From the NCBI RefSeq assembly GCF_030063365.1, contig NZ_JASISY010000001.1:1-64000 (forward strand): DNA of 64,000 bases, in the 5' to 3' direction. Under the pieces are notes generated by a model. It made no database searches. It worked only from the letters and a program-made list of their open reading frames with translations, and had not been told where the DNA came from. The position numbers and the translations under genes were made by a program. Below are positions 1 through 64,000 of the stretch, piece by piece (positions within the stretch are counted from its first letter, which is position 1; each line of letters starts with the position of its first letter). Source of the stretch: Cryobacterium sp. PH29-G1 (GTDB lineage Bacteria > Actinomycetota > Actinomycetes > Actinomycetales > Microbacteriaceae).

Positions 1-1992
1 GCGCTCGGTGGGTCCAGTGCCGAGTTCGCCGGGCTGTCTGATGCGCAGGTGCTTACGGCGCGCGGTCCGATTGCTGATCTGTTGCGGTTGAGCAATACGG
101 TGGCGGCGTTGTTGGCGGGCACGATTGCGCAGCGGTCCCGGCCGGAGCTGGGTCAGGCCGGGTTGGCGGCCCGGAACGGGTTCAGCAACCCGACGTTGAT
201 GGTGCAGCAGGCCACCGGTTTGAGTCGGGTCGAGGCCGGCCGGCTGGTTGCTGTCGGGGTGCTGATGAGCGACACGGAGACGGCGGAGCGGGAGGCTGCC
301 GCCGCGCGGGAAGCCGCTGCCGCACGGGAAGCCGCGCGGGTGGCGCAGGCCGCCGCCGAAGCTGCGGCGGCGGATGCGGCTGCTGCGGCGGTCGAAGCTG
401 CGGTCGAGGCTGCGGTCGATGCGCAGCGTGCGGCGGAGTGGGAAGCGGCCCAGTGGGAGGCGCGGGAGGCCGATCGAGCCGCCGCGTGGGCCGAACTGCA
501 CCCCGATCTGCCGCTCCCTGACGCCCCGCCCCGGCCTGGGCCGGTCATCGCAACGGTTCCGATCGCACCGGTCGTGCTGGTGCCACTGGTACCACCGCTG
601 GTGCCTCCGCTGCCACCGCTGCCGCTGGTGCCGGTGGTGGTGGTGCCGTGGCAGGCGCCGATTATGCACGCGATCACCGCGGGCATTTTTTCGCCCGGTG
701 TCGGCGATGCCCTGCTGCGCGGCCTCGGCACCCTCGACCAGGCGATCACGGCCGAGAAACTCGCCGCCGCCCTGCGGCTGTTGCTGGTCGAGGCGCCGGG
801 CCTGAACACCGAGCAAGCGTTCAAACGGGCCCGCCGCCTGCGTGACGAACTGGACGCGGCGGGTATTCTGGCGCGGGAGAAGCAGGCCCGCGACGACACC
901 ACCTGGTCGCTCTGGCGGCGCGCGGACGGCATGGTCACCCTGCACGCGCTGCTGCCGCCGGAGCAGGGCGAACTATGGATCGCGACCTATGACGCGCTGA
1001 CCAGTCCGCGGCGCGGCGGGGTGCGGTTCGTCGACCCGGAACGAGCCGCGTGGGCGCAGAGCGTGAAAGACGACCCCCGCACCCTCGCCCAGATCGCCGC
1101 GGACTCCTTCACCCAACTACTCAAACTCGGCGCCGACGCCGACCCCAACACCCTCTTCGGTGGCCGCCGCCCGGTCGTGCGCGTCATCGTCACCGAACAC
1201 AACCGCCCCACCACAATCCCCGCCCCGACCGCAGCTGCTCCGACCGCGGCTACTCCGACCGCGGCTACCCCCAGCGGGCCTGCTCCTGGCGCGGCTCCTC
1301 GCGCGGCTGCTCCCACCGGGAGCCCGCCAGCCGCCACAGCCGCCACCGGGTCGAGGGCGTTCGGCTACCTCGAGGGCAATCCGGCACCGGTATCGGCCGA
1401 GACGATCGATCGACACCTCTGTGACTCCGGCTACCTCGGCATCCTGTTCGACCAAACCGGACAGCCCCTCAACGTCGGACGCGACCAACGCCTCTTCACC
1501 CCAGAGCAACGCCAAGCCCTCGCCGTGCGCGACGGCGGATGCCGCTGGCCCGGCTGCGAACAACCACCATCCTGGAGCGAAGCCCACCACATCGAAAACT
1601 GGCTCGCCGCCAACGGCCTCACCAACATCGACCAAGCCATCCTGCTCTGCACCCCACACCACCTACTGCTCCACAACCGCGGCTGGAAAACACTCCTCCA
1701 CAACGACCAATACTGGCTGCAACCCCCGGCCGACATCGATCCCCAACAAACACCGATCGAACTGCCCGGCAAGAACCCCCTCCTGACCCAGAACCTGACG
1801 CCCGTCCCGACGCCCCCACTCATTGAGAGTCCGCACCCTCCCGCGACTGGCACGACAGCTACCGGCGGGCGACTGCACGATGGTCTCGACAGGCTCGACC
1901 AACGGAAGGGAAACAACCTCGCAGGCGAGCCAGGTCAACGAGACGGGGGCGTTCCGACTCCGGAGCGCCCGCGCGACGATTATCGAAACTAA
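1..1992 (+). CDS. DUF222 / HNH endonuclease domain protein (13E12 family), 5' partial
   Basis: The reading frame is open from base 1, so the start lies left of the window; 663 codons are visible. The N-terminal part (to about codon 380) has the helical DUF222 pattern of actinobacterial 13E12-repeat proteins. It is interrupted by an Ala/Glu-rich stretch (about codons 95-160) and a Pro/Val-rich stretch (about 175-215). A Pro/Ala/Thr linker (about 405-450) leads to a C-terminal HNH nuclease domain at about codons 510-565, with CRWPGC, the HH pair of EAHHIENW, and CTPHH. Such proteins are often present in many copies per genome and are assumed to cleave or bind DNA; their role is not settled. The tail after the HNH domain is Pro/Thr-rich and unconserved in character. 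Family assignment is secure; function is inferred from the HNH motif only. Confidence 0.88.
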   Translation, partial: ALGGSSAEFAGLSDAQVLTARGPIADLLRLSNTVAALLAGTIAQRSRPELGQAGLAARNGFSNPTLMVQQATGLSRVEAGRLVAVGVLMSDTETAEREAAAAREAAAAREAARVAQAAAEAAAADAAAAAVEAAVEAAVDAQRAAEWEAAQWEAREADRAAAWAELHPDLPLPDAPPRPGPVIATVPIAPVVLVPLVPPLVPPLPPLPLVPVVVVPWQAPIMHAITAGIFSPGVGDALLRGLGTLDQAITAEKLAAALRLLLVEAPGLNTEQAFKRARRLRDELDAAGILAREKQARDDTTWSLWRRADGMVTLHALLPPEQGELWIATYDALTSPRRGGVRFVDPERAAWAQSVKDDPRTLAQIAADSFTQLLKLGADADPNTLFGGRRPVVRVIVTEHNRPTTIPAPTAAAPTAATPTAATPSGPAPGAAPRAAAPTGSPPAATAATGSRAFGYLEGNPAPVSAETIDRHLCDSGYLGILFDQTGQPLNVGRDQRLFTPEQRQALAVRDGGCRWPGCEQPPSWSEAHHIENWLAANGLTNIDQAILLCTPHHLLLHNRGWKTLLHNDQYWLQPPADIDPQQTPIELPGKNPLLTQNLTPVPTPPLIESPHPPATGTTATGGRLHDGLDRLDQRKGNNLAGEPGQRDGGVPTPERPRDDYRN

Positions 1993-2034
1993 ATCGTCGC
2001 TGGAAGCTAACCGTCAGCCGTCAGCATTACCTCT

Positions 2035-3087
2035 CTACTTGCGCATGTTCGCCTTGCGGATGCGCCGGCCGTCGGCGACGGTCTGCATCTCCTTCAGCGC
2101 GGCCTTCTGGCTCTTCTTGGTGCCCCGTGGTGGCAGCTGGATGTTTTTCTCGGCGGCGATGCCGGCCTGCAGCTGGCGGCCGCGTTCGAGCTCAGCGTCG
2201 AATTCGGCACCGAACAGCAACGCGAGGTTTGTCAGCCAGAGCCAGAGCAGAAAGATCACAATGCCGGCCAGCGAGCCGTAGGTTTTGGCATAGTTGGAAA
2301 AGGTCGTGACGTAAAAGCCGAACCCGAGGGACGCCACGACCATGACCACGAGGGCGAGCAGCGCCCCGAGGCTCAACCAGCGAAACTTCGGCTGCCGCAC
2401 ATTGGGTGTGAAGTAGTACAGCACCGCAATCAACAGCACGACCGCTGCCGCGAGGACCGGCCACTTGGCTATGGACCAGACCACCTGCACGGTCTGGCCG
2501 AGGCCGAGGGCGGCGCCGACGGCATCCGCTATCGGTCCGGAAATCGCCAGGATGAGCACGACGAGGAGGAGCAGCACGATGCCGATAACGGTCACCAACA
2601 GCTGCGTGGGTTTGAGCTTGAGAAACGACCGGCCTTCGTCGATTTCGTAGATGCGGTTCATGGCCCGGCTGAACGCACCGACATACCCCGATGCCGACCA
2701 GATCGCCACGGCGATACCGGCCACCAGCGCGAATCCCGCCGACGGCGATGTGCTGAACTGTTCGATCGGCCCGCGAATGACATCGAGGGCGTCGCCCGGG
2801 GCAACCGCGGCGAGGATGTTCAGCAACGTGTCGGCGGACTGCTTACCCTGCCCGAACACCCCGAGCAGTGACACCAGAGCGATGAGCGCCGGAAAGAGCG
2901 ACAAGACGGCATAGTACGTGAGCGAGGCCGCAATGTCGGTGCACTGGTCGGTGCCGAATTCTCCCAGAGTGCGTTTGAAGACGTACTTCCACGAGGTCTT
3001 GGTCACATCGGCGGGGGTATCGGGCTTGCGGTCGGCATCCGGTTCCGGGGCGTCGGTACGTTTCTGGCTCTGGCCTTTGTTCGTCAT
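2035..3087 (-). CDS. YihY/BrkB family inner-membrane protein
   Basis: A 350-residue protein with a polar charged N-terminus (about 45 residues) followed by several hydrophobic segments, for example near residues 65-90, 125-150, 180-210, 215-235, 245-275 and 280-310. The segment ending in GTDQCTDIAASLTYYAVLSL and the later SGYVGAFSRAMNRIYEI are typical of the YihY/BrkB (formerly RNase BN-like) family. The ATG at 3087 was chosen because AGGAG sits 6 bases upstream; the frame extends further upstream, but that part would overlap the divergent neighbour and lacks family character. The family is an envelope protein group of unknown biochemical activity; early claims of ribonuclease activity were wrong. 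It is transcribed away from the DinB-like gene. Confidence 0.9.
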   Translation of the reverse strand: MTNKGQSQKRTDAPEPDADRKPDTPADVTKTSWKYVFKRTLGEFGTDQCTDIAASLTYYAVLSLFPALIALVSLLGVFGQGKQSADTLLNILAAVAPGDALDVIRGPIEQFSTSPSAGFALVAGIAVAIWSASGYVGAFSRAMNRIYEIDEGRSFLKLKPTQLLVTVIGIVLLLLVVLILAISGPIADAVGAALGLGQTVQVVWSIAKWPVLAAAVVLLIAVLYYFTPNVRQPKFRWLSLGALLALVVMVVASLGFGFYVTTFSNYAKTYGSLAGIVIFLLWLWLTNLALLFGAEFDAELERGRQLQAGIAAEKNIQLPPRGTKKSQKAALKEMQTVADGRRIRKANMRK

Positions 3088-3256
3088 GGGAGTCTCCTGC
3101 TCGGCTCGAATGAAGCCGGGGGTCGCGAATCGGTAGGGCAACGGCGATCCCCGGCGGTGAAAATATACTGCGTTCTGGAGCCCGGCGTGCGCACCGCGCG
3201 GCCGGCCTCGGCTCAGGGTGTATCCGATCGCCGAAAGGCGTGCTAATTTTCCCCAG

Positions 3257-3838
3257 ATGAAGCAGAGAGAGATGTTCCTACAAGCGGATGCTGCGTTGCG
3301 CTCCGTCATTGACCAGATCACTCCGGAGCAGCTGGACCAGCGGGCCCCCGCCGAGTGGTCGCAGAAGGCGAACCCGACCCTGCGCGACATCCTCGCCGAC
3401 CACGCCGAGGACGAAGCCTGGCTCCCCGCGGTGCTCGCGGGGCGCACCATTGACGAGGTGGGGGACGCCTACAAGGGAGATCTGCTCGGCGAGGATCCGA
3501 TCGGCAATTACGACCGCATCAACGAGGCGACGACGAAGGTCGTCACCGGCGACCTCGACCCGAATAAGGTCGTGCACCTCAGCTATGGGGACTACTCGCT
3601 GGGCGAAGCTCTGCAGCACACCGCCCTGTACCGTGCCTTCCAAGCCTGGAGTATTGCGCACCACATCGGCCTCGACTACTCGCTGCCCGACGAGCTGGTG
3701 GAGAACCTCTGGGAGCAGATCGCGCCCGACATCGAGATGTGGCGGGGTTTCGGTGTGTTTCCACCCGAGGTGCCCGTGCCAGCCGACGCAAATCGAGAGG
3801 TTCAGCTGCTGGGCAAGGCCGGGTACTGGCGCGAGTAG
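3257..3838 (+). CDS. DinB-like / mycothiol-dependent maleylpyruvate isomerase-fold protein
   Basis: A 193-residue protein with the four-helix character of the DinB/MDMPI superfamily. It starts with helix 1 (LQADAALRSVIDQI), then PTLRDILADHAEDEAWLPAVLAG, whose His is at the usual first metal-ligand position, and a later ALYRAFQAWSIAHHIG with the second His cluster. This suggests a metal-binding, possibly thiol-dependent enzyme; the substrate cannot be told. The start is uncertain: ATG 3257 was taken because homologous character begins there, but GTG 3218 and ATG 3272 are in frame and none has a strong Shine-Dalgarno site. It is divergent from the BrkB-type gene and convergent with the Lrp-type regulator. 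Confidence 0.7.
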   Translation: MKQREMFLQADAALRSVIDQITPEQLDQRAPAEWSQKANPTLRDILADHAEDEAWLPAVLAGRTIDEVGDAYKGDLLGEDPIGNYDRINEATTKVVTGDLDPNKVVHLSYGDYSLGEALQHTALYRAFQAWSIAHHIGLDYSLPDELVENLWEQIAPDIEMWRGFGVFPPEVPVPADANREVQLLGKAGYWRE

Positions 3839-3862
3839 CGGTGCACCGGATCTGCTCCGGAT

Positions 3863-4348
3863 CTACTCGGGGGCGACTCCGTTGTAGAAGTGCTCGAACA
3901 CCATGCTCGTTCGGGTAGAGGCGACGGCGGGATTGGCCGAGAGGTTTTCGAGTACGAAATCGCGCACGTCGTCGGTGTCGCGGGCCGAGAGCTGAATGAT
4001 GAAGTCCTCAGATCCGCCCAGAAAGAACAGTTGTACCACCCGCGGCATCACCCGGATCGAATCACGAAAAGCCGGAATGTGGGTGCGGGCTCCCGCGCGA
4101 ATGCTCACGCTGATCAGTGCCTGCAAGCCGAGCCCGATCGATTTCGGGTCGACCATGGCCGTGAACCCCGTGATGATTTTCCGATTGACCAGCGAGCGCA
4201 CGCGGGCAACGCAGGTGGACTCGGCGATTCCAGCCGCGCTGGCCAGTCTGCTGTTCGTGGTGCGGGAATCTGCCTGCAGGGCAGCGACCAAAATGCGGTC
4301 GACCTCGTCGAGAGTCTCAACAACCCGAATCCTCTTCGCTTCTGCCAT
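3863..4348 (-). CDS. Lrp/AsnC family transcriptional regulator (AldR-like)
   Basis: A 161-residue protein. Residues about 12-70 form the Lrp winged-helix DNA-binding domain (LDEVDRILVAALQADSR, then SRLASAAGIAESTCVARVRSL). Residues about 75-155 form the RAM ligand-binding/oligomerisation domain (LISVSIRAGAR, LGGSEDFIIQLSARDTDDVR, STRTSMVFEHF). The start ATG has GGAG 8 bases upstream. It is transcribed divergently from ald with 149 bp between the start codons. In mycobacteria an Lrp-type regulator, AldR, sits next to ald and controls it in response to amino acids. By position and family this gene is a strong candidate for the ald regulator; that role is inferred. Confidence 0.92.
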   Translation of the reverse strand: MAEAKRIRVVETLDEVDRILVAALQADSRTTNSRLASAAGIAESTCVARVRSLVNRKIITGFTAMVDPKSIGLGLQALISVSIRAGARTHIPAFRDSIRVMPRVVQLFFLGGSEDFIIQLSARDTDDVRDFVLENLSANPAVASTRTSMVFEHFYNGVAPE

Positions 4349-4378
4349 TGCGCATCTCCAGCCGGCCGCATATTTTGT

Positions 4379-4421
4379 GGAATTTTCCCCAAGTCTGGCA
4401 GATTCTACGGATTTTACCTAG
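4379..4421. promoter_or_regulatory. AT-rich putative Lrp-type operator between the regulator and ald
   Basis: The divergent intergenic region has an unusually A/T-rich patch for this genome. It contains GGAATTTTCC (4379-4388), a GGAA/TTCC dyad around TT, and a similar GGATTTTACC 28 bases further on (4409-4418). Lrp-family dimers bind degenerate, phased A/T-rich dyads, and near three helical turns of spacing would fit. No binding data are available, so this is inference from pattern and position. Confidence 0.4.
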
Positions 4422-4497
4422 CGGAAACGAATCAATAGCAGTCTTACGTCTATCAAAAGCCGAGTCGTTCGGCAGCAACAACCGAGACGGAGCACTT

Positions 4498-5613
4498 ATG
4501 TTGGTTGGCATTCCCACAGAGATCAAGAACAACGAGAACCGCGTCGCGATCACCCCGGCCGGCGTGAATGAGCTCACGCGCCGAGGTCACGAGGTCATCA
4601 TCGAAAAGGGGGCTGGACTCGGTTCGAGCATCACGGATGATGCTTTTCGCCTGGCCGGGGCATCCATTGTCGCCACCGCTGCCGAAGTGTGGGCCGCGGC
4701 CGAACTACTCCTTAAGGTGAAGGAGCCCATCGCCAGCGAGTACCCGCTGATGCGCCAGGGCCAGGTGCTGTTCACCTACCTGCACTTGGCGGCATCCGCT
4801 GAGTGCACCGACGCGCTGCTGGCGTCGGGCACGACCGCCATCGCCTATGAAACCGTGCAACTGGATGACCGCAGCCTGCCGCTGCTCTCGCCGATGAGCG
4901 AGGTCGCCGGTCGACTCTCGGTTCAGGTCGGCGCGTACCACCTGTTGAGCGCCAACGGTGGCAGTGGAATTCTGCTCGGGGGAGTGCCGGGAACGCCCAA
5001 GGCCAAGGTCGTCGTGATCGGCGGTGGCGTCGCCGGCGAGCACGCCGCGGCCAACGCGCTCGGTATGGGCGCCGACGTGACCATCATCGACCTATCGCTG
5101 GCTCGCCTGCGCCAGCTCGAAGCTCGCTTCAACGGCGAGATCCAGACGCGCGCGTCGACCCAGTATGAGATCGCCGAGCAGGTACGGGAAGCCGATCTCG
5201 TGATCGGCTCCGTGCTCATCCCGGGAGCGCAGGCACCCAAGCTCGTCACCGACGCCATGGTCGCCTCGATGAAGCCGGGCTCCGTGCTCGTGGACATCGC
5301 CATCGACCAGGGCGGCTGCTTCGAGGGCTCGCACGCGACAACACACGACAACCCCACCTTTGCCGTGCACGACAGCGTCTACTACTGCGTCGCCAACATG
5401 CCGGGCGCCGTGCCGGCCACGTCGACCCGCGCACTGACCAACGCGACGTTGCCCTACGTCGTCGCGCTGGCTCAAAAGGGGTGGAAGAAGGCCATCGCCG
5501 AAGACGCCGCTCTCGCCAAGGGCCTCAACACCCACGACGGTCGCATCACCAACCCGCACGTCGCCTGGGCGTTCCACGCCGAATTGCTCACCGTCGCGGA
5601 CGCGATCGCCTGA
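4498..5613 (+). CDS. ald: Alanine dehydrogenase
   Basis: A 371-residue enzyme of the usual length for L-alanine dehydrogenase, which converts L-alanine reversibly to pyruvate and ammonia with NAD. The N-terminus [18 protein letters not shown] is typical. K75 in the KVKEP motif and H96 in TYLHLA match the catalytic lysine and histidine known in the mycobacterial enzyme. The NAD-binding Rossmann motif is [14 protein letters not shown] at about 167-180, followed by the acidic D in TIIDLS. The ATG at 4498 has GGAG 5-8 bases upstream; an upstream in-frame extension reaches into the regulator and is unlikely. It is probably controlled by the divergent Lrp-type gene and ends at a hairpin shared with the convergent SDR gene. 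Confidence 0.97.
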
Positions 5614-5633
5614 CACTCACTCCATCACTGAGA

Positions 5634-5689
5634 ACGCCCCGTTCTTCCGGAGCTGCCGTTCACGCGGCGATTCCGGAAGAGCGGGGCGT
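5634..5689. terminator. Bidirectional hairpin terminator between ald and the SDR gene
   Basis: A long imperfect stem: ACGCCCCG (5634-5641) pairs with CGGGGCGT (5682-5689), and TCTTCCGGA (5643-5651) pairs with TCCGGAAGA (5672-5680), with a further GC-rich inner stem. It lies between convergent genes. The U tract is poor on both strands, so termination may be weak or Rho-assisted. Confidence 0.7.
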
Positions 5690-5708
5690 CTTGGCGTTCG
5701 CCCGCGTG

Positions 5709-6464
5709 CTACTGAGCGGTGTAACCGCCATCGACGAGATGGTAGCTGCCGCTAATGAAGGAGGCGGCGTCGGAGACGAGGAAAGCCACGAGTGCGGCGA
5801 CCTCGTCGGGCTCGCCGAGGCGACCGAGCGCGTGTTTGGTGGCGAGGAAGGCCTGGGTGTCGTCATCCACATTGGAATCGACCAGGGGGGTGTGGATGAA
5901 GCCGGGGCCGACAGCGTTGGTGCGCACGTTCTGGGCGCCATACTCGAGGGCTGCGTTCTTGGTGAGTCCGAGCAGCCCGTGCTTGGCCGCGACATAGGCC
6001 GATGACTGGGGAAATCCGACGGAGCCGAGGATCGATGCCATGTTGACGATCGCGCCGCCACCGTTGGCCGCGATGGCCGGTAGCTGAAATTTGAGGCCGT
6101 AGAACACAGCGTTGAGGTTGATTTCAATCACCTGACGCCAGCTTTCGAGCGAGTAATCGCCAATGAGTGCGGCTTCTCCGCCGATGCCGGCATTGTTCAC
6201 GGCGATCTTGAGCGGAGCGAGCGCGTTGGCAACCGCGATGGCGCCCTCGGCGATGGCCGGATCGCTGGAGTCTCCGACGAACGAGATGGCGATCCCGCCG
6301 GCGGCGATGATCTCGGCCACGACGGCATCCGCTGGCCCGGCATTGATGTCGGCGACGACAACGGATGCCCCGTTCGCGGCCAGCTCCAGGGCGACGGCCC
6401 GCCCGATGCCAGACCCGGCTCCGGTCACGATTGCTGAGCGATGTGCCACGTCATACGTTGCCAT
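5709..6464 (-). CDS. SDR family oxidoreductase
   Basis: A 251-residue classical short-chain dehydrogenase/reductase. It has the cofactor motif TGAGSGIG at 14-21, an acidic residue in VVVADI that favours NAD(H), the NNAG motif at 90-93, and catalytic S144, Y157 and K161 (SAYVAAK). The C-terminus ISGSYHLVDGGYTAQ is typical of 3-oxoacyl reductase and sugar or alcohol dehydrogenase members. The substrate cannot be inferred. ATG 6464 has GGAG 6 bases upstream. It lies 100 bp downstream of the MarR-type gene on the same strand and may be co-transcribed with it. Confidence 0.92.
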   Translation of the reverse strand: MATYDVAHRSAIVTGAGSGIGRAVALELAANGASVVVADINAGPADAVVAEIIAAGGIAISFVGDSSDPAIAEGAIAVANALAPLKIAVNNAGIGGEAALIGDYSLESWRQVIEINLNAVFYGLKFQLPAIAANGGGAIVNMASILGSVGFPQSSAYVAAKHGLLGLTKNAALEYGAQNVRTNAVGPGFIHTPLVDSNVDDDTQAFLATKHALGRLGEPDEVAALVAFLVSDAASFISGSYHLVDGGYTAQ

Positions 6465-6564
6465 GATGATCTCCAAGTCTCGCCGGAAGGTGCGACGCGC
6501 AGCTGCCGACGTGCGATTTCGATTGTTTGGTCTGTGTCTGAGACCGTACACCGAGTGGCCTTGA

Positions 6565-7011
6565 CTATGGCGTGCTAGTGGCGGCGATGACCCGGTGGAG
6601 CGCGTTGCGCAGGGTGGCCAGGTCATCGAGGGGAATATTCAGAGCGGCGACGACCCGTGGCGGAATGGTCTCGGCCACCGCGCGCAGGGCCAGGCCGCGC
6701 TCGGTCAGCGTGACATCGAGGGTGCGTTCGTCGGCCGGGCGGCGTTGACGGCGCACATATCCCGTCGCCTCCAGCCGTTTGAGCAGGGGGGAGAGGGTGG
6801 CCGGCTCAAGGCACAGGGTCTGGCTCAGGCCCTTGAGCGTGCGCGGACTCTCGTCCCAGAGGGCGAGCATCACCAGGTACTGCGGGTGGGTCAGACCGAG
6901 CGGCTCCAGAATGGGCCGATACAGGCCAATGACATTGCGCGATGCGATCGCCAGGGCAAAGCAGACCTGATTATCGAGAGCGAGGGGGTTCTCGAGCGTT
7001 GACGATGTCAT
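6565..7011 (-). CDS. MarR family regulator, OhrR-like
   Basis: A 148-residue winged-helix regulator. The N-terminus LDNQVCFALAIASRNVIGLY carries Cys17 at the position of the peroxide-sensing cysteine of OhrR. The order continues as in OhrR: LTHPQYLVMLALWDE, LCLEPATLSPLLKRLEATGYV and the wing RRQRRPADERTLDVTLTERG. OhrR normally senses organic hydroperoxides and represses ohr, but no ohr gene is visible here. The neighbours are an SDR gene downstream and a divergent small zinc-ribbon-like gene plus aldehyde dehydrogenase. It is likely autoregulated through the dyad at 7052-7063. OhrR-like is supported by the cysteine position; the inducer is not known. Confidence 0.88.
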   Translation of the reverse strand: MTSSTLENPLALDNQVCFALAIASRNVIGLYRPILEPLGLTHPQYLVMLALWDESPRTLKGLSQTLCLEPATLSPLLKRLEATGYVRRQRRPADERTLDVTLTERGLALRAVAETIPPRVVAALNIPLDDLATLRNALHRVIAATSTP

Positions 7012-7051
7012 GGGGTGTTCCGTTCCGGCCGGTTGTCCTTGGTGCTATTAC

Positions 7052-7063
7052 TTAGTACACTAA
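7052..7063. promoter_or_regulatory. Putative MarR/OhrR operator overlapping divergent promoters
   Basis: TTAGTACACTAA is an inverted repeat (TTAGT / ACTAA around AC) between the MarR-type gene and the small + strand gene. Read on the + strand, TACACT (7056-7061) could be a -10 element 7 bases before ATG 7069, which would make that mRNA leaderless. Occupancy would then block transcription toward the small gene and probably also toward the regulator. Inferred from symmetry and position. Confidence 0.55.
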
Positions 7064-7068
7064 CAGTT

Positions 7069-7311
7069 ATGACACACGGCAAGGAATCCCACCCGCGCAA
7101 CAGAAGGCCCGGCGCCCTGACGGCCTGGCTCAATGGTCGGCTGCTTCCCATCCTCGGGCCGCCACCCGTTGGCCCGAGCGGGTCGGACCTGCTGCCCCCC
7201 GCGCCGGCTCCCGTGCGCGCCTGCCCGGTCTGCGCCCAGCCGATGGACCAGCACGACATCGACCGCACCGGGGAGCGCACCCAGCTGCACTGCCCGGTCG
7301 CCGCGCACTAA
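7069..7311 (+). CDS. Small zinc-ribbon-like hypothetical protein
   Basis: An 80-residue protein with a basic Pro/Leu-rich N-terminus and a C-terminal CPVCAQPMDQHDIDRTG followed by LHCPV. The CxxC plus a later Cys and His residues suggest a small metal-binding fold. I recognise the type as a conserved actinobacterial hypothetical, but no function is known to me. No Shine-Dalgarno site is visible; the TACACT -10-like element 7 bases upstream suggests a leaderless transcript. It sits between the MarR-type operator and the aldehyde dehydrogenase gene, so it may belong to that regulon. Confidence 0.65.
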   Translation: MTHGKESHPRNRRPGALTAWLNGRLLPILGPPPVGPSGSDLLPPAPAPVRACPVCAQPMDQHDIDRTGERTQLHCPVAAH

Positions 7312-7389
7312 CTCGTTCCGTGGATGCCGCCGGTCTCGACCGCGGGCAGCCACGGGCGCACTAGGCTGGGCGGCAATCACGGGAGATCG

Positions 7390-9132
7390 ATGCGCACAAC
7401 AGTGAACCCTGCTGACCTTGACCCGGCCGGAATCGACCGCGTGGCGCTGGACAGCGCGATCGCTGAACTCGGCGCCGGAAGCGAGCACTGGGCGGCGACC
7501 CCTCGCGCGGCGCGCGCCGACCTGCTGGCGCGCACCCAGACATCCGTTGCGGCCGAAGCCGAGGGGTGGGTGGCCGCGGCGGCACGCGCGAAGGGCCTCG
7601 AACCCTCTTCACCGCTGATCGGCGAAGAGTGGCTGACCGGACCCTACGGTGTGCTCACCACGTTGACCGCTCTGGGCCAAACCGTTCGAACGCTCGCTGC
7701 GGGGCAGAGCCCGCTCGCGGGTCGGCGGTTCGGGCGTGCGCCGGGGGGCCGGGTCACGGTGGCCGTGCTGCCGCACAACGCCTATGACGCACTCGTGCTG
7801 CACGGCTTCAGCGCCAGGGCGTGGCTGCGGCCGGGAGTCACCGCTTCGCGGGCCCGCGCCCGAGCCGGACTAGGGCAGCTCACGCCCGCAAGGTCCGGTG
7901 GTGTCGGCGTCGTGCTCGGGGCCGGCAATATTTCCTCCATCGCGCCCCTCGATGTGCTCTACGAGCTCGTCGCGCACAACCGCGTCTCCATTTTGAAACT
8001 CAACCCGACCTTCACGGGGCTGCTGCCGGTCTATCGGGCGGCGCTCGCGCCGCTCATCGACGCGGGGCTGCTGCGCATCGTCACCGGTGGGGCCGACGTG
8101 GGCGACTATCTCGTGCATCATCCCGGCGTCGGTCACGTCCACATCACCGGCAGTGCGGCCACCCACGACGCCATCGTGTTCGGCGGCTCGACACCAGATG
8201 CACCGCGCCTGAGCAAGCCGATCACGAGTGAGCTCGGGGGTGTGTCGCCGATCATTGTGCTGCCCGGCCGTTGGAGCGAGCGAGACCTGCGGTACCAAGC
8301 CGAACACGTCGCCACGATGCGGCTGCACAATGGTGGTTACAACTGCATCGCCGGCCAGGTTCTCGTGCTCAGCGCCGACTGGCCGCAGAAGGACGCGTTT
8401 GTGTCGGCGGTCGCGGCAGCCCTGGCGGCAGCCCCGGCGCGTCCGGCCTGGTATCCCGGCAGTGACGAGCGGATGCGCCGTGCCCGTACCGCCTACCCCG
8501 CCGCGCGGTCGATTGCCGGCGGAAGTCTGCTCGCCCTGGCTGCGGCATCCACTGCTGCGGCATCCACTGTGGCGGCACCGGCGGTGGCGGAAGATATGCT
8601 CTCAACGGAATACTTCGCACCCGTGCTGGGTGTGGTGGAGATACCGGGCACCGGGCAGGCCTTTCTCGATGCCGCAGTGGAGACCGTCAACCGGGATTTT
8701 CTCGGCACGCTCGGAGCGAATATCCTGGCCCTCCCGCGCACGATTCGGCAGCTCGGGCGGGGATTCGAGCAGGCGGTGGCGCGCCTGCAGTACGGAACCA
8801 TTGCGATCAACGCGTGGACCGGCGTCGGCTTTCTGTCGGCGGCGGCGCCGTGGGGTGCCTTCCCGGGGCACACCCTCGACAACGTGCAGAGCGGTATCGG
8901 TGTGGTGCACAACGCCCTGCTGCTCGACGAGGTGGAACGCACCGTGGTGCGCGGACCTTTTCGCCCGTTCCCACGGTCGATCGCTCACGGCACCTGGGCG
9001 CTGCTCCCGAAACCACCGTGGTTCATATCGGCGCGAAGCGGCACGGCAACGGCTCGCCTGCTCACCGAATTCGCCGCCCATCCGTCGGCACGCAGGCTGC
9101 CGCGCATCCTCGCCGCCGCTTTTCGTGCCTGA
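7390..9132 (+). CDS. Aldehyde dehydrogenase family protein
   Basis: A 580-residue member of the aldehyde dehydrogenase superfamily, longer than the usual 480-500. Recognisable parts are the cofactor-site region VGVVLGAGNISSIAPLDVLYELV, the KLNPTF lysine, HITGSAATHDAIVFG, the general-base glutamate in ITSELGGVSP and the catalytic cysteine in GGYNCIAGQ. The N-terminal 90 residues are less typical. An Ala-rich patch (AAASTAAASTVAAPAVAED, nucleotides about 8535-8595) looks like a local repeat expansion. ATG 7390 has GGAG 5 bases upstream. Catalytic residues are intact, so an NAD(P)-dependent aldehyde oxidation is likely; the substrate is unknown. Confidence 0.88.
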   Translation: MRTTVNPADLDPAGIDRVALDSAIAELGAGSEHWAATPRAARADLLARTQTSVAAEAEGWVAAAARAKGLEPSSPLIGEEWLTGPYGVLTTLTALGQTVRTLAAGQSPLAGRRFGRAPGGRVTVAVLPHNAYDALVLHGFSARAWLRPGVTASRARARAGLGQLTPARSGGVGVVLGAGNISSIAPLDVLYELVAHNRVSILKLNPTFTGLLPVYRAALAPLIDAGLLRIVTGGADVGDYLVHHPGVGHVHITGSAATHDAIVFGGSTPDAPRLSKPITSELGGVSPIIVLPGRWSERDLRYQAEHVATMRLHNGGYNCIAGQVLVLSADWPQKDAFVSAVAAALAAAPARPAWYPGSDERMRRARTAYPAARSIAGGSLLALAAASTAAASTVAAPAVAEDMLSTEYFAPVLGVVEIPGTGQAFLDAAVETVNRDFLGTLGANILALPRTIRQLGRGFEQAVARLQYGTIAINAWTGVGFLSAAAPWGAFPGHTLDNVQSGIGVVHNALLLDEVERTVVRGPFRPFPRSIAHGTWALLPKPPWFISARSGTATARLLTEFAAHPSARRLPRILAAAFRA

Positions 9133-9176
9133 CCGGTGCAATAGATTGGCAGAACAACAATGATGTGAGGTACACA

Positions 9177-10463
9177 ATGACTGGCTGGCGACTGCGCGAC
9201 TTTCACTCCGACGATCTGGACGGCATTTTGCGTTTGTGGGAGGAGATCAAGGCCTCAGACACCGAGCCGGTCTACGGCCTCTCCGAGGTGTTGGCCTCCT
9301 GTCAGAAGGATCACGCCGTAGTCGCGGTGCATGGCGACGAGGTTGTCGGCGCTGCCGTCGGCCGAGCCGCTCACGCGCAGGGCTGGATTGTTTTTCTCGC
9401 TACCGCGGAAAAGTGGCAGAGCCAGGGGATCGGTACGGCCATGCTCGCCGCGCTCGAAGCACGGATGGCCCCGCACGGCATGACCAAGCTGTCGGCGCTC
9501 ATGCCGGAATCCGAGACCAAGGTCGATGCATTCATCAACCGAGGGTTCGAGGTGAAGAAGAACCTGCGCTACTTCGAACGCCACATTCCCGTTCAGCGCG
9601 AGGAGCTCAAGCTGCTCGGCGAACTCGGCGGGCGAGTGCTGCCGCGCGATCTGTGGCAGAAGGTCGGGGGCATGGCGCGCGAAAAGGAGCTGCTCGAACG
9701 CCGGCTCGTCATGCCGCTGGCCGAACCCGAATTGGCTGAGCAGTACGGAGTCTCACCGCCCAAGGCGGTTGTGCTCTTTGGCCCTCCCGGCACCGGAAAG
9801 ACCACCTTCGCCAAGGCGATTGCCTCCCGACTGGAATGGTCGTTCATCGAGGTCTTTCCGTCGCGACTGGCGGCGGACCCGCAGGGCCTCGCCGGCGCGC
9901 TGCGGGAAACCTTTCTGAAGATTTCCGAGCTCGAACACGCGGTCGTGTTCATCGACGAGGTTGAGGAGATTGCTGCCCAGCGTCAGGGCGAACCACCGTC
10001 GGCCATGCAGGGCGTGACCAACGAGCTGCTCAAGATTATTCCGGCCTTTCGTGAACAGCCGGGTCGCCTGTTGGTGTGCGCGACCAACTTTATTCGTGCG
10101 CTCGACTCCGCCTTCCTCCGTCACGGCCGCTTCGACTACGTGGTGCCGATCGGGCTGCCGGATATCGCCGCCCGCCAGGCCATCTGGGAGCGCTACATTC
10201 CGGAAGCCGTGGCCGACCAGGTGGACCTGGCCGTTCTGGTCGAAAAGAGTGACGGGTTCTCCCCGGCCGACGTCGAGTACGCCGCTCATCGGGCATCCCA
10301 GCATGCGCTGGAGAAGGCGCTCTACAGGGCAGGCGACGGACCGGCCATCAACGGCCCGAGCACCGACGACTATGTGGCGGCGATCTCCGAGACTCGCCGC
10401 ACCGTCTCCGAGGAAGTTGCCGCCGAGTTCTTGGAGGACATCGAGCGCCTCGCCCGGCTATAG
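9177..10463 (+). CDS. GNAT acetyltransferase - AAA ATPase fusion protein
   Basis: A 428-residue two-domain protein. Residues 1-135 form a GNAT N-acetyltransferase fold with the acetyl-CoA loop QSQGIGT at 81-87 and the C-terminal NRGFEVKKNLRYFER. Residues about 165-425 form an AAA+ ATPase with Walker A GPPGTGKT (202-209), Walker B VVFIDEVEE (257-265), sensor 1 in VCATN and an arginine-finger-like FLRHGRFD. A GSP-type sensor 2 is replaced by FSPADVEYAAHRAS. The AAA part resembles FtsH/Cdc48-type modules. The single frame has no stop between domains, so the fusion is real. It might couple protein remodelling to acetylation; no partner is visible nearby. Confidence 0.85.
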   Translation: MTGWRLRDFHSDDLDGILRLWEEIKASDTEPVYGLSEVLASCQKDHAVVAVHGDEVVGAAVGRAAHAQGWIVFLATAEKWQSQGIGTAMLAALEARMAPHGMTKLSALMPESETKVDAFINRGFEVKKNLRYFERHIPVQREELKLLGELGGRVLPRDLWQKVGGMAREKELLERRLVMPLAEPELAEQYGVSPPKAVVLFGPPGTGKTTFAKAIASRLEWSFIEVFPSRLAADPQGLAGALRETFLKISELEHAVVFIDEVEEIAAQRQGEPPSAMQGVTNELLKIIPAFREQPGRLLVCATNFIRALDSAFLRHGRFDYVVPIGLPDIAARQAIWERYIPEAVADQVDLAVLVEKSDGFSPADVEYAAHRASQHALEKALYRAGDGPAINGPSTDDYVAAISETRRTVSEEVAAEFLEDIERLARL

Positions 10464-10513
10464 GGTTTCGCGCTTTCCTCAGTAGGTCTGCCTCCGTCGG
10501 GGCCCAGCTTAGG

Positions 10514-10564
10514 CAACCGGGCCCATGTTCTATCGTGGGCCCGGTTTCCGGGCCCGGGCCCGGG
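10514..10564 (+). repeat. 51-bp GC-rich palindromic repeat, copy 1
   Basis: It matches 36788-36838 at 48 of 51 bases. The left part is an 11-bp inverted repeat, CCGGGCCCATG with loop TTCTAT, closing with CGTGGGCCCGG (one G-U wobble as RNA). It is followed by TTT and a CCGGGCCCGGGCCCGGG run. It lies downstream of the GNAT-AAA gene. Confidence 0.8.
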
Positions 10565-10736
10565 CAATAAACCGAGGGGGCGACCTGGCTCATTCCCGGG
10601 TCAAATCGCAGCTGACGGTTGTCGAAGTTCCGCAGCGTTACTACCATGGCAGGCAGCGGGACGGCCTCACGCAGGAGGCCGCGCCACGTGCCGACCCTCC
10701 TGTCGGAGGTGCCTGTCACACTGGCCCTGCCACGCT

Positions 10737-10848
10737 GGCACTGTATTGCTGGGACTGTATTGCCGGGACTGCATTGCTGGCACTGTATTGCCGGGACTGC
10801 ATTGCTGGCACTGTATTGCCGGGACTGCATTGCTGGCACTGTATTGCC
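10737..10848 (+). repeat. 14-bp minisatellite, eight units
   Basis: Eight head-to-tail 14-bp units of the form GGCACTGTATTGCC / GGGACTGCATTGCT. From the third unit on they alternate strictly, giving a 28-bp higher-order period. The period is not a multiple of three, so the array is not coding. Near identity of the units indicates recent expansion. Confidence 0.9.
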
Positions 10849-11005
10849 GGGACTGTGCACGCTCCGGCCGGCACGGCAACGCAGGCACGACGGCCCAGCA
10901 GGCAGCACGATCCAACATTCACCACGGCACAGCATGCACCACGATCCAGCACTCAGTACGACATAACTCGCACCGCTCCACCCCGATACCCGGCAAGGAA
11001 ATCCC

Positions 11006-12078
<1,073 letters not shown>

Positions 12079-12082
<4 letters not shown>

Positions 12083-13041
12083 CGCCCCGGCATGCCGCTG
12101 CACCGAGCGAGCCGAGCACGAGCGCGCCGACCACCAGCGAGCCGACCACCAGCGCGCCGAGCACGAGCGCGCCGACCACGATCACGTCGGGCTCCGAGCG
12201 GGGAGAGTCCCGAATCGGCACCCTGCCGCCGCTACCCACCTGGAATCCACTGTCGCTGTGGTATTCCGACGGGTGGACCGTGACCAAACGCAATTTGATC
12301 AAGATCAAGCGTTCGCCCGACATGCTCGTGTTCGCTGTGATCCAGCCCATCATGTTCGTGCTGCTGTTCAGTCAGGTCTACGGCGGCGCCATTGCGGTCG
12401 CGGGCAGCGATTACACCCAGTTTCTGATGGCCGGCATTTTTGCTCAGACCGTCGTGTTCGGGGCGACGTTTTCCGGAGCCGCGATGGCGCTCGACCTGAA
12501 AGAGGGCATCATCGACCGGTTTCGGAGCCTGCCGATGAACGCATCCGCTGTTCTGATCGGACGCACCAACGGCGACCTCGTGCTGAACACCATTTCGATG
12601 GTGATCATGATGGCCACCGGACTCGCAGTGGGCTGGCGGGTTACCTCGTCACCCCTTGAGTTTTTGGCCGGAGTGGGACTGCTCCTGCTCTTCGGCTATG
12701 CCTTCAGCTGGGTCATGGCGTTGCTGGGTATGAGCGTGAAGAGCCCCGAGGTCATCAACAATGCGTCCTTCCTTGTCCTGTTTCCGTTGACCTTCGTCTC
12801 CAACGCGTTTGTGCCGATCGAGACCCTGCCGACCGTGCTGCGCGTCTTTGCCGAGTGGAACCCGGTTTCCTCACTCGTGCAGGCCGTACGTCAGTTGTTC
12901 GGCAACCTGGGCACCGCGCCGGTGCCCGACATCTGGACCATGCAGAACCCGATTCTGACCGTACTGGGCGGTATCACCGTGATGCTGCTCGTGTTCGTGC
13001 CGCTGTGCATCCGTAAGTTCGCTTCGATTAGCTCCCGCTGA
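12079..13041 (+). CDS. ABC transporter permease, DrrB type (ABC-2)
   Basis: A 320-residue ABC-2 permease. A Ser/Thr/Ala/Pro-rich N-terminus (about 45 residues) encoded by a 15-bp minisatellite precedes the first part of the family (LSLWYSDGWTVTKRNLIKIKRSPDMLVFAVIQPIMFVLLF). About six membrane segments follow, with the conserved GIIDRFRSLPM between them and the C-terminal FNEWNPVS-like AEWNPVSSLVQAVRQLFGN. Translation is coupled to the ATPase by ATGA overlap. The low-complexity N-terminus is not part of the family core. Confidence 0.92.
12115..12174 (+). repeat. 15-bp in-frame minisatellite in the DrrB-type gene
   Basis: Four 15-bp units alternating AGCACGAGCGCGCCG and ACCACCAGCGAGCCG-type sequences encode STSAP/TTSEP repeats at the cytosolic N-terminus of the permease. 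The unit keeps the reading frame. Confidence 0.85.
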
Positions 13042-13076
13042 TCGCGTTTCCGATTCATCGACAAAGGAGTCACATC

Positions 13077-13481
13077 ATGGCCCAGCACCAGACTGAGCAC
13101 GCTGTCGGCATCGTCGCCGGCTTCAGTGGATTCGCGGTTTCCGACCTCGACGCCGCCCGCACCTTCTACGCCGAAACCCTCGGCCTTGAGGTTACGGTCA
13201 CAGAGATGGGGATGCTGCGCATCGCCCTACCGGACGGAGCGACCGTCATCGTCTACCCGAAGCCGGACTTCGTTCCGGCTACCTACACGATTCTCAATTT
13301 TGCGGTGAGCGACCTCAACGCCACCGTTGACGAGCTCACGGAACGCGGCGTGGATTTTCTGCGCTACGACGGATTCGAGCAGAACGACAAGGGCATCGCC
13401 GCCGGCGATGGTCACGGCCCCGACATCGCCTGGTTCACTGATCCGGCGGGCAATATTCTGTCGGTGCTGACGAACCCGTAG
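13077..13481 (+). CDS. VOC family protein (glyoxalase/bleomycin resistance-like)
   Basis: A 134-residue single-module vicinal-oxygen-chelate protein with paired beta-alpha-beta-beta-beta halves: GFSGFAVSDLDAARTFYAETLGLEV and, in the second half, TILNFAVSDLNATVDELTERGVDF. It ends with DGHGPDIAWFTDPAGNILSVL, where the E/D-P-x-G-N-x-hydrophobic end is typical. A perfect AAAGGAG lies 6 bases before the ATG. The family includes enzymes and drug-binding proteins. Its place 35 bp after a drug-type ABC exporter fits a resistance-related or general detoxification role, which is inferred. Confidence 0.9.
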   Translation: MAQHQTEHAVGIVAGFSGFAVSDLDAARTFYAETLGLEVTVTEMGMLRIALPDGATVIVYPKPDFVPATYTILNFAVSDLNATVDELTERGVDFLRYDGFEQNDKGIAAGDGHGPDIAWFTDPAGNILSVLTNP

Positions 13482-13533
13482 CGTCGAACCGGCGGAAATC
13501 TCGTTCAGCTCGATCATCTCCACCGCCACGGGA

Positions 13534-14397
13534 TCAGCGGCCGCGGCTTTTTCCCTTGTTGGGGTTTTTTGTCGGCCGGGTGCGCCCGGGAGCGCTTTCG
13601 GTCTTCTTGCGCACGGCGGGTTTAGCCTTGGCCGCCGCCACCCGGATCGCCTTGGCCGCGGCTTTCGCTTTGTCGGTCTTCTTGGGTTTGCGTGGCGGTT
13701 TCGGGGGGCGGCCGTCGCTGCGTGCCGGTGCCGCGTCGGCTTCGGCTGCGGTGTCACTGGCGGCCGCGGCCTCCGCTGCGGCCGCGCCGGTGTCGGTGCG
13801 GGAACTCGATTTTGAACGCCCACGTACGATGCCGATGAATTCTGCAATATTGTCGGTGGTTTCGCGGGTGATCCAGGCCAGGGCGATCTGCGTGTTGGCG
13901 ACGTTTGACACCGGGCGCGAGATGACGTCCTTGCGGCCGTACAGCCGGGCGATCGAGTGCGGCACGATGATGATGCCGACGCCAGCGGCGACCTGCTCCA
14001 TGGTCTCGTCGAGGTCACGCATCGGCGGTAGGGCCCGGCGGGTGCCGTCACGCACCTCGTCGGCGAGGTCGCGCCATTCGGGCACATCGTCGGGATCCTG
14101 CAGCAGGTGTTCTGCTGCGAGGTCCGCGATCGGTACCGTTGCGTACTGCTCGATGGCGTGGTTTTTCGACGCGACGACGACGGGAATCTCGTTGTACAAG
14201 TTGATGACGCTCAGGTCGGTTTCGTCGATGGGCAGACGCACCAGGCTGACTTCGGCGCGACCGTCATGCAGCACCGCAACCTGCTCCGCGGTCTCGGTGC
14301 GAAAAACGGTGAGGGGGACGTCGAGGCGGCGGTCGCCCCAGATGCGAGTCCACTTGGTGGGGGTCACACCGGCGACGAAGGCGATCGAAAAGCTCAC
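13534..14397 (-). CDS. LysR-type substrate-binding domain protein without HTH, Lys/Ala-rich tail
   Basis: A 287-residue protein. Residues about 1-190 match only the effector-binding half of LysR regulators (FSIAFVAGVTPTKWTRIW, AEVSLVRLPID, VVVASKNHAI, GVGIIIVPHSIARLYG). The N-terminal winged helix is absent, with no room for it before the start. Residues about 200-287 are Lys/Ala/Pro/Arg-rich (PPKPPRKPKKTDKAKAAAKA), like histone H1-type tails, and could bind nucleic acid. GTG 14397 was chosen because GAAAGG lies 6 bases upstream; ATG 14403 is in frame but touches that site. It is divergent from the DUF5997 gene with about 83 bp between starts. Confidence 0.8.
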   Translation of the reverse strand: MSFSIAFVAGVTPTKWTRIWGDRRLDVPLTVFRTETAEQVAVLHDGRAEVSLVRLPIDETDLSVINLYNEIPVVVASKNHAIEQYATVPIADLAAEHLLQDPDDVPEWRDLADEVRDGTRRALPPMRDLDETMEQVAAGVGIIIVPHSIARLYGRKDVISRPVSNVANTQIALAWITRETTDNIAEFIGIVRGRSKSSSRTDTGAAAAEAAAASDTAAEADAAPARSDGRPPKPPRKPKKTDKAKAAAKAIRVAAAKAKPAVRKKTESAPGRTRPTKNPNKGKSRGR

Positions 14398-14480
14398 CGG
14401 CATCCTTTCTCGGGTAGTTGAGGGCGCCCAAGAGCGCAATTTGCCCAAACACGGGCCCTCTCAGGCTATACGCTTGAACA

Positions 14481-14918
14481 ATGAGTTCCGAGAAGAAGCC
14501 CCAGACCATGAAGCCCGCCACGGCGGCCCAGAAACTCGGGATTCTGCTCGACGCGGCACCGGCCGAGTTTCAGACCGAGTTTGTCAGCCGTACCGAGCTC
14601 GCCGAGCTCATGGCCAACCCGCCGGAATGGCTCACCCTGCTGCGTACCAATGGACCGCACCCGCGCCAGGTCGTCGCCGCCAAGCTCGGCGTCTCCATCT
14701 CCGGGCTGGCCCGCAGTGAGATCACCGACCCGTTGACCACCGCCGAGATCGCCGCCCTGCTGCAGCAGCCGCCGGCGTGGCTCGTACTCGAGCGTTCCAC
14801 CCAGGCCGGCGTGCGCGCCGACCAGATCGCGGTGAAAGACCGTGACGCCCAGCGTGCGGCCAAGAAGGCGCACATCGAACGACAGGCCGCTCAGGAGCAG
14901 GCCAAGCGCGACCGCTAA
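14481..14918 (+). CDS. DUF5997 family protein
   Basis: A 145-residue protein that I recognise as DUF5997, a conserved actinobacterial family. Two similar segments are visible: FVSRTELAELMANPPEWLTLLRTNGPHPR and the later EIAALLQQPPAWLVLERSTQAG. This suggests an internal duplication of a helical NPPEWL/QPPAWL unit. The C-terminus is Lys/Arg/Gln-rich. No enzymatic motif is visible and the function is unknown. It is divergent from the LysR-substrate-domain gene, and I believe this pairing recurs in related genomes. Confidence 0.8.
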   Translation: MSSEKKPQTMKPATAAQKLGILLDAAPAEFQTEFVSRTELAELMANPPEWLTLLRTNGPHPRQVVAAKLGVSISGLARSEITDPLTTAEIAALLQQPPAWLVLERSTQAGVRADQIAVKDRDAQRAAKKAHIERQAAQEQAKRDR

Positions 14919-14968
14919 GTACGAAGCGTGCCGCACGTGTCGTGCCGCACGACCAGGCGTGGGCGTGC

Positions 14969-14995
14969 AGCGGATGCCGACCCGCGGCATCCGCT
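14969..14995. terminator. Hairpin made of an inverted pair of the 9-mer AGCGGATGC
   Basis: AGCGGATGCCG (14969-14979), loop ACCCG, then CGGCATCCGCT (14985-14995): a perfect 11-bp stem between convergent genes. It contains one copy of the overrepresented 9-mer in each arm. No U run follows, so termination strength is uncertain. Confidence 0.7.
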
Positions 14996-15008
14996 GGCCT
15001 GAGCGCGC

Positions 15009-15671
15009 TTAGGCGGTCGGTTCTCCGGCCGGCTCCCGGTACTGCGCGCTGAGAAAATTGACCACGTCGCCCAGTTCGGCTTGCGAGATCGAGTGCGGAA
15101 GTCCCTCGTAGATACGCTCGGTCAGTGTGCTGTGGCCGGGCAGCCACGCCTGCGTGCGTTCGACCGCACTGGTGGGAATCACGTTGTCGGCGGTGCCGCG
15201 GCCCCAGAACACGGGCAGCGGGTGCTCGGCCAGGGCGGTGTCGCCCGGCTGCCGGCCACTGCCGACGAAACCGGACAGGTTCACCGCGAAGCAGAACCGG
15301 CCGGGCGCGGCGCGCAGCAGCTGCACGGCCATCGCGCCGCCCTGCGAGAATCCGAGCAGGCCTACCTCACGGGGCTGCTGGGGCAGGGCGTCGAGCCAGC
15401 TGAGCACGGCGGCGACGGCCGCGTCAACCGAGGCGGCGTCTGGGTTGCCCGGATCGCTGATGGGAAACCAAGCCCAGCCATCGCCCACCGGCAGCGGCGC
15501 ACGCAAGGCCGCGATGACGGGTTCCAGTGGCAGGTGCGGCGCGAGGGAGAACAGGTCGCCCTCGTGCGAGCCATAGCCGTGCAGAACGAGGAGCAGCGGG
15601 CGGTCAACCTGATCGGCGCCCGTCGCCGACCAGAGTACGGCGGCGTTATCGATGGTGGTGCTGGTGGTCAT
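15009..15671 (-). CDS. Alpha/beta hydrolase, phospholipase/carboxylesterase family
   Basis: A 220-residue serine esterase of the carboxylesterase/acyl-protein-thioesterase type. The oxyanion region is LLLVLHGYGSHEGD, the nucleophile elbow is GFSQGG, the acid is the Asp in GRGTADNVIP, and the His is in YEGLPHSIS. The full catalytic triad is present. ATG 15671 has AAGGA 5-6 bases upstream. It is cytosolic (no signal peptide). It is divergent from the NUDIX-family gene and convergent with DUF5997. The substrate is unknown. Confidence 0.9.
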   Translation of the reverse strand: MTTSTTIDNAAVLWSATGADQVDRPLLLVLHGYGSHEGDLFSLAPHLPLEPVIAALRAPLPVGDGWAWFPISDPGNPDAASVDAAVAAVLSWLDALPQQPREVGLLGFSQGGAMAVQLLRAAPGRFCFAVNLSGFVGSGRQPGDTALAEHPLPVFWGRGTADNVIPTSAVERTQAWLPGHSTLTERIYEGLPHSISQAELGDVVNFLSAQYREPAGEPTA

Positions 15672-15808
15672 GGTTTCCTTCCGGGGCGTGCGAGGCGTGA
15701 GCGCCGCACTCCATACTTTCATTGCCGTGGCCGATCTTTCGCACAGTTTGGTGTGCCGAGGAGGGGCGAGCGTGCGCGCACGGGGTCGGCGTAGGACAGA
15801 ATGGCACT

Positions 15809-16393
15809 ATGAGCGTGCGAACCCCTGACCCAGACCCGGACTGGACGCCGAAGCCCCCCGCCGGAGCCCCGAACACGAATCCGGGCTGGCTGAAAGACGT
15901 CGAACTGGCCGAGATCCGCCAGCGTCTGCCGATCCTCTACATTGAGGCCGTGCCCGTTCGGGTCGACGGTCTCGGCCAGGTCGTGGAGGTCGGCGTGCTG
16001 TTACGCGCCCGCTCGACCGGTGAAATGACCCGCACCCTGGTCTCCGGCCGGGTGCTTTACGGCGAAACCCTGCGCGACGCACTGTTCCGTCACCTGGAAA
16101 AAGATCTCGGGCCGATGGCTTTTCCGCAGCTGCCGACCAGCCCGGTACCGTTCACGGTCGCCGAGTACTTTCCGATGCCCGGGATCACCGCCTACACGGA
16201 CGACCGCCAGCACGCTGTCTCACTCGCCTACGTCGTTCCCGTCACCGGCACCTGCGATCCCCGCCAGGACGCCCTCGAAATCACCTGGATGACGCCGGCC
16301 GAGGCCGCGTCCTCGGCCGTCTCGGCCGAGATGGAAGGCGGCCGCGGTACCCTGCTGCGGGCAGCCCTCGCCTCCGTGGGTCAGCTGTACTGA
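15809..16393 (+). CDS. NUDIX hydrolase family protein (DUF4916)
   Basis: A 194-residue protein that I assign to the DUF4916/NUDIX group of actinobacteria. The NUDIX-type core is EVGVLLRARSTGEMTRTLVSGRVLYGETLRDALFRHLEKDLG. The canonical GX5EX7REUXEEXGU box is poorly kept: the region GRVLYGETLRDALFRHLEKDLG has glutamates at only some positions, so classic pyrophosphohydrolase activity is doubtful. ATG 15809 was chosen because the upstream in-frame part lacks family character and overlaps the neighbour's promoter. It ends at a hairpin shared with the convergent nucleoside hydrolase gene. Confidence 0.8.
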   Translation: MSVRTPDPDPDWTPKPPAGAPNTNPGWLKDVELAEIRQRLPILYIEAVPVRVDGLGQVVEVGVLLRARSTGEMTRTLVSGRVLYGETLRDALFRHLEKDLGPMAFPQLPTSPVPFTVAEYFPMPGITAYTDDRQHAVSLAYVVPVTGTCDPRQDALEITWMTPAEAASSAVSAEMEGGRGTLLRAALASVGQLY

Positions 16394-16405
16394 CGCGGGT
16401 TTCGC

Positions 16406-16443
16406 GAGCGGATGCGTGCCCCGGCCGGGGCAGGCATCCGCTC
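16406..16443. terminator. Hairpin terminator built from an inverted 9-mer pair
   Basis: GAGCGGATGC (16406-16415) pairs with GCATCCGCTC (16434-16443), with GCCCCGG/CCGGGGC as the inner stem. It lies between convergent genes and is followed by TCTTGG, a weak U tract. Each arm holds one copy of the overrepresented 9-mer. Confidence 0.8.
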
Positions 16444-16452
16444 TCTTGGCAG

Positions 16453-17448
16453 CTACGCCGTCTGCGGCAGCGCTGAACTCAGCCCGAGGGTGTCGAGAAA
16501 CAGGTGCACGTAGCGGTCCACGTCAACGTCGAGCGCGACTTCGGCGGCTTCCCAGTCGCCGGACAGGCCATGCACGGTGTCTTCGCCGGGATGGATGCGC
16601 TTGTCCACCAGGGTCTGGCCGCGACCGTAGCCGGAAAGTTGTACGCGCAGGGGCAGCATGCTGGTGGTCAGACCGTCCGGATCGACGAGCGCGCAAAGGG
16701 CGCCGGCATCGCCGATGAGTCCGGTGTATTCGGCGTCGCGGCCCGGCCCCAGCGCGATTCGATTGCTGAGCAGTCGACCGACGACGTGTGCGAGGTTGGT
16801 TGTGCTGGCCACCAGGGCGTTGGCAGCCAGCTCGGGGATGGCGACCTGGTTGAACACGTCGAGCCCGTACATGAAGGTGGGCACACCGGAGTCGAGCACG
16901 ATGGCCGCAGCTTCCGGGTCGTGCCAGACATTGAATTCCGCAACGGCGGTGGCGTTGCCGACCGTGGTGGATCCGCCCATGAAAACAATGCGCTCGATAT
17001 TCTCGACCACGTCGGGGTACTGACGCAGCAACAGCGCCAGGTTGGTCTGGGGGGCAAGCCCAACCAGGGTGACCGGATGCGGGCTGGCCCGGATCAGTCG
17101 GTGCATGAGCTCGATCGAACTGATCGGTTCGGCCTGTCGGTTGGTTGGCGGAAGCTGCAGGGTGCCTAAGCCGCCTTCACCGTGCACGTGCGCGGCCGAT
17201 CGGGCCGGTTCGAGCAGCGGCCGTCGGGCGCCGGCGGCGACCGGAATGGTCGGGGCATCGGCGACGTCGAGAATGCGCAGGGTGTTTTCGACGACTCGCT
17301 CCAGCGAGGCATTGCCGGCAACGCAGCTGATGCCGAGCACATTGATGCCGGGGTGGGCGAGCGCGAACAAAATAGCCAGGGCATCGTCGACTCCGGTGTC
17401 AACATCGAGGATGACGGGGATCGCTGCGGGTGCCGTGGAATTTGTCAT
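16453..17448 (-). CDS. Inosine/uridine-preferring nucleoside hydrolase
   Basis: A 331-residue nucleoside hydrolase that splits the N-glycosidic bond of ribonucleosides in salvage. The calcium-binding aspartate cluster DVDTGVDDALA is at about 15-25, and the family segments HGEGGLG, VTLVGLAPQTNLAL, IVFMGGS and EFNVWHDPEAA are all present. Length matches the family. AGGGTG lies 6 bases before the ATG. Base preference (inosine, uridine or other) cannot be read from the sequence. It stands alone, between a terminator hairpin and a GNAT gene on the same strand. Confidence 0.94.
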   Translation of the reverse strand: MTNSTAPAAIPVILDVDTGVDDALAILFALAHPGINVLGISCVAGNASLERVVENTLRILDVADAPTIPVAAGARRPLLEPARSAAHVHGEGGLGTLQLPPTNRQAEPISSIELMHRLIRASPHPVTLVGLAPQTNLALLLRQYPDVVENIERIVFMGGSTTVGNATAVAEFNVWHDPEAAAIVLDSGVPTFMYGLDVFNQVAIPELAANALVASTTNLAHVVGRLLSNRIALGPGRDAEYTGLIGDAGALCALVDPDGLTTSMLPLRVQLSGYGRGQTLVDKRIHPGEDTVHGLSGDWEAAEVALDVDVDRYVHLFLDTLGLSSALPQTA

Positions 17449-17549
17449 CCGTTCACCCTATTGCGTGGACTGTGCCCAAAAACCCCAGCGGGGCATTTTG
17501 GTGCTAAAACTAGCGCTGAACAGCCAAAATTGCACTTGTGAGCAGGGCT

Positions 17550-18044
17550 CTACCGCACCAAACGCACTTCGTGCAGCTTTTCCCCGAGAACCTCTTCGGT
17601 GCGTTCGTTGCCGTCGGCGCGATAACCGTTGCGGGCATAGAACGCGTGCGCGCGCGGGTTGTCGGCGGCGACCCAGAGCGACGACGGGCCGGGATCTACG
17701 ACGGAGTCGAACAGCTTCTGGCCGATTCCCAGTCCATGCTGCGCGTCGAGCAGGTACATGAAAAACAGCTCGTGGGCGGTGGGCTGGTCGTCGTCGCGGC
17801 TCGGTCCGCTGCCGGCGAAGCCCACGATCTCGCCATCGACGAGAACGACGCTCTGGCGGTATTCCTGCCCCTGGGTGGTGAAGCGGCGCCACATTGCCGC
17901 GAGACGCTGGGGGCGTAGCTGTGACAGAGCAGCCTGGCTGAGCAGGTGATCGTAGGTTTCATGCCAGCAGGCGGCGTGGACGCGGCCCAGACTTTCGGCA
18001 TCGGCTTCGGTGACGGGTCGAACGACAACTGTGGTGTTCATCAT
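17550..18044 (-). CDS. GNAT family N-acetyltransferase
   Basis: A 164-residue single-domain GNAT protein. The N-terminal VVVRPVTEADAESLGRVHAACW, the central ELFFMYLLDAQHGLGIGQKLFD with the acetyl-CoA loop H-G-L-G-I-G, and the C-terminal ADNPRAHAFYARNGYRADG are typical. The acceptor substrate is unknown. Two adjacent ATG codons (18044 and 18041) are possible starts. It lies downstream of the helicase terminator on the same strand and so probably has its own promoter. Confidence 0.9.
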   Translation of the reverse strand: MMNTTVVVRPVTEADAESLGRVHAACWHETYDHLLSQAALSQLRPQRLAAMWRRFTTQGQEYRQSVVLVDGEIVGFAGSGPSRDDDQPTAHELFFMYLLDAQHGLGIGQKLFDSVVDPGPSSLWVAADNPRAHAFYARNGYRADGNERTEEVLGEKLHEVRLVR

Positions 18045-18099
18045 CCGACACTAACCGTTTTTGCGGGTGCTGCCGTACGCGACCGCGGTGGTGCACACA

Positions 18100-18138
18100 A
18101 AAAACGGGCCGGTCTCACGAAGAGACCGGCCCGTTTTT
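18100..18138. terminator. Strong rho-independent terminator of the DEAD-box helicase gene
   Basis: AAAAACGGGCCGGTCTC (18100-18116), loop ACGAA, and its perfect complement (18122-18138) form a 17-bp stem. A-tract and T-tract flanks make it functional in both directions. It lies just downstream of the helicase stop and upstream of the GNAT gene. Confidence 0.92.
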
Positions 18139-18143
18139 GATCT

Positions 18144-18177
18144 AGCGGATGCTGCGGGCTAGCGGATGCTGCGGGCT
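18144..18177. repeat. 17-bp direct repeat containing the 9-mer
   Basis: AGCGGATGCTGCGGGCT occurs twice head to tail (18144-18160 and 18161-18177), directly after the helicase stop codon. Each unit starts with the overrepresented 9-mer AGCGGATGC. Confidence 0.85.
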
Positions 18178-18179
18178 GG

Positions 18180-19796
18180 TTAGCCCTGTGAGCGGCGCGG
18201 AGCTGAACGGCCGGCTCCGCCTGAGCTCGGTCCGCGAACGAGTCCGCCGACCTGAAGGCTGCCGACGCGTGCTCCGCCGGAACGACCGGCGGCTGAACCG
18301 GAACGGGGGGCGCTGCTCGCGGCGCCGGCCGGACGGCCGGAACGCTCGCGACGTGCGCCACCGGCCGAAGCGGTGTCGCTGCTACGGCCGCGGCCGCCGT
18401 CGTGACGGTCGGTGCGGGCCCCATCAGAGCGTCCGCCGGAGCGGCTGGCGCCACCGTCGCGGCCACCATCGCGGCCACCGTCGCGGCCGCCACGGCTGGA
18501 GTCGGCGCCCTGGCTGCGGCCGCCCTGTGAACGGCCGCCCTGTGAGCGACCACCCTGCGAGCGTCCGCCCTGCGACTGACGCTGCTGCTGCGGTGCCTCG
18601 ACACGGGGAAGCGGCTTGACGTAGGCGGCGACGTCGCCGACGAGTGCGTCGACGGCGGCGGAGGAAGCATCCACCCGCTGCGGGGTCACCTTGATGGCGG
18701 CCTTGCGCAGGAGTGCATCGGTGTCGCGCTTCTGCTCGGGCAGCACGACGGTGACGACGTCACCGGCGCTGCCGGCACGGGCGGTACGGCCCGAGCGGTG
18801 CAGGTATGCCTTGTGCTCGGCCGGCGGGTCAACGTGGATCACGAGTTCGATGTCGTCGACGTGCACGCCGCGAGCTGCGACGTCGGTGGCGACGAGAACC
18901 TTAACCGTGCCGGCGCTGAACGCGGCGAGGTTGCGGTCACGAGCCACCTGGGAGAGGTTGCCGTGCAGGTCGACGGAGGGGATGCCGGCGTCGGTGAGGC
19001 TCTTGGCGAGCTTCTTGGCCTGGTGCTTGGTGCGCATGAAGAGGATGCGACGGCCGGAGCCGCTCGCGAGCTTCTGCACGAGTTCCTTCTTCGCGTCGAC
19101 GCCGGAAACCTCGAACACGTGGTGGGTCATGGCCGAGACGTGGCTGTTGGCCTCGTCGACCGAGTGCATCACCGGGTCGTGCAGAAAACGCTTGACGATC
19201 TTGTCCACGCCGTTGTCGAGCGTGGCGGAGAACAGCATGCGCTGGCCGTTGCCGGGCGTCTTGTCGAGAATGCGGGTCACGACGGGCAGGAAACCGAGGT
19301 CGGCCATGTGGTCGGCCTCGTCGAGCACGGTGATCTCGATGGTGTCGAGGTTCACGAAGCCCTGCTTCATGAGGTCTTCGAGCCGACCGGGGCAGGCCAC
19401 GACGATGTCGACGCCGGCCTTGAGGGCGGCGACCTGACGGCCCTGCGAGACACCGCCGAAAATCGTGGTGGTATTGAGGCCATAGGCCTCGGCGAGCGGG
19501 GTGATCGCGTTGGTGATCTGCGTGGCGAGCTCGCGGGTCGGCGCCAGGATCAGGCCGAGCGGACGGCCCGGGCGACGCTTGCCACCGGCGAGGTTACCGC
19601 CGAGGCGGGACACCATCGGAAGCGAGAAGGCGAGGGTCTTGCCCGAGCCGGTCTTGCCGCGGCCGAGTACGTCGCGGCCGTTCAGGGTGTCAGGAAGGGT
19701 GTCGACCTGAATGGGGAAGGCGGTGTCGATTCCCTGGGTGGAAAGAACTTTAACCAGGGGAGCCGGCACGCCGAGCGTGCTGAAAGTTGTAGACAA
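18180..19796 (-). CDS. DEAD-box ATP-dependent RNA helicase with RGG/SQGGR tail
   Basis: A 538-residue helicase. Visible motifs are the Q-motif Q in FPIQ (30), motif I GKTGSGKT (47-54), PTREL (86-90), DEAD (159-162), SAT in FSATLDN, and the C-terminal ATDVAARGVHVDDIELVIH and HRSGRTARAG. After about residue 380 the tail is low complexity: four SQGGR units, GGRDGGRD repeats and many RGG-like patches, as in RNA-binding tails of cold-shock helicases. The start is TTG with AAAGG 7 bases upstream; no better start is in frame. Likely roles are RNA unwinding in ribosome assembly or mRNA decay. Confidence 0.95.
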   Translation of the reverse strand: MSTTFSTLGVPAPLVKVLSTQGIDTAFPIQVDTLPDTLNGRDVLGRGKTGSGKTLAFSLPMVSRLGGNLAGGKRRPGRPLGLILAPTRELATQITNAITPLAEAYGLNTTTIFGGVSQGRQVAALKAGVDIVVACPGRLEDLMKQGFVNLDTIEITVLDEADHMADLGFLPVVTRILDKTPGNGQRMLFSATLDNGVDKIVKRFLHDPVMHSVDEANSHVSAMTHHVFEVSGVDAKKELVQKLASGSGRRILFMRTKHQAKKLAKSLTDAGIPSVDLHGNLSQVARDRNLAAFSAGTVKVLVATDVAARGVHVDDIELVIHVDPPAEHKAYLHRSGRTARAGSAGDVVTVVLPEQKRDTDALLRKAAIKVTPQRVDASSAAVDALVGDVAAYVKPLPRVEAPQQQRQSQGGRSQGGRSQGGRSQGGRSQGADSSRGGRDGGRDGGRDGGASRSGGRSDGARTDRHDGGRGRSSDTASAGGARRERSGRPAGAASSAPRSGSAAGRSGGARVGSLQVGGLVRGPSSGGAGRSAPRRSQG

Positions 19797-19872
19797 AGTG
19801 GTGCCTTTCGGGCATCAGTCTCCTCGCCCGTTCGGGTTGCCGTCGAGCGGCAATCAAACCAGGAGGATTCAC

Positions 19873-20019
19873 ATGGCGAAGGTGCCGAAGGGCACATCCG
19901 TTCGCCGTAAGAATGTTCATTCGCAAAATCAAGACGACCCGGTGGGCGGCCTCAATAAGAAGAGGGCGTTCTACGACGCAGCGAGCGCAACTACGCACTC
20001 GCAAGTACTCCTACTCTAG
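19873..20019 (+). CDS. Small basic hypothetical protein (48 aa)
   Basis: A 48-residue basic protein beginning MAKVPKGTSVRRKNVHSQNQ. A perfect AGGAGG lies 6 bases before the ATG, the best Shine-Dalgarno site in the window, which is the main support for this gene. The product has no membrane segment or motif that I recognise. It is divergent from the DEAD-box helicase gene with 76 bp between starts, so shared regulation is possible. Its stop codon TAG overlaps a copy of the 9-mer AGCGGATGC. Confidence 0.65.
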   Translation: MAKVPKGTSVRRKNVHSQNQDDPVGGLNKKRAFYDAASATTHSQVLLL

Positions 20020-20057
20020 CGGATGCTGTCAAATCGACTGAGTGCAGCGCCTCGAAG

Positions 20058-20696
20058 CTACGAGTGGTCGCCGTGGTACAGCTCGCCGACGGGCACTTCG
20101 ACGGCGATGATGTTGCCGCTCTGTGGCAGTGGGCAGGCCCACATCGGGTCGTAGGCGCAGGAGGGATTGTAGGCAAAGTTGAAGTCGAGAATGAGGCTGT
20201 CGTCGCCCACCCCGGGGCCGAGATCAGCGCCTTTGATGGTGTCGAGTAAATAGCGACCGCCGCCGTAGGTTCCATCGTTTTTGCCGGCCAGGGCATCTTT
20301 CAATGGGAGAAACAGGCCGCCGCCGTAACTCGCGAGCCGCCACACATCGAGTGAACCGAGGTAGGGCAGCCGCACCGTGCCGACCAGGTCGAACGGTACG
20401 GTGCCGTCGGTCCCGGTCTCGACCATCATTCGATACGGCTGCTCGGCCCGGTGCACCTCAACCTCGAACCGCCAGTCCGGGTCGTAGGCCGCGATCGGCA
20501 GCCCGGTGAACGCCGATCGGTCGTCCGGAAGCAACGGTGACGACGGATGCCCGGCGAACAGTTCATCCCGCCCGGAACGCCACAACTCGTGTCCGCTCCG
20601 CGGATTGCTCGTGCTCAGCTGGCGAACCCCCGCATACAGTGCGGTTACACGGCGACGCCAGTCGGTGATCTGCAAGGCTCCGAGGGAAGAACTCAT
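20058..20696 (-). CDS. DUF1684 domain protein
   Basis: A 212-residue protein of the DUF1684 family. Typical segments are WRRRVTALYAGVRQ, SGHELWRSGRDELFAGHPSSPL, the central GTVRLPYLGSLDVWRLASYGGGLFLPLKDA, GGGRYLLDTIKGADLG and FNFAYNPSCAYDPMWACPLP. The last is the most conserved signature of the family. No enzymatic activity is established for this family as far as I know. ATG 20696 is preferred over an upstream in-frame start because the family similarity begins just after it; the ribosome-binding site is weak. Confidence 0.88.
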   Translation of the reverse strand: MSSSLGALQITDWRRRVTALYAGVRQLSTSNPRSGHELWRSGRDELFAGHPSSPLLPDDRSAFTGLPIAAYDPDWRFEVEVHRAEQPYRMMVETGTDGTVPFDLVGTVRLPYLGSLDVWRLASYGGGLFLPLKDALAGKNDGTYGGGRYLLDTIKGADLGPGVGDDSLILDFNFAYNPSCAYDPMWACPLPQSGNIIAVEVPVGELYHGDHS

Positions 20697-20785
20697 GGTG
20701 GCTACGCTACCGTCGACCGGCATCGAACGCACAGGTCGCGGCCCGGCGGGGGTGGCTGGCCGGGCCGGCGGCGCCGCAGCATCCG

Positions 20786-21379
20786 CTACTCATCGCTGGC
20801 GGCGGTGTCGCCGGCATTGGTGGTCACTGCGCGCTGCGACAGCGGCACGAAGGCGGGATCGTCGATGCCGACGTCGTGCTGCCAGGTGGGCGCGAGGCGT
20901 TTGAGGCGCAGCATGCGCCACTGCCAGAATGCCCAAAAAGTCGGCCAGAGCGCCAGCGTGGCCGGTCGGCCGCGAAAAATGAGCTGGTCGCGATAGAGCG
21001 TTTTTCCCGAACCGGCCGGGTCGGGTGCGATGGCCATACGGTGATCCCACAGCGTGACCGCGCTTAGCGCGCCAGACACCCCGCGCCCGGTGTCGCGCAG
21101 AATGCGCACCCCGTCGGGGCGGTGGGTCGAGTTGGCGAGTCGAATGACCTGCGTTCCCATCGGCACCAGGCCCAGCATGGAGAACATGGCGGGGTGCTCG
21201 CCGGGTTCCCAGCGGGTGGGGAAGCCGTCGGCTTCGAGCGATTCCACCGCCATGAACGGGGAACTCACCTCGCGAAACACAGCGGGGCTGTGGATGGCGT
21301 GCCAGGCGGCATCCGGTGTGCAGTCGAGGATCTCTTTGAGCAGTACGCGCATCTGCCCAGTTTGCTCTGACAGCGGCAT
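20786..21379 (-). CDS. SRPBCC/START-like fold protein
   Basis: A protein of about 197 residues. The order MRVLLKEILDCTPDAAWHAI, FREVSSPFMAVESLE, then a central beta-rich part with RILRDTGRGVSGALSAVTLWDHRMAIAP and a C-terminal helix ATLALWPTFWAFWQWRMLRLKRLAP is typical of polyketide-cyclase-like SRPBCC proteins, which bind hydrophobic ligands. The start is uncertain (21403, 21379 and 21352 are all possible); none has a clear ribosome-binding site. It is divergent from the EVE-domain gene with a very short gap. The ligand is unknown. Confidence 0.7.
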   Translation of the reverse strand: MPLSEQTGQMRVLLKEILDCTPDAAWHAIHSPAVFREVSSPFMAVESLEADGFPTRWEPGEHPAMFSMLGLVPMGTQVIRLANSTHRPDGVRILRDTGRGVSGALSAVTLWDHRMAIAPDPAGSGKTLYRDQLIFRGRPATLALWPTFWAFWQWRMLRLKRLAPTWQHDVGIDDPAFVPLSQRAVTTNAGDTAASDE

Positions 21380-21393
21380 GCAGTACAACTTAG

Positions 21394-21837
21394 ATGGTGG
21401 CAATTCGGTTCTGGCTCGGCGTTGTGCACCGCGAGCACGTGCTGCGGGGTGTCGATTTGGGCATCGCCCGCGCCAACCGCGGTGCCGGTGATCTCATCAA
21501 GCAGATGGGTGAAGCTGACGGCATCGTCTATTACTCGCCGAAAACGGCGATCGAGGGCGATCCGCTCAAGGAATTCACCGCCATCGGGCGCATCGCGGAT
21601 GCCTACGCGTATCAGGTGGGCGACCCCGGCAACGACTTTCGACCGTGGCGCCGCCGGGCCGATTATGACCTCGATGCGTGGCCGACGAGCATCCGCCCGC
21701 TGGTATCGGTGCTGCAGCTCACCCGCGGAAACCCCGACTGGGGCTTCCAGCTGCGCCGTGGGATGTTGGAGATCTCGCGCCATGATTTTGAGATGATCCG
21801 GCAGCAGATGCGTCGGCCCTCCGCCGACGACCGTTAG
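21394..21837 (+). CDS. EVE domain protein (UPF0310-like)
   Basis: A 147-residue single-domain protein: IRFWLGVVHREHVLRGVDLGIAR, then GDLIKQMGEADGIVYYSPKTAIEGDPLKEFTAIGRIADAYAY. This matches the EVE (PUA-like) fold, which binds modified bases in DNA or RNA. Free-standing EVE proteins have proposed roles in RNA modification or in recognising modified DNA. The gene starts almost immediately after the divergent SRPBCC start, and no Shine-Dalgarno site is visible, so a leaderless mRNA is possible. No restriction-modification genes are nearby. Confidence 0.88.
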   Translation: MVAIRFWLGVVHREHVLRGVDLGIARANRGAGDLIKQMGEADGIVYYSPKTAIEGDPLKEFTAIGRIADAYAYQVGDPGNDFRPWRRRADYDLDAWPTSIRPLVSVLQLTRGNPDWGFQLRRGMLEISRHDFEMIRQQMRRPSADDR

Positions 21838-21896
21838 GCGTGACTCGGGGGTCAATGGCGGGCCGTCACCCAGCAACCTAAATTAGACTCAAGCCC

Positions 21897-23162
21897 ATGA
21901 ATGGCGATTTCTGGTGGGTGCCCTCGGTCATCGTTCTTGGCCTCGTTGTGGCCGGTGTGTGGGCGCTGGTGAGCGCGTCGCGGCGGCGCACCAGCGCGCG
22001 GCTGGCGGAAGTGAGCGCGGCGGCTGCCGAACTGGCCCGTAGCGCGAATATCAGCCTCGTGCGCGCTGACGACGAGGTGCAAGACGCCACCGACGAGCTC
22101 GGCTTTGCGATCGCGCAGTTCAGCGAATCCGCCACGCGGGAGTTTGCCAGCGCACTCGCCACCTCACGGCGTCAGCTCAGCGATGCGTTCGCGCTGCAAC
22201 AGAAACTTGACGATGCGCTGCCGGACAGCGCCGCGGAGCGCACCCGGTGGAGCCAGCAAATCATTCAGCTGGCCGATGAAGCGACCGGTCGGCTCACCAA
22301 CCAGGCCCGCGATTTCACGGCTAGGCGCGGCGTGGAGCGGAATGCGCCGCAGCAGCTTGAGGAGCTCCGCCGCCGTTTGGGGCGGGTCACCGATCGGGTC
22401 GCGGGCGGGGCGAGCACGCTCACCCGGCTGAGCCTGAGCTATTCCGCGTCGGCGCTCGCGCCGATCAGCAACAACGTTGCCCGGGCCCGTGCCTCGCTTG
22501 AGGCGGCGGTAGCCAGTGCCGATGCCGCAGCGGCGCGGTTGGCCGAGGCATCCGCCCCGCCGGTGGGGGCGGAATTGCAGGCCGCCGAGCACGCCCTGTT
22601 TCAGGCCACCACGCTGCTCGATGCGATCGAAACCGGCGAAGACCAGCTGCACCGTGGTTTCGCCAACCTGCAGAAGGCGCTGGATGCGGCCAGCTCGGAA
22701 TTGGCCGAGGCTCGTGCCCTGCGCGACGGTCACGAAGAATCCGACACGAGTGCGTCTCTGAATCAGGTCATTGCCGCTGCAGCGTCCGTGCAGGCCGCGC
22801 TGCGCGAGCCCGGGCGCTCGAGCGACCCCGCCGCCGACCTGGTGGCGCTCGAGACGGCTATGAACGGGCTGGACAGCATCCGCTCTGAGGCACGCAACCG
22901 GCAATTGCGCCTCGACAACGCGCGCACGGCCCTGGCCGGCGCGCTGCTCACCGCGCGCAGCCAGATCACGATCACCCGTGACTTTGTGGCGGCGCACCGC
23001 GGGCGGGTGCAGGCCGGCGCTCGCACCCGGCTGGCCGAGGCCGAGCGGCAATTGGCGCTCGCCGTGGCGGAGAGTGACCCGGTGACCGCGCTCGACACTG
23101 CCCGCCGCGCAATGACGCACGCGACCGATGCCGACGCCCTGGCCCGCTACGACACCCGCTGA
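21897..23162 (+). CDS. Membrane-anchored coiled-coil protein
   Basis: A 421-residue protein. Residues 1-28 form an N-terminal membrane anchor (WWVPSVIVLGLVVAGVWALV) followed by an RRR stop-transfer motif, and the rest is Ala/Leu/Arg/Glu-rich helix with long coiled-coil stretches. The helical part resembles the C-terminal region of actinobacterial TPM-domain (YgcG-like) proteins, but no TPM domain or signal peptide precedes the anchor. TAGACT about 8 bases before the ATG could be a -10 element of a leaderless transcript. No function can be assigned; a stress or envelope role is a guess. Confidence 0.72.
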   Translation: MNGDFWWVPSVIVLGLVVAGVWALVSASRRRTSARLAEVSAAAAELARSANISLVRADDEVQDATDELGFAIAQFSESATREFASALATSRRQLSDAFALQQKLDDALPDSAAERTRWSQQIIQLADEATGRLTNQARDFTARRGVERNAPQQLEELRRRLGRVTDRVAGGASTLTRLSLSYSASALAPISNNVARARASLEAAVASADAAAARLAEASAPPVGAELQAAEHALFQATTLLDAIETGEDQLHRGFANLQKALDAASSELAEARALRDGHEESDTSASLNQVIAAAASVQAALREPGRSSDPAADLVALETAMNGLDSIRSEARNRQLRLDNARTALAGALLTARSQITITRDFVAAHRGRVQAGARTRLAEAERQLALAVAESDPVTALDTARRAMTHATDADALARYDTR

Positions 23163-23245
23163 TCGGCTAACTCGCCGGCGGTGCAACGGATGCCACGCCG
23201 GTCCCCGATCGGGTTCGGCCGGTGACGCGGTGATTATCGCCGGGT

Positions 23246-24301
23246 TCAGGCGTTGGGCGCGACCGCGGTGCCGGCGCCGCGCTGCCGAAGCACAACCGGT
23301 GGCGCCACACGAGCGATCTCGTCCGTACCCAGCACGCGGAATCCGGCGTCCGCGATCATCTCGAGGTCGGCGTTCGCTTCCTGGCCTTCGCTCGTCAGAT
23401 AGTCGCCTAAGAACAGCGAGTTGGCCAACTGAAGGCCCAGGGGTTGCAGGGAGCGCAGGTGCATTTCGCGGCCGGCCGCCATTCGCAGTTCGGTGGCCGG
23501 GCAGGCAAAACGCACCAGGGCGAGGATGCGCACGCACCGGGCCGGCGTGAGCAGCCACGTTCCCGCCAGGGGCGTGCCCTCGAACGGCATGAGGAAGTTC
23601 ACCGGGATCGATTCGCTGCCGAGGTCGCGCAGCGCGAAGATCGCATCGACCAGCTCGTCGTCGCTTTCCCCCATGCCCACGATCAGGCCGGAGCAGGGGG
23701 AGAGGCCGGCGGTTTTGGCGTGTTCGACCGTGCGCACGCGGTCGTCGTAGTCGTGGGTGGTGCAGATCTCGGCGTAGCGCGACTGGCTCGTGTTGAGGCT
23801 GTGGTTGTAGGCGTCGGCGCCCGCAGACTTCAGCTTCTCGGCCTGGCCGTCTTTCAGAATGCCGAGGCAGGCGCAGACCTCAACCTGCGGATGCTCGTCC
23901 TTGAGTTGGTCGAGAATCCCGGCCACCCGGTCGACATCGCGGTTGCTCGGTCCCTTGCCGCTGGCCACGAGACACACCCGCGACGCGCCAGCCCGGATTC
24001 CGATCGCCGCCTGCTCGACGGCCTCGGCGGTCTCCATCCACGAATACTTGAGGATCTGTGACTCGGATCCGAGCCGCTGCGAGCAATAGTGACAGTCTTC
24101 CGGGCACAGCCCGGATTTCAGATTGACCAGGTAGTTGACCTTCACGGCATTACCGAAATGTTCGCGCCGGAGACGTGCGCCCGCCGCGACGAGATCCAGC
24201 AACTCGTCGTCGCCCGAACGAAGAATCGCCAGCGCCTCCTCGCGGATCAGTGAATCGCCGGTGAGGAGCCGGGCTGCGAGCCGCGCGAAGTTATTGAACA
24301 T
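23246..24301 (-). CDS. bioB: Biotin synthase
   Basis: A 351-residue radical-SAM enzyme that inserts sulfur into dethiobiotin in the last step of biotin synthesis. The radical-SAM cluster cysteines are C66, C70 and C73 (CPEDCHYC). The [2Fe-2S] ligands are in [18 protein letters not shown] and the Arg in later ELRMAAGRE. Length and order match BioB. The start ATG at 24301 lies inside the BioQ-like dyad; TATACT 6 bases upstream looks like a -10 box, which would make the mRNA leaderless. bioA, bioF and bioD are not in the window, so the organism may use a scattered or partial pathway. Confidence 0.97.
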
Positions 24302-24308
24302 CGTTCAA
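24294..24308. promoter_or_regulatory. BioQ-type operator overlapping the bioB start
   Basis: TTGAAC-ATC-GTTCAA is a perfect 6-bp inverted repeat with a 3-bp spacer. BioQ operators of corynebacteria have been described as TGAAC-N3-GTTAC; here both half-sites are even more symmetric. It overlaps the bioB start codon and its TATACT -10-like element, and lies 37 bp before the divergent TetR gene, so one repressor could control both. Confidence 0.8.
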
Positions 24309-24345
24309 GTATAGGGTTAACGGATCGGAACAAGGTGGGGAAGCA

Positions 24346-24951
24346 ATGGCACTCTCGCGGGGGCAGATCGTGGACGCGGCGCTCGCGATCCTGCACGAAT
24401 ACGGCCTGGCATCCCTCTCGATGCGCCAGCTCGCCAAAGCGCTCGGCGTGCAGCCCGGCGCGCTGTACTGGCACGTCAAAAATAAACACGACCTACTCGC
24501 GGCGGTGGCCGACCGCCTGCTCGCCCCCGTCGTGACGCGGTGGTCGCGGGAATCCGGCGGCGTGCCGTCGGCGCAAACGCGCCAAATCGTGCTGGATCTG
24601 CGCCTCGCCCTGCTGTCGGTGCGTGACGGTGCGGAGATCGTGTCGCTCGCTCAGGCACTCGAAGTTCGGCCGCTTCCGGCCACGCGGGTGCTGCGGGACG
24701 CGCTCGGTCGGGAACTCGACGAACGTCGCGCAGAGTGGGGCGCCCGCGCACTCACCCACTATCTGCTCGGCGCCGTGGCCGAAGAGCAGAATTACGCCGA
24801 GCTCACCCGCGCCGGGCTCGTCCCGGTCGGGACGTCGTCGCCCTATTCGGATGAGGCGTTTGTGTTCGGCGTGGACGCGATCCTGCACGGCCTCACGTCG
24901 CCGGCGGTGGTGCGGCAAGAAGAACCCGCACCCGGGCCGTTCCCGCGGTAA
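24346..24951 (+). CDS. bioQ: TetR family regulator, probable biotin repressor BioQ
   Basis: A 201-residue regulator. The N-terminal TetR helix-turn-helix is SLSMRQLAKALGVQPGALYWHVKNKHDLL (about 25-53), the recognition-helix pattern of TetR/ActR II-type proteins. The C-terminal domain is helical and ligand-binding. It is divergent from bioB with a perfect operator-like dyad between them. In corynebacteria and mycobacteria the TetR-type BioQ represses biotin genes when biotin is sufficient. The name rests on position, family and operator match, not on a full sequence comparison. GGGGAAGC upstream of the ATG gives a weak ribosome-binding site. Confidence 0.82.
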   Translation: MALSRGQIVDAALAILHEYGLASLSMRQLAKALGVQPGALYWHVKNKHDLLAAVADRLLAPVVTRWSRESGGVPSAQTRQIVLDLRLALLSVRDGAEIVSLAQALEVRPLPATRVLRDALGRELDERRAEWGARALTHYLLGAVAEEQNYAELTRAGLVPVGTSSPYSDEAFVFGVDAILHGLTSPAVVRQEEPAPGPFPR

Positions 24952-24994
24952 CGGCGTCTGTCGGCCGATGCGGCGGTTCTACCGAGCGGGATGG

Positions 24995-25063
24995 CTGTGC
25001 CCTGTGCCCCTGTGCCGCTGTGCCGTTGTGCCCTGGGCCGCTGTGCCCTGAGCTGCTGTGCCC
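24995..25063 (+). repeat. Degenerate CTGTGCC short repeat
   Basis: About eight imperfect copies of CTGTGCC(C/G) in 70 bp, between the convergent bioQ and SprT genes. No coding potential is apparent. It may interfere with or replace a terminator here. Confidence 0.7.
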
Positions 25064-25086
25064 GGGGAAGCTGCCGGTGCGAGTCG

Positions 25087-25581
25087 TTACGGGCCGGCCG
25101 AGGCCGCGGCCTTGCGGCGGATAGCCGTCGTAATCTCGCGCCGCAGCCACGTGATCGCGTGGGCCTGATCAAACCGACGGGCACAGAGCCCGCAGGCCAG
25201 GGGGCGGGTGGGTTGCCGATAGCGATAGTGCGTGTGCCCGGCCGGACAGGTTCCCACCCAGGGCGCGAGCTCATCGGCGATTTCGCCGTCGTGGGTGCGC
25301 TTGCCGTCGTAGCCGAGGTCGTACGCCATTTTCTTCCAGCGCGGGCCGTGCCCGGCCCGGGGCCCGGCCAAGGCGTGCGCGAGCTCGTGCAGCAGAATCT
25401 GGTGCACGTCGTCATCGGCATAGCGCGCGGCGAGGTAGCGCGAGACCGTGATGTGTTTCTTGCTGAAATTGCACAGGCCAGCCCGCTTCTTCGCGTTGTC
25501 GAAGCCGAAGGTCCAGCTGGGGTCGAGGTGCAGCACGATAAGGGCATCAGCCCAGCGTCGCACCTGAACGAGATCGGCCAT
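25087..25581 (-). CDS. SprT-like zinc metalloprotease domain protein
   Basis: A 164-residue protein with the SprT signature: HELAH at 65-69 (zinc ligands and catalytic Glu), and a third His in the GHGPRWKKMAYDLGYDG segment. A C-terminal zinc-ribbon-like part follows (CPAGHTHYRY and CGLCARRF). SprT-like domains are related to eukaryotic Spartan proteases that degrade DNA-protein crosslinks; the bacterial role is less clear. Its ATG overlaps the stop of the sugar dehydrogenase gene (TGATG), so the two are translationally coupled. Confidence 0.9.
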   Translation of the reverse strand: MADLVQVRRWADALIVLHLDPSWTFGFDNAKKRAGLCNFSKKHITVSRYLAARYADDDVHQILLHELAHALAGPRAGHGPRWKKMAYDLGYDGKRTHDGEIADELAPWVGTCPAGHTHYRYRQPTRPLACGLCARRFDQAHAITWLRREITTAIRRKAAASAGP

Positions 25582-26894
25582 CAGGGCTCGACCATCGCGG
25601 CGGGTACCGAAACGGGGCGCACATGCACCTGATAAAGCCGGTCGTCACCGGCTACCGGGGAGCCCCGACCGTCTGTGTTATTACTCACAAACCATAGTGT
25701 GCCAGCAGGGCCCGACACCACGTCCCGCAGCCTCCCATATCTGTTCACGAACCACGCGGTGGGTGCCCCTGTGGAGGAGTCCCCGCCAGTGGAGCCACTC
25801 GTGATCGGGATACTCCACAAGCGGCTGCCGCGCAGGCTGGCCAGAAAGATCGTGTCAGACACGATAACCAGGCCGCTCGGGCTCGCATCCGCTGTGGACC
25901 ATTGCTGCTCGGGATCGATGAATCTTGCGTCGCCGGCCTGGCCCTCGACCGTCGGCCAACCGTAATTGCCGCCCGGCACAATACGGTTGAGCTCATCCCA
26001 GGTGTTCTGGCCGAACTCGCTCGACCACAGCTGCCCGTGGGAATCCCAGGCGATACCCTGCGGGTTGCGATGCCCGTAGGAGTAGACGAGCGTGTCGAAG
26101 GGATTGGCCTCGGAACCGATGGGGACGTCCCCGGTGGGGGTCATGCGCAGAATCTTGCCGCCGAGTGCATCGAGATCCTGGGCGGTGGCCGGGTTTCCGG
26201 CATCGCCGACCGTGGCGTACAGCAGCCCGTCGGGCCCGAATGCGATGCGGCCGCCATTGTGATTGCCGGCCCGCGGAATCGAATCCAGAACCAGATCCGG
26301 TGCCCCGAGGGTGTGGCCGCCGTTGGACCCGGCCAGGGGCATCCGCTCAATGCGGTTGTCGGTCGCCGTGCTGAGGTAGGCGTAGACCCAGCCGTCTCCG
26401 CCGGGCGCTGCGGTATCGGCGAGGAAGGCGAGGCCGAGCAGGCCGCCCTCACCATTCGGCTGCGCTGCTTCGACCGTGCCGACCTCACGCAGGCTCCCGT
26501 CGGGCAGCAACTCGCGCACCCGGGCGGTATCGCGCTCGCTGATGAGCGTGGCGCCGCTGGGCAGCCGCAGAATCGACCATGGTGCCGCCAACCCGGAAGC
26601 GATGACAACGGGGTCGCCGACCGGCTGCACCGGCGTGAGTGGGTTGGTGCCCGACTCGAGTTGGGTCGGGGTCGGCTGGGCCGGTCGCTCGGTCGCCGGT
26701 GCAGCGTTTGGCGCTTCGGCGCTGCAGGCCGCGAGCGTCAGAATAATCAGTGCGGTAGCCGTGCTCAGTGCGGTCACCATGCGCAGCCTGGTCAGCCCCC
26801 GCACGCCGGGTGCCGTGCGCAGCTGGGCCGGCGTTGGCGGCAGTGGCGACACGGTGATCACCGCGCGACGAAACCGCAGAGCCCGATGGGCCAC
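25581..26894 (-). CDS. PQQ-dependent sugar dehydrogenase-like lipoprotein
   Basis: A 437-residue protein of the glucose/sorbosone dehydrogenase beta-propeller family. The N-terminus carries a lipoprotein signal (ATALIILTLAAC, lipid-attachment C57), so it is anchored to the outside of the membrane. Propeller segments include GLAAPWSILRLPSG, QPNGEGGLLGLAFLAD, NHNGGRIAFGPDGLLYATVGD, YGHRNPQGIAWD and EFGQNTWDELNRIVPGGNYGWP; the catalytic-type His is in NHNGG. GTG 26894 has GAGGTG 4 bases upstream. It is coupled to the SprT-like gene. The real substrate and whether PQQ is bound are not known. Confidence 0.9.
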   Translation of the reverse strand: MAHRALRFRRAVITVSPLPPTPAQLRTAPGVRGLTRLRMVTALSTATALIILTLAACSAEAPNAAPATERPAQPTPTQLESGTNPLTPVQPVGDPVVIASGLAAPWSILRLPSGATLISERDTARVRELLPDGSLREVGTVEAAQPNGEGGLLGLAFLADTAAPGGDGWVYAYLSTATDNRIERMPLAGSNGGHTLGAPDLVLDSIPRAGNHNGGRIAFGPDGLLYATVGDAGNPATAQDLDALGGKILRMTPTGDVPIGSEANPFDTLVYSYGHRNPQGIAWDSHGQLWSSEFGQNTWDELNRIVPGGNYGWPTVEGQAGDARFIDPEQQWSTADASPSGLVIVSDTIFLASLRGSRLWSIPITSGSTGGDSSTGAPTAWFVNRYGRLRDVVSGPAGTLWFVSNNTDGRGSPVAGDDRLYQVHVRPVSVPAAMVEP

Positions 26895-26909
26895 CGTTCA
26901 CCTCGCCTT

Positions 26910-26954
26910 CGTGGTGATTGCCGTCGTGGTGATTGCACTCGAGGAGATTGCACT
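26910..26954. repeat. 15-bp tandem repeat, three units
   Basis: Three units of the form CGTGGTGATTGCACT lie directly upstream of the sugar dehydrogenase start, in the place where its promoter would be expected. The units differ at only a few positions. Confidence 0.75.
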
Positions 26955-27013
26955 CGAGGTGAGTACAGCATGCCGCAGCACACGGCCCACGGCCAGTATC
27001 CGGTCGCAATGTC

Positions 27014-27105
27014 GCATAACTCCTGCAATTCCAGCCGGCGCAAAGCTGGTACCGCGAGATTCCACAGGTGTTGGAACCCCTGGCCTGAATTTGCAGGAGT
27101 TATGC
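27014..27105. repeat. Inverted repeat GCATAACTCCTGCAA with 62-bp loop
   Basis: GCATAACTCCTGCAA (27014-27028) and its perfect complement TTGCAGGAGTTATGC (27091-27105) flank a loop that can itself form smaller stems. It lies between two minus-strand genes. No T tract follows on either strand. It looks like a mobile or regulatory hairpin rather than a classic terminator. Confidence 0.75.
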
Positions 27106-27226
27106 GCGCGGGAGGGTAGGCCTGGGGGCGCGCGGTAGGGGGGACTGCGGGTCGCGGAGTTGGGACCGGGGGTCGCGAGGTGCGGGACTGAGCGCCGCAG
27201 GGGAGGTCAAGCCTGTGTGGCGCGAG

Positions 27227-27370
27227 GGTGGTCAGGACGGTGCTGGGCAGGAGGGTGCTGGGCAGGACCGTGCTGGGCAGGAGGGTGGTCAGGACGGTGC
27301 TGGGCAGGAGGGTGCTGGGCAGGACCGTGCTGGGCAGGACGGTGCTGGGCAGGACGGTGTCGGTCAGGAC
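27227..27370 (+). repeat. 15/12-bp minisatellite with 57-bp higher-order period
   Basis: Ten units: eight of 15 bp (GGTGCTGGGCAGGAC type) and two of 12 bp (GGTGGTCAGGAC). The blocks 27227-27283 and 27284-27340 are nearly identical 57-bp copies. The array abuts and slightly overlaps the stop codon of the TPR gene (27364-27366). Confidence 0.9.
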
Positions 27371-27891
27371 TGGGGGCCGCGAGCGGCGATGTGCGACTCG
27401 ACGACCGCCACGGCGAGCAGCGAGCTGTCGAGTTCGTCGGCGTCGGCGCCGTCTTTCTCCCGCAGAAACACGGCCGCCGTGAAATCGGTGAGCGCACCCT
27501 CGAGGTTGCCCTGGTCGAAGTACACCTTGCCGCGGTGCTGCCGGGCGTAGGCGGCGAGCCTGGTCCACTCGTGCACCTCGGAGTCGAGGATGCAGTGGGT
27601 CAGCTCGCTCGCGGCCTCATCAAGCTTGCCTTGAAATTGCAGAACCTGGGCTCGACGGATGCGACTGGCCACGGCCTGCTCCCGGTTGCCGGTGAAGCGC
27701 GACTGACGCAGCGCCTCATTCGCGATCTCCCAGGCTTCGTCGAGTCGACCGACCAGGCGCAGCAGGGCGACCTTCTCATTGAGGGCGGCGAGGCTGCGCA
27801 GGTTGCCGAGCTCGGCGAGTCGCTCGCCAGCGGCCAGAAGGTCGACTTTCTCGCGCAGAGTGATGGGATCGTAACCGATGATGAAACTCAG
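27364..27891 (-). CDS. Tetratricopeptide-repeat-like protein, possible CTG start
   Basis: A 175-residue helical protein with TPR-like pairs: [42 protein letters not shown] and [20 protein letters not shown]. No ATG, GTG or TTG occurs in frame before internal residue 74 (ATG... at 27672 is too far in, as helices clearly begin earlier). CTG at 27891 has AGGAA 6 bases upstream and gives an N-terminus [15 protein letters not shown] of homologue-like character. The frame is closed by TAG at 27940-27942. The stop lies at the edge of a minisatellite. Such proteins usually act as protein-interaction scaffolds; a function is not known. Confidence 0.7.
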
Positions 27892-27991
27892 GGTGTGTTC
27901 CTGTAAGACGGGCGGCGAAGCCGCGGTGAAGGGGTCGATCTAGGGTACCCCCGCTGGCGCCGATCGAGGCCGTCGGTACCGGGCGTGGCGG

Positions 27992-28882
27992 CTAGTGCCC
28001 GATTTGAAAGACGGTGCGGCCGGGGAGCGGCGACTGCGTCGAGGTTTCGTCGGTGGCGACGAGTGAACCGGCCATGAATTGCTTCAGTTCGGTGCCCTCG
28101 ATGACCTTGGCCGGGTGCGGGCCGTTGGCGAGCAGCCGCGGAATCCAATTGAGGTCGATCGGGGTGTGGGCGGCCACGAACACGATATTGCCGAAGCGGC
28201 GGCCCTTGAGCACCTGCGTCTCGGCGAATCCGATGACGTGGTCGAACACGGCCGAAAGGGTTGCGGCCTGGCCGCGCGCGAACGCGAGGCCGGGGCCATC
28301 CGCTACGTTGACGGCGAGGACGCCGCGCGGAGACAACAGCGGGGCGGCGAGGGCGAAGAACTCTCGACTCGTGACGTGTTTGGGAGTGCGCGCTCCCGAA
28401 AAGATATCGACCACAACGAGGTCGACGGCGCCGTGCAGCCCGGCGGGCAGCTTGCCGAGCACTTCGCGGGCATCGCCGTGGCGCACGCGCAGCTGGGCAC
28501 GTTTATCCCACGGCAACTCCGAGCGCACTAGATCGATCAGGTCGCTTTCAATCTCAACGACCTGCTGGCGGGAACCGGGCCGGGTCGCCTCAACATAGCG
28601 CGGCAGGGTGAGCGCACCTGCGCCGAGGTGAACGGCGGTGATCGGCTCGTGCGGGTCGCCGAGCAGGTCGATCACGTGCCCGATGCGCTGGATGTACTCG
28701 AAGAACAGCTCGTCGGGGTGATCGATGTTCACGTGCGACTGCGGTGTGCCGTCGACCACGAGCTGAAAGCTGCCGGGGGTGAATCGGTCGGGTTCAATCA
28801 CCGCCGTGTGTCCACTCAATTTCAATACGACCGACGGATGCCCCGCGTCGCTGCCTGATTCACCCTTACGCCCACTGCTCAT
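27992..28882 (-). CDS. Spermidine synthase-like (SAM methyltransferase-fold) protein
   Basis: A 296-residue protein of the polyamine-synthase-like group. After a beta-rich N-terminal part (VVDGTPQSHVNIDHPDELFFEYIQRIGHVID), the cofactor loop is ITAVHLGAGALTLPRYV, followed by QQVVEIESDLIDLVR, RVRHGDAREVL and DLVVVDIFSGARTPKHV. Classic spermidine synthases have the DxD/E substrate residues in GGGDGG and ED motifs; here HLGAGAL and the VDIFSG sequence differ, so true polyamine synthesis is not assured. It is divergent from rpoB. A GGGGGG run touches the ATG. Confidence 0.82.
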   Translation of the reverse strand: MSSGRKGESGSDAGHPSVVLKLSGHTAVIEPDRFTPGSFQLVVDGTPQSHVNIDHPDELFFEYIQRIGHVIDLLGDPHEPITAVHLGAGALTLPRYVEATRPGSRQQVVEIESDLIDLVRSELPWDKRAQLRVRHGDAREVLGKLPAGLHGAVDLVVVDIFSGARTPKHVTSREFFALAAPLLSPRGVLAVNVADGPGLAFARGQAATLSAVFDHVIGFAETQVLKGRRFGNIVFVAAHTPIDLNWIPRLLANGPHPAKVIEGTELKQFMAGSLVATDETSTQSPLPGRTVFQIGH

Positions 28883-28918
28883 CCCCCCAGTCTGCGCCCT
28901 CCAGCTCCTCGACCCTTT

Positions 28919-28979
28919 CGCGAGAGCGGAAAAATGGTTGCTTCACCACCGCTGAAGCAACCATTTTCCCGCTCTCGCG
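28919..28979. repeat. Near-perfect 27-bp hairpin between divergent genes
   Basis: Arms 28919-28945 and 28953-28979 pair at 26 of 27 positions around the loop CCACCGC. Each arm contains CGCGAGAGCGG and ATGGTTGCTTCA. Both flanking genes read away from it, so it does not terminate either one. There is no U tract. Confidence 0.85.
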
Positions 28980-29030
28980 GGAGGGCGGAGGGGTGTTATA
29001 CCTGAGAATTTGGGAATTGGCAAGAATTTA

Positions 29031-29060
29031 GTGGACATGTCGCCAGATGGGGCATATAGT
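29031..29060 (+). promoter_or_regulatory. Putative rpoB promoter
   Basis: GTGGAC (29031-29036) and TATAGT (29055-29060) are separated by 18 bp and resemble a housekeeping sigma-A promoter. A start near 29067 would leave a leader of about 155 nt before rpoB. The 340-bp gene-free stretch 28883-29222 otherwise holds only the hairpin at 28919-28979 and the leader. Inferred by consensus only. Confidence 0.45.
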
Positions 29061-29222
29061 TGATCCTTGCGCTCCCAGACAAACCTTGCCTTCATATTGC
29101 GGTCGGCTTTGCGTGTTCAAGCCACCTTGAGGCACATTTCCTACGAGTTTCTTTCCTAGGGTCTGCGGAGTCTTCACCAATAACAGTAACTAGACCTGAC
29201 GGGGTCCACGGAGGTTATTTCC

Positions 29223-32200
29223 TTGGCTGCTGCGCGCAACGCAACCACCAACTCACCCAAGAACGGCCGCGCTCACGAGCGTCTGTCGTTCGCGAAGATC
29301 AGCGACCACTTGAACGTTCCGGATCTGCTTGCATTGCAGACCGAGAGCTTCGACTGGCTCGTCGGCAACGACATCTGGAAAGCTCGCGTCGCCGAGGCCC
29401 AGAAAGCCGGACGCCAGGACCTGCCGAATCGCACCGGGCTCGATGAGATCTTCGAGGAGATCTCTCCCATCGAGGACCTCGGCGAAACGATGCAGCTGTC
29501 CTTCACCAACCCGGAACTCGAGCCGGAGAAGTACACCATTGACGAGTGCAAGGAAAAGGGTAAGACCTATTCCGCCCCGCTCTATGTGAACGCTGAGTTC
29601 ATGAACCACCTCACCGGTGAGATCAAGACTCAGACCGTGTTCATGGGTGACTTCCCGTTGATGACCCCCAAGGGCACCTTCGTGATCAACGGCACCGAGC
29701 GTGTCGTCGTTTCGCAGCTGGTGCGCTCCCCGGGCGTGTACTTCAACCGCGAGCAGGAGAAGACGTCTGACAAGGACATCTACTCCGCCCGCGTCATCCC
29801 GAGCCGTGGTGCTTGGCTTGAATTCGAGATCGACAAGCGCGACCAGGTCGGCGTACGTATCGACCGCAAGCGCAAGCAGTCCGTGACCGTGTTCCTCAAG
29901 GCCCTCGGCCTGTCCAGTGAGCAGATCCTCGAGGAGTTCAAGGGCTACGCGTCCATCGAGCTCACCCTCGAGAAGGACAACATCCTCACCAAGGAAGAAG
30001 CCCTCAAGGACATCTACCGCAAGCTTCGTCCCGGCGAGCAGGTTGCTGCCGAGGCCGCGCGTGCGCTCCTGGACAACTTCTTCTTCAACTCCAAGCGCTA
30101 CGACCTGGCCAAGGTTGGTCGTTACAAGATCAACCGCAAGCTCGGCCTCGAAGCCCCGCTGAGTGATTCCGTACTGACGCTCCAGGACATCCTGGCCACC
30201 ATCAAGTACCTCGTCGCCCTGCACGACAACCAGACCACCCTTCCGGGTCTGCGCGACGGCAAGATGACCGACATCAACATCGACATCGACGACATCGACC
30301 ACTTCGGTAACCGTCGTATTCGCGCCGTTGGTGAGCTCATTCAGAACCAGGTGCGCACCGGCCTGTCCCGCATGGAGCGCGTCGTTCGCGAACGCATGAC
30401 CACGCAGGACATCGAAGCGATCACGCCGCAGACCCTGATCAACGTGCGCCCCGTCGTTGCCGCGATCAAGGAGTTCTTCGGAACCAGCCAGCTGTCGCAG
30501 TTCATGGACCAGAACAACCCGCTCGCCGGACTGACGCACAAGCGTCGCCTGTCCGCGCTGGGCCCGGGTGGTTTGTCCCGTGACCGCGCCGGCGTCGAGG
30601 TGCGAGACGTTCACCCCTCGCACTACGGCCGCATGTGCCCGATCGAAACCCCGGAAGGCCCGAACATCGGTCTGATCGGGTCGCTCGCCTCCTTCGCGCA
30701 GATCAACGCGTTCGGTTTCATTGAGACTCCGTACCGTCGTGTGGTCAACAACAAGGTGACCGAGCAGATCGATTACCTCACCGCGAGCGAAGAGGACGAC
30801 TTCATCGTCGCCCAGGCCAACGCCCCGTTGACCAAGGACTCGCACTTCTCCGAAACCCGCGTGCTGGCTCGTAAGAAGGGTGGCGAGGTCGACCTCGTTC
30901 CCGCTGAAGAGATCGGCTACATGGATGTCTCGCCGCGCCAGATGGTGTCGGTAGCAACCAGCCTCATCCCGTTCCTCGAGCACGACGATGCTAACCGTGC
31001 GCTCATGGGCGCCAACATGCAGCGTCAGGCGGTGCCGCTGCTCCTCAGCGACAGCCCGCTCGTCGGAACCGGCATGGAGGTCTACACGGCCATCGACGCC
31101 GGTGACGTGCTCACCGCAGCGAAGCCCGGCGTGGTTTCCGAGGTCTCGGCTGACGTCGTTACCATTCAGCTCGATGAGGGCGGAACGCAGGACTACTACC
31201 TGCGCAAGTTCAGCCGCTCCAACCAGGGCACGAGCTTCAACCACCGCGTGATCGTCAACGCCGGTGAACGCATCGAAGCCGGCGAGGTTATCGCCGACGG
31301 ACCCGCCACCGACCAGGGCGAACTCGCCCTCGGAAAGAACCTGCTCGTGGCATTCATGCCGTGGGAAGGCTACAACTTCGAGGACGCGATCATCCTGAGC
31401 CAGAACCTGGTCAAGGACGACACCCTCTCCTCGATTCACATCGAAGAGTACGAAGTGGATGCCCGTGATACCAAGCTGGGTAAGGAAGAGATCACTCGCG
31501 ACCTGCCCAACGTGTCGCCGGACTTCCTCGCCGACCTCGACGAGCGTGGCATCATTCGCATCGGAGCCGAGGTTCGCCCCGGCGATATCCTCGTCGGTAA
31601 GGTCACGCCCAAGGGCGAGACCGAGCTCTCCGCCGAAGAGCGCCTGCTGCGCGCCATCTTCAACGAGAAGAGCCGCGAAGTTCGCGACACCTCGCTCAAG
31701 GTTCCCCACGGTGAGCGCGGCACCATCATCGGTGTCAAGGTGTTCGACTCGCAGGACGGCGACGACGAGCTCGGCTCGGGCGTCAACCAGCGCGTGGTCG
31801 TGTTCATCGCCCAGAAGCGCAAGATCACCGAGGGTGACAAGCTCGCCGGGCGTCACGGCAACAAGGGTGTCATCTCCCGCATTTTGCCGATCGAGGACAT
31901 GCCGTTCCTCGCCGACGGAACCCCGGTTGACATCATCCTCAACCCGCTCGGTATCCCCGGTCGCATGAACTTCGGTCAGGTGCTCGAAACGCACCTCGGC
32001 TGGATTGCGAAGCAGGGCTGGAACGTCGAGGGCAAGCCGAAATGGGCTGCTCGGCTTCCGGAGCACGCCTTCAGTGCCGCCCCCGGCACGAAGGTCGCCA
32101 CTCCGGTATTCGACGGTGCGCTCGAGATCGAGATCGAGGGTCTTCTGGACTCCACGACCCTGACCCGCGACGGCGATCGCCTCATCGGTTCCACCGGCAA

Positions 32201-32714
32201 GACCCAGCTCTTCGACGGCCGCTCCGGCGAGCCGTTCCCGATGCCGGTGTCCGTTGGATACATGTACATCCTGAAGCTCCACCACCTCGTCGACGACAAG
32301 ATCCACGCTCGTTCGACCGGTCCGTACTCCATGATCACCCAGCAGCCGCTGGGTGGTAAGGCGCAGTTCGGTGGACAGCGTTTCGGTGAGATGGAGGTGT
32401 GGGCGCTCGAAGCATATGGAGCCGCCTACGCCCTGCAGGAACTCCTGACCATCAAGAGCGACGATATCCTCGGCCGCGTCAAGGTGTACGAAGCCATCGT
32501 CAAGGGTGAGAACATCCAGGAACCCGGCATTCCCGAGAGCTTCAAGGTTCTTATCAAGGAAATGCAGTCGCTCTGCTTGAACGTCGAGGTGCTCTCGGCC
32601 GATGGCACCGCAGTGAGCCTGCGCGACACGGATGACGAGGTGTTCCGTGCTGCGGAAGAGCTCGGCATCAACATTTCCACCCGGTTTGAGTCGTCGTCCA
32701 TCGACGACATCTAA
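29223..32714 (+). CDS. rpoB: DNA-directed RNA polymerase subunit beta
   Basis: A 1163-residue beta subunit of normal actinobacterial length. It starts with TTG, with GGAGG 8 bases upstream; no ATG is suitable. The rifampicin region at about residues 415-480 reads [20 protein letters not shown], then [12 protein letters not shown]; the residues equivalent to E. coli D516, H526 and S531 are the sensitive type. Other conserved blocks are [19 protein letters not shown], the [19 protein letters not shown]-type segment, and [17 protein letters not shown]. It forms the catalytic core with rpoC, 42 bp downstream. Expression is expected from the promoter at about 29031-29060. Confidence 0.99.
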
Positions 32715-32756
32715 GCCCGGTCCAAAGAAACTTCGAAAACTTTCCAAGGAGAGAAA

Positions 32757-35700
32757 TTGCTCGACGTAACAACATTTGACGAGCTTCGTATTGGCCTGGC
32801 TACCGCAGACGACATCCGTCGTTGGTCGCACGGTGAGGTCAAGAAGCCCGAAACTATCAACTACCGCACGCTCAAGCCGGAAAAAGACGGCCTGTTCGGT
32901 GAACAGATCTTCGGTCCCTCGCGGGACTGGGAATGCTCGTGCGGCAAGTACAAGCGTGTTCGCTTCAAAGGAATCGTCTGCGAGCGTTGCGGTGTAGAGG
33001 TCACGAAGTCGTCGGTGCGCCGTGAGCGCATGGGCCACATCGAGCTCGCTGCTCCGGTCACGCACATCTGGTACTTCAAGGGTGTGCCCTCGCGTCTGGG
33101 TTACCTGCTGGACATGGCTCCGAAGGACCTCGAAAAGGTCATCTACTTCGCCGCATACATGGTCATCACGGTTGACGAAGACGGTCGCCACCAGGACATG
33201 CCTGGCCTGGAGAACGAGCTGCGTCTCGAACTCAAGACCATCGAGTCCAGCCGCGACCAGCGCATCGCCGATCGCCTGCAGCGCCTGGAAACCGACCTCG
33301 CAGCACTGGAGGCCGAAGGCGCCAAGAGCGACCAGAAGAAGCGCACCAAGGACGCCGCCGAGAAGGAAATGGGCCAGGTTCGCAAGTCCCTGGACGAGCA
33401 GATCGTGCACCTTGAGCGTGTGTGGGAAGACTTCCGCACCCTCAAGGTCGGCGACCTGAAGCCGGAAGACTCCGTCTTCCACGAGCTTCAGGACCGTTTC
33501 GGCATGTACTTCGAGGCCTACATGGGCGCCGAAGCCATCAAGAAGCGCCTTGAGGCCTTCGACCTGGTCACCGAGAGCGAAAACCTGCACCTGCAGATCG
33601 CCGAGGGCAAGGGTCAGAAGAAGATCCGCGCCATCAAGCGTCTGCGCGTGGTCAACGCGTTCATCATGACCGGCAACTCGCCGGCCGGAATGGTGCTCGA
33701 CGTCGTACCCGTGCTCCCGCCCGAACTGCGCCCGATGGTGCAGCTCGACGGTGGACGTTTCGCCACCTCTGACCTCAACGACCTCTACCGTCGAGTGATC
33801 AACCGCAACAACCGCCTGCGTCGTCTGCTTGATCTCGGTGCCCCCGAGATCATCGTGAACAACGAAAAGCGGATGCTGCAGGAGGCCGTCGACGCACTGT
33901 TCGACAACGGTCGCCGTGGTCGCCCGGTCACCGGTACCGGTAACCGTGCCCTCAAGTCCCTGAGCGACATGCTCAAGGGAAAGCAGGGTCGTTTCCGTCA
34001 GAACCTGCTCGGCAAGCGCGTGGACTACTCTGGCCGTTCGGTCATCGTGGTTGGCCCGCAGCTCAAGCTGCACCAGTGCGGTCTGCCCAAGCAGATGGCA
34101 CTCGAGCTGTTCAAGCCGTTCGTGATCAAGCGCCTGATCGACCTGAGCCACGCTCAGAACATCAAGGCCGCCAAGCGCATGGTCGAGCGCAGCCGTCCGC
34201 AGGTCTGGGACGTGCTCGAGGAGATCATCCGCGAGCGTCCGGTCATGCTCAACCGTGCACCCACCCTGCACCGCCTCGGCATCCAGGCTTTCGAGCCTCA
34301 GCTCGTGGAGGGCAAGGCAATTCAGCTGCACCCGCTCGTGTGTGCGGCGTTCAACGCCGACTTCGACGGTGACCAGATGGCCGTGCACCTTCCGCTCTCG
34401 GTTGAGGCCCAGGCCGAGGCTCGCATCCTGATGCTTGCCTCGAACAACATCCTCAAGCCGTCTGACGGTCGTCCGGTGACCCTGCCCACCCAGGACATGA
34501 TCATCGGTCTGCACCACCTCACCACGATGAAGGAAGGTGTGGTCGGAGAAGGCCGTGCCTTCACCACCGTGTCCGAGGCCATTCTCGCGTTCGACCAGAA
34601 GTCGCTCGACCTGAATGCCAAGGTGCGCATCCGCTTGACTGATAAGTACTTCGCCGAGGGCACACAGCCCGAGGGCGTCGAGCTGGTCAACGGCCAGGCC
34701 GTCGGTACCGTTCTCGTCACCACGAGCCTCGGTCGCGCCATCTTCAACGAGGCGCTTCCGGCCGACTACCCGTACTTCGAAGACGTTGCCAACAAGGTCA
34801 CCATGTCGACCATTGTCAACGACCTCGCGGAGCGGTACGTCAAGGTGGAGGTCGCGGCAACGCTCGACCGGATCAAGGATGCCGGTTTCTACTGGGCAAC
34901 CCGTTCTGGCGTGACAGTTGCGCTCAGCGACATTCTGACGCCTCCGAACAAGAAGGAGATCGTCGCCGGTTACGAGAAGCAGGCCGCCAAGGTTCAGGCA
35001 CAGTTCGAGAAGGGTCTCACGACCGACCTCGAGCGTCGCCAGGAGCTCATCCAGATCTGGACGCGTGCCACGGAAGACGTTGCCGCAGCGATGCAGGCAA
35101 ACTTCCCGGCCGACAACACCATCAACCGCATGGTGACCTCGGGTGCTCGTGGTAACTGGCTGCAGGTGCGAAACATCGCCGGCATGCGAGGCCTCGTGAA
35201 CAACCCGAAGGGTGAGATCATCCCTCGCCCGATCATCTCGAGCTACCGCGAAGGCCTGTCCGTCGCTGAGTACTTCATTGCTACTCACGGTGCTCGTAAG
35301 GGACTGGCCGACACCGCACTGCGTACCGCCGACTCGGGGTACCTCACCCGTCGTCTCGTGGATGTCTCGCAGGACGTCATCATTCGTGAAGACGACTGTG
35401 GAACGCGCAAGGGTCTGGAACTGCCCATTGCCGGAACCGACGCCACGACCGGTGCGCTCCTGCGCGACGAAGATGGCGGCCTTCTGGTCGACTTCAACGT
35501 CGAGAACGCGGTTTACGCTCGCAGCCTGGCCGCACCCGCGGTCAACACTGCCGGTGAGGTCATCGCCGACGCCGGAGACGACGTCGGAGACGTGCTCATC
35601 GCGAAGCTCATCGCCGGTGGTGTCGAAACCATCAAGGTGCGTTCCGTGCTCACCTGTGAGTCGGCCGTCGGTGTGTGTGCGGTCTGCTACGGCCGTTCGC

Positions 35701-36680
35701 TCGCCACGGGCCAGCTCGTCGACATCGGTGAGGCAGTCGGTATCATCGCCGCACAGTCCATCGGTGAGCCCGGCACCCAGCTGACCATGCGTACCTTCCA
35801 CACGGGTGGGTCGGCATCCGCTGACGACATCACCCAGGGTCTGCCGCGTGTTCAGGAGCTGTTCGAGGCGCGTACCCCCAAGGGTGCGTCTCCCATCGTC
35901 GACTCCGCCGGACGCATCACGATCGAGGATTCGGACAAGGGCCGCAAGGTCATCCTGACCCCCGACAGTGGCGACGAAGCGATCGCCTACCCGGTGCTCA
36001 AGCGTTCGACCCTCCTCGTTGAGGACGGCCAGCACGTTGAGCTCGGACAGCAGATCATCATCGGCGCCGTCGACCCGAAGGAAGTTCTTCGCGTCAAGGG
36101 TGTTCGCGCGGTGCAGAAGCACCTCGTCTCCGGTGTGCAGGAGGTCTACCGTTCGCAGGGTGTACCGATTCACGACAAGCACATCGAGGTCATCGTTCGC
36201 CAGATGCTTCGCAAGGTGACTGTTGTCGAACACGGCGACACCGGACTGCTCCCGGGCGAGCTCGTTGACCGGTTGAAGTACAACGACCTCAACCGCACCG
36301 CGCTCACCGAGGGCAAGAAGACGGCATCCGCTCGCCAGGAGGTCATGGGTATCACCAAGGCATCGCTGGCGACCGAGTCCTGGCTGAGCGCCGCTTCCTT
36401 CCAGGAGACCACCCGGGTTCTGACCCAGGCGGCCATGGAAGGCAAGAGCGACCCGCTGATGGGCCTCAAGGAGAACGTCATCATCGGTAAGTTGATCCCC
36501 GCCGGCACCGGCCTTCCCCGCTACCGCGACGTCACCGTCGAGGCAACGGAAGAAGCCAAGGCTGAGCGTTACCCGAACCGCATCTTCACCGAAGATGCCA
36601 CGTTCACCGAGGGTGACCTGAGCTTCGTCGACTTCGACAGCTTCTCGTCGGACGATCTGGCTCCGGGCACGTATAACTAG
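32757..36680 (+). CDS. rpoC: DNA-directed RNA polymerase subunit beta'
   Basis: A 1307-residue beta' subunit. TTG 32757 has AAGGAG 6 bases upstream, so both polymerase genes use TTG. The N-terminal zinc site is C60, C62, C75 and C78 (CSCGKY and CERCGV). The catalytic magnesium loop [16 protein letters not shown] is at about 532-547. The second zinc site is in [15 protein letters not shown], and the trigger-loop/bridge region includes [15 protein letters not shown] and [19 protein letters not shown]. It is closed by a strong terminator at 36693. Three copies of the 9-mer GCATCCGCT/AGCGGATGC lie within the gene. Confidence 0.99.
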
Positions 36681-36692
36681 CCTGTAGCTCTC

Positions 36693-36732
36693 AACGGATG
36701 GCCCCTGCTTCGGCAGGGGCCATCCGTTGTTT
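36693..36732 (+). terminator. Rho-independent terminator after rpoC
   Basis: AACGGATGGCCCCTGC (36693-36708), TTCG loop, and a perfect complement (36713-36728), followed by GTTT. A 16-bp stem with a stable UUCG tetraloop makes this a strong terminator of the rpoBC operon. Confidence 0.95.
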
Positions 36733-36787
36733 AACGGGCAGTGGATGCTGTGCGCCCGGCCCGTGACCCGCCCGGGTCCACCTTCTG

Positions 36788-36838
36788 CAACCGGGCCCAT
36801 GATCTACCATGGGCCCGGTTTCCGGGCCCGGGCCCGGG
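36788..36838 (+). repeat. 51-bp GC-rich palindromic repeat, copy 2
   Basis: It matches copy 1 at 10514-10564 at 48 of 51 bases. Here the 11-bp arms CCGGGCCCATG / CATGGGCCCGG are perfect, with loop ATCTAC. It lies within the 348-bp gene-free stretch 36681-37028 between rpoC and pilT, which otherwise holds the rpoC terminator and, presumably, the pilT promoter. Confidence 0.85.
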
Positions 36839-37028
36839 AAGAAATGGCGGGTAGGGGCTGGGGGAGTCGGGCAAATGGGGGGAGGGGACGTAGACTCGCC
36901 TTCTACTGTTGTTTGTGACTAGTACGGGGGAGACCGTGTGGCGCCCCTGAGTGACACTTCGGCCCGATTCGAACACACCCCATGACGGCGTCCCGCGCGT
37001 GGCTGCCCAGGTTGAAAGGACCCGTCTG

Positions 37029-38456
37029 ATGACCCACCCCAGTTCTGAGACCCGCGCCACGCACGGAGGAGGCAGCGCCTGGCCGCTGTCGACTCCTGCC
37101 CTCGATACTCCGCCGCACAACTCTCTGCCGCACAACTCTCTGCCGCACGACACGTCGCCGTTCGAGGGCCCGGCGCACGCCGCTGCGCCATTCGATGCTG
37201 CGCCATTCGATACTCCGTCGTCCGACGCGGCGGTGCACGATGCCGGTGCCCTCGAGCACCCGGATCAGGCCGAGCCGGCGAGGCACCATCAGCGTGTGGC
37301 ACTCGCCGACGGCCCCGATCCCGACCTCATCGCGGCCCTGCTCGAGGTGCTCCACCACGACGGATCCGACCTGCACGTCACCGTCGGCGCTCCGCCCTGC
37401 ATTCGCGTCGACGGCAATCTGCGCCCCCTCGCCAACGCCAGCACGTGGATGCGGGACAAGGTCACCTTCGCCCTGCGGAGCCTGCTCACCCCGGCGCAGC
37501 TCGAAGAGTTTGAACGCGAGCTCGAACTCGACTTTGCTTACACGGCCGGCGGGGCGCGCTTTCGGGTGAACTATTTCGTGCAGCGCAACTCCGTTGGGGG
37601 CGCCTTCCGGCTGATTCCGCGCGAGATCAAGCAACTCGCCGAGCTCGGCGTTCCCGAGACCGTCGGAAATTTCGCGACCTTGCCTCGCGGGCTTGTGCTT
37701 GTGACGGGGCCGACCGGGTCGGGCAAGTCCACCACGCTCGCGGCCCTCATTGACCTGGTCAACCGCACCCGGGCCGATCACATCGTCACCGTGGAAGATC
37801 CGATCGAGTTTCTGCACAAGCATCAAAAATCGCTCGTCAACCAGCGCGAGGTGGGCCACGATACGCACAGTTTCGCATCCGCTCTCAAGCACGTGCTGCG
37901 GCAGGACCCCGACGTGATTCTGATCGGCGAGCTGCGCGACCTTGAGACCATCTCGGTCGCACTCACCGCGGCCGAGACCGGCCACCTCGTCTTTGCGACC
38001 CTGCACACCCAGAATGCCGCCCAGACCATCGACCGCATTATTGACGTGTTTCCGCCGCACCAGCAAGAGCAGGTGCGCTCCCAGTTGGCCGCCACCCTGC
38101 AGGGCGTGGTGTGTCAGGCCCTGGTCAAGAAGGTCGGCGGGGGTCGTGCCGTGGCGCTGGAAGTGCTCGTGGCGACCCCGGCCATCGCTAACCTTATTCG
38201 TGAGGGTAAGACGTACCAGATTGCCTCGGCGATGCAGGCCGGGCGGGCGCTCGGCATGAACACGATGGACCAGAGTCTGGCCGACCTCGTAATCACGGGC
38301 GTGATCACCCGGGAAGCGGCCCAGGCTAAGGCCCAGGACGCCACGTCGCTCGAGCAGCTGCTGCGCCGAGGCCTGCCCGAAGCGGAGGGCGAGCGCGCTC
38401 GAGCCCGCTCCGAGATCGATTTTGACGACTCGTTTTCCAACCGGGAACCCTATTAA
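37029..38456 (+). CDS. pilT: Type IV pilus retraction ATPase, paralogue 1
   Basis: A 475-residue PilT-family ATPase. The first about 95 residues are low complexity (repeats PHNSL, FDAAPFDT), longer than in usual PilT proteins of about 350-420. Then comes the PilT core: SDLHVTVGAPPCIRVDGNL, FRVNYFVQRNSVGGAFRLIP, Walker A GPTGSGKST (about 227-235), the Asp box VEDPIEF, Walker B GELRDLETI and the His box ATLHTQNAAQTIDRIIDVFP. It pulls back pili by depolymerising pilin. ATG 37029 has AAAGGA about 9 bases upstream. The core is closely related at the DNA level to the second pilT at 59549. It stands before the kinase operon, apart from pilBC. Confidence 0.93.
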   Translation: MTHPSSETRATHGGGSAWPLSTPALDTPPHNSLPHNSLPHDTSPFEGPAHAAAPFDAAPFDTPSSDAAVHDAGALEHPDQAEPARHHQRVALADGPDPDLIAALLEVLHHDGSDLHVTVGAPPCIRVDGNLRPLANASTWMRDKVTFALRSLLTPAQLEEFERELELDFAYTAGGARFRVNYFVQRNSVGGAFRLIPREIKQLAELGVPETVGNFATLPRGLVLVTGPTGSGKSTTLAALIDLVNRTRADHIVTVEDPIEFLHKHQKSLVNQREVGHDTHSFASALKHVLRQDPDVILIGELRDLETISVALTAAETGHLVFATLHTQNAAQTIDRIIDVFPPHQQEQVRSQLAATLQGVVCQALVKKVGGGRAVALEVLVATPAIANLIREGKTYQIASAMQAGRALGMNTMDQSLADLVITGVITREAAQAKAQDATSLEQLLRRGLPEAEGERARARSEIDFDDSFSNREPY

Positions 38457-38487
38457 CCGCTGAAATTCGAGATGCCGTGACCCGTCG

Positions 38488-38502
38488 CCCCCATAATGGG
38501 GG
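38488..38502. promoter_or_regulatory. CCCC-N7-GGGG inverted repeat upstream of the kinase operon
   Basis: CCCCCATAATGGGGG ends 125 bp before the kinase start. A same-length dyad, CCCCGTAAAGTGGGG, ends 126 bp before pilB, and a similar one precedes pilA. It could be a common regulator site or part of a promoter. Inferred from recurrence and position. Confidence 0.45.
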
Positions 38503-38626
38503 TATCCCACGTCCGCGGGTGGGTGGCGGCCGCGAACGCTCTCGTTAAGCTTGAGGCTGAGACCAGCTGAGTCTTTGCGAGTCACAACAAAGACACATCA
38601 GGTCACGAACGCAGGTCGGGGGAGCA

Positions 38627-39772
38627 ATGGGCAGACGTCTCCCGTCAGCGCCGCCCATTTTGTCGGGCTACACCTATGTGCGCCCCCTCGGCACGGGCGG
38701 TTTCGCCGACGTCTTTCTGTTCGAACAGAACATGCCCCGCCGTTCTGTCGCCGTCAAGGTGCTGCTGCAGGACATCGTCGACGATGACGTGCTTCGCTCA
38801 TTCAATGCCGAAGCGGATGTCATGGCGCGGCTCAGCTCGCATCCGTCGATTCTCACCGTGTACAACGCGAGCATCTCGGCCGACGGTCGCCCGTACCTCG
38901 TCATGGAGTACTGCCCGGGGTCGTACTCCTCGCGCGAGCGCGCGGAGCCGATTTCCCTGGCGACCGGACTCAACGTTGCCGTGAGGATCGCCTGCGCCCT
39001 TGAGACTGCGCACCGGTCCAAGGTGCTGCATCGCGATATCAAACCCTCCAACATCCTCACCACCACCTTCGGCGGCCCCGTGCTGGGCGACTTCGGTATC
39101 GCCGCGTCCCTCGCCGGCGGTGCTCGCAACGAACTCTTCGCTATGTCGTTGCCGTGGAGCGCGCCCGAAGTCGTCGACGAGCGCACCACCGGCACGGTCG
39201 CGACCGAGGTCTGGTCGTTCGGTGCCACCCTGTACTCCCTGCTGTCCGATCGGGCCCCGTTCGAACTTCCGGCGGGTTCCTCCGGTTCCCGCGCGCAGCT
39301 GCAACAACGCATCGGTCGCGCGAAATACACCAGCATCGGGCGAGCGGATGTGCCGTCCTCGCTCGAAAATGTGCTCGCTCGCATGATGAGTCGCGACCCG
39401 GCCGCACGCCAGGTGAGCCTGCTCGAATGCGCCTACGATCTGCAGCGCGTGGAGCGCGACCTGGGCCTGCCCGTCACCGCGCTGGAGGTGGCCGACGAAG
39501 CCTGGGCATCCGCTGGAGCGCCCGTCGATTTTGACAATCAGGAGGCGCGCGGCCCCGTCATCTCCGATGTCATCCTGCCCACCCTGCGCCCCGGCGGGCG
39601 TGCTAGCGCCCGGCGCCCGGCAGCGCAGGCCCGCGACGAAGCGCTGCCCGATTCGAGCGAGGCCCGACGAGCGCGACTGTCCCCGCTCGCGCTCGGTCTG
39701 CTCCTGATGGGGGCTGTCGTGGTCGGTGGCGGCGCCACGGTAGCTGCCCTGCTGCTGGCTGGACTGATCTGA
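38627..39772 (+). CDS. Transmembrane Ser/Thr protein kinase (Pkb2-like)
   Basis: A 381-residue Hanks-type kinase. Visible motifs are the glycine loop LGTGGFADVF (21-30), lysine K44 in VAVKVL, catalytic HRD at 135-137 (HRDIKPSN), DFG at 155-157 and APE in WSAPEVVD, so it should be active. After a juxtamembrane linker (residues about 285-345), a single membrane segment near 352-378 ends the protein; there is no PASTA or other outer domain. It begins the operon with the large FN3 protein, whose ATG overlaps its stop (TGATG). By context it corresponds to Pkb2 of the bifidobacterial PFNA cluster. Likely targets are the FHA and Pro-Asp-Glu proteins downstream. Confidence 0.93.
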   Translation: MGRRLPSAPPILSGYTYVRPLGTGGFADVFLFEQNMPRRSVAVKVLLQDIVDDDVLRSFNAEADVMARLSSHPSILTVYNASISADGRPYLVMEYCPGSYSSRERAEPISLATGLNVAVRIACALETAHRSKVLHRDIKPSNILTTTFGGPVLGDFGIAASLAGGARNELFAMSLPWSAPEVVDERTTGTVATEVWSFGATLYSLLSDRAPFELPAGSSGSRAQLQQRIGRAKYTSIGRADVPSSLENVLARMMSRDPAARQVSLLECAYDLQRVERDLGLPVTALEVADEAWASAGAPVDFDNQEARGPVISDVILPTLRPGGRASARRPAAQARDEALPDSSEARRARLSPLALGLLLMGAVVVGGGATVAALLLAGLI

Positions 39773-42700
39773 TGGCCGGTATTCGCGCCCGAAGGCGCCT
39801 GCGCGTGCTCGTGAAAGCACGACGCGGCGTGATTCGCATTGCGGCGGTCGCGATCGTCGGTGCGCTGCTGGCCACTGTGGCCATCGTCGTCGATGGGTTC
39901 GATGTGAAGCAGACGCCGGTCAACGCGAGTTCAATTTGGGCGCTGCAGAGCGGCACCGGCAACCGGTATGCCCGGATCAACACAGACCTGGGCGAACTCG
40001 ACACCGTGAAGACCGTGCCGGCGCCGAGCGAACTGGTGCAGACCGATTCCACCGTGCTGCTCTACGCACAAAACAACGAAAAGGTTGTCGACGTGAGCCT
40101 CGCGGCGCCGATCGACCTCGGCGACGACGCCACCGATTACGACAGCACGCCGGACGGCACCCGAACCATCGTGTCATCGGGCTCCTGGGTGGGCTATCTC
40201 ACCAGCACGGGCACGGTGTTCGCCGGTGCCGTCGATGCCACCACCGAGCCCCGCCCGGTGAACCCGTACGCCGACGATGAGGTCGTCAGGGGTGAAACCC
40301 CCCGCGCCTACCGCTCCGATGCCATCGCCATCACGCCCGAGGGGTTGCTCTACAGCTATTCCAGCGCGGCCGGAAGCGTGCTGCGGTATTCCATCGCGAA
40401 AGACAAGATTCAGGGCGAGGACATCGTCACCGACGGCCCGGCGGAGCCCGGAAGTCAGCTGAGCGTCGTCGGCGACAGCTGGGCGCTGCTGGCCGTGGCC
40501 GGAGATGAACTGTGGCTGGCCGGCCAGAGCAGACCGGTCGAAACGAAGATGAGCGAACTGGCCGTGCTGCAACGCCCGAGCAGCAGCGCCGACGACGTGT
40601 TCATTGCCGACCAGGCCGGCCTGGTTGCCTTTGCCCTCTCCGACGGCGCCCGCACCGCGCTCGTTGGTGATTCCGAGACGGTGCTCGGGGTGCCCGCCGC
40701 GCCAACGCCCTTTCACGGTGATCGCTACGCGGCCTGGCTGCCCGCGTCCGGCGCCGGAGGCACCCTGTTCAGCGAGGATTCCGGCGAATCCACGCTCAGT
40801 TATGGCGCGGTCGCTGCGACCGGTGACGCCGCTCCGGCGTTTCGCGCCAACGAATCCCTCCTGATCCTCAACGACACGCAGAGCGGATGGGTCTGGACCG
40901 TTCCCGACGGCGCCCTCGTCACCGGCTCCCAGGACTGGACCCTGGCCGAAGTCTCGGAACCCCAGCGCCAAGACAACGTTGACGTGGCCTCCGAGGTTGT
41001 CGAACCGAAGGCTCCCGTGGCGGTGGCCGATGCCTTCGGCGTGCGCATCGACCAGTTGGTGCGGCTGCCGGTACTGCTGAACGATCACGACGCCAACGAC
41101 GACGTGCTCAGCGTGATACCCGCCTCTGTCACCGGGCTCGACCCGTCATGGGGCACCGTCACCGTCACCGACCACAACCAGACCCTCGCGGTGCAGGTAG
41201 CCCCCGGCGCCAGTGGCACGGCAACCTTCAGCTACGCCATCACCGACGGCTCGCGCACCGACGGCCTCGATTCGTCGCCGGCCACGGTCACGCTCACCGT
41301 GCACAGCGACGACGTCAATTCTGCACCGGTCTGGTGCGGCACCGACGGTTGCCTGCAGGACTGGCCGGCCCCCGAGGTGCAACCGGGAGGCAGCGTCTCC
41401 GTTCCGGTGCTGACCGGCTGGGTCGATCCCGACGGCGACCCGATCTTCGTCGCATCCGCTGTCAACACCACCGATATCGGCTCGGTCAGTGTGACGCCCG
41501 CCGGAGTGCTCGTCTACAAACATCCCAACGCCGCCGAACAAGCCGCTCAGTCGGCCCCGATTCTGGTGCGCGTCTCGGACATTCACGGTGCCGCGACCGA
41601 GAAGGTGCTCACCGTCGCGGTCACGCCGACCCCACGGCTCACGGTCGAACCGTTCGCACTGGTCGCGTCGGTGAACGAGCACCTCACGGTGAACCCGGCC
41701 GAGTACGTCTCGGGCGCTGCCGGGCTCTACCGCATCACATCGGTCACGACCCCGTCGAGTGCCGAGGGGTCAACGGTGAGCAGCACCGCGAACGGCACCG
41801 CGTTCGACTTCGCCGCAACCGTCGTCGGAAACTACACGATCAGCCTCACGATCGCCGACGACGTGAGCGAAGTCGTGTCGCTCGTGCGCATTTCGGTGGT
41901 TTCAGCGGATGCCCAAGCGCTCACGACCTCCCCGGTGACGGTTTTCGTGCGGCCCAAGGCCGACACCAGCGTTGACGTCTTCACCGCCGTCTCCAACCCG
42001 GCCGGCCGGGTGCTGCTGCTCGGCGAAGCCATTCCCGAAACCGCTGTCGGCGCATCGCTCAGCGTCGACGTTGTGGGGCAGAACATTCTGCGCGTGCGCG
42101 GCTCCACCGCTGACGAACGGCCGGGAAAGCTCGGCACGGTGCGATACACAGTGTCCGACGGCACCGAAAACCCGTTGTACACCGTGCGCGGCGAGGCCAC
42201 CGTGTATCTGCTCGAGGCTTCCGTTCCGCAGGCACCGATCGCCATGAATGACAGTGTTTCCGTGCGCGTTGGCGCCCAAATCGACATTCCGGTGCTCGAC
42301 AACGACGTCGCTCCCGACGGCAACATCGTGATGCTCAACGCCGAGTCGGTGCAGAACCGCAGCGACCTGGGCCTCGCCTTTGCGGCCGGCGGCCAACTGC
42401 GCTATCTCGCCCCCGACGAACCGGGCAGCTACGAGCTGGCCTACAGCGTCTACACCGCCGGCGCGCCCGAACTCATCGACTCGGCCGTGGTCTCGGTCGA
42501 GGTGCTGGCTGACGGTGAGAACACCGCGCCCCAGCCGCACACGCTCTACGGCCGGGTGCTCTCGGGCGAAGCGATCGAGATTCCCTTTGACAGTTTCGGT
42601 ATCGATCCCGACGGTGACACCGTGGTGCTCGACCGAGTGCTCTCCCAGCCGGCGCGCGGAACGGCATCGATCAATGCCACCGGCGATGCCATCGTCTACT

Positions 42701-45700
42701 CCAGCCCCCTCGACTTTCACGGCGCCATCGAATTTGAGTACCGGGTGCGCGACACCGTCGGCGCCACCGGTCTGGCGCTCGTGCGCATCGGCGTTCTCGA
42801 CCAGCGCTCCAACCCGAGCCCGATCACGTTCAGCGACTACGTGGAGGTGCAGGCCGGCGCTGACAACCAGGTCGTGGTTTTTCCCGCCGCCAACGACATC
42901 GAACCCGGCGGCGGCAACCTCAGCCTGAGCCTGGTCACCCCCGACGCGCCGGCCGGCACTGCCGAGTTCGATGCCCTGGCGCAGCGCATCAGCTCCGTCA
43001 CCGACGATCGCGTCGTGTTCACCGCCGGCACAGAGCCGGGCCTGCTCACCTTCGTATACTCGGTGACCAACGCCAACGAGGATGTCGGTCAGGGCCTCAT
43101 CGTGGTCAAGGTGGTGCGCGCTTCCGTTCCCGACTACCCGGTCGTGATCGACACGACCCTGGCCCTCGACGAACGCGACGCGTTCCCCACAGGCATCGAT
43201 GTGGTCACCGACAAGGTCTCGTGGAACTCCGGCGACGTCGGTGGCCTCAGCCTCACCCTGTGGGGCAGTCATCCCGGCCTTGAGGTGTCGGGCTGGAAGA
43301 TCAGCGGCGATGTCCCCGACGGCGGTCTCCTCGCTCCGTTCGCCCTGACCGGACCGAACTTTCAGGGCGTCGTCGTGACCACTTACGGGTTTCTGCGCAT
43401 TCCGTCCAAGGATGCGATCATCGTCGCGCTCAAGAAGGGCAACGTCGACCAGAAAGTGCGTGAGGATGCCTCGGTCACCTTCGACCTGAAAAGCCTCGTG
43501 TCGATTCCGGCCGGAACGACCCTGGAACTGCAGCGCACGGGCATCCGCTCTTCGGGAGAGCGCCCCAACGCCACCTGCACCTTGGGTTCGGGTACTTCGG
43601 TTACCTACACTGCCGGGTCTGACGCACCGTGGACCGACTCCTGCACGGTGCCGGCGCGCATCGAGGGACAGGAGGACTACACCCAGCTCGTGGTGCCGGT
43701 CGTGGTCGAGCCGCTCGACCCGCAGCCGGAACTGCGCCCGGCGGCCCTGACCCAGAGCCCGGGATCCGATCCCGTTCGATACGACCTCAGCCATATGGTC
43801 GACTGGCAGGGTAAGGGGGCCGTGCCGGCGCTGACCTTCGCGATCGAGTTCGCTTCGGACCAGTTCACCGTGACCCAAAACGGCCCGATTCTGTCGATCG
43901 GTGTCGCCGATAACGCCGTGGCCGGTCGCGAGGCGGCCGTCACGGTGAGCCTGTCGAGCCACCGCGAGGCCGTGCCGGCGGTGCTGGCGCTCAAGGTCGG
44001 TCCGGCACCGAGCGAACTGCCCAAGGGGGGCACCGTCGCTTCGACCTGCACACAGTCGTCGGGGTCGAGCTGCTCCATTGCGGTCGTCGGCGCCCCCGGC
44101 GAGGTCAACCTCTACCGCAACACCCCACTCACACTGGTCTCCGTCACCGCCCCCAGCACCTGTGTCGGCGTATCGTTCACGGTCGAGAATTCGCGCAACG
44201 TACGCGCCACCTGGTCGGGCGATACCGCCGGCGGAGTCTGCGAAGCGAGCTTTGTCGTGCGCGACGCACAGGGCAAGCTCAGCGCCGGCAACCGCAACGG
44301 ATCGATCACCGTTGACCTGCAGGGCTACCCGAAAGCGCCCAACGCGGTAGGGCAGATCGCCTACGGCGACCACACCGTGACCCTGTCGGTGAAGCCCGGC
44401 GGCGCCAACGCCGCCTACCCGGCCTTGACCGGGTTCGCGTTGTACCGCGGCGGTGCCAAGGTGGCAAGCTGCGACACCTCGGGCAACTGCGGCGTGATTC
44501 GAACGACCGAGAACGGTCAGAAAGAGCAGTACGAAGCGAAGGCGGTGAATTCCGTCGGCGAATCGCGCACCGCAGTGAACGTCACGGCCTGGTCATATGC
44601 CACCCCGGGAATGGGACGCTTGGCCGCCGAACCGATTTTCCAGGAGGGCACCACGAGTGCCTCGACCGGCGCGGTCACCGTGACCATCGAGAACACCGAC
44701 CGCTCGACCAGGGGCTACAGCGTAAACGGCACAGAGAAATCCGTCACGATGCCGGGGAGCGGCAGGACCGAAGTCACCCTCGCCCTCGGTGTGGGAAAGC
44801 AGACCGTCACCGTGACCCCGTTGAGCCAGTTCGAGCGGCCGGCCGGATCAGGACCGACCGACCAGACCGAATCTATCGGTGTGCAGGTCGCGGGTTCGCC
44901 CGCGATCACGAGCGGCGGTTCGCTGAGCTCGCAGAACCGGTCGATCACCGTGGCTGGCACCGGGTTCAACTCGAATTCCAGCAAACTGCCGGTGCAGGTG
45001 CTCTACGTTGCTTCGCTGACCGAGGGCGCAACCTGCACGCTCACCCCGGCGGGCTTCACGCCGGAGGGGGCATCATCGTCGACAGACCCAGCGATCGGTG
45101 GCCTCACCAAGCACACCAAATACTTCGTGTCGATCTGTTATTCCAACGGCTACGGGGTCACCACAGCCAATGCCGGTTCGATCACCACGTGGGAACAACC
45201 AGCCGCTCCGGGCAACGGTACCTACAGGTATGACATGGCGGCACCAGCCGGTGGAAAATACCTCCTCACCAAGCCCACGTCGTCGACGCGCGTGCCCAGC
45301 GACTTTACGGCTGACTTCGACAACTTCACTGAGACCACCGGCTCGAGTGTTTTCGGCGCCGACCCCGGTATTCGCGTGCGGTACTGCACGACAACCGACT
45401 CCAGCCTGTGCAGTGACTGGTCAACCGTGGCGGCGGCCAATGCCGACCGCGCCTGGCAGGTGCGATACGCGGTCGCGGGCCTCAGCAACGCCGGCTGCGT
45501 GATCGGCGGCACCCTCGCGGTCGCCGTCGATGCGACATCAGCCGGACTCGCCGAGGCCGTTGTGACCGGCGCCGACTACTACGTGCCCGACTCGCAGGGC
45601 GGTCGCACCTGGGCGCACCGCAATGGAAACACCGTTCCCGCCGGCGCGACCCAGACCAAAAACGTGCAATGGACCCTCACCTGGACCGCCCCGCAGACCA

Positions 45701-45777
45701 GCGGTTTGGACCCGGCGTCGGGCACCACAACCTCCACGGCCGTCGTCTGCAGCGCCGCCACCGCACCGACGCCCTAA
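39772..45777 (+). CDS. Giant membrane-anchored Ig-like/FN3 domain protein (2001 aa)
   Basis: A 2001-residue protein with an N-terminal membrane segment (about residues 19-42, IRIAAVAIVGALLATVAIVV) and a huge extracytoplasmic part. Residues about 50-410 look like a propeller-like or repeat region. Several Ig-like/cadherin-like modules follow, recognised by PVAVADAFGVRIDQLVRLPV-type starts and LPVLLNDHDANDD or IPVLDNDVAPDGNI motifs. A fibronectin type III-like module is near 1519-1605 (GQIAYGDHTVTLSVKPGGAN and KEQYEAKAVNSVGESR). It is the FN3 component of the PFNA-like operon. In bifidobacteria the FN3 protein has been reported to bind a host cytokine; here adhesion or envelope sensing is a guess. 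No cell-wall sorting motif is visible. Confidence 0.88.
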   Translation: MAGIRARRRLRVLVKARRGVIRIAAVAIVGALLATVAIVVDGFDVKQTPVNASSIWALQSGTGNRYARINTDLGELDTVKTVPAPSELVQTDSTVLLYAQNNEKVVDVSLAAPIDLGDDATDYDSTPDGTRTIVSSGSWVGYLTSTGTVFAGAVDATTEPRPVNPYADDEVVRGETPRAYRSDAIAITPEGLLYSYSSAAGSVLRYSIAKDKIQGEDIVTDGPAEPGSQLSVVGDSWALLAVAGDELWLAGQSRPVETKMSELAVLQRPSSSADDVFIADQAGLVAFALSDGARTALVGDSETVLGVPAAPTPFHGDRYAAWLPASGAGGTLFSEDSGESTLSYGAVAATGDAAPAFRANESLLILNDTQSGWVWTVPDGALVTGSQDWTLAEVSEPQRQDNVDVASEVVEPKAPVAVADAFGVRIDQLVRLPVLLNDHDANDDVLSVIPASVTGLDPSWGTVTVTDHNQTLAVQVAPGASGTATFSYAITDGSRTDGLDSSPATVTLTVHSDDVNSAPVWCGTDGCLQDWPAPEVQPGGSVSVPVLTGWVDPDGDPIFVASAVNTTDIGSVSVTPAGVLVYKHPNAAEQAAQSAPILVRVSDIHGAATEKVLTVAVTPTPRLTVEPFALVASVNEHLTVNPAEYVSGAAGLYRITSVTTPSSAEGSTVSSTANGTAFDFAATVVGNYTISLTIADDVSEVVSLVRISVVSADAQALTTSPVTVFVRPKADTSVDVFTAVSNPAGRVLLLGEAIPETAVGASLSVDVVGQNILRVRGSTADERPGKLGTVRYTVSDGTENPLYTVRGEATVYLLEASVPQAPIAMNDSVSVRVGAQIDIPVLDNDVAPDGNIVMLNAESVQNRSDLGLAFAAGGQLRYLAPDEPGSYELAYSVYTAGAPELIDSAVVSVEVLADGENTAPQPHTLYGRVLSGEAIEIPFDSFGIDPDGDTVVLDRVLSQPARGTASINATGDAIVYSSPLDFHGAIEFEYRVRDTVGATGLALVRIGVLDQRSNPSPITFSDYVEVQAGADNQVVVFPAANDIEPGGGNLSLSLVTPDAPAGTAEFDALAQRISSVTDDRVVFTAGTEPGLLTFVYSVTNANEDVGQGLIVVKVVRASVPDYPVVIDTTLALDERDAFPTGIDVVTDKVSWNSGDVGGLSLTLWGSHPGLEVSGWKISGDVPDGGLLAPFALTGPNFQGVVVTTYGFLRIPSKDAIIVALKKGNVDQKVREDASVTFDLKSLVSIPAGTTLELQRTGIRSSGERPNATCTLGSGTSVTYTAGSDAPWTDSCTVPARIEGQEDYTQLVVPVVVEPLDPQPELRPAALTQSPGSDPVRYDLSHMVDWQGKGAVPALTFAIEFASDQFTVTQNGPILSIGVADNAVAGREAAVTVSLSSHREAVPAVLALKVGPAPSELPKGGTVASTCTQSSGSSCSIAVVGAPGEVNLYRNTPLTLVSVTAPSTCVGVSFTVENSRNVRATWSGDTAGGVCEASFVVRDAQGKLSAGNRNGSITVDLQGYPKAPNAVGQIAYGDHTVTLSVKPGGANAAYPALTGFALYRGGAKVASCDTSGNCGVIRTTENGQKEQYEAKAVNSVGESRTAVNVTAWSYATPGMGRLAAEPIFQEGTTSASTGAVTVTIENTDRSTRGYSVNGTEKSVTMPGSGRTEVTLALGVGKQTVTVTPLSQFERPAGSGPTDQTESIGVQVAGSPAITSGGSLSSQNRSITVAGTGFNSNSSKLPVQVLYVASLTEGATCTLTPAGFTPEGASSSTDPAIGGLTKHTKYFVSICYSNGYGVTTANAGSITTWEQPAAPGNGTYRYDMAAPAGGKYLLTKPTSSTRVPSDFTADFDNFTETTGSSVFGADPGIRVRYCTTTDSSLCSDWSTVAAANADRAWQVRYAVAGLSNAGCVIGGTLAVAVDATSAGLAEAVVTGADYYVPDSQGGRTWAHRNGNTVPAGATQTKNVQWTLTWTAPQTSGLDPASGTTTSTAVVCSAATAPTP

Positions 45778-45826
45778 TTTTTCGCCCCACCGATCACACC
45801 TTCGCCAGACCGAAAGAGCCACGCAC

Positions 45827-46792
45827 ATGACAATCACCACGGAGCAGTCAGACTGGTTTTCCGCGACCTTCACGATGATGGTCGACAACGTTGAACGCGT
45901 CGTTCTGGGTAAGCGCCACGTGATCGAGCTCGCTTTCACCGCGATGGTCAGCGAAGGACATCTGTTGCTCGAGGACTATCCGGGCACCGGAAAGACCTCG
46001 CTTGCTCGCGCCATGTCGCAGACCGTGCAGGGCGTCTCCACCCGCATCCAGTTCACCCCCGACCTGTTGCCCGGTGACGTGACCGGAATCACCGTCTACG
46101 ACCAGAAAACCGGCGAGTTCGAATTTCACAGCGGACCGATCTTCGCCAACGTCGTGCTCGCCGACGAGATCAACCGCGCCAGCCCGAAGACCCAGTCGGC
46201 ACTGCTCGAAGCGATGGAAGAGGGCAACGTCACCGTCGACGGCGTAACCCGATCCACCGGCGTGCCCTTTCTGGTCATCGCCACCCAGAACCCGATCGAG
46301 CAGGCCGGAACCTACCGGCTGCCGGAAGCCCAGCTCGACCGGTTCATGATGAAGGCTTCGCTCGGCTACCCCGACCTCGCTGCGACCATCCGCATTCTCG
46401 AGGGCACCGCCGATGTGCGCCACGACCTCGACCCGGTCATCACACCGCAGGCGCTCGTGAGCATGAGCGACGTTGCCCGTGGCGTGTTCGTCAACCCCCT
46501 CGTCTATGACTACATCGGCCGCCTGGTCGAGGCCACGCGGCTGGCCCGTCAGGTGCGCATGGGCGTTAGCGTGCGGGGCGCCCGCGCTCTCACCAAGGCG
46601 GCCAAAACCTGGGCGGTGGCCCACGGCCGCACCTTCGTCACCCCCGATGACGTCAAGGCCCTGGCCGAACAGGTGCTCACGCACCGCATGGTGCTCGACC
46701 CGGAGGCGGAGTTCGACGGCGTCACCGCGAGCGCCGTGATCGGCCAGATTCTGCTCGACGTCGTACCGCCCAGTCGGAGCGACTTGGCGTGA
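45827..46792 (+). CDS. MoxR family AAA ATPase
   Basis: A 321-residue MoxR-type AAA+ ATPase. Walker A is EDYPGTGKTS (49-58), Walker B is VVLADEINRASPKTQSALLEAMEE, sensor 1 is FLVIATQNPIEQAG and sensor 2 is GVSVRGARAL. MoxR proteins act as chaperones that assemble or activate partner complexes, often with DUF58 and transglutaminase-like membrane proteins, just the genes next to it. The GTG start of the DUF58 gene overlaps its stop by 4 bp, so the two are translationally coupled. The ribosome-binding site (AAAGAG) is weak. Confidence 0.95.
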   Translation: MTITTEQSDWFSATFTMMVDNVERVVLGKRHVIELAFTAMVSEGHLLLEDYPGTGKTSLARAMSQTVQGVSTRIQFTPDLLPGDVTGITVYDQKTGEFEFHSGPIFANVVLADEINRASPKTQSALLEAMEEGNVTVDGVTRSTGVPFLVIATQNPIEQAGTYRLPEAQLDRFMMKASLGYPDLAATIRILEGTADVRHDLDPVITPQALVSMSDVARGVFVNPLVYDYIGRLVEATRLARQVRMGVSVRGARALTKAAKTWAVAHGRTFVTPDDVKALAEQVLTHRMVLDPEAEFDGVTASAVIGQILLDVVPPSRSDLA

Positions 46793-48195
46793 GCTTTCAC
46801 ACCGAATCGCGGCGCGCACTGACATCGACTCAGTCGCGCACCTCAACCCAGACCCGGTCTGCCACGCATACCCGGTATTCGACGACCCACACGAACTTCT
46901 CCGGGCGCACCCGCGCCTCGAAGACGTCGATTCTCGTGGGCGCGGTCGTGCTCTGGATGCGCGTGTCGCGCACGGTGCGAAACGGTGTGCAGGCATCCGT
47001 CGCATGGGTCGGAGAAACGGTCACCCCGGCCGGCTGGGTTGTGGTCGCCGCCGCGATCGTGCTGCTGCCGCTCGGCCTGGTGCTCGGCTGGACCGAACTG
47101 ATCGTGACTGGCTGGGTGGCGGTCGCCCTTATTCTGATCTCGCTGCCATTTCTGGCCGGCGGGCGCGCCTATAGCGTCAACTTCGTGCTGCCGTTCGACC
47201 GGATCGTTGCCGGGTCCGAGGTGCTCGGCACCCTCACCGTCACCAACGTTTCCAAGCGGCTCGAGCTGCCCGGTCGCGTTGACGTTCCCATCGGCGAGGG
47301 ACTAGCGGATGTTTACGTGCCGCTACTGCGTTCCGGCCAGGTTCACGAAGAGCAGGTGCGCGTGCCCGCCTACCGCCGCGGAATCATCGATGTGGGCCCG
47401 GTCACGACCGTGCGCAGCGACCCGCTCGGCGTGCTCGGGCGTGAAGTGGCCTGGGCCGATGTCAACCGCCTGTTCGTGCACCCGGTGACAGTGTCGATCC
47501 CCAGCACCAGCGCGGGTTTTGTGCGCGACCTCGAAGGAAACCCGACGAGCGACATCGTTGATTCTGACATCTCGTTTCACGCTATTCGCGAGTATGCCCC
47601 GGGCGACGGACAGCGACACATCCATTGGAAGTCCACCGCGAAGACCGGCAAGCTCATGGTGCGGCAGTTCGAAGAGAGCCGTCGCTCGCGTCTGGCGATC
47701 GTCTTGAGCCGGAACGCGGCGGAGTACGCCTCCGCTGACGAATTCGAGATGGCGGTCAGCGCAGCGGGCTCGCTCGGTGTGCGTGCCATTCGCGATGGCC
47801 GTGACCTGGCCGTTGTGGCCAGTGCCGAGATTCCCGATATCGTGCGCGGCAGCATCCGTTCGGTGCGCAGCCTCAGCGTGGTGTCGACGCGCACCCTGCT
47901 CGACGAACTGACCGCGATCGAGGTCAGCCCGCACGCTATGAACGTCGAAGACGTTTGTGTGCTTGCGGCGCAGGTGGTGCCCGACCTGTCGATCGCCTTT
48001 GTCGTGTGCGGCTCGACGATGACCGCCAGGCGCCTGCAGGCACTCGCACTGAAATTTGCCGACAATGTGCAGGTCGTGGCCGTTCTGTGCAACCCCGATG
48101 AGCAGCCGAGCTTTCGTGATCTCGCCGGCACGAGCGTGCTCACCATCGGCGTGCTCGATGATTTTCGTTCCCTACTGAGCCGGCGAGCGTCATGA
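46789..48195 (+). CDS. DUF58 domain membrane protein
   Basis: A 468-residue protein. A Ser/Thr/Arg-rich N-terminal stretch of about 47 residues comes first, unusual for the family. Two adjacent membrane segments (about 80-125) follow, then a beta-rich part (VNFVLPFDRIVAGSEVLGTLTVTN). The DUF58 signature SDISFHAIREYAPGDGQRHIHWKSTAKTGKLMVRQFEE is at about 255-295, and a vWA-like C-terminal region follows. It partners MoxR ATPases in many bacteria. It overlaps the genes on both sides by 4 bp (GTGA and ATGA), so expression of the three is tightly coupled. Confidence 0.93.
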   Translation: MSFHTESRRALTSTQSRTSTQTRSATHTRYSTTHTNFSGRTRASKTSILVGAVVLWMRVSRTVRNGVQASVAWVGETVTPAGWVVVAAAIVLLPLGLVLGWTELIVTGWVAVALILISLPFLAGGRAYSVNFVLPFDRIVAGSEVLGTLTVTNVSKRLELPGRVDVPIGEGLADVYVPLLRSGQVHEEQVRVPAYRRGIIDVGPVTTVRSDPLGVLGREVAWADVNRLFVHPVTVSIPSTSAGFVRDLEGNPTSDIVDSDISFHAIREYAPGDGQRHIHWKSTAKTGKLMVRQFEESRRSRLAIVLSRNAAEYASADEFEMAVSAAGSLGVRAIRDGRDLAVVASAEIPDIVRGSIRSVRSLSVVSTRTLLDELTAIEVSPHAMNVEDVCVLAAQVVPDLSIAFVVCGSTMTARRLQALALKFADNVQVVAVLCNPDEQPSFRDLAGTSVLTIGVLDDFRSLLSRRAS

Positions 48196-50855
48196 GCGCG
48201 CCCGAAACGCCCGTGTCGCGGGGGACGAGTCGCCCCGCGACCGGATCGATCCGCCTGACCCGGCCGCGCCGGGCGCCCGGCGGCCGTCGCCGTGCCCTCG
48301 TGATCAACGCTCTGTTCCTGGTGGCGATGATGCTCGTGGCCGTCTGGGCCGCCTGGCCGATCTACCAGGACGTGAGCTACCTGATCATGGCGGGTGGAGC
48401 GATCACGGCCGGACTAGCACTGGCCTGGCTCGGTGCGCGGCGAGGTTGGTCGTGGTTCACCGTGCTGCTGGTGACCCTCGGCGCCTACTTGCTGTTGGGC
48501 GTGCCGCTCGCGGCGCCGACCGCGCTCACGAGCGTGCCGACTGCGTTCGGCGGATTGCTCGATCTGGTGACCGCCACGGTGTTCAGCTGGAAAGAACTCG
48601 TCACGATCCAACTACCGGTCGGGTCGTACCAGACCCTGCTCGTGCCGGCCTTTTTCTTGTTTCTTGGCGGCACCACGCTCGCCCTGTCGCTGGCCTGGCG
48701 CGGCGGCCGACTCTATGCGCTCGCGGTTCCCCTCCTCTTTGCCGTGCAGCTGTTCGGCCTGGTGTTCGGCTCCAGCGCCGTGAGCGTTCCGGTGACCGTG
48801 CTCGGCGTCAGCGTGGCGGCACCGCGCGAAAGCCTGATCGGTCTGGCCGCTCTGCTGCTCGGCTTCGGGTTTCTGGCCTGGCGCACCCACCTCGCGCGCA
48901 CCGCGGCGCTCAATTTGGCGGCACGCAACAGCGGAGTGCGACGCACTCGAGGTGGCCTGGGCGGTCGAGTGCGCCGGGCAGCGCTCGCCGGGGGAGTGCT
49001 CGTGCTCGCTATCGGAGTCACCCTCGGTGGCCTGTCGATGGTTACCGCCAGCCCGACCCGCGAGGTGCTGCGCACCAGCATCGACCCGACCGTCGAGCTG
49101 CGCGAGTATGTCAGCCCGCTCAGCCAGTACCGCAGTTATTTCAGCGCCGATCGGTACAACACCGAACTGTTCACGGTAACCACCGACGCTGGGGCGGACG
49201 ACAGGGCGTCGCGCGTGCGCCTCGCCGTACTCAGCTACTACGACGGCGAGGTCTTTCGGGTCGTGAACCCCGCTGCGGGGCAGAGCGACCAATCCACCGC
49301 TTTTGCCCGGGTACCGCACGCGCGCGGTGCCGGCGCCGACCGCACCACGACCACATTTGAGATCGCCGGGTATTCCGGCGTGTGGCTGCCGGGGACCGTG
49401 GCGCTGTCGAGCATCCGCTTTGCCGGTGATCGCGGCTCAGTACTCAGCGACGGATTTTTCTACAACGCGGGCACGGCATCCGGCATTGCGCTCAACCCCC
49501 TCACAAGCGGCGATCGCTATACGATTCTCGCGCCGCAGCAAGCGGATGCGACGGACCTGGCCGGTCTCGCCAGCCCGACCGGTGATTCGATGGATGATTC
49601 GATCGGCGATTCGGCTGGTGATTCGATCGGCGACTCTGTGATTCCGCAGAGTCTGGTCGACTGGGTCGACGCCCAGGCGGTGACCCGGGACGGGGCCGGG
49701 CTGGCCGAACTCGTGACGCGGCTGCGCGAGCGCGGCTATCTCAGCCACGCCCTGACCGTGCCGGCCGCAAACTCCTGGACCACCGACCTGGCCGGCTATC
49801 AGTTCTCGCCGAGCCTGTCCGGGCACTCGGTGGCACGAATCGACGACCTATTCACCGCGCTGCTCGACAAACAAAACAGCACGACCGCCACTGAGAACTC
49901 CCAGTTGGTGGCGGCGATCGGTGATGACGAACAATTCGCTGTCGCCGCGGCACTGCTCGCCCGCCAGCTCGGGTTCACCTCCCGGGTGGTGGTGGGGTTT
50001 GCTCTCGGTGCGGATGAAACCACCGGTTCGGCTGCGCCCGGTGCCTGCCAGCAGGGCGTCTGCTCCGGTCGAAATATCGAGGCCTGGGTGGAAGTGTCCA
50101 GCGGCGATGATCGCTGGGTCACCGTCGACGCGACCCCGCAGTTTCAGAACGCGTTGTCGCCCATCGACGACCTCACCCGCGACCCGCAGTACAACACCGA
50201 GGTCATCGTCGAGGGCGCCGCCGAGCAGCGCGCGCCGGAGGCTAACCCGGCCAGCGGAGAAGACCAGCAGGAGCAGGAAGCGGACAGCGGCCCCGACCTG
50301 GCCTGGCTGTTTACGATCCTCAAGATCGGGGGCATCAGCCTGGCCGTGCTGATGGCGATCAGCACGCCCTTTCTGGTCATTCTGGGAGCAAAACTGGCGC
50401 GTCGACGCGCCAGAGGGCGCTCCGTTGACCCGGCGGCCCGGGTTGCCGGCGGCTGGGACGAATACATCGACGCCGCTGTTGACCGTGGCCTCGCCGATCA
50501 AGGCACCATGACGCGGATCGAGATCGCGTCGCACTACCAATCGGTCGGCGGCGCTCAACTCGCCAGACTCGCTGACCAAGCCATCTTCGGTCCGATCCCT
50601 CCGCACGTCTCGGAGAGCGATGCCTTCTGGGCACTCGTCACTGCCGAACGTGCCGGCCTCGCCGCGAGCGGTACCCGGTGGCAACGCCTGCGCGCCGCTG
50701 TCTCGCTGCGTTCCTTTTCTCGGCTGGTTGATGCCCGCCGACTCTTCACTTTTCGACCCAGCGCAACTAGACGCGACGTCACCATCGCGCGCCCGAACCG
50801 GCGCGACACCAGCAGATTGGGGGAGCGGCCGCCTACCAGCGGACGCGAATCATAA
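48192..50855 (+). CDS. Transglutaminase-like (TgpA-type) membrane protein with degenerate catalytic residues
   Basis: An 887-residue protein with about seven membrane segments in residues 35-300, an extracytoplasmic part to about 690, one more membrane segment near 700-730 and a cytosolic C-terminus. The transglutaminase-like fold is at about 570-650. At the place of the catalytic Cys (normally GxCxxFA) it reads GDDEQFA (577-583, D579). The His of HAWVE is E630 (EAWVE). Only the Asp (D646, VDATP) is kept. It therefore probably lacks transglutaminase or protease activity. A short repeat (DDSIGDSAGDSIGDS) lies in an outer loop. It is the TGM component of the PFNA-like operon. Confidence 0.9.
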   Translation: MSAPETPVSRGTSRPATGSIRLTRPRRAPGGRRRALVINALFLVAMMLVAVWAAWPIYQDVSYLIMAGGAITAGLALAWLGARRGWSWFTVLLVTLGAYLLLGVPLAAPTALTSVPTAFGGLLDLVTATVFSWKELVTIQLPVGSYQTLLVPAFFLFLGGTTLALSLAWRGGRLYALAVPLLFAVQLFGLVFGSSAVSVPVTVLGVSVAAPRESLIGLAALLLGFGFLAWRTHLARTAALNLAARNSGVRRTRGGLGGRVRRAALAGGVLVLAIGVTLGGLSMVTASPTREVLRTSIDPTVELREYVSPLSQYRSYFSADRYNTELFTVTTDAGADDRASRVRLAVLSYYDGEVFRVVNPAAGQSDQSTAFARVPHARGAGADRTTTTFEIAGYSGVWLPGTVALSSIRFAGDRGSVLSDGFFYNAGTASGIALNPLTSGDRYTILAPQQADATDLAGLASPTGDSMDDSIGDSAGDSIGDSVIPQSLVDWVDAQAVTRDGAGLAELVTRLRERGYLSHALTVPAANSWTTDLAGYQFSPSLSGHSVARIDDLFTALLDKQNSTTATENSQLVAAIGDDEQFAVAAALLARQLGFTSRVVVGFALGADETTGSAAPGACQQGVCSGRNIEAWVEVSSGDDRWVTVDATPQFQNALSPIDDLTRDPQYNTEVIVEGAAEQRAPEANPASGEDQQEQEADSGPDLAWLFTILKIGGISLAVLMAISTPFLVILGAKLARRRARGRSVDPAARVAGGWDEYIDAAVDRGLADQGTMTRIEIASHYQSVGGAQLARLADQAIFGPIPPHVSESDAFWALVTAERAGLAASGTRWQRLRAAVSLRSFSRLVDARRLFTFRPSATRRDVTIARPNRRDTSRLGERPPTSGRES

Positions 50856-52343
50856 ATGTATGAATCATCTGGAGTGTTGATCTCGGTCATCGTGGTGGCA
50901 GTGCTGCTCGGCATCGGCGGGTACGTGTTCTCGTCGATCGCGCTCGGCAAGACGTTTGTCAAGCTCGGGGAACAAGCGTGGAAGGGCTGGGTGCCGGTCG
51001 TAAACACGATCACCGTGTTGGAACTCGGTCGCTATTCGGCGCTGTGGGTCATTGGTCTCCTCATTCCTGTCGCGAACCTCGTTGCCCTGGTCGTCTTCAT
51101 CATGGCGGTCAATAACGTCAACCGACGATTGGGTTATGGCGGTGGATTCACGGTGCTCTATCTGCTCGTCTATCCGATCTGGGTCGGCATTCTCGGGTTC
51201 GGAAATTCTGTGGATACCGGCTGGCTGCCCGCAACGGCTGCCACCGGGTATGTTCCGTTTGCACCGGTCGCCCCGCAGCCGTGGGCACCGCAGCCGGCAG
51301 CGCCGCAGTATGTAGCCGCACAGCCTGCAGCACCGCATTCGACAACGCAGCAGTCAGCAGAACAGCCGATCGCCGCGTTTGCGCCCATGCCGCCGGTTCC
51401 CCCCGCCACGCGCGCTGCCGCACCGCTGCCCCCAGCACCGGCCGCCGCGGTTCCGGTTCCGGTTGCGGCGCCGGCAGTGCGCGATCGGCCCGTCGGACCG
51501 CCGCCGTTCTACGTGAGCGCCCCGCCGATTGCTGCGGTAGCGCCTGCTCCGCCTACGCCGCCAGCCCCGCCGGTCGTTTCAGTGCCCCCGGCTCCATCCG
51601 CACCCCCGGCACCCCCGGCACCCCCAGCACCCCCAGCCCCGGTCGTTTCAGTGCCGCCGGCTCCGCCCGCACCCCCGGCACCGCCAGCACTCCCAGCCCC
51701 GGTCGTTTCAGCGCCGCCGGCACCGCCTGTGGTTTCAGCACCGCCTGCCCTACCTGCCTTTCCCACGCCGGTCGATTCGGCCCCGCAGGCACCGCCTGTT
51801 TCGTCGGCCCCGCCCGCACCACCGACACCGCCCGCACCACCGGTACCCCCCGCGGAAACGCAGGCTGCGTTCGCGGCACCGTTCGCGGCACCGTTCGCGG
51901 CACCGACTGCGGCACCGACTGCGCCACCGACTGCGGCACCCCCGACACCAGACGCCGACAGCCCAGCTTCCGAGGACGACTTCGATGAGACCATGATCGT
52001 GGTGCGTCGCATGAGGCCGTGGACTCTGGAAACCGAACATGGCCTGAAGATTTCGCTCACCAAACCGGTCGTGCTGCTGGGACGCAACCCCGCGCGGGGC
52101 GACGCGCATCCGGAAGCGCAGTTGGTTTTGCTGCCCGACCCCGGCAAGACGGTCTCGAAAACGCACGCTCGCCTCGACTTTGTCGAGGGCGCCTGGGGAA
52201 TTCGTGATCTGCAGTCGACCAACGGTGTTGTCCTCATCGACGGCGGTGGCATCGAGAACGAACTCGATGCGGGTGCCAGCGCGGCCTTGACCGACCGATT
52301 CCTGCTCGGCGAGCTCGCGGCGCGCATCTATCTGGAGGCCTGA
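50856..52343 (+). CDS. Membrane protein with Pro/Ala-rich linker and FHA domain
   Basis: A 495-residue protein. Residues 1-130 hold about four membrane helices of the type of small DUF5684-like proteins (FVKLGEQAWKGWVPVVNTITVLELG). A very long Pro/Ala-rich linker follows (about 135-370, PAPPAPPAP-like repeats). The FHA domain at about 395-495 has VVLLGRNP, the phosphothreonine-binding KTVSKTHARL and DLQSTNGVVL. Just before it stands DDFDETMIVVRRMRPW, which resembles the pT docking motif found also in the gene at 53199. FHA domains bind phosphothreonine peptides, so this protein probably reads the kinase signal. It starts directly after the previous stop. Confidence 0.9.
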   Translation: MYESSGVLISVIVVAVLLGIGGYVFSSIALGKTFVKLGEQAWKGWVPVVNTITVLELGRYSALWVIGLLIPVANLVALVVFIMAVNNVNRRLGYGGGFTVLYLLVYPIWVGILGFGNSVDTGWLPATAATGYVPFAPVAPQPWAPQPAAPQYVAAQPAAPHSTTQQSAEQPIAAFAPMPPVPPATRAAAPLPPAPAAAVPVPVAAPAVRDRPVGPPPFYVSAPPIAAVAPAPPTPPAPPVVSVPPAPSAPPAPPAPPAPPAPVVSVPPAPPAPPAPPALPAPVVSAPPAPPVVSAPPALPAFPTPVDSAPQAPPVSSAPPAPPTPPAPPVPPAETQAAFAAPFAAPFAAPTAAPTAPPTAAPPTPDADSPASEDDFDETMIVVRRMRPWTLETEHGLKISLTKPVVLLGRNPARGDAHPEAQLVLLPDPGKTVSKTHARLDFVEGAWGIRDLQSTNGVVLIDGGGIENELDAGASAALTDRFLLGELAARIYLEA

Positions 52344-52345
52344 CT

Positions 52346-53212
52346 ATGAGTGAGGCGGCCGAGCGGCGATCTACGAGTTCCGGGGTGTCGCTGCGCTGCG
52401 GTTTTCGCACCGACGTTGGTCACAAGCGGAACGAGAACGAAGACTCCCTGCTGGCGGAGGCGCCGGTGTTCATCGTCGCTGATGGAATGGGCGGACTCGA
52501 AGCCGGACACCGCGCCAGCGCTGCGGTCATCGCCGAGTTTCAGAGCTGCGTTGCCCGCAGCGGCGTGCCGGCCGGAGACGTCGTGGCGGCGGTCGAACGC
52601 GCCCATACCGGGGTTGGTGCCGTCTCGGATTCGACCGTTCGTGGCGCTGGGAGCACGCTGACCGGCGTGGTGCTCATCGATCACGAAGATTCGCCGCAGT
52701 GGCTCATCATGAACGTGGGCGACTCCCGCGTCTACCGTCTGCACGGTGGAGAATTCCACCAGCTCACCGTGGATCATTCCCTCGCCCAGGAACTCATCGA
52801 CGCGGGGTCGCTGCTGAAAGCGGATATCGCCACCTTCGCCCGCAAAAACGTCATCACCCGGGCCATGGGTGCACAGAACAGCACCGCGGACTATTGGCTG
52901 CGTCCGGTCATTACCGGCGAACGCCTGCTCGTGTGCTCCGACGGGCTCAGTGGCGAACTCTCCGATGAGGCCATCAAGGCCGGTCTGACGCTCGGCGGCA
53001 CCACGCAACAAACGGCCGACCTGCTGCTCGCCGGCGCCCTCGAACACGGCGGCCGCGACAATATTTCGCTGATCGTGATCGATGTCATCGCCGGCGGGGT
53101 CGGTTCGTGGCACGGCATTTCGTTCGACGGTGACGACCAGTCGGACACCATCGATACCCGCAACGACGATACTCGACCGGTGAAACGCGGGGGCCGCAAT
53201 GCCGCCGAGTGA
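52346..53212 (+). CDS. PP2C-type protein phosphatase (PrpC-like)
   Basis: A 288-residue Ser/Thr phosphatase. Metal-binding motifs are RTDVGHKRNENEDS (first Asp and Glu), VFIVADGMGG (about 47-56), GSTLTGVVL and the C-terminal LLVCSDGLSGELSDEAI and HGGRDNISLIVIDVI. All key aspartates are present, so it should be active and reverse the kinase. It is cytosolic. GGAGG lies 9 bases before the ATG and two bases separate it from the FHA gene. It overlaps the next gene by 14 bp. Confidence 0.95.
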   Translation: MSEAAERRSTSSGVSLRCGFRTDVGHKRNENEDSLLAEAPVFIVADGMGGLEAGHRASAAVIAEFQSCVARSGVPAGDVVAAVERAHTGVGAVSDSTVRGAGSTLTGVVLIDHEDSPQWLIMNVGDSRVYRLHGGEFHQLTVDHSLAQELIDAGSLLKADIATFARKNVITRAMGAQNSTADYWLRPVITGERLLVCSDGLSGELSDEAIKAGLTLGGTTQQTADLLLAGALEHGGRDNISLIVIDVIAGGVGSWHGISFDGDDQSDTIDTRNDDTRPVKRGGRNAAE

Positions 53213-53918
53213 TCCGGCCCGGGTGCCAGACAAGCCAGACGAGCCAGACGAGCCAGACGAGCCAGACGAGCCAGACGAGCCAGACGAGCCCGACGAGCCC
53301 GACGAGCCCGACGAGCCCGACGAGCCCGACGAGCCCGACGAACCTGACGACGATGACACGCGCATCGTACGGCGCGAGAGTGAAGAACACACCCGCGTCG
53401 TGGTGCGCAGCACTGATGACAACACTCAACGTGCGGCACGGCCGAGGCGGCAAACCCTCACCGGAACGGCCTCGAAACCAGAACGTGACACCGCGTCGGC
53501 AGGCTCCGACTCCTGCGATGAGACCGCGGATGAGGCCACAGTGCGGTCCTCGAGGGGAAGCTCCGCCGACGATACGCGACTCAGCACGGCACGGGCGGCC
53601 GCGTCAGCGCCCACTCCCGTGGTCGATGCGCTGCAACGCCGGTATGAGCCGCCATCGATGCCGAGCGGGGGGAGTGTGCGCTATGCCGCCCGGCCCACAC
53701 CGGCGATCGTTGAGCCGAAGGTGCCGGCGAGCGTGACCGATTCGGTGCCGGATCTGGCCCGCATCCGTTTGGCCGATGCGGCCGCCGAGATTCGCCGGCG
53801 GGCGGCGGCAACGGCCCGTCGCCGGCGCCGACTCACCCTGGTCGCGATCATCTCGAGCACCGTAGTGGTGTTGCTCGCCGCCGCAGCGTTCGTCGTCTTC
53901 ATCGTTTTCAACTGGTGA
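53199..53918 (+). CDS. Pro-Asp-Glu repeat protein with C-terminal membrane anchor
   Basis: A 239-residue protein. The N-terminus has 14 Pro-Asp-X units (12 of them PDE), encoded by a 9-bp minisatellite. DDDTRIVRR and EEHTRVVVR follow directly. Both carry a threonine in a T-x-(I/V)-V context like the motif before the FHA domain of the neighbour, and could be kinase targets bound by FHA. A low-complexity middle part leads to a basic RRRAAATARRRRR stretch and a single membrane segment at the C-terminus (about 213-238). The topology is thus cytosolic with a tail anchor. I do not recognise a family. It overlaps the phosphatase gene by 14 bp. Confidence 0.82.
   Translation: MPPSDPARVPDKPDEPDEPDEPDEPDEPDEPDEPDEPDEPDEPDEPDEPDDDDTRIVRRESEEHTRVVVRSTDDNTQRAARPRRQTLTGTASKPERDTASAGSDSCDETADEATVRSSRGSSADDTRLSTARAAASAPTPVVDALQRRYEPPSMPSGGSVRYAARPTPAIVEPKVPASVTDSVPDLARIRLADAAAEIRRRAAATARRRRRLTLVAIISSTVVVLLAAAAFVVFIVFNW
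53226..53351 (+). repeat. 9-bp minisatellite, 14 units
   Basis: Fourteen 9-bp units encode Pro-Asp-Lys, 12 Pro-Asp-Glu and Pro-Asp-Asp. The first seven units use CCA for Pro, the next six use CCC and the last CCT, so the array grew in two blocks. The unit keeps the frame, so length changes would alter only the acidic arm. Confidence 0.95.
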
Positions 53919-53994
53919 CTGCCGGCGGCCGGCCGCAGTATCCCCACCTATTTCAACTTTCCACCAGCACCAAATAGCCAGGAGCCACATTCTC

Positions 53995-55662
53995 GTGACA
54001 GATTCCACGTCCCCCCTTTATCTGGAAGCCGCCAACCCGGCCACACCGCAGGCGCGACTCGCCGAGATCGCCGCCGCACACCACGAGTTGCACCCGGTGA
54101 TCGCCACGAACCCATCGTGCTATCCGGCACTGATTGAGTGGATGCTGCAACTGGGCACCATAGCGCCGGTTACGCCTGCGGTTGTGTCCGCGCCCGAGGT
54201 GCCGGCCGCCAACGCTGTCCCGGCTAGCGATCAGGCTGCCGCGGATCAGACCGCCACCGATCAGGCCGCCATCGATCAGGCTGCGGCGCCCTCCTCGACA
54301 TTCGGTCTGCCGGTCGAGCCAGCGGCATCCGTTCAGCCGAACCCGTTCGGCCAGCCGGCACCGACCGCTGATGCTGCCGCCGGCGTTGCTGCGGCGCCGA
54401 AGAAGGCGCGCAAAAAGGTGCTGATCGGGGGCTCGATCGGCGTCGTCGTGCTACTGGTCGCCGTGGGGAGCGTCTGGGCCTACGGAGCCATTTTCTCAAA
54501 GCTGGGCGGGGCATCCTCGCCAACGGCAGCGGTGGAGAAGATGCTCGAAGGAACCGCTGATATGGACCTGATCAGCCTATACGGTTCGCTGTCGCCCGCC
54601 GAAATCGAATCATTCAAGGCTCCGATCGATCAGCTCGGCACCATCGCCATGGACGACGAGAACGGTGACGCGGTCGACATGCCGGCGCTCATCAATACCG
54701 TCGTGGACAGCCTGAACATCACCCTGACCGGGCTCGAGCTCGAGGCCGAAGAGATTGAAGATAATATTTCGGTCGTCACCATCACCGCGGGTGAAATGAC
54801 GATGAACGGCGATGCCGAAACGATCACCGACGCTTACCTCGAGGTCGTGGAACCACAGTTGCGCCTGCAGCAGGAAGCGTGGGGCTACGACGATCGCGAT
54901 ATTGACTCGATGCTCGCCGACATGCGCGAGTCGTCGATCGACGGCCTGAACGACGCGCTGCCATTCACGCAGACCGCAGAAGACCTCACCGACGCCCTCG
55001 GGCACGATGCCGCCGTGGTCACCGTTCAGGAGGGTGGTTCTTGGTATGTCAGCCCCCTGCTCACGGCCGGCGAGAACGCCCTGCAGAGCGGATCATCTGA
55101 TTCCGCTCGTGGACAGCTGGTTGCCGCCGATGACGTGGCGAAGTTCGACACCGCCGACGCTGCCGCCGAAGGATTCACCGAGGCCATGATCGCGTTCGGT
55201 GAGAATGGTGACTACGGCGACCTCGCCGCTGTTCTGCCGGAATCGGAACGTCGCTTTCTCAGCCTCTACGGCGACGCGCTGATGCCTGCTGATGGCGGCA
55301 ATGACTACGACAACCTCAAGGTCACCGACTTCGCCGTGACGCCGCAGGTCGAGGGCAAAACGGCACGCCTCGATATCGAGCGCATCGTGATCGAGGGCGA
55401 CGGCTACAACTGGCCGTATAACACCGAACTCTCCGGGGTGTGCGTCACCACGGATTCGAACTACTCCTCGTTCGACGGGTGCCTCGACGACGTCTCCTGG
55501 ATGAAGGAGCTCGGCGCTGGCAGCTGGCGGGTTCTGGCCGTGCAGGAGAAGAGCGGATGGTTCGTCAGCCCCATGCGCACCGTGGCCGACGTGACCGGAA
55601 TCGCCGTCGAGAACCTGGTTCGACTCAGCAAGGACGGCGAGCTCGACCGGCTCTACAAGTAA
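53995..55662 (+). CDS. Membrane protein with variant leucine-rich repeat N-terminus
   Basis: A 555-residue protein. Residues about 10-55 (ANPATPQARLAEIAAAHHEL, then HPVIATNPSCYPALIEWM) match the variant leucine-rich repeat segment seen in related actinobacterial proteins. An Ala/Asp/Gln-rich linker with AADQTATDQ repeats follows, then one membrane segment (about 142-165, VLIGGSIGVVVLLVAVGSVW) and an outer domain of about 385 residues. That domain has two similar halves ending in WYVSPLLTAG and WFVSPMRTVAD, so it is probably a duplicated fold. No enzyme motif is visible. GTG 53995 has AGGAG 10 bases upstream. The same repeat segment recurs at the C-terminus of the next protein. Confidence 0.82.
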   Translation: MTDSTSPLYLEAANPATPQARLAEIAAAHHELHPVIATNPSCYPALIEWMLQLGTIAPVTPAVVSAPEVPAANAVPASDQAAADQTATDQAAIDQAAAPSSTFGLPVEPAASVQPNPFGQPAPTADAAAGVAAAPKKARKKVLIGGSIGVVVLLVAVGSVWAYGAIFSKLGGASSPTAAVEKMLEGTADMDLISLYGSLSPAEIESFKAPIDQLGTIAMDDENGDAVDMPALINTVVDSLNITLTGLELEAEEIEDNISVVTITAGEMTMNGDAETITDAYLEVVEPQLRLQQEAWGYDDRDIDSMLADMRESSIDGLNDALPFTQTAEDLTDALGHDAAVVTVQEGGSWYVSPLLTAGENALQSGSSDSARGQLVAADDVAKFDTADAAAEGFTEAMIAFGENGDYGDLAAVLPESERRFLSLYGDALMPADGGNDYDNLKVTDFAVTPQVEGKTARLDIERIVIEGDGYNWPYNTELSGVCVTTDSNYSSFDGCLDDVSWMKELGAGSWRVLAVQEKSGWFVSPMRTVADVTGIAVENLVRLSKDGELDRLYK

Positions 55663-55736
55663 CCCGTGCGGCAGGTATCGGTGCCGCACGTACAAACGCG
55701 GACAGACCAAAGACAGACAAAAGACTGAGGATTCAG

Positions 55737-57590
55737 ATGACCGTCGAACCAACCACCCCCGAGCAGTCGGCCGTTCAGCCGTCGGCTGCGCCTGAGTCGC
55801 CGGCGGTGTCGCCGGCTGTTCCGCCCGCTGTGCCAGCCACCGCGCCGCAATATGCTGCGCCTGCCGCCCCGCCCGCCTACCCGGCATCGCCGGCCAAGCC
55901 CAACCCGTTCGCCGGTATTCCGGCCTCCGACTGGGCCCGTGACGGCGGCGCCCTGCTGTTGCTGCTGATTTCGCTCGCGCTGCCGTGGGTGTTCAGCACC
56001 GATAGCTACAGCAGGAGCGAGGTGATCGGCGCGACCGGCCGCATCGAGGTCGTCCTGATCACGCTGCTGTCGTTGTTCTCGCTCAGCCTCACCTACCTGC
56101 TGCGCGCCGGCGTCTTCGGCGCGAACATCGGGCTGGCCCAGATCTGGTTGATCCGCTTGCTCGTCAACGTTCCCTATGCGCTGCTCGTGCTCGGCTTTAT
56201 GCTGGTCGATGCCTTCTCGACGCACGAGACGTCCGGACTGGGCTATGCGGCTGCCTTCGGCCTGGCCGGCGCCTTCCTGGCCGCCCAGCCGCGCTCCGCA
56301 GAGCTGGTCGGAATCGTGGGCTATCACCCGATCGCCCGCCTCTGGCACCGCATCGTGCTCGGTTACGGCGCGGTCGCCGCCCTCACCGTGCTGGGCGCGG
56401 TCATTCTCGGCGTCGTGGCGTCGACATCCGCTCAGGTCAACCCGGTGGCGCTGCTCGCCGCCGTTCTGGCCGTTCTGGGTGGCGCGGCCGCCGTGTTGCT
56501 GCCGATCTATGGGATTCTGCGTGGCACCGCGATCTGGCTCACGATCGGGCGGACGCTCGGCGGTATCGCCGTCGGCGTCATCACGATCGATGCCTTCACA
56601 GACTTTCGTCTGTCGGTGGCCGGCATTGAATCGCTCAACTACGGCGGCTACCCGCTGATTCTGCTCGCCGGGCTGCTCGGCTTGGCCTGCTCCCCGGCAC
56701 TGCGACTGGCGGTGGTGCCGATCGAACCGATCAGCAAGTGGTTCGGTGTGGCCTCGCTCACGCTCATGCTCATTGTCGGCACGGCCGGGCTGAGCCTGCT
56801 GTTCGTCATCGCGAACCTGATCGGAAGCGGGAATACCTCCGCCACCACCGCACTGAACATCGGCGCTGCGATCGTGTTGTCGATCATTATCGTGATCGCC
56901 GTTATCGCACGCACGACCCTGCGGTCGAACCCGGCCGGCAGCCAGGGGCTCGTGCTCGGGCTCACCGGCGCTATCGCCGTGCTCGGCATCGTCTTCGTCG
57001 TGCTGCGCGGGCAGACCCTCGCCGACGACAACCTCGGCGACTACTATTCCTGGATCTTCGACGGCACGACGGGCTCCTTTGCGCTGATCGTCTTCAGCAC
57101 CGCGGCGGCGTTGAGCCTCGCCCTGGCGTTTGGACTGCCCGCTGCGGTGTTCTACGCGTTAACCGTGCCGACAGCGGTTCGGGGCTATTACACCCAGTAC
57201 GGCCCGGTTCGAGCCCCGGCCCCGGTGTCCTATGCCGGTGTCGCAGCAGCGCCTGCGGCAGCGACTGCGGCAGCGACTGCGGCAGCGACTGCGGCAGCGC
57301 CTGCGGCAGTGCCGCCAGTGCCTCCGGCCCCGCCGGCGCCTGCCGCTCCGGCAACGCCTCCGGCACCCCCGGCACCTGTCGACGTCCCACTCGCAGCGCC
57401 GAGCGCCGCCAGCCTGGCAGCCAGTGATCCGGCCACCTCGGCCGCCGCGTTGTACGACCTGGCGCAGCATAACCCCGAGGTCTGGCCCGAGCTCGCGGGC
57501 AACCCGAGCACGTATCCCGACCTGCTCACCTGGCTGGCGCAGTCGTCCGACCCGCTCGTGCAGCACGTGCTGCGCTCCCGCGGCCTATAG
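55737..57590 (+). CDS. Polytopic membrane protein with C-terminal variant leucine-rich repeat
   Basis: A 617-residue protein. A Pro/Ala-rich cytosolic N-terminus (about 60 residues) is followed by some twelve membrane segments (about 65-475), then a loop with Ala/Pro/Thr repeats (nucleotides about 57245-57375). The C-terminal segment is LYDLAQHNPEVWPELAGNPS, then TYPDLLTWL, the same variant leucine-rich repeat type as the N-terminus of the preceding gene. GAGG lies 6 bases before ATG 55737. No transport signature is recognised. It ends the kinase-linked run, 185 bp before pilB. Confidence 0.82.
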   Translation: MTVEPTTPEQSAVQPSAAPESPAVSPAVPPAVPATAPQYAAPAAPPAYPASPAKPNPFAGIPASDWARDGGALLLLLISLALPWVFSTDSYSRSEVIGATGRIEVVLITLLSLFSLSLTYLLRAGVFGANIGLAQIWLIRLLVNVPYALLVLGFMLVDAFSTHETSGLGYAAAFGLAGAFLAAQPRSAELVGIVGYHPIARLWHRIVLGYGAVAALTVLGAVILGVVASTSAQVNPVALLAAVLAVLGGAAAVLLPIYGILRGTAIWLTIGRTLGGIAVGVITIDAFTDFRLSVAGIESLNYGGYPLILLAGLLGLACSPALRLAVVPIEPISKWFGVASLTLMLIVGTAGLSLLFVIANLIGSGNTSATTALNIGAAIVLSIIIVIAVIARTTLRSNPAGSQGLVLGLTGAIAVLGIVFVVLRGQTLADDNLGDYYSWIFDGTTGSFALIVFSTAAALSLALAFGLPAAVFYALTVPTAVRGYYTQYGPVRAPAPVSYAGVAAAPAAATAAATAAATAAAPAAVPPVPPAPPAPAAPATPPAPPAPVDVPLAAPSAASLAASDPATSAAALYDLAQHNPEVWPELAGNPSTYPDLLTWLAQSSDPLVQHVLRSRGL

Positions 57591-57635
57591 AGAGCGAGTA
57601 ATCGTCACGCGTTTGCAACACTTCGCGCGTGCTCG

Positions 57636-57650
57636 CCCCGTAAAGTGGGG
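57636..57650. promoter_or_regulatory. CCCC-N7-GGGG inverted repeat upstream of pilB
   Basis: CCCCGTAAAGTGGGG ends 126 bp before the pilB start, the same length and nearly the same distance as the dyad before the kinase gene (38488-38502). A second G/C motif, GGGGTTTTACCCAT, follows at 57659-57672 and resembles GGGGATTACCCAT at 62062-62074. Confidence 0.45.
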
Positions 57651-57775
57651 ACTATGCCGGGGTTTTACCCATTCATTACTGTTGGGGATAGCTTCACGCC
57701 ACTTCTGGGACAGTTCGTCGCGCGCGGCCGTCTCGCTCCGACATCCACGTACTACTCCAGGGGAGCCGCGCAACG

Positions 57776-59497
57776 ATGACCAGCCTGACCGAAATTCTGA
57801 TCGTGCACGGATTGCTCCCGATCGAAGAGCTCGACACCGTGCGATCGAGCGATCGTGCCGACGAAGCAGCGGTGCGCACGATGGTGGAGGCCGGCACCAT
57901 TTCCGAGCTGCAATTCGCCAAGGCGCGAGCCGAGCAGAAGAACCTGCCTTTTGTGGAACTGCTGGACTATCCCGTGGACCGGCTCGCCGTTGCCAAAGTG
58001 CCGGCCGCCGTCTGTCGTCGGGCCAGTGTGCTGCCGATTGCGTTTGAAGACGGTCGCCTCGTCGTAGCCATGGTCAACCCCGGCGACGTGTTCGCCGTTG
58101 ACGACGTGCGCGAGGCGGCTCACATGCGGGTTACCACCGTTGTGGTCGAGCCCTCCGATCTGCAGGCGGCCATTGCCCGCTACCACCGCGCCGACAACGA
58201 ACTGATCGACCTCAGTACCACGCTCACGGCCGACAGCGAAGAGGCCGAAGATACCGCGGCACAAACCGAAACGGATGACGCGGCGCCAATCGTGCGGTTC
58301 GTCAACCTGTTGGTCAGCCAGGCGATCCAGGACAAGGCCTCCGATATTCACATCGAACCGGGTGAACACGACGTGCGGGTGCGGTATCGCATTGACGGCG
58401 TGCTGCACGAGATGCAGCGGGCACCGTCAACCATCGCCAGTGGTGTCATTTCGCGCATCAAGATCATGAGCGACCTCGACATTGCCGAGCGTCGTAAACC
58501 GCAGGACGGCCGCATGTCGGTGCACCACAACGGTCGCACCGTCGACCTGCGCGTCGCCGTTCTGCCCACGGTCTGGGGTGAGAAAGTCGTGCTGCGAATT
58601 CTCGACAACGCGACCTCGTCGATGAAGATGAGTGGACTCAACCTGCTCACCGACAACTTCAACGAGTTCGAAATGGCGTACACCAAGCCGTACGGCATGA
58701 TCCTCGTCACCGGACCCACCGGTTCGGGCAAGTCGACCACGCTGTACACGACTTTGCATGCCATTTCCCGCCCGGAGATCAACGTGATCACGGTCGAGGA
58801 CCCGGTGGAGTACCGCATGGAGGGGGTCAACCAGGTGCAGGTGAACCGCAAAGCGGGCCTCACCTTTGCCGTCGCGCTGCGCTCCATTCTGCGAGCCGAC
58901 CCCGACGTCGTTCTGCTGGGTGAGATTCGAGACCAGGAGACCGCGAAAATCGCCATTGAGGCGTCGCTCACCGGCCACCTCGTGCTGTCAACACTGCACA
59001 CCAACGACGCTCCGAGCGCCATGACCCGACTCATCGAAATGGGGATCGAACCGTTTCTGGTGGGCTCGGCGCTGGACTGTGTCGTGGCGCAGCGGCTGGC
59101 CCGGCGGCTCTGCGACCGCTGCAAGGCCCCCGACGACCGCACCGACCTGGCGCACCTGGGATTCGTCGTCAAGCCCACGGTGGGCTACGTCGCCAACCGC
59201 GACACGGTGATCCCCGACCTGGGTCCGGCCGTCGACCCGACCACGACGGGAACGATCATCTACAAACCGGTTGGCTGCTCCAGCTGTTCCAAAACCGGGT
59301 ATCGCGGGCGCCTGGGCATCCACGAGGTCATGACGGTATCGGAAGAGATCGAACGCCTCACCGTGGCCCGCGCGTCAAGCGCTCAGATCGGTGCTGCCGC
59401 CCGCAAACAGGGCATGGTCACGATGCGCGAAGATGGTTGGGCCAAGGTGGCTCTCGGTCTGACCTCGATCGACGAGGTGCTGCGTGTTGTCTCCTAG
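57776..59497 (+). CDS. pilB: Type IV pilus assembly ATPase PilB (GspE family)
   Basis: A 573-residue extension ATPase. The N-terminal MshEN-like domain spans about 1-150, and the ATPase core begins at about 165 (ASDIHIEPGEHDVRVRYRIDG). Walker A is GPTGSGKST at about 313-321, the Asp box is VITVEDPVEYR, Walker B is VVLLGEIRDQETA and the His box is STLHTNDAPSAMTRL. The zinc motif is CDRCKAPDD paired with CSSCSKTGYRGR. It drives pilus polymerisation with PilC. It is the first gene of the pilBTCA run; GGGGAG lies about 12 bases before the ATG, rather far. Confidence 0.96.
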   Translation: MTSLTEILIVHGLLPIEELDTVRSSDRADEAAVRTMVEAGTISELQFAKARAEQKNLPFVELLDYPVDRLAVAKVPAAVCRRASVLPIAFEDGRLVVAMVNPGDVFAVDDVREAAHMRVTTVVVEPSDLQAAIARYHRADNELIDLSTTLTADSEEAEDTAAQTETDDAAPIVRFVNLLVSQAIQDKASDIHIEPGEHDVRVRYRIDGVLHEMQRAPSTIASGVISRIKIMSDLDIAERRKPQDGRMSVHHNGRTVDLRVAVLPTVWGEKVVLRILDNATSSMKMSGLNLLTDNFNEFEMAYTKPYGMILVTGPTGSGKSTTLYTTLHAISRPEINVITVEDPVEYRMEGVNQVQVNRKAGLTFAVALRSILRADPDVVLLGEIRDQETAKIAIEASLTGHLVLSTLHTNDAPSAMTRLIEMGIEPFLVGSALDCVVAQRLARRLCDRCKAPDDRTDLAHLGFVVKPTVGYVANRDTVIPDLGPAVDPTTTGTIIYKPVGCSSCSKTGYRGRLGIHEVMTVSEEIERLTVARASSAQIGAAARKQGMVTMREDGWAKVALGLTSIDEVLRVVS

Positions 59498-59548
59498 CCG
59501 CGGCGTTCACGACGCGGTGGCGCAACGCCGCGGGGCGAGGCCCCCGCA

Positions 59549-60823
59549 ATGAGCGCGTTGAACATTGACCGAGCTCTCGTTGTACACGACGACGACGACG
59601 ACGCCGACGAGGCTCCGCCGACGGCCGTTGACCTGCGCGCCCGTCGACGGCTGCGTTCCGGGGACCAGATCGAGCTCAGAGAACCCGATCGCGACCTGCT
59701 CATTGCCTTACAGCTCGTGCTCACTGAGGGGGCTTCCGACCTGCACGTCTCCGGCGGTGCACCGCCCAGTATTCGGGTCGACGGTGCCCTGCGCCCTATT
59801 GCCGGATGGGACCGCTGGTCGCCGGAGAAAGTCGCCGACGCCCTCGGCAGTATTTTGTCGCCGTTGCAACGGCAGGAGTTCGATCTGGAACTCGAGCTCG
59901 ACTTTGCCTACACGGTTCACGACACACGGTTTCGGGTCAACTTCTATCAACAACGCAATACCGTCGGTGGCGCCTTTCGCCTGATTCCAAATGAGATCAG
60001 GTCGCTGGCCGAGCTGGGTATTCCGGCATCCGTGTCACGGTTCGCCCACCTACCCCGGGGGCTCGTGCTCGTTACCGGGCCGACCGGGTCGGGTAAGTCG
60101 ACGACCCTCGCCGCCCTCATCGACGTGATCAATCGCACCCGGGCCGACCACATCGTCACGGTCGAAGACCCGATCGAGTTCATTCACGAGGCCAAGAAAT
60201 CCATGATCAGCCAGCGCGAGGTGGGGCAGGATACGCACAGTTTCGCATCCGCTCTCAAGCACGTGTTGCGGCAGGACCCTGACGTGATTCTGATCGGTGA
60301 GCTGCGCGACCTCGAAACCATCTCGGTCGCACTCACCGCCGCCGAAACCGGTCACCTCGTTTTCTCGACCCTGCACACGCAAGACACGGCGCAGACCATC
60401 GACCGCATCATCGACGTTTTTCCACCCCACCAGCAGGCCCAGGTGCGGGCGCAACTCGCCGCCACCCTGCGCGGGGTGGTGTGTCAGACCCTGGTGCGCA
60501 AGATCGGCGGCGGTCGGGTGGTAGCCACCGAGATTCTCGTGACGACGGCAGCCATCGCCAACCTCGTGCGGGAAGGCAAGTCCCACCAGATCGCGTCCGC
60601 CCTGCAATCGGGGCGCACGCTCGGCATGCACACGATGGACCAGCACCTGGCCGAACTCGTCGACTCCGGGCAGATCACCCGCCAGGCGGCGGAAGAACAG
60701 GCCATGGACGTCGACGTGCTCAAGCAGCTCGTGCACCGGATAGATCCGACGGATGCTCCGGTCGGCGACCTGAGCCACGGCGAAATTGACTTCAATGATT
60801 CGTATTCGCCGGGGAGGCGCTAA
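59549..60823 (+). CDS. pilT: Type IV pilus retraction ATPase PilT, paralogue 2
   Basis: A 424-residue PilT. Residues 1-48 are acidic and variable (DDDDDADEAPPT), then the core: SDLHVSGGAPPSIRVDGAL, FRVNFYQQRNTVGGAFRLIP, Walker A GPTGSGKST at about 177-185, the Asp box VEDPIEFIH, Walker B GELRDLETI and the His box STLHTQDTAQTIDRIIDVFP. It is closely related to the pilT at 37029. It sits inside the pilus operon between pilB and pilC, the TAA immediately preceding the ATG of pilC. Two PilT proteins could give different retraction forces. Confidence 0.95.
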   Translation: MSALNIDRALVVHDDDDDADEAPPTAVDLRARRRLRSGDQIELREPDRDLLIALQLVLTEGASDLHVSGGAPPSIRVDGALRPIAGWDRWSPEKVADALGSILSPLQRQEFDLELELDFAYTVHDTRFRVNFYQQRNTVGGAFRLIPNEIRSLAELGIPASVSRFAHLPRGLVLVTGPTGSGKSTTLAALIDVINRTRADHIVTVEDPIEFIHEAKKSMISQREVGQDTHSFASALKHVLRQDPDVILIGELRDLETISVALTAAETGHLVFSTLHTQDTAQTIDRIIDVFPPHQQAQVRAQLAATLRGVVCQTLVRKIGGGRVVATEILVTTAAIANLVREGKSHQIASALQSGRTLGMHTMDQHLAELVDSGQITRQAAEEQAMDVDVLKQLVHRIDPTDAPVGDLSHGEIDFNDSYSPGRR

Positions 60824-62053
60824 ATGTCCACCGAAATGTCCTTTGCCTACACCAGCCGTGACGCCCGTGACCGGGTGGTCAAGGGTCGCATGGAAGCCGG
60901 GTCGGAGCGGGCCGCGCTCACGCAGCTGCGCACGATGGGGCTCTCACCGATCACGATCGCCCCGGCCCGCAAGCTCAAGGGCCTCAACATGGAAATCAGT
61001 ATTCCCGGTTTTCAGAAACATGTCGGCCTCACCGATCTGGCCGTGATGAGCCGCCAGATGGCCACCATGACCGCGGCCGGGCTGTCGCTGCTGCGTACGC
61101 TCAACATCCTCTCAGAACAGACCGAAAACAAGCAGCTCGCCCAGGTGCTCGCCATAATTCGCAGCGATATCGAGACCGGGGTTTCGCTCTCCGAGGCCTT
61201 TGACAAGCACGACGTGATGTTTCCGCCGATCATGATCAACCTCGTGCGTGCGGGCGAGACCGGTGGTTTTCTCGAAGACGCCCTCAACTCGGTGGCCGAC
61301 AACTTTGAATCCGAGATGAAGCTGCGCGACACCATCAAGAGTGCGCTCGCCTACCCGGTGATCGTGCTGATCATGGCGCTGCTCGCCGTCGTGGGCATGC
61401 TCATCTTCATCGTGCCCGTGTTCGAGAAGATGTTCAAGGGGCTCGGCGGCGAACTGCCCGCAGCCACCCAGGTGCTCGTTGTGCTCTCGAACGGCATGGT
61501 CTGGGTGGCGCCGGTCGTGATCATCGCCGCCATCGTGTTCTCGATCTGGTGGCGCAAGAACAAGCACACCCTCGCCGTGCGCCGGGTGGTCGACCCCTTC
61601 AAACTGCGGCTGCCGGTGTTCGGCCAGTTGCTCACCAAGCTCGCGATCGCGCGGTTCAGCCGCAACTTCGCCACCATGATCGGCGCTGGTGTGCCCATTT
61701 TGCACTCGCTCAAGATTGTGGGCGAGACCTCGGGCAACTACGTGATCGAGTCGGCTCTGGCCAAGGTGCAGGAATCGGTGAGTCAGGGCCGCTCTATCTC
61801 GGCCCCCCTCGCCCTTGAGCCGGTGTTTCCGGCCATGGTCACGCAGATGATCGCGGTGGGAGAGGATGCCGGCGCGCTCGAGCAGATGCTCACCAAAATC
61901 GCGGACTTCTACGACCAGGAAGTGCAGTCGACCACAGAACAGCTCACGGCCCTGATCGAGCCCCTCATGATCGCCATCATCGGCGTGGTCATCGGTGGCA
62001 TGGTCGTGGCGCTCTACCTGCCCATGTTCAGCGTGTTCGACTACGTCAAATAG
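60824..62053 (+). CDS. pilC: Type IV pilus inner-membrane platform protein PilC
   Basis: A 409-residue GspF/PilC protein with the usual two homologous halves, each with a cytosolic helical domain (VMSRQMATMTAAGLSLLRTL and IARFSRNFATMIGAGVPILHSL) and membrane segments: about 170-195, 220-240 and 380-402. The N-terminal FAYTSRDARDRVVKGRMEA is typical. It carries the pilin platform for PilB and PilT. It starts directly after the pilT stop codon with no gap. Confidence 0.96.
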   Translation: MSTEMSFAYTSRDARDRVVKGRMEAGSERAALTQLRTMGLSPITIAPARKLKGLNMEISIPGFQKHVGLTDLAVMSRQMATMTAAGLSLLRTLNILSEQTENKQLAQVLAIIRSDIETGVSLSEAFDKHDVMFPPIMINLVRAGETGGFLEDALNSVADNFESEMKLRDTIKSALAYPVIVLIMALLAVVGMLIFIVPVFEKMFKGLGGELPAATQVLVVLSNGMVWVAPVVIIAAIVFSIWWRKNKHTLAVRRVVDPFKLRLPVFGQLLTKLAIARFSRNFATMIGAGVPILHSLKIVGETSGNYVIESALAKVQESVSQGRSISAPLALEPVFPAMVTQMIAVGEDAGALEQMLTKIADFYDQEVQSTTEQLTALIEPLMIAIIGVVIGGMVVALYLPMFSVFDYVK

Positions 62054-62085
62054 TCCTGCGTGGGGATTACCCATACGGGACGTAA

Positions 62086-62098
62086 CCCCTTATGGGGG
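62086..62098. promoter_or_regulatory. CCCC/GGGG dyad upstream of pilA
   Basis: CCCCTTATGGGGG (CCCC-N5-GGGG) ends 108 bp before the pilA start. It belongs with the two dyads before the kinase gene and pilB, with a spacer shorter by 2 bp. GGGGATTACCC just upstream adds a second G/C-rich dyad-like sequence. Confidence 0.4.
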
Positions 62099-62205
62099 TA
62101 GTCGGCCCCCCGAAAAAACAGGCGTCGATTGTGGGCCCCGACCTAGGCTGAAAGTGAGCAACCGCACCGCTTTGCTCCCTGCACTTTCACGCAAAGGACA
62201 CAGAC

Positions 62206-62613
62206 ATGAACCGTTTCTTCACAACCGCCCTGGTCAACAAGCGCAAGGCCCTCGGCGAGAAGGAGAAGGGCTTCACGCTCATCGAGCTCCTTGTTGTCGT
62301 ACTCATTCTCGGCGTACTCGCCGCGATCGCCATCCCGATCTACCTCGGCCAGCAGGACTCCGCCAAGGACAGTGCCGTGGCTGCCTCGATCACCAACGCG
62401 AAGACCGCCGTCGTCGCCGAGCTAGTCAAGGGAACGAAGACTACTACGACCCTCGCGCTTACTGACACCGCGTTCACCCCTAGCGCTGACATCACCGTTT
62501 CCTATGCAGGGAACGGTTCAACTGGATTCACTATTACTGGAGTCTGGGTGGGATCGGCCGACCACACGTACACGATCACCGAAAAGGGCGCCGCCGTTAA
62601 GTCAACACCGTAG
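62206..62613 (+). CDS. pilA: Major type IV pilin PilA
   Basis: A 135-residue prepilin. The leader peptide ends at G22 (GEKEKG), cleaved before F23, with Glu at mature position 5 (FTLIE), a hydrophobic helix LLVVVLILGVLAAIAIPIYL and a short pilin head of about 85 residues rich in Thr and Ala. No cysteine pair is present. The gene is preceded by AAAGGA 8 bases before the ATG and by the dyad at 62086, so it likely has its own promoter for high expression. The prepilin peptidase that should process it is not in the window. Confidence 0.96.
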   Translation: MNRFFTTALVNKRKALGEKEKGFTLIELLVVVLILGVLAAIAIPIYLGQQDSAKDSAVAASITNAKTAVVAELVKGTKTTTTLALTDTAFTPSADITVSYAGNGSTGFTITGVWVGSADHTYTITEKGAAVKSTP

Positions 62614-62706
62614 CGACCAACTTTTGATCTGGGTCGGCGGGATGCCCAGTAGCGTCCCGCCGAGCCGTCCGTTTCCATTCGCACCACGCATCGGAAAGGC
62701 GCGATC

Positions 62707-63120
62707 GTGAGATCTCACTCTGGCACCGCGTCGCGATCCTCCCGAGAGGCCGGCTTTGGCATGATCGAGATTGTCGTCTCCATGCTGCTGCTCTCCCTGC
62801 TGGCCATCGCCTTTCTGCCGATGCTCGTCACCTCGCTGCGCGTGTCGGTCTCCAATACCTCCCTGACTTCCGCCACCCAGCTCGTTGCCTCCGAGATGGA
62901 GAATATTCGGTCTCTCGGTACGACCTGCAGCGACCTGGCGTTGTACGCCAGCGTGCCTCCGGCGGTCTTCGATCCCGATGGCCGAGCCCTGCAGGCTCAC
63001 CTCCACGTCACCTGCTCGGGAACGTATCCCGACATTGCCCCCGTGCGCGTCTACGTCACCGAGATCTCGACCGGTACGACACTTGCCGAAGCCACCACGA
63101 GCGTTTTCGTGAACGGCTAG
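62707..63120 (+). CDS. Minor prepilin, PilV-like
   Basis: A 137-residue prepilin-like protein with leader cleavage after G16 (SREAG, then FGMIE) and Glu at mature position 5, followed by the hydrophobic helix IVVSMLLLSLLAIAFLPML. The head is about 90 residues with two Cys (TTCSDL and VTCSG) that may form a disulfide. GTG 62707 has GGAAAGG about 6 bases upstream. It begins a minor-pilin series of three genes. The type (PilV/GspI-like) is judged from order and length. Confidence 0.9.
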   Translation: MRSHSGTASRSSREAGFGMIEIVVSMLLLSLLAIAFLPMLVTSLRVSVSNTSLTSATQLVASEMENIRSLGTTCSDLALYASVPPAVFDPDGRALQAHLHVTCSGTYPDIAPVRVYVTEISTGTTLAEATTSVFVNG

Positions 63121-63128
63121 GTCTCGAC

Positions 63129-63809
63129 ATGATCTCCAGCACGAATGCCCGCATCAACGTCGTGCACCGCGCGGGTCAGCCACAACCGTCACGCGAGGCC
63201 GGCTACACCCTCGTCGAACTCCTCATCTATTCGAGCCTGCTCGTGCTCGTTCTCACTGTGGTCGGGGGAATGTTGCTCAATACCCTCACGTCGGAGCAGA
63301 AAATTCTCGACAGCGCCAGTGCCAACACCGTCAGTCAGTTGATCTCGACCTCCGTGCACTCCGGAGTGCGTAACGGCACGGCGCTCACGGTCGTCAATAG
63401 TGCGGATACCGCCAACGACGATCAGCTTCTGGTGGTCACCACCGTGAGCAGCGACGCGGCCGCGGCGGCCAGCGCGCGCGTTTGTCAGGCCTGGTACTAC
63501 ACCGAGGCGAACGGCGGCGCCATGTACTACAAGCGCGGTGCGGCACCGCAAACCATCGTCGCGCCCACCATTAACGCCCTCGCCAACGACATGACCGGCT
63601 GGACACTGCTCGGTTCCGGAATATCGGCAAGCGACAATTCTGCCGGTATCGCCCAGCCCGTTTTCGACGCCGCAGTCAGCGTTTCCCAGCGTGCTGTCAC
63701 TCTCAACTTCGCGATCAATGGGGGCGGCGATACCAGCCCCGCAAAGATCTCAACCACGGTAACAAGCCGCCAAGGCGCGGCGCCGGCAACGGAGCCCAAA
63801 TGTTTCTGA
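63129..63809 (+). CDS. Minor prepilin, PilW-like
   Basis: A 226-residue prepilin-like protein with a long leader, cleavage after G25 (SREAG, then YTLVE), Glu at mature position 5 and the helix LLIYSSLLVLVLTVVGGMLL. The head is longer than in the other pilins, rich in Ala, Thr and Val, with two Cys (ARVCQAW and the C-terminal PKCF). It starts 8 bp after the previous stop and overlaps the next gene. The PilW/GspJ-like assignment follows from size and order. Confidence 0.9.
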   Translation: MISSTNARINVVHRAGQPQPSREAGYTLVELLIYSSLLVLVLTVVGGMLLNTLTSEQKILDSASANTVSQLISTSVHSGVRNGTALTVVNSADTANDDQLLVVTTVSSDAAAAASARVCQAWYYTEANGGAMYYKRGAAPQTIVAPTINALANDMTGWTLLGSGISASDNSAGIAQPVFDAAVSVSQRAVTLNFAINGGGDTSPAKISTTVTSRQGAAPATEPKCF

Positions 63810-64000
63810 TGCGCAAGTCCTCACTGTGGCAGGCCGCCGAGCGCGGTAGCAGCATGCTCGCCGTGATCGGCCTCATGGCCGTCGCCGGAGTGGCCACCCT
63901 CGCAATTGCCGGATCAACAATGAACTCACTGGGAGTGAGCAGCGCCGCTCGCGCCGGCGTTCAAGCCCAGGCCGCGGCAGAGGGCGGCATCGATGCCGGC
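63800..64000 (+). CDS. Minor pilin-like protein, PilX type, 3' partial
   Basis: The visible 67 codons begin MFLMRKSSLWQAAERGSSML. A pilin-like leader (ERG, then SSMLA) precedes the helix AVIGLMAVAGVATLAIAG. Glu at mature position 5 is lacking (Ala), as is common in GspK/PilX-type tip pilins. AAARAGVQAQAAAEGGIDAG-like sequence follows, the segment in which PilX proteins have many alanines and an AEGG motif. It overlaps the previous gene by 10 bp; ATG 63809 (in TGATG) is an alternative start. The frame runs off the right edge. Confidence 0.82.
   Translation, partial: MFLMRKSSLWQAAERGSSMLAVIGLMAVAGVATLAIAGSTMNSLGVSSAARAGVQAQAAAEGGIDAG

Follow-up and report, generated by a model that had tools for sequence, protein, structure and literature searches.

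We find that the FHA/DUF5684 protein and a small protein without a Pfam match, both encoded at the 3′ end of a PFNA-type operon of Cryobacterium sp. PH29-G1 (contig NZ_JASISY010000001.1; the whole 64,000-nucleotide stretch analyzed is hereinafter the window), share a threonine tag, acidic-x-T-x-[I/V]-V-x-R, of which a distinct class recurs in the tail of the PP2C phosphatase encoded between them. Judged from sequence, these short linear motifs are conserved, fall in predicted disordered segments, are built on threonine and not on serine, and lie beside a canonical FHA domain. The case is made by their positions, conservation, threonine-only rule and disorder, together with the key residues of the FHA and PP2C domains, the hydrophobic anchors, and the synteny and co-inheritance of the genes. 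We consider it probable that the tags are written by a kinase, read by the FHA domain and erased by the PP2C, on a membrane scaffold. PFNA-type operons are described in bifidobacteria (PMC8430577) and were found in many Microbacteriaceae of our set; in the literature searched, we found nothing on a connection between their kinase, FHA and phosphatase components. A shared, repeated FHA tag would supply that link and give the small neighboring gene a candidate role.

The PFNA-type operon and its 3′ genes

The window carries the core order kinase, Ig/FN3-like protein, MoxR, DUF58 and transglutaminase-like protein (Table 1), the MoxR and DUF58 members being identified by sequence reading, and ends in the 3′ order FHA-PP2C-third-LRV; on the core order we assign the locus to the PFNA type. 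The Bifidobacterium operon, as given in the accessible part of its description (pkb2, fn3, aaa-atp, duf58, tgm, prpC, gene 7 and fha; PMC8430577), has the same kinase-FN3/Ig-MoxR-DUF58-transglutaminase order with a phosphatase and an FHA gene, but differs from the window in the order of the 3′ genes and in its kinase. The window kinase has the HRD, DFG and VAVK motifs in a domain N-terminal to a hydrophobic, probable membrane segment, within which the protein ends, leaving it without the extracellular sensory region of PFNA kinases; that region varies between the bifidobacterial species themselves (PMC8430577). Both the kinase and the Ig-like ORF are syntenic in relatives, and the MoxR ORF, whose true start is probably downstream of 45623, is 57–97% identical to the relatives' versions where these were found. 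Among 54 loci collected (the window included), 39 have the full core order plus FHA and 43 have MoxR-DUF58-TgpA-FHA, several of those without the full order being interrupted by contig ends. Of 57 Cryobacterium genomes, the 20 that have a TgpA ortholog are also the 20 that have an FHA ortholog, and 19 of them carry the third gene.

Table 1. Features of the PFNA-type operon and of its threonine tags (window coordinates)
Feature	Position	Strand	Evidence or remark
Ser/Thr protein kinase (pkb2 position)	38627..39772	+	Pfam Pkinase 9.9e-40; candidate writer
2001-aa protein, Ig/cadherin-like by sequence reading	39772..45777	+	ORF; occupies fn3 place of PFNA
MoxR-type AAA+ ATPase ORF	45623..46792	+	ORF; name from sequence reading
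DUF58-type protein	46789..48195	+	ORF, operon probe; name from sequence reading
Transglutaminase-like membrane protein (TgpA/Tgm)	48192..50855	+	Pfam Transglut_core 2e-9
FHA protein (495 aa)	50856..52343	+	Pfam DUF5684 9.1e-12, FHA 1.6e-6
Tag 1, EDDFDETMIVVR	51972..52007	+	Thr codon 51990-51992 (T379); disordered segment
FHA domain, all-beta	52020..52334	+	canonical G-R, S, H, T-N-G; AF2 pLDDT ~91
PP2C phosphatase	52346..53212	+	Pfam PP2C_2 1.7e-9; candidate eraser
Tag 2, DDTRPVKR, PP2C tail	53165..53188	+	Thr codon 53171-53173 (T276)
Third protein, tag-bearing, multi-tag family	53199..53918	+	matches no Pfam family
Pro-Asp-Glu array	53225..53350	+	9-bp tandem repeat, 14 copies; strain-specific
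Tag 3, DDDTRIVRR, third protein	53349..53375	+	Thr codon 53358-53360 (T54)
Tag 4, EEHTRVVVR, third protein	53382..53408	+	Thr codon 53391-53393 (T65)
C-terminal membrane segment, third protein	53847..53903	+	follows basic RRRRR stretch; hydropathy 2.77 over 19 residues
LRV-domain gene after third gene	from 53995		Pfam LRV_2

A threonine tag in three adjacent genes

An earlier note on this DNA had pointed to three threonine stretches as a shared motif. All three are in frame in the translation and lie where it placed them: DDFDETMIVVRRM in the FHA ORF, centered on T379, and tags 3 and 4 in the third protein. A search of all stop-to-stop ORFs of at least 80 aa on both strands with the pattern [DE]2-x(0-2)-T-x-[IVPLM]-V-x(0-2)-[RK], drawn up with knowledge of these peptides, returned four matches in the window, all within the three adjacent genes; the fourth, NDDTRPVKR in the PP2C tail, had escaped the note. 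The shared motif stands and reaches further than was claimed, into the PP2C tail and into many related loci. Two weaker look-alikes, DEATVRSSR and DDTRLSTAR, are visible by eye in the translated third protein. The strict form acidic-T-x-[IVM]-V-x-R occurs at seven distinct sites in the 3.8 Mb Cryobacterium genome (two strict DNA patterns, 4 + 4 matches), three of them in the FHA and third genes, against 1+1 and 0+0 matches for the reversed patterns. Of the remaining four sites, one falls in an ORF that no other at that position exceeds in length (L206, DDTYVVLR, HolA-like by eye), and three are in frames for which the opposite strand has a longer ORF. The third gene likewise faces a longer antisense ORF (365 aa vs 244 aa); its reading frame is accepted because it is conserved in relatives, and not on ORF length.

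The FHA protein consists of a DUF5684 part, which from its sequence we take to be the membrane part, a long Pro/Ala linker, the tag and the FHA domain. The domain scores above the Pfam cut-off, its AF2 model matches a known FHA domain with Z 14.1, and the canonical phosphothreonine-binding residues are present, G25, R26, S50, H53, T71, N72 and G73 being invariant in 39 sequences. In the same model, tag 1 is predicted to be disordered (pLDDT <50 over residues 5–17, the threonine being residue 13) and T379 precedes the first strand by 10 residues; the low pLDDT and the repetition of the tag in non-FHA proteins rule it out as a strand of the FHA fold. A tag precedes the FHA domain in 49 of the 54 loci, always 27–30 residues upstream of the GR motif, in a collection that favors tag-bearing FHA genes because its query (window 51960-52340) contained the tag; none was found in L086, L102, L105, L115 and L116 under a rule that required threonine as well as two acidic residues ahead of it and ended the search 12 residues before the GR motif. 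This stop shut out false T-x-[VI]-x windows within the FHA domain itself (L102, L112 and L116), and in L112 the site was then found further upstream. When the central residue was left free, FHA ORFs gave 51 threonine and 19 other centers, 15 of the latter being one-residue shifts and four lying in the domain's own strand (one of them serine-centered, in L110).

The PP2C has its catalytic motifs, loosely defined, in all 39 loci checked (L092, L104, L113 and L116 were left out beforehand). Its AF2 core is mostly at pLDDT >90 and its tail, residues 257–288, at <50. The tail tag forms a class of its own, T-x-[P/E..]-[V/L/I], and, by a pattern fixed after the tails had been inspected and with L092 excluded, is present in 35 of 42 loci (shuffled mean 2.5, maximum 7) and not found in the other seven tails. 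In one locus with the third gene (L077), the 20 kb examined contain no PP2C.

The third protein is predicted from its sequence to be disordered, with a hydrophobic segment that ends four residues short of the C-terminus. A third ORF with 2 to 14 scored tags occurs in 35 of the 54 loci (one ORF per locus), 34 of these ORFs having a C-terminal hydrophobic segment; in 19 loci no third ORF has at least two scored copies. The Pro-Asp-Glu repeats, after which the earlier note named the protein, are a strain-specific 9-bp tandem array, and we discount their importance: in the third ORFs of 16 other Cryobacterium loci the longest such run is 0 or 1. With the central residue free, the 146 tag windows in the 35 ORFs include 136 threonine and no serine centers, the other ten being nine one-residue shifts and one odd window; serine is as common as threonine in these ORFs, yet never occupies the center of a tag.

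A profile trained on the FHA-preceding sites alone recovered 138 matches in 37 loci among forward ORFs whose start is no more than 3 kb downstream of the FHA gene, compared with 1.5 in composition-preserving shuffles, which rejects composition alone as the source of the tags. It found none in 192,779 aa of ORFs labeled as kinase, Ig, MoxR, DUF58, TgpA or LRV, and nine in 729,577 aa of antisense ORFs (shuffled 4.7). An Ig-sized ORF that did not carry the Ig label in this count (L084) has one match (13.1 bits), and eight of the 11 matches in the class 'plus_other' are in third-gene ORFs (L089, L105 and L110). Variants of the FHA site covary with those of the third protein at +2 and at +3 (5 and 18 of 3000 shuffles, respectively), in a test that leaves shared ancestry in place. 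Single-nucleotide differences between copies are synonymous in 85% of cases at tag positions vs 30–36% in spacers, a comparison that is partly circular, since the copies were chosen by a threonine-centered profile, and that we do not count as evidence.

A proposed phosphothreonine circuit and its alternatives

We propose that this single tag, acidic-x-T-x-[I/V]-V-x-R, organizes the cytoplasmic side of the operon. Its threonine would be phosphorylated by a Ser/Thr kinase, most likely the operon's own membrane-anchored one, and the FHA/DUF5684 protein would use its FHA domain to bind the tags in their phosphorylated form: those of the third protein, conceived as a disordered multi-tag chain with its C-terminus fixed in the membrane, those of neighboring FHA-protein copies in trans, and that of the PP2C tail. 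Because each chain bears several tags, the assembly would be multivalent and would cluster at the membrane. The PP2C, recruited by its own tag, would strip the phosphates and dissolve the assembly, whose effect might be exerted on the MoxR/DUF58/transglutaminase machinery. The PP2C had earlier been cast as the element that resets the system; it is a candidate eraser, and its tail tag suggests that it may be more than that. We advance a wider proposal tentatively and with some doubt: tail-anchored disordered chains, each with from 2 to a dozen or more copies of a single FHA-ligand tag, would constitute a new protein family and, joined by the tagged FHA and PP2C proteins, would form a phospho-controlled condensate at the membrane by which PFNA-type operons gate their MoxR/DUF58/transglutaminase machine. 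Should the tag-based link itself hold, it would represent a bacterial multi-gene, multivalent phosphothreonine scaffold made from short linear motifs, in which tag copy number changes freely between species and FHA partners are predictable from sequence alone.

The preference of FHA domains for the +3 position, which the earlier note had invoked, would account for part of the tag: among 140 third-protein copies, which are not independent within one protein, +3 is valine in 103 (the remainder mostly Ser/Thr/Ala), but −2 is acidic in 137, +2 is I/V/F/L/M in 133 and +5 is arginine in 133, so that the motif exceeds an FHA +3 code. We know of no FHA requirement for arginine at +5, and its near-constancy could mean another reader, or recognition by the kinase or the phosphatase. 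The greater constancy of −2 and +5 would also suit tags that serve a kinase as docking or substrate sites, their phosphorylation altering charge or disorder while the FHA domain binds other partners, a reading that we regard as unlikely. Kinases often accept serine in place of threonine, whereas the third-protein copies favor threonine by 136 to 0, as an FHA reader demands; moreover, the tags adjoin the FHA domain and covary with its own tag at +2 and +3. In the accessible part of the Bdellovibrio DgcB study, the span annotated for FHA ligands runs from −3 to +3, which leaves +5 outside it and speaks for docking or substrate sites, while the T-x-I-V core is that of a solved FHA ligand (PMC6733907), which speaks against them.

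We give a slightly lower probability still to a cis switch after the manner of GarA and OdhI, in which the FHA domain folds onto its own phosphothreonine, with the third protein as a competitor for the groove. In FHA domains the groove is at the opposite end, and a threonine only 10 residues before the first model strand would probably have too short a reach to it; the AF2 model positions the tag at pLDDT <50 only. A precedent for such a switch is the ETTS site of GarA, in an unstructured N-terminal extension that self-binds the FHA domain (PMC5448819), and the DgcB authors likewise expect cis binding, with T14 in a tail and the FHA domain from about residue 33, although in their structure the bound tail could not be assigned to a chain (PMC6733907; accessible parts of both). 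The earlier note had allowed both for a linkage of the two proteins through FHA and for a fold-back of the FHA protein on its own site. The tag common to both proteins, and its conservation, favor the former; the latter appears sterically unlikely given the 10-residue distance in the model, and binding in trans is likelier. That the tags are an unmodified structural or charge motif, with acidic and basic patches packing on the membrane or a partner, is very improbable: acidic and basic residues abound in third proteins, and a basic stretch plus a membrane segment forms the end of many of them, but shuffles that preserve this composition give 1.5 matches against 138, and the invariant threonine would have no role.

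Known FHA systems and the wider distribution of the tag

Our literature search, covering titles and abstract openings, found no published account of the tag or of the third family, and the accessible parts of PMC8430577 and PMC6803598 mention neither the tag nor a multi-tag third protein. The write-read-erase arrangement proposed here has several partial counterparts. The actinobacterial GarA/OdhI proteins carry their phosphothreonine site ahead of the FHA domain within a disordered segment (PMC5448819), where the window FHA protein has its putative one, but GarA is a self-binding metabolic regulator, whereas the window protein is 495 aa long with a DUF5684 part, has DETM in place of ETTS, and shares its tag with other proteins. 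Another FHA protein of the same genome (L001, STDTTMNF) looks GarA-like by eye. The peptide K(p)TSIVAS of DgcB, crystallized in the FHA cleft with valine +3 in a pocket, provides a ligand core, K-pT-S-I-V, equivalent to T-x-I-V (PMC6733907), and the DgcB FHA domain (6hc1) matches the window model with Z 13.2–13.7; DgcB, however, is a diguanylate cyclase, and the tag described is on DgcB itself. The Mycobacterium tuberculosis transporter Rv1747 (FHA-linker-FHA) forms clusters upon phosphorylation by PknF, which PstP reverses, thereby combining FHA domains with kinase/phosphatase control at a membrane protein (PMC9312465), though in a single ABC transporter, whereas here several genes share out the parts and the scored tags number up to 14. 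In the threonine phosphorylation pathway of type VI secretion (PpkA, PppA, Fha/TagH and TssL), a kinase and Fha act together on a membrane component whose phosphothreonine Fha binds (PMC3953482, accessible part), and PppA is a phosphatase. The window FHA protein belongs neither to TagH (TIGR03354; 24.1 bits, cut-off 120.25) nor to FhaB (Rv0019c; NF049868; 25.8 bits, cut-off 125).

A wider profile search of 296 genomes of the class yielded 30 loci, 17 outside and 13 inside the window's family; a scored site precedes FHA in one of the 17 (L130, 9.4 bits) and in all of the 13 except L127, L133 and L134. We also examined 29 further loci outside the 54-locus set, mostly beyond the family. Six of these, from another family of the order (L174–L178 and L193), have the FHA site and downstream copies, those of L177 being in a long ORF overlapping the FHA gene. 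Of the two loci that fall within the window's family, L190 shows six copies downstream without a scored site in FHA, and L191 combines the FHA site with one more copy in an overlapping ORF. Single low-scoring sites (9.4–9.7) occur in the FHA ORFs of L179, L183 and L184; L181 has one low match elsewhere, L185 and L188 have low matches without clear meaning, L180 and L182 have none, and profile scoring gave no tag matches in the remaining 13. Among four of these loci that were translated, L202 encodes an FHA protein without a tag-like stretch, L195 has neither tag, and L199 has only the PP2C-tail look-alike DDATVQT. In L200, from another family of the order, the PFNA core is followed by genes for PP2C, LRV and FHA proteins in that order; by eye, this locus has a tag-like stretch, DSTVLS, before FHA and EDATLQT in the PP2C tail.

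Threonine tags in a PFNA-type operon

The genes from the kinase to the LRV gene in the table form a PFNA-type operon. Such operons are known from bifidobacteria, where, according to PMC8430577, the MoxR ATPase is a substrate of the kinase Pkb2 and gene 7 has no assigned function.

Operon genes in order, with flanking genes and the repeat array (window positions)
Feature	Positions	Remark
rpoC-like gene	32757-36680	upstream of operon
Type IV pilus-like genes	36951-38456; 57776-62053	flank operon; PilT-, PilB-, PilC-like by sequence reading
Kinase	38627-39772	
Ig-like giant	39772-45777	
MoxR		
DUF58		
Transglutaminase-like		
FHA/DUF5684	50856-52343	
PP2C	52346-53212	
Third gene	53199-53918	
Pro-Asp-Glu array	53225-53350	9-bp tandem repeat, 14 copies, 96% matches
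LRV gene		

The earlier note had proposed that the FHA protein and the product of the third gene share a threonine motif, and its three acidic-T peptides proved correctly placed and framed. Scanning stop-to-stop ORFs of at least 80 aa on both strands, we recovered four matches of the acidic-T-x-x-V-Arg/Lys class in the window, namely these three and NDDTRPVKR, absent from that note, in the C-terminal tail of the PP2C. The shared motif (hereinafter tag, acidic-x-T-x-[I/V]-V-x-R) is confirmed and extended; all four matches are confined to three consecutive genes that abut or overlap. Across the genome (3.8 Mb, 31 contigs, 99.93% complete), two strict DNA patterns found seven distinct sites: three inside the FHA and third genes, one within a HolA-like gene (named by eye) and three in frames where the opposite strand holds a longer ORF. 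The third gene likewise faces a longer antisense ORF (365 versus 244 aa); we accept its reading frame because it is conserved in relatives.

The named relatives of the FHA domain come first from Cryobacterium, then from Glaciihabitans, Homoserinimonas and Leifsonia, which points to Cryobacterium (Microbacteriaceae) as the origin of the window. We compared 54 loci (by label, 21 belong to Cryobacterium and the other 33 to 23 further genera): the order Kinase-Ig-MoxR-DUF58-TgpA-FHA is kept in 39 (window counted), MoxR-DUF58-TgpA-FHA in 43, and the full order followed by PP2C in 33. Among 57 Cryobacterium genomes, the orthologous transglutaminase gene (at least 55% identity) and the FHA gene (E below 1e-40) occur in the same 20; 19 of these have the third gene by sequence, and in the twentieth (G025, locus L078) its place is taken by an ORF that bears two tags.

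Tags beside the FHA domain and in the PP2C tail

A tag-type threonine, defined as Thr with at least two acidic residues among the preceding five and I/V/L/F at +2, lies ahead of the FHA domain in 49/54 loci, a count biased because the query that collected the loci included the tag and the rule requires Thr. In all 49 the nearest qualifying Thr stands 27 to 30 residues ahead of the [LIV]-x-G-R motif, and the linker upstream of it is Pro/Ala-rich and unconserved by eye. By this rule no site was found in five loci (L086, L102, L105, L115, L116). L086 and L102 have FHA genes without a tag and no kinase-to-TgpA neighbours in the fetched region; L081, L092, L094 and L107 have no MoxR-DUF58-TgpA run there and retain the tag. 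An AlphaFold2 model (49 sequences) gave a confident FHA domain (pLDDT about 91) whose first strand begins at residue 23, with residues 5-17, including the Thr at 13, below 50. Known FHA domains were recovered at Z 11.2 to 14.1 among the 50 matches listed, and the phosphate-binding residues are invariant in 39/39 sequences.

The PP2C core is folded in its structure model, with the final 32 residues at pLDDT below 50, and loosely defined catalytic motifs are present in all 39 PP2Cs checked. The tail ends in T-x-[P/E/Q/K/I]-[V/L/I], a pattern defined after the tails had been viewed, in 35/42 loci (shuffled tails 2.5, maximum 7), and in 20/27 once 15 Cryobacterium are set aside (shuffled 1.7, maximum 5), the constant element being an aliphatic +3. 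In L084 the PP2C ORF begins about 1.6 kb past the FHA stop, behind a multi-tag ORF, and its tail lacks a tag.

A multi-tag membrane protein family

We ran a position profile, trained solely on 44 unique FHA sites, over six-frame ORFs of at least 60 aa from the 54 loci. Forward ORFs beginning within 3 kb downstream of FHA yielded 138 matches in 37 loci, against a mean of 1.5 over ten shuffles. There were none in 192,779 aa of ORFs labelled KIN, IG, MOXR, DUF58, TGPA or LRV, two in PP2C ORFs, nine in 729,577 aa of antisense ORFs (4.7 shuffled) and 11 in other forward ORFs (454,322 aa), eight of them falling in third-gene ORFs and one in an Ig-sized ORF that carried no label. A single downstream ORF carries at least two copies in 35/54 loci; the highest counts at threshold are 14 (L100), 12 (L109), 10 (L103) and 8 (L079), and by eye some third proteins exceed their scored number. 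A hydrophobic segment lies no more than nine residues from the C-terminus in 34 of these 35 ORFs, the other (L110) being cut off by the locus end. No family scored above cut-off in Pfam for the window's third protein and six relatives, or in NCBIfam for it and three relatives. The third proteins are apparently an undescribed family of multi-tag membrane proteins, the newest element of our findings. The Pro-Asp-Glu array was not found in 16 other Cryobacterium third ORFs compared, so the linker length looks strain-variable.

When the central residue was unconstrained, the 35 third ORFs gave 146 windows, of which 136 were Thr-centred and none Ser-centred (nine were shifted one residue off a Thr tag and one was odd), at a composition of 7.5% Ser and 7.2% Thr. 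The same scan of FHA ORFs gave 51 Thr-centred windows and 19 others: 15 shifts and four windows on a strand of the FHA domain itself, including a Ser-centred one (L110). A Thr-only centre is the constraint set by an FHA-type phosphothreonine reader. Among 140 third-protein copies, -2 is Asp/Glu in 137, +2 Ile/Val/Phe/Leu/Met in 133 and +5 Arg in 133, while +3 is Val in 103, Ser in 20, Thr in 10 and Ala in 4. Across the 19 loci left after thinning out similar FHA sites, and with a possible contribution of shared ancestry to the signal, the FHA site is closer to its own locus's copies than to those of other loci at +2 (5/3000 permutations as good; L109 has Phe there in both proteins) and +3 (18/3000), borderline at +1 (219/3000), with no covariation at -1, +4, +5 or +6.

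Predicted mechanism and related operons

Both the kinase and the third protein end in a hydrophobic segment, and the DUF5684 part of the FHA protein is membrane-spanning by sequence reading; it is therefore plausible that writer, reader and tags share one face of the membrane. In PMC6733907, the DgcB tail peptide, whose T-x-I-V core is the same as the tag's, was crystallised bound to its FHA domain, the Val at +3 occupying a pocket; the review PMC9312465 describes condensation of the FHA domains of the membrane protein Rv1747 upon phosphorylation and dissolution with phosphatase. These precedents and the plausibly shared face favour a scaffold in trans. The kinase would write phosphate onto the tags, the FHA domain would read them in trans and the PP2C would erase them, with phosphorylation, binding, the writer's identity and any effect on MoxR, DUF58 or transglutaminase all putative. 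The kinase-FHA-PP2C reading of the earlier note survives in part: the tags are common to the FHA and third proteins and conserved, and its option of the FHA domain folding back on its own site looks less likely than the trans arrangement.

In six loci from another family of the order (L174-L178, L193), the FHA site (e.g., DDHTVIASRRR) and downstream copies recur, seven of the latter in L193 (e.g., DDHTVMSTRR). Most other loci in this survey had no window or one low-scoring window, and the translated FHA protein of L202 has no such site. A genome from yet another family (L200) has a transglutaminase gene followed by PP2C, LRV protein and FHA protein; here DSTVLS precedes the FHA domain and the PP2C tail contains EDATLQT (by eye). 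Two other FHA proteins from the genome of the window (L005, L006) also have T-T-x-[I/L] stretches ahead of their FHA domains (NDTTIIAR, ATTRLTPP), and self-tagging may therefore extend more widely across the FHA proteins of actinobacteria.

In 10/10 loci fetched from other Cryobacterium species (L211-L220) we found a second PFNA-like operon with a rearranged gene order (FHA, PP2C, kinase, Ig, MoxR, DUF58, transglutaminase). Here the FHA protein itself has 2 to 8 [DE]-x-T-[VIL]-[ILV] matches (overlapping count), with DDTVIRR-type tags in tandem in L219; thus, the protein that bears multiple tags seems to differ between related operons. The kinase ORF of these operons carries a [DE]-x-x-[DE]-x-T-R-I-[TS] site, conserved in 10/10, whose position places it on the C-terminal side of the kinase domain.
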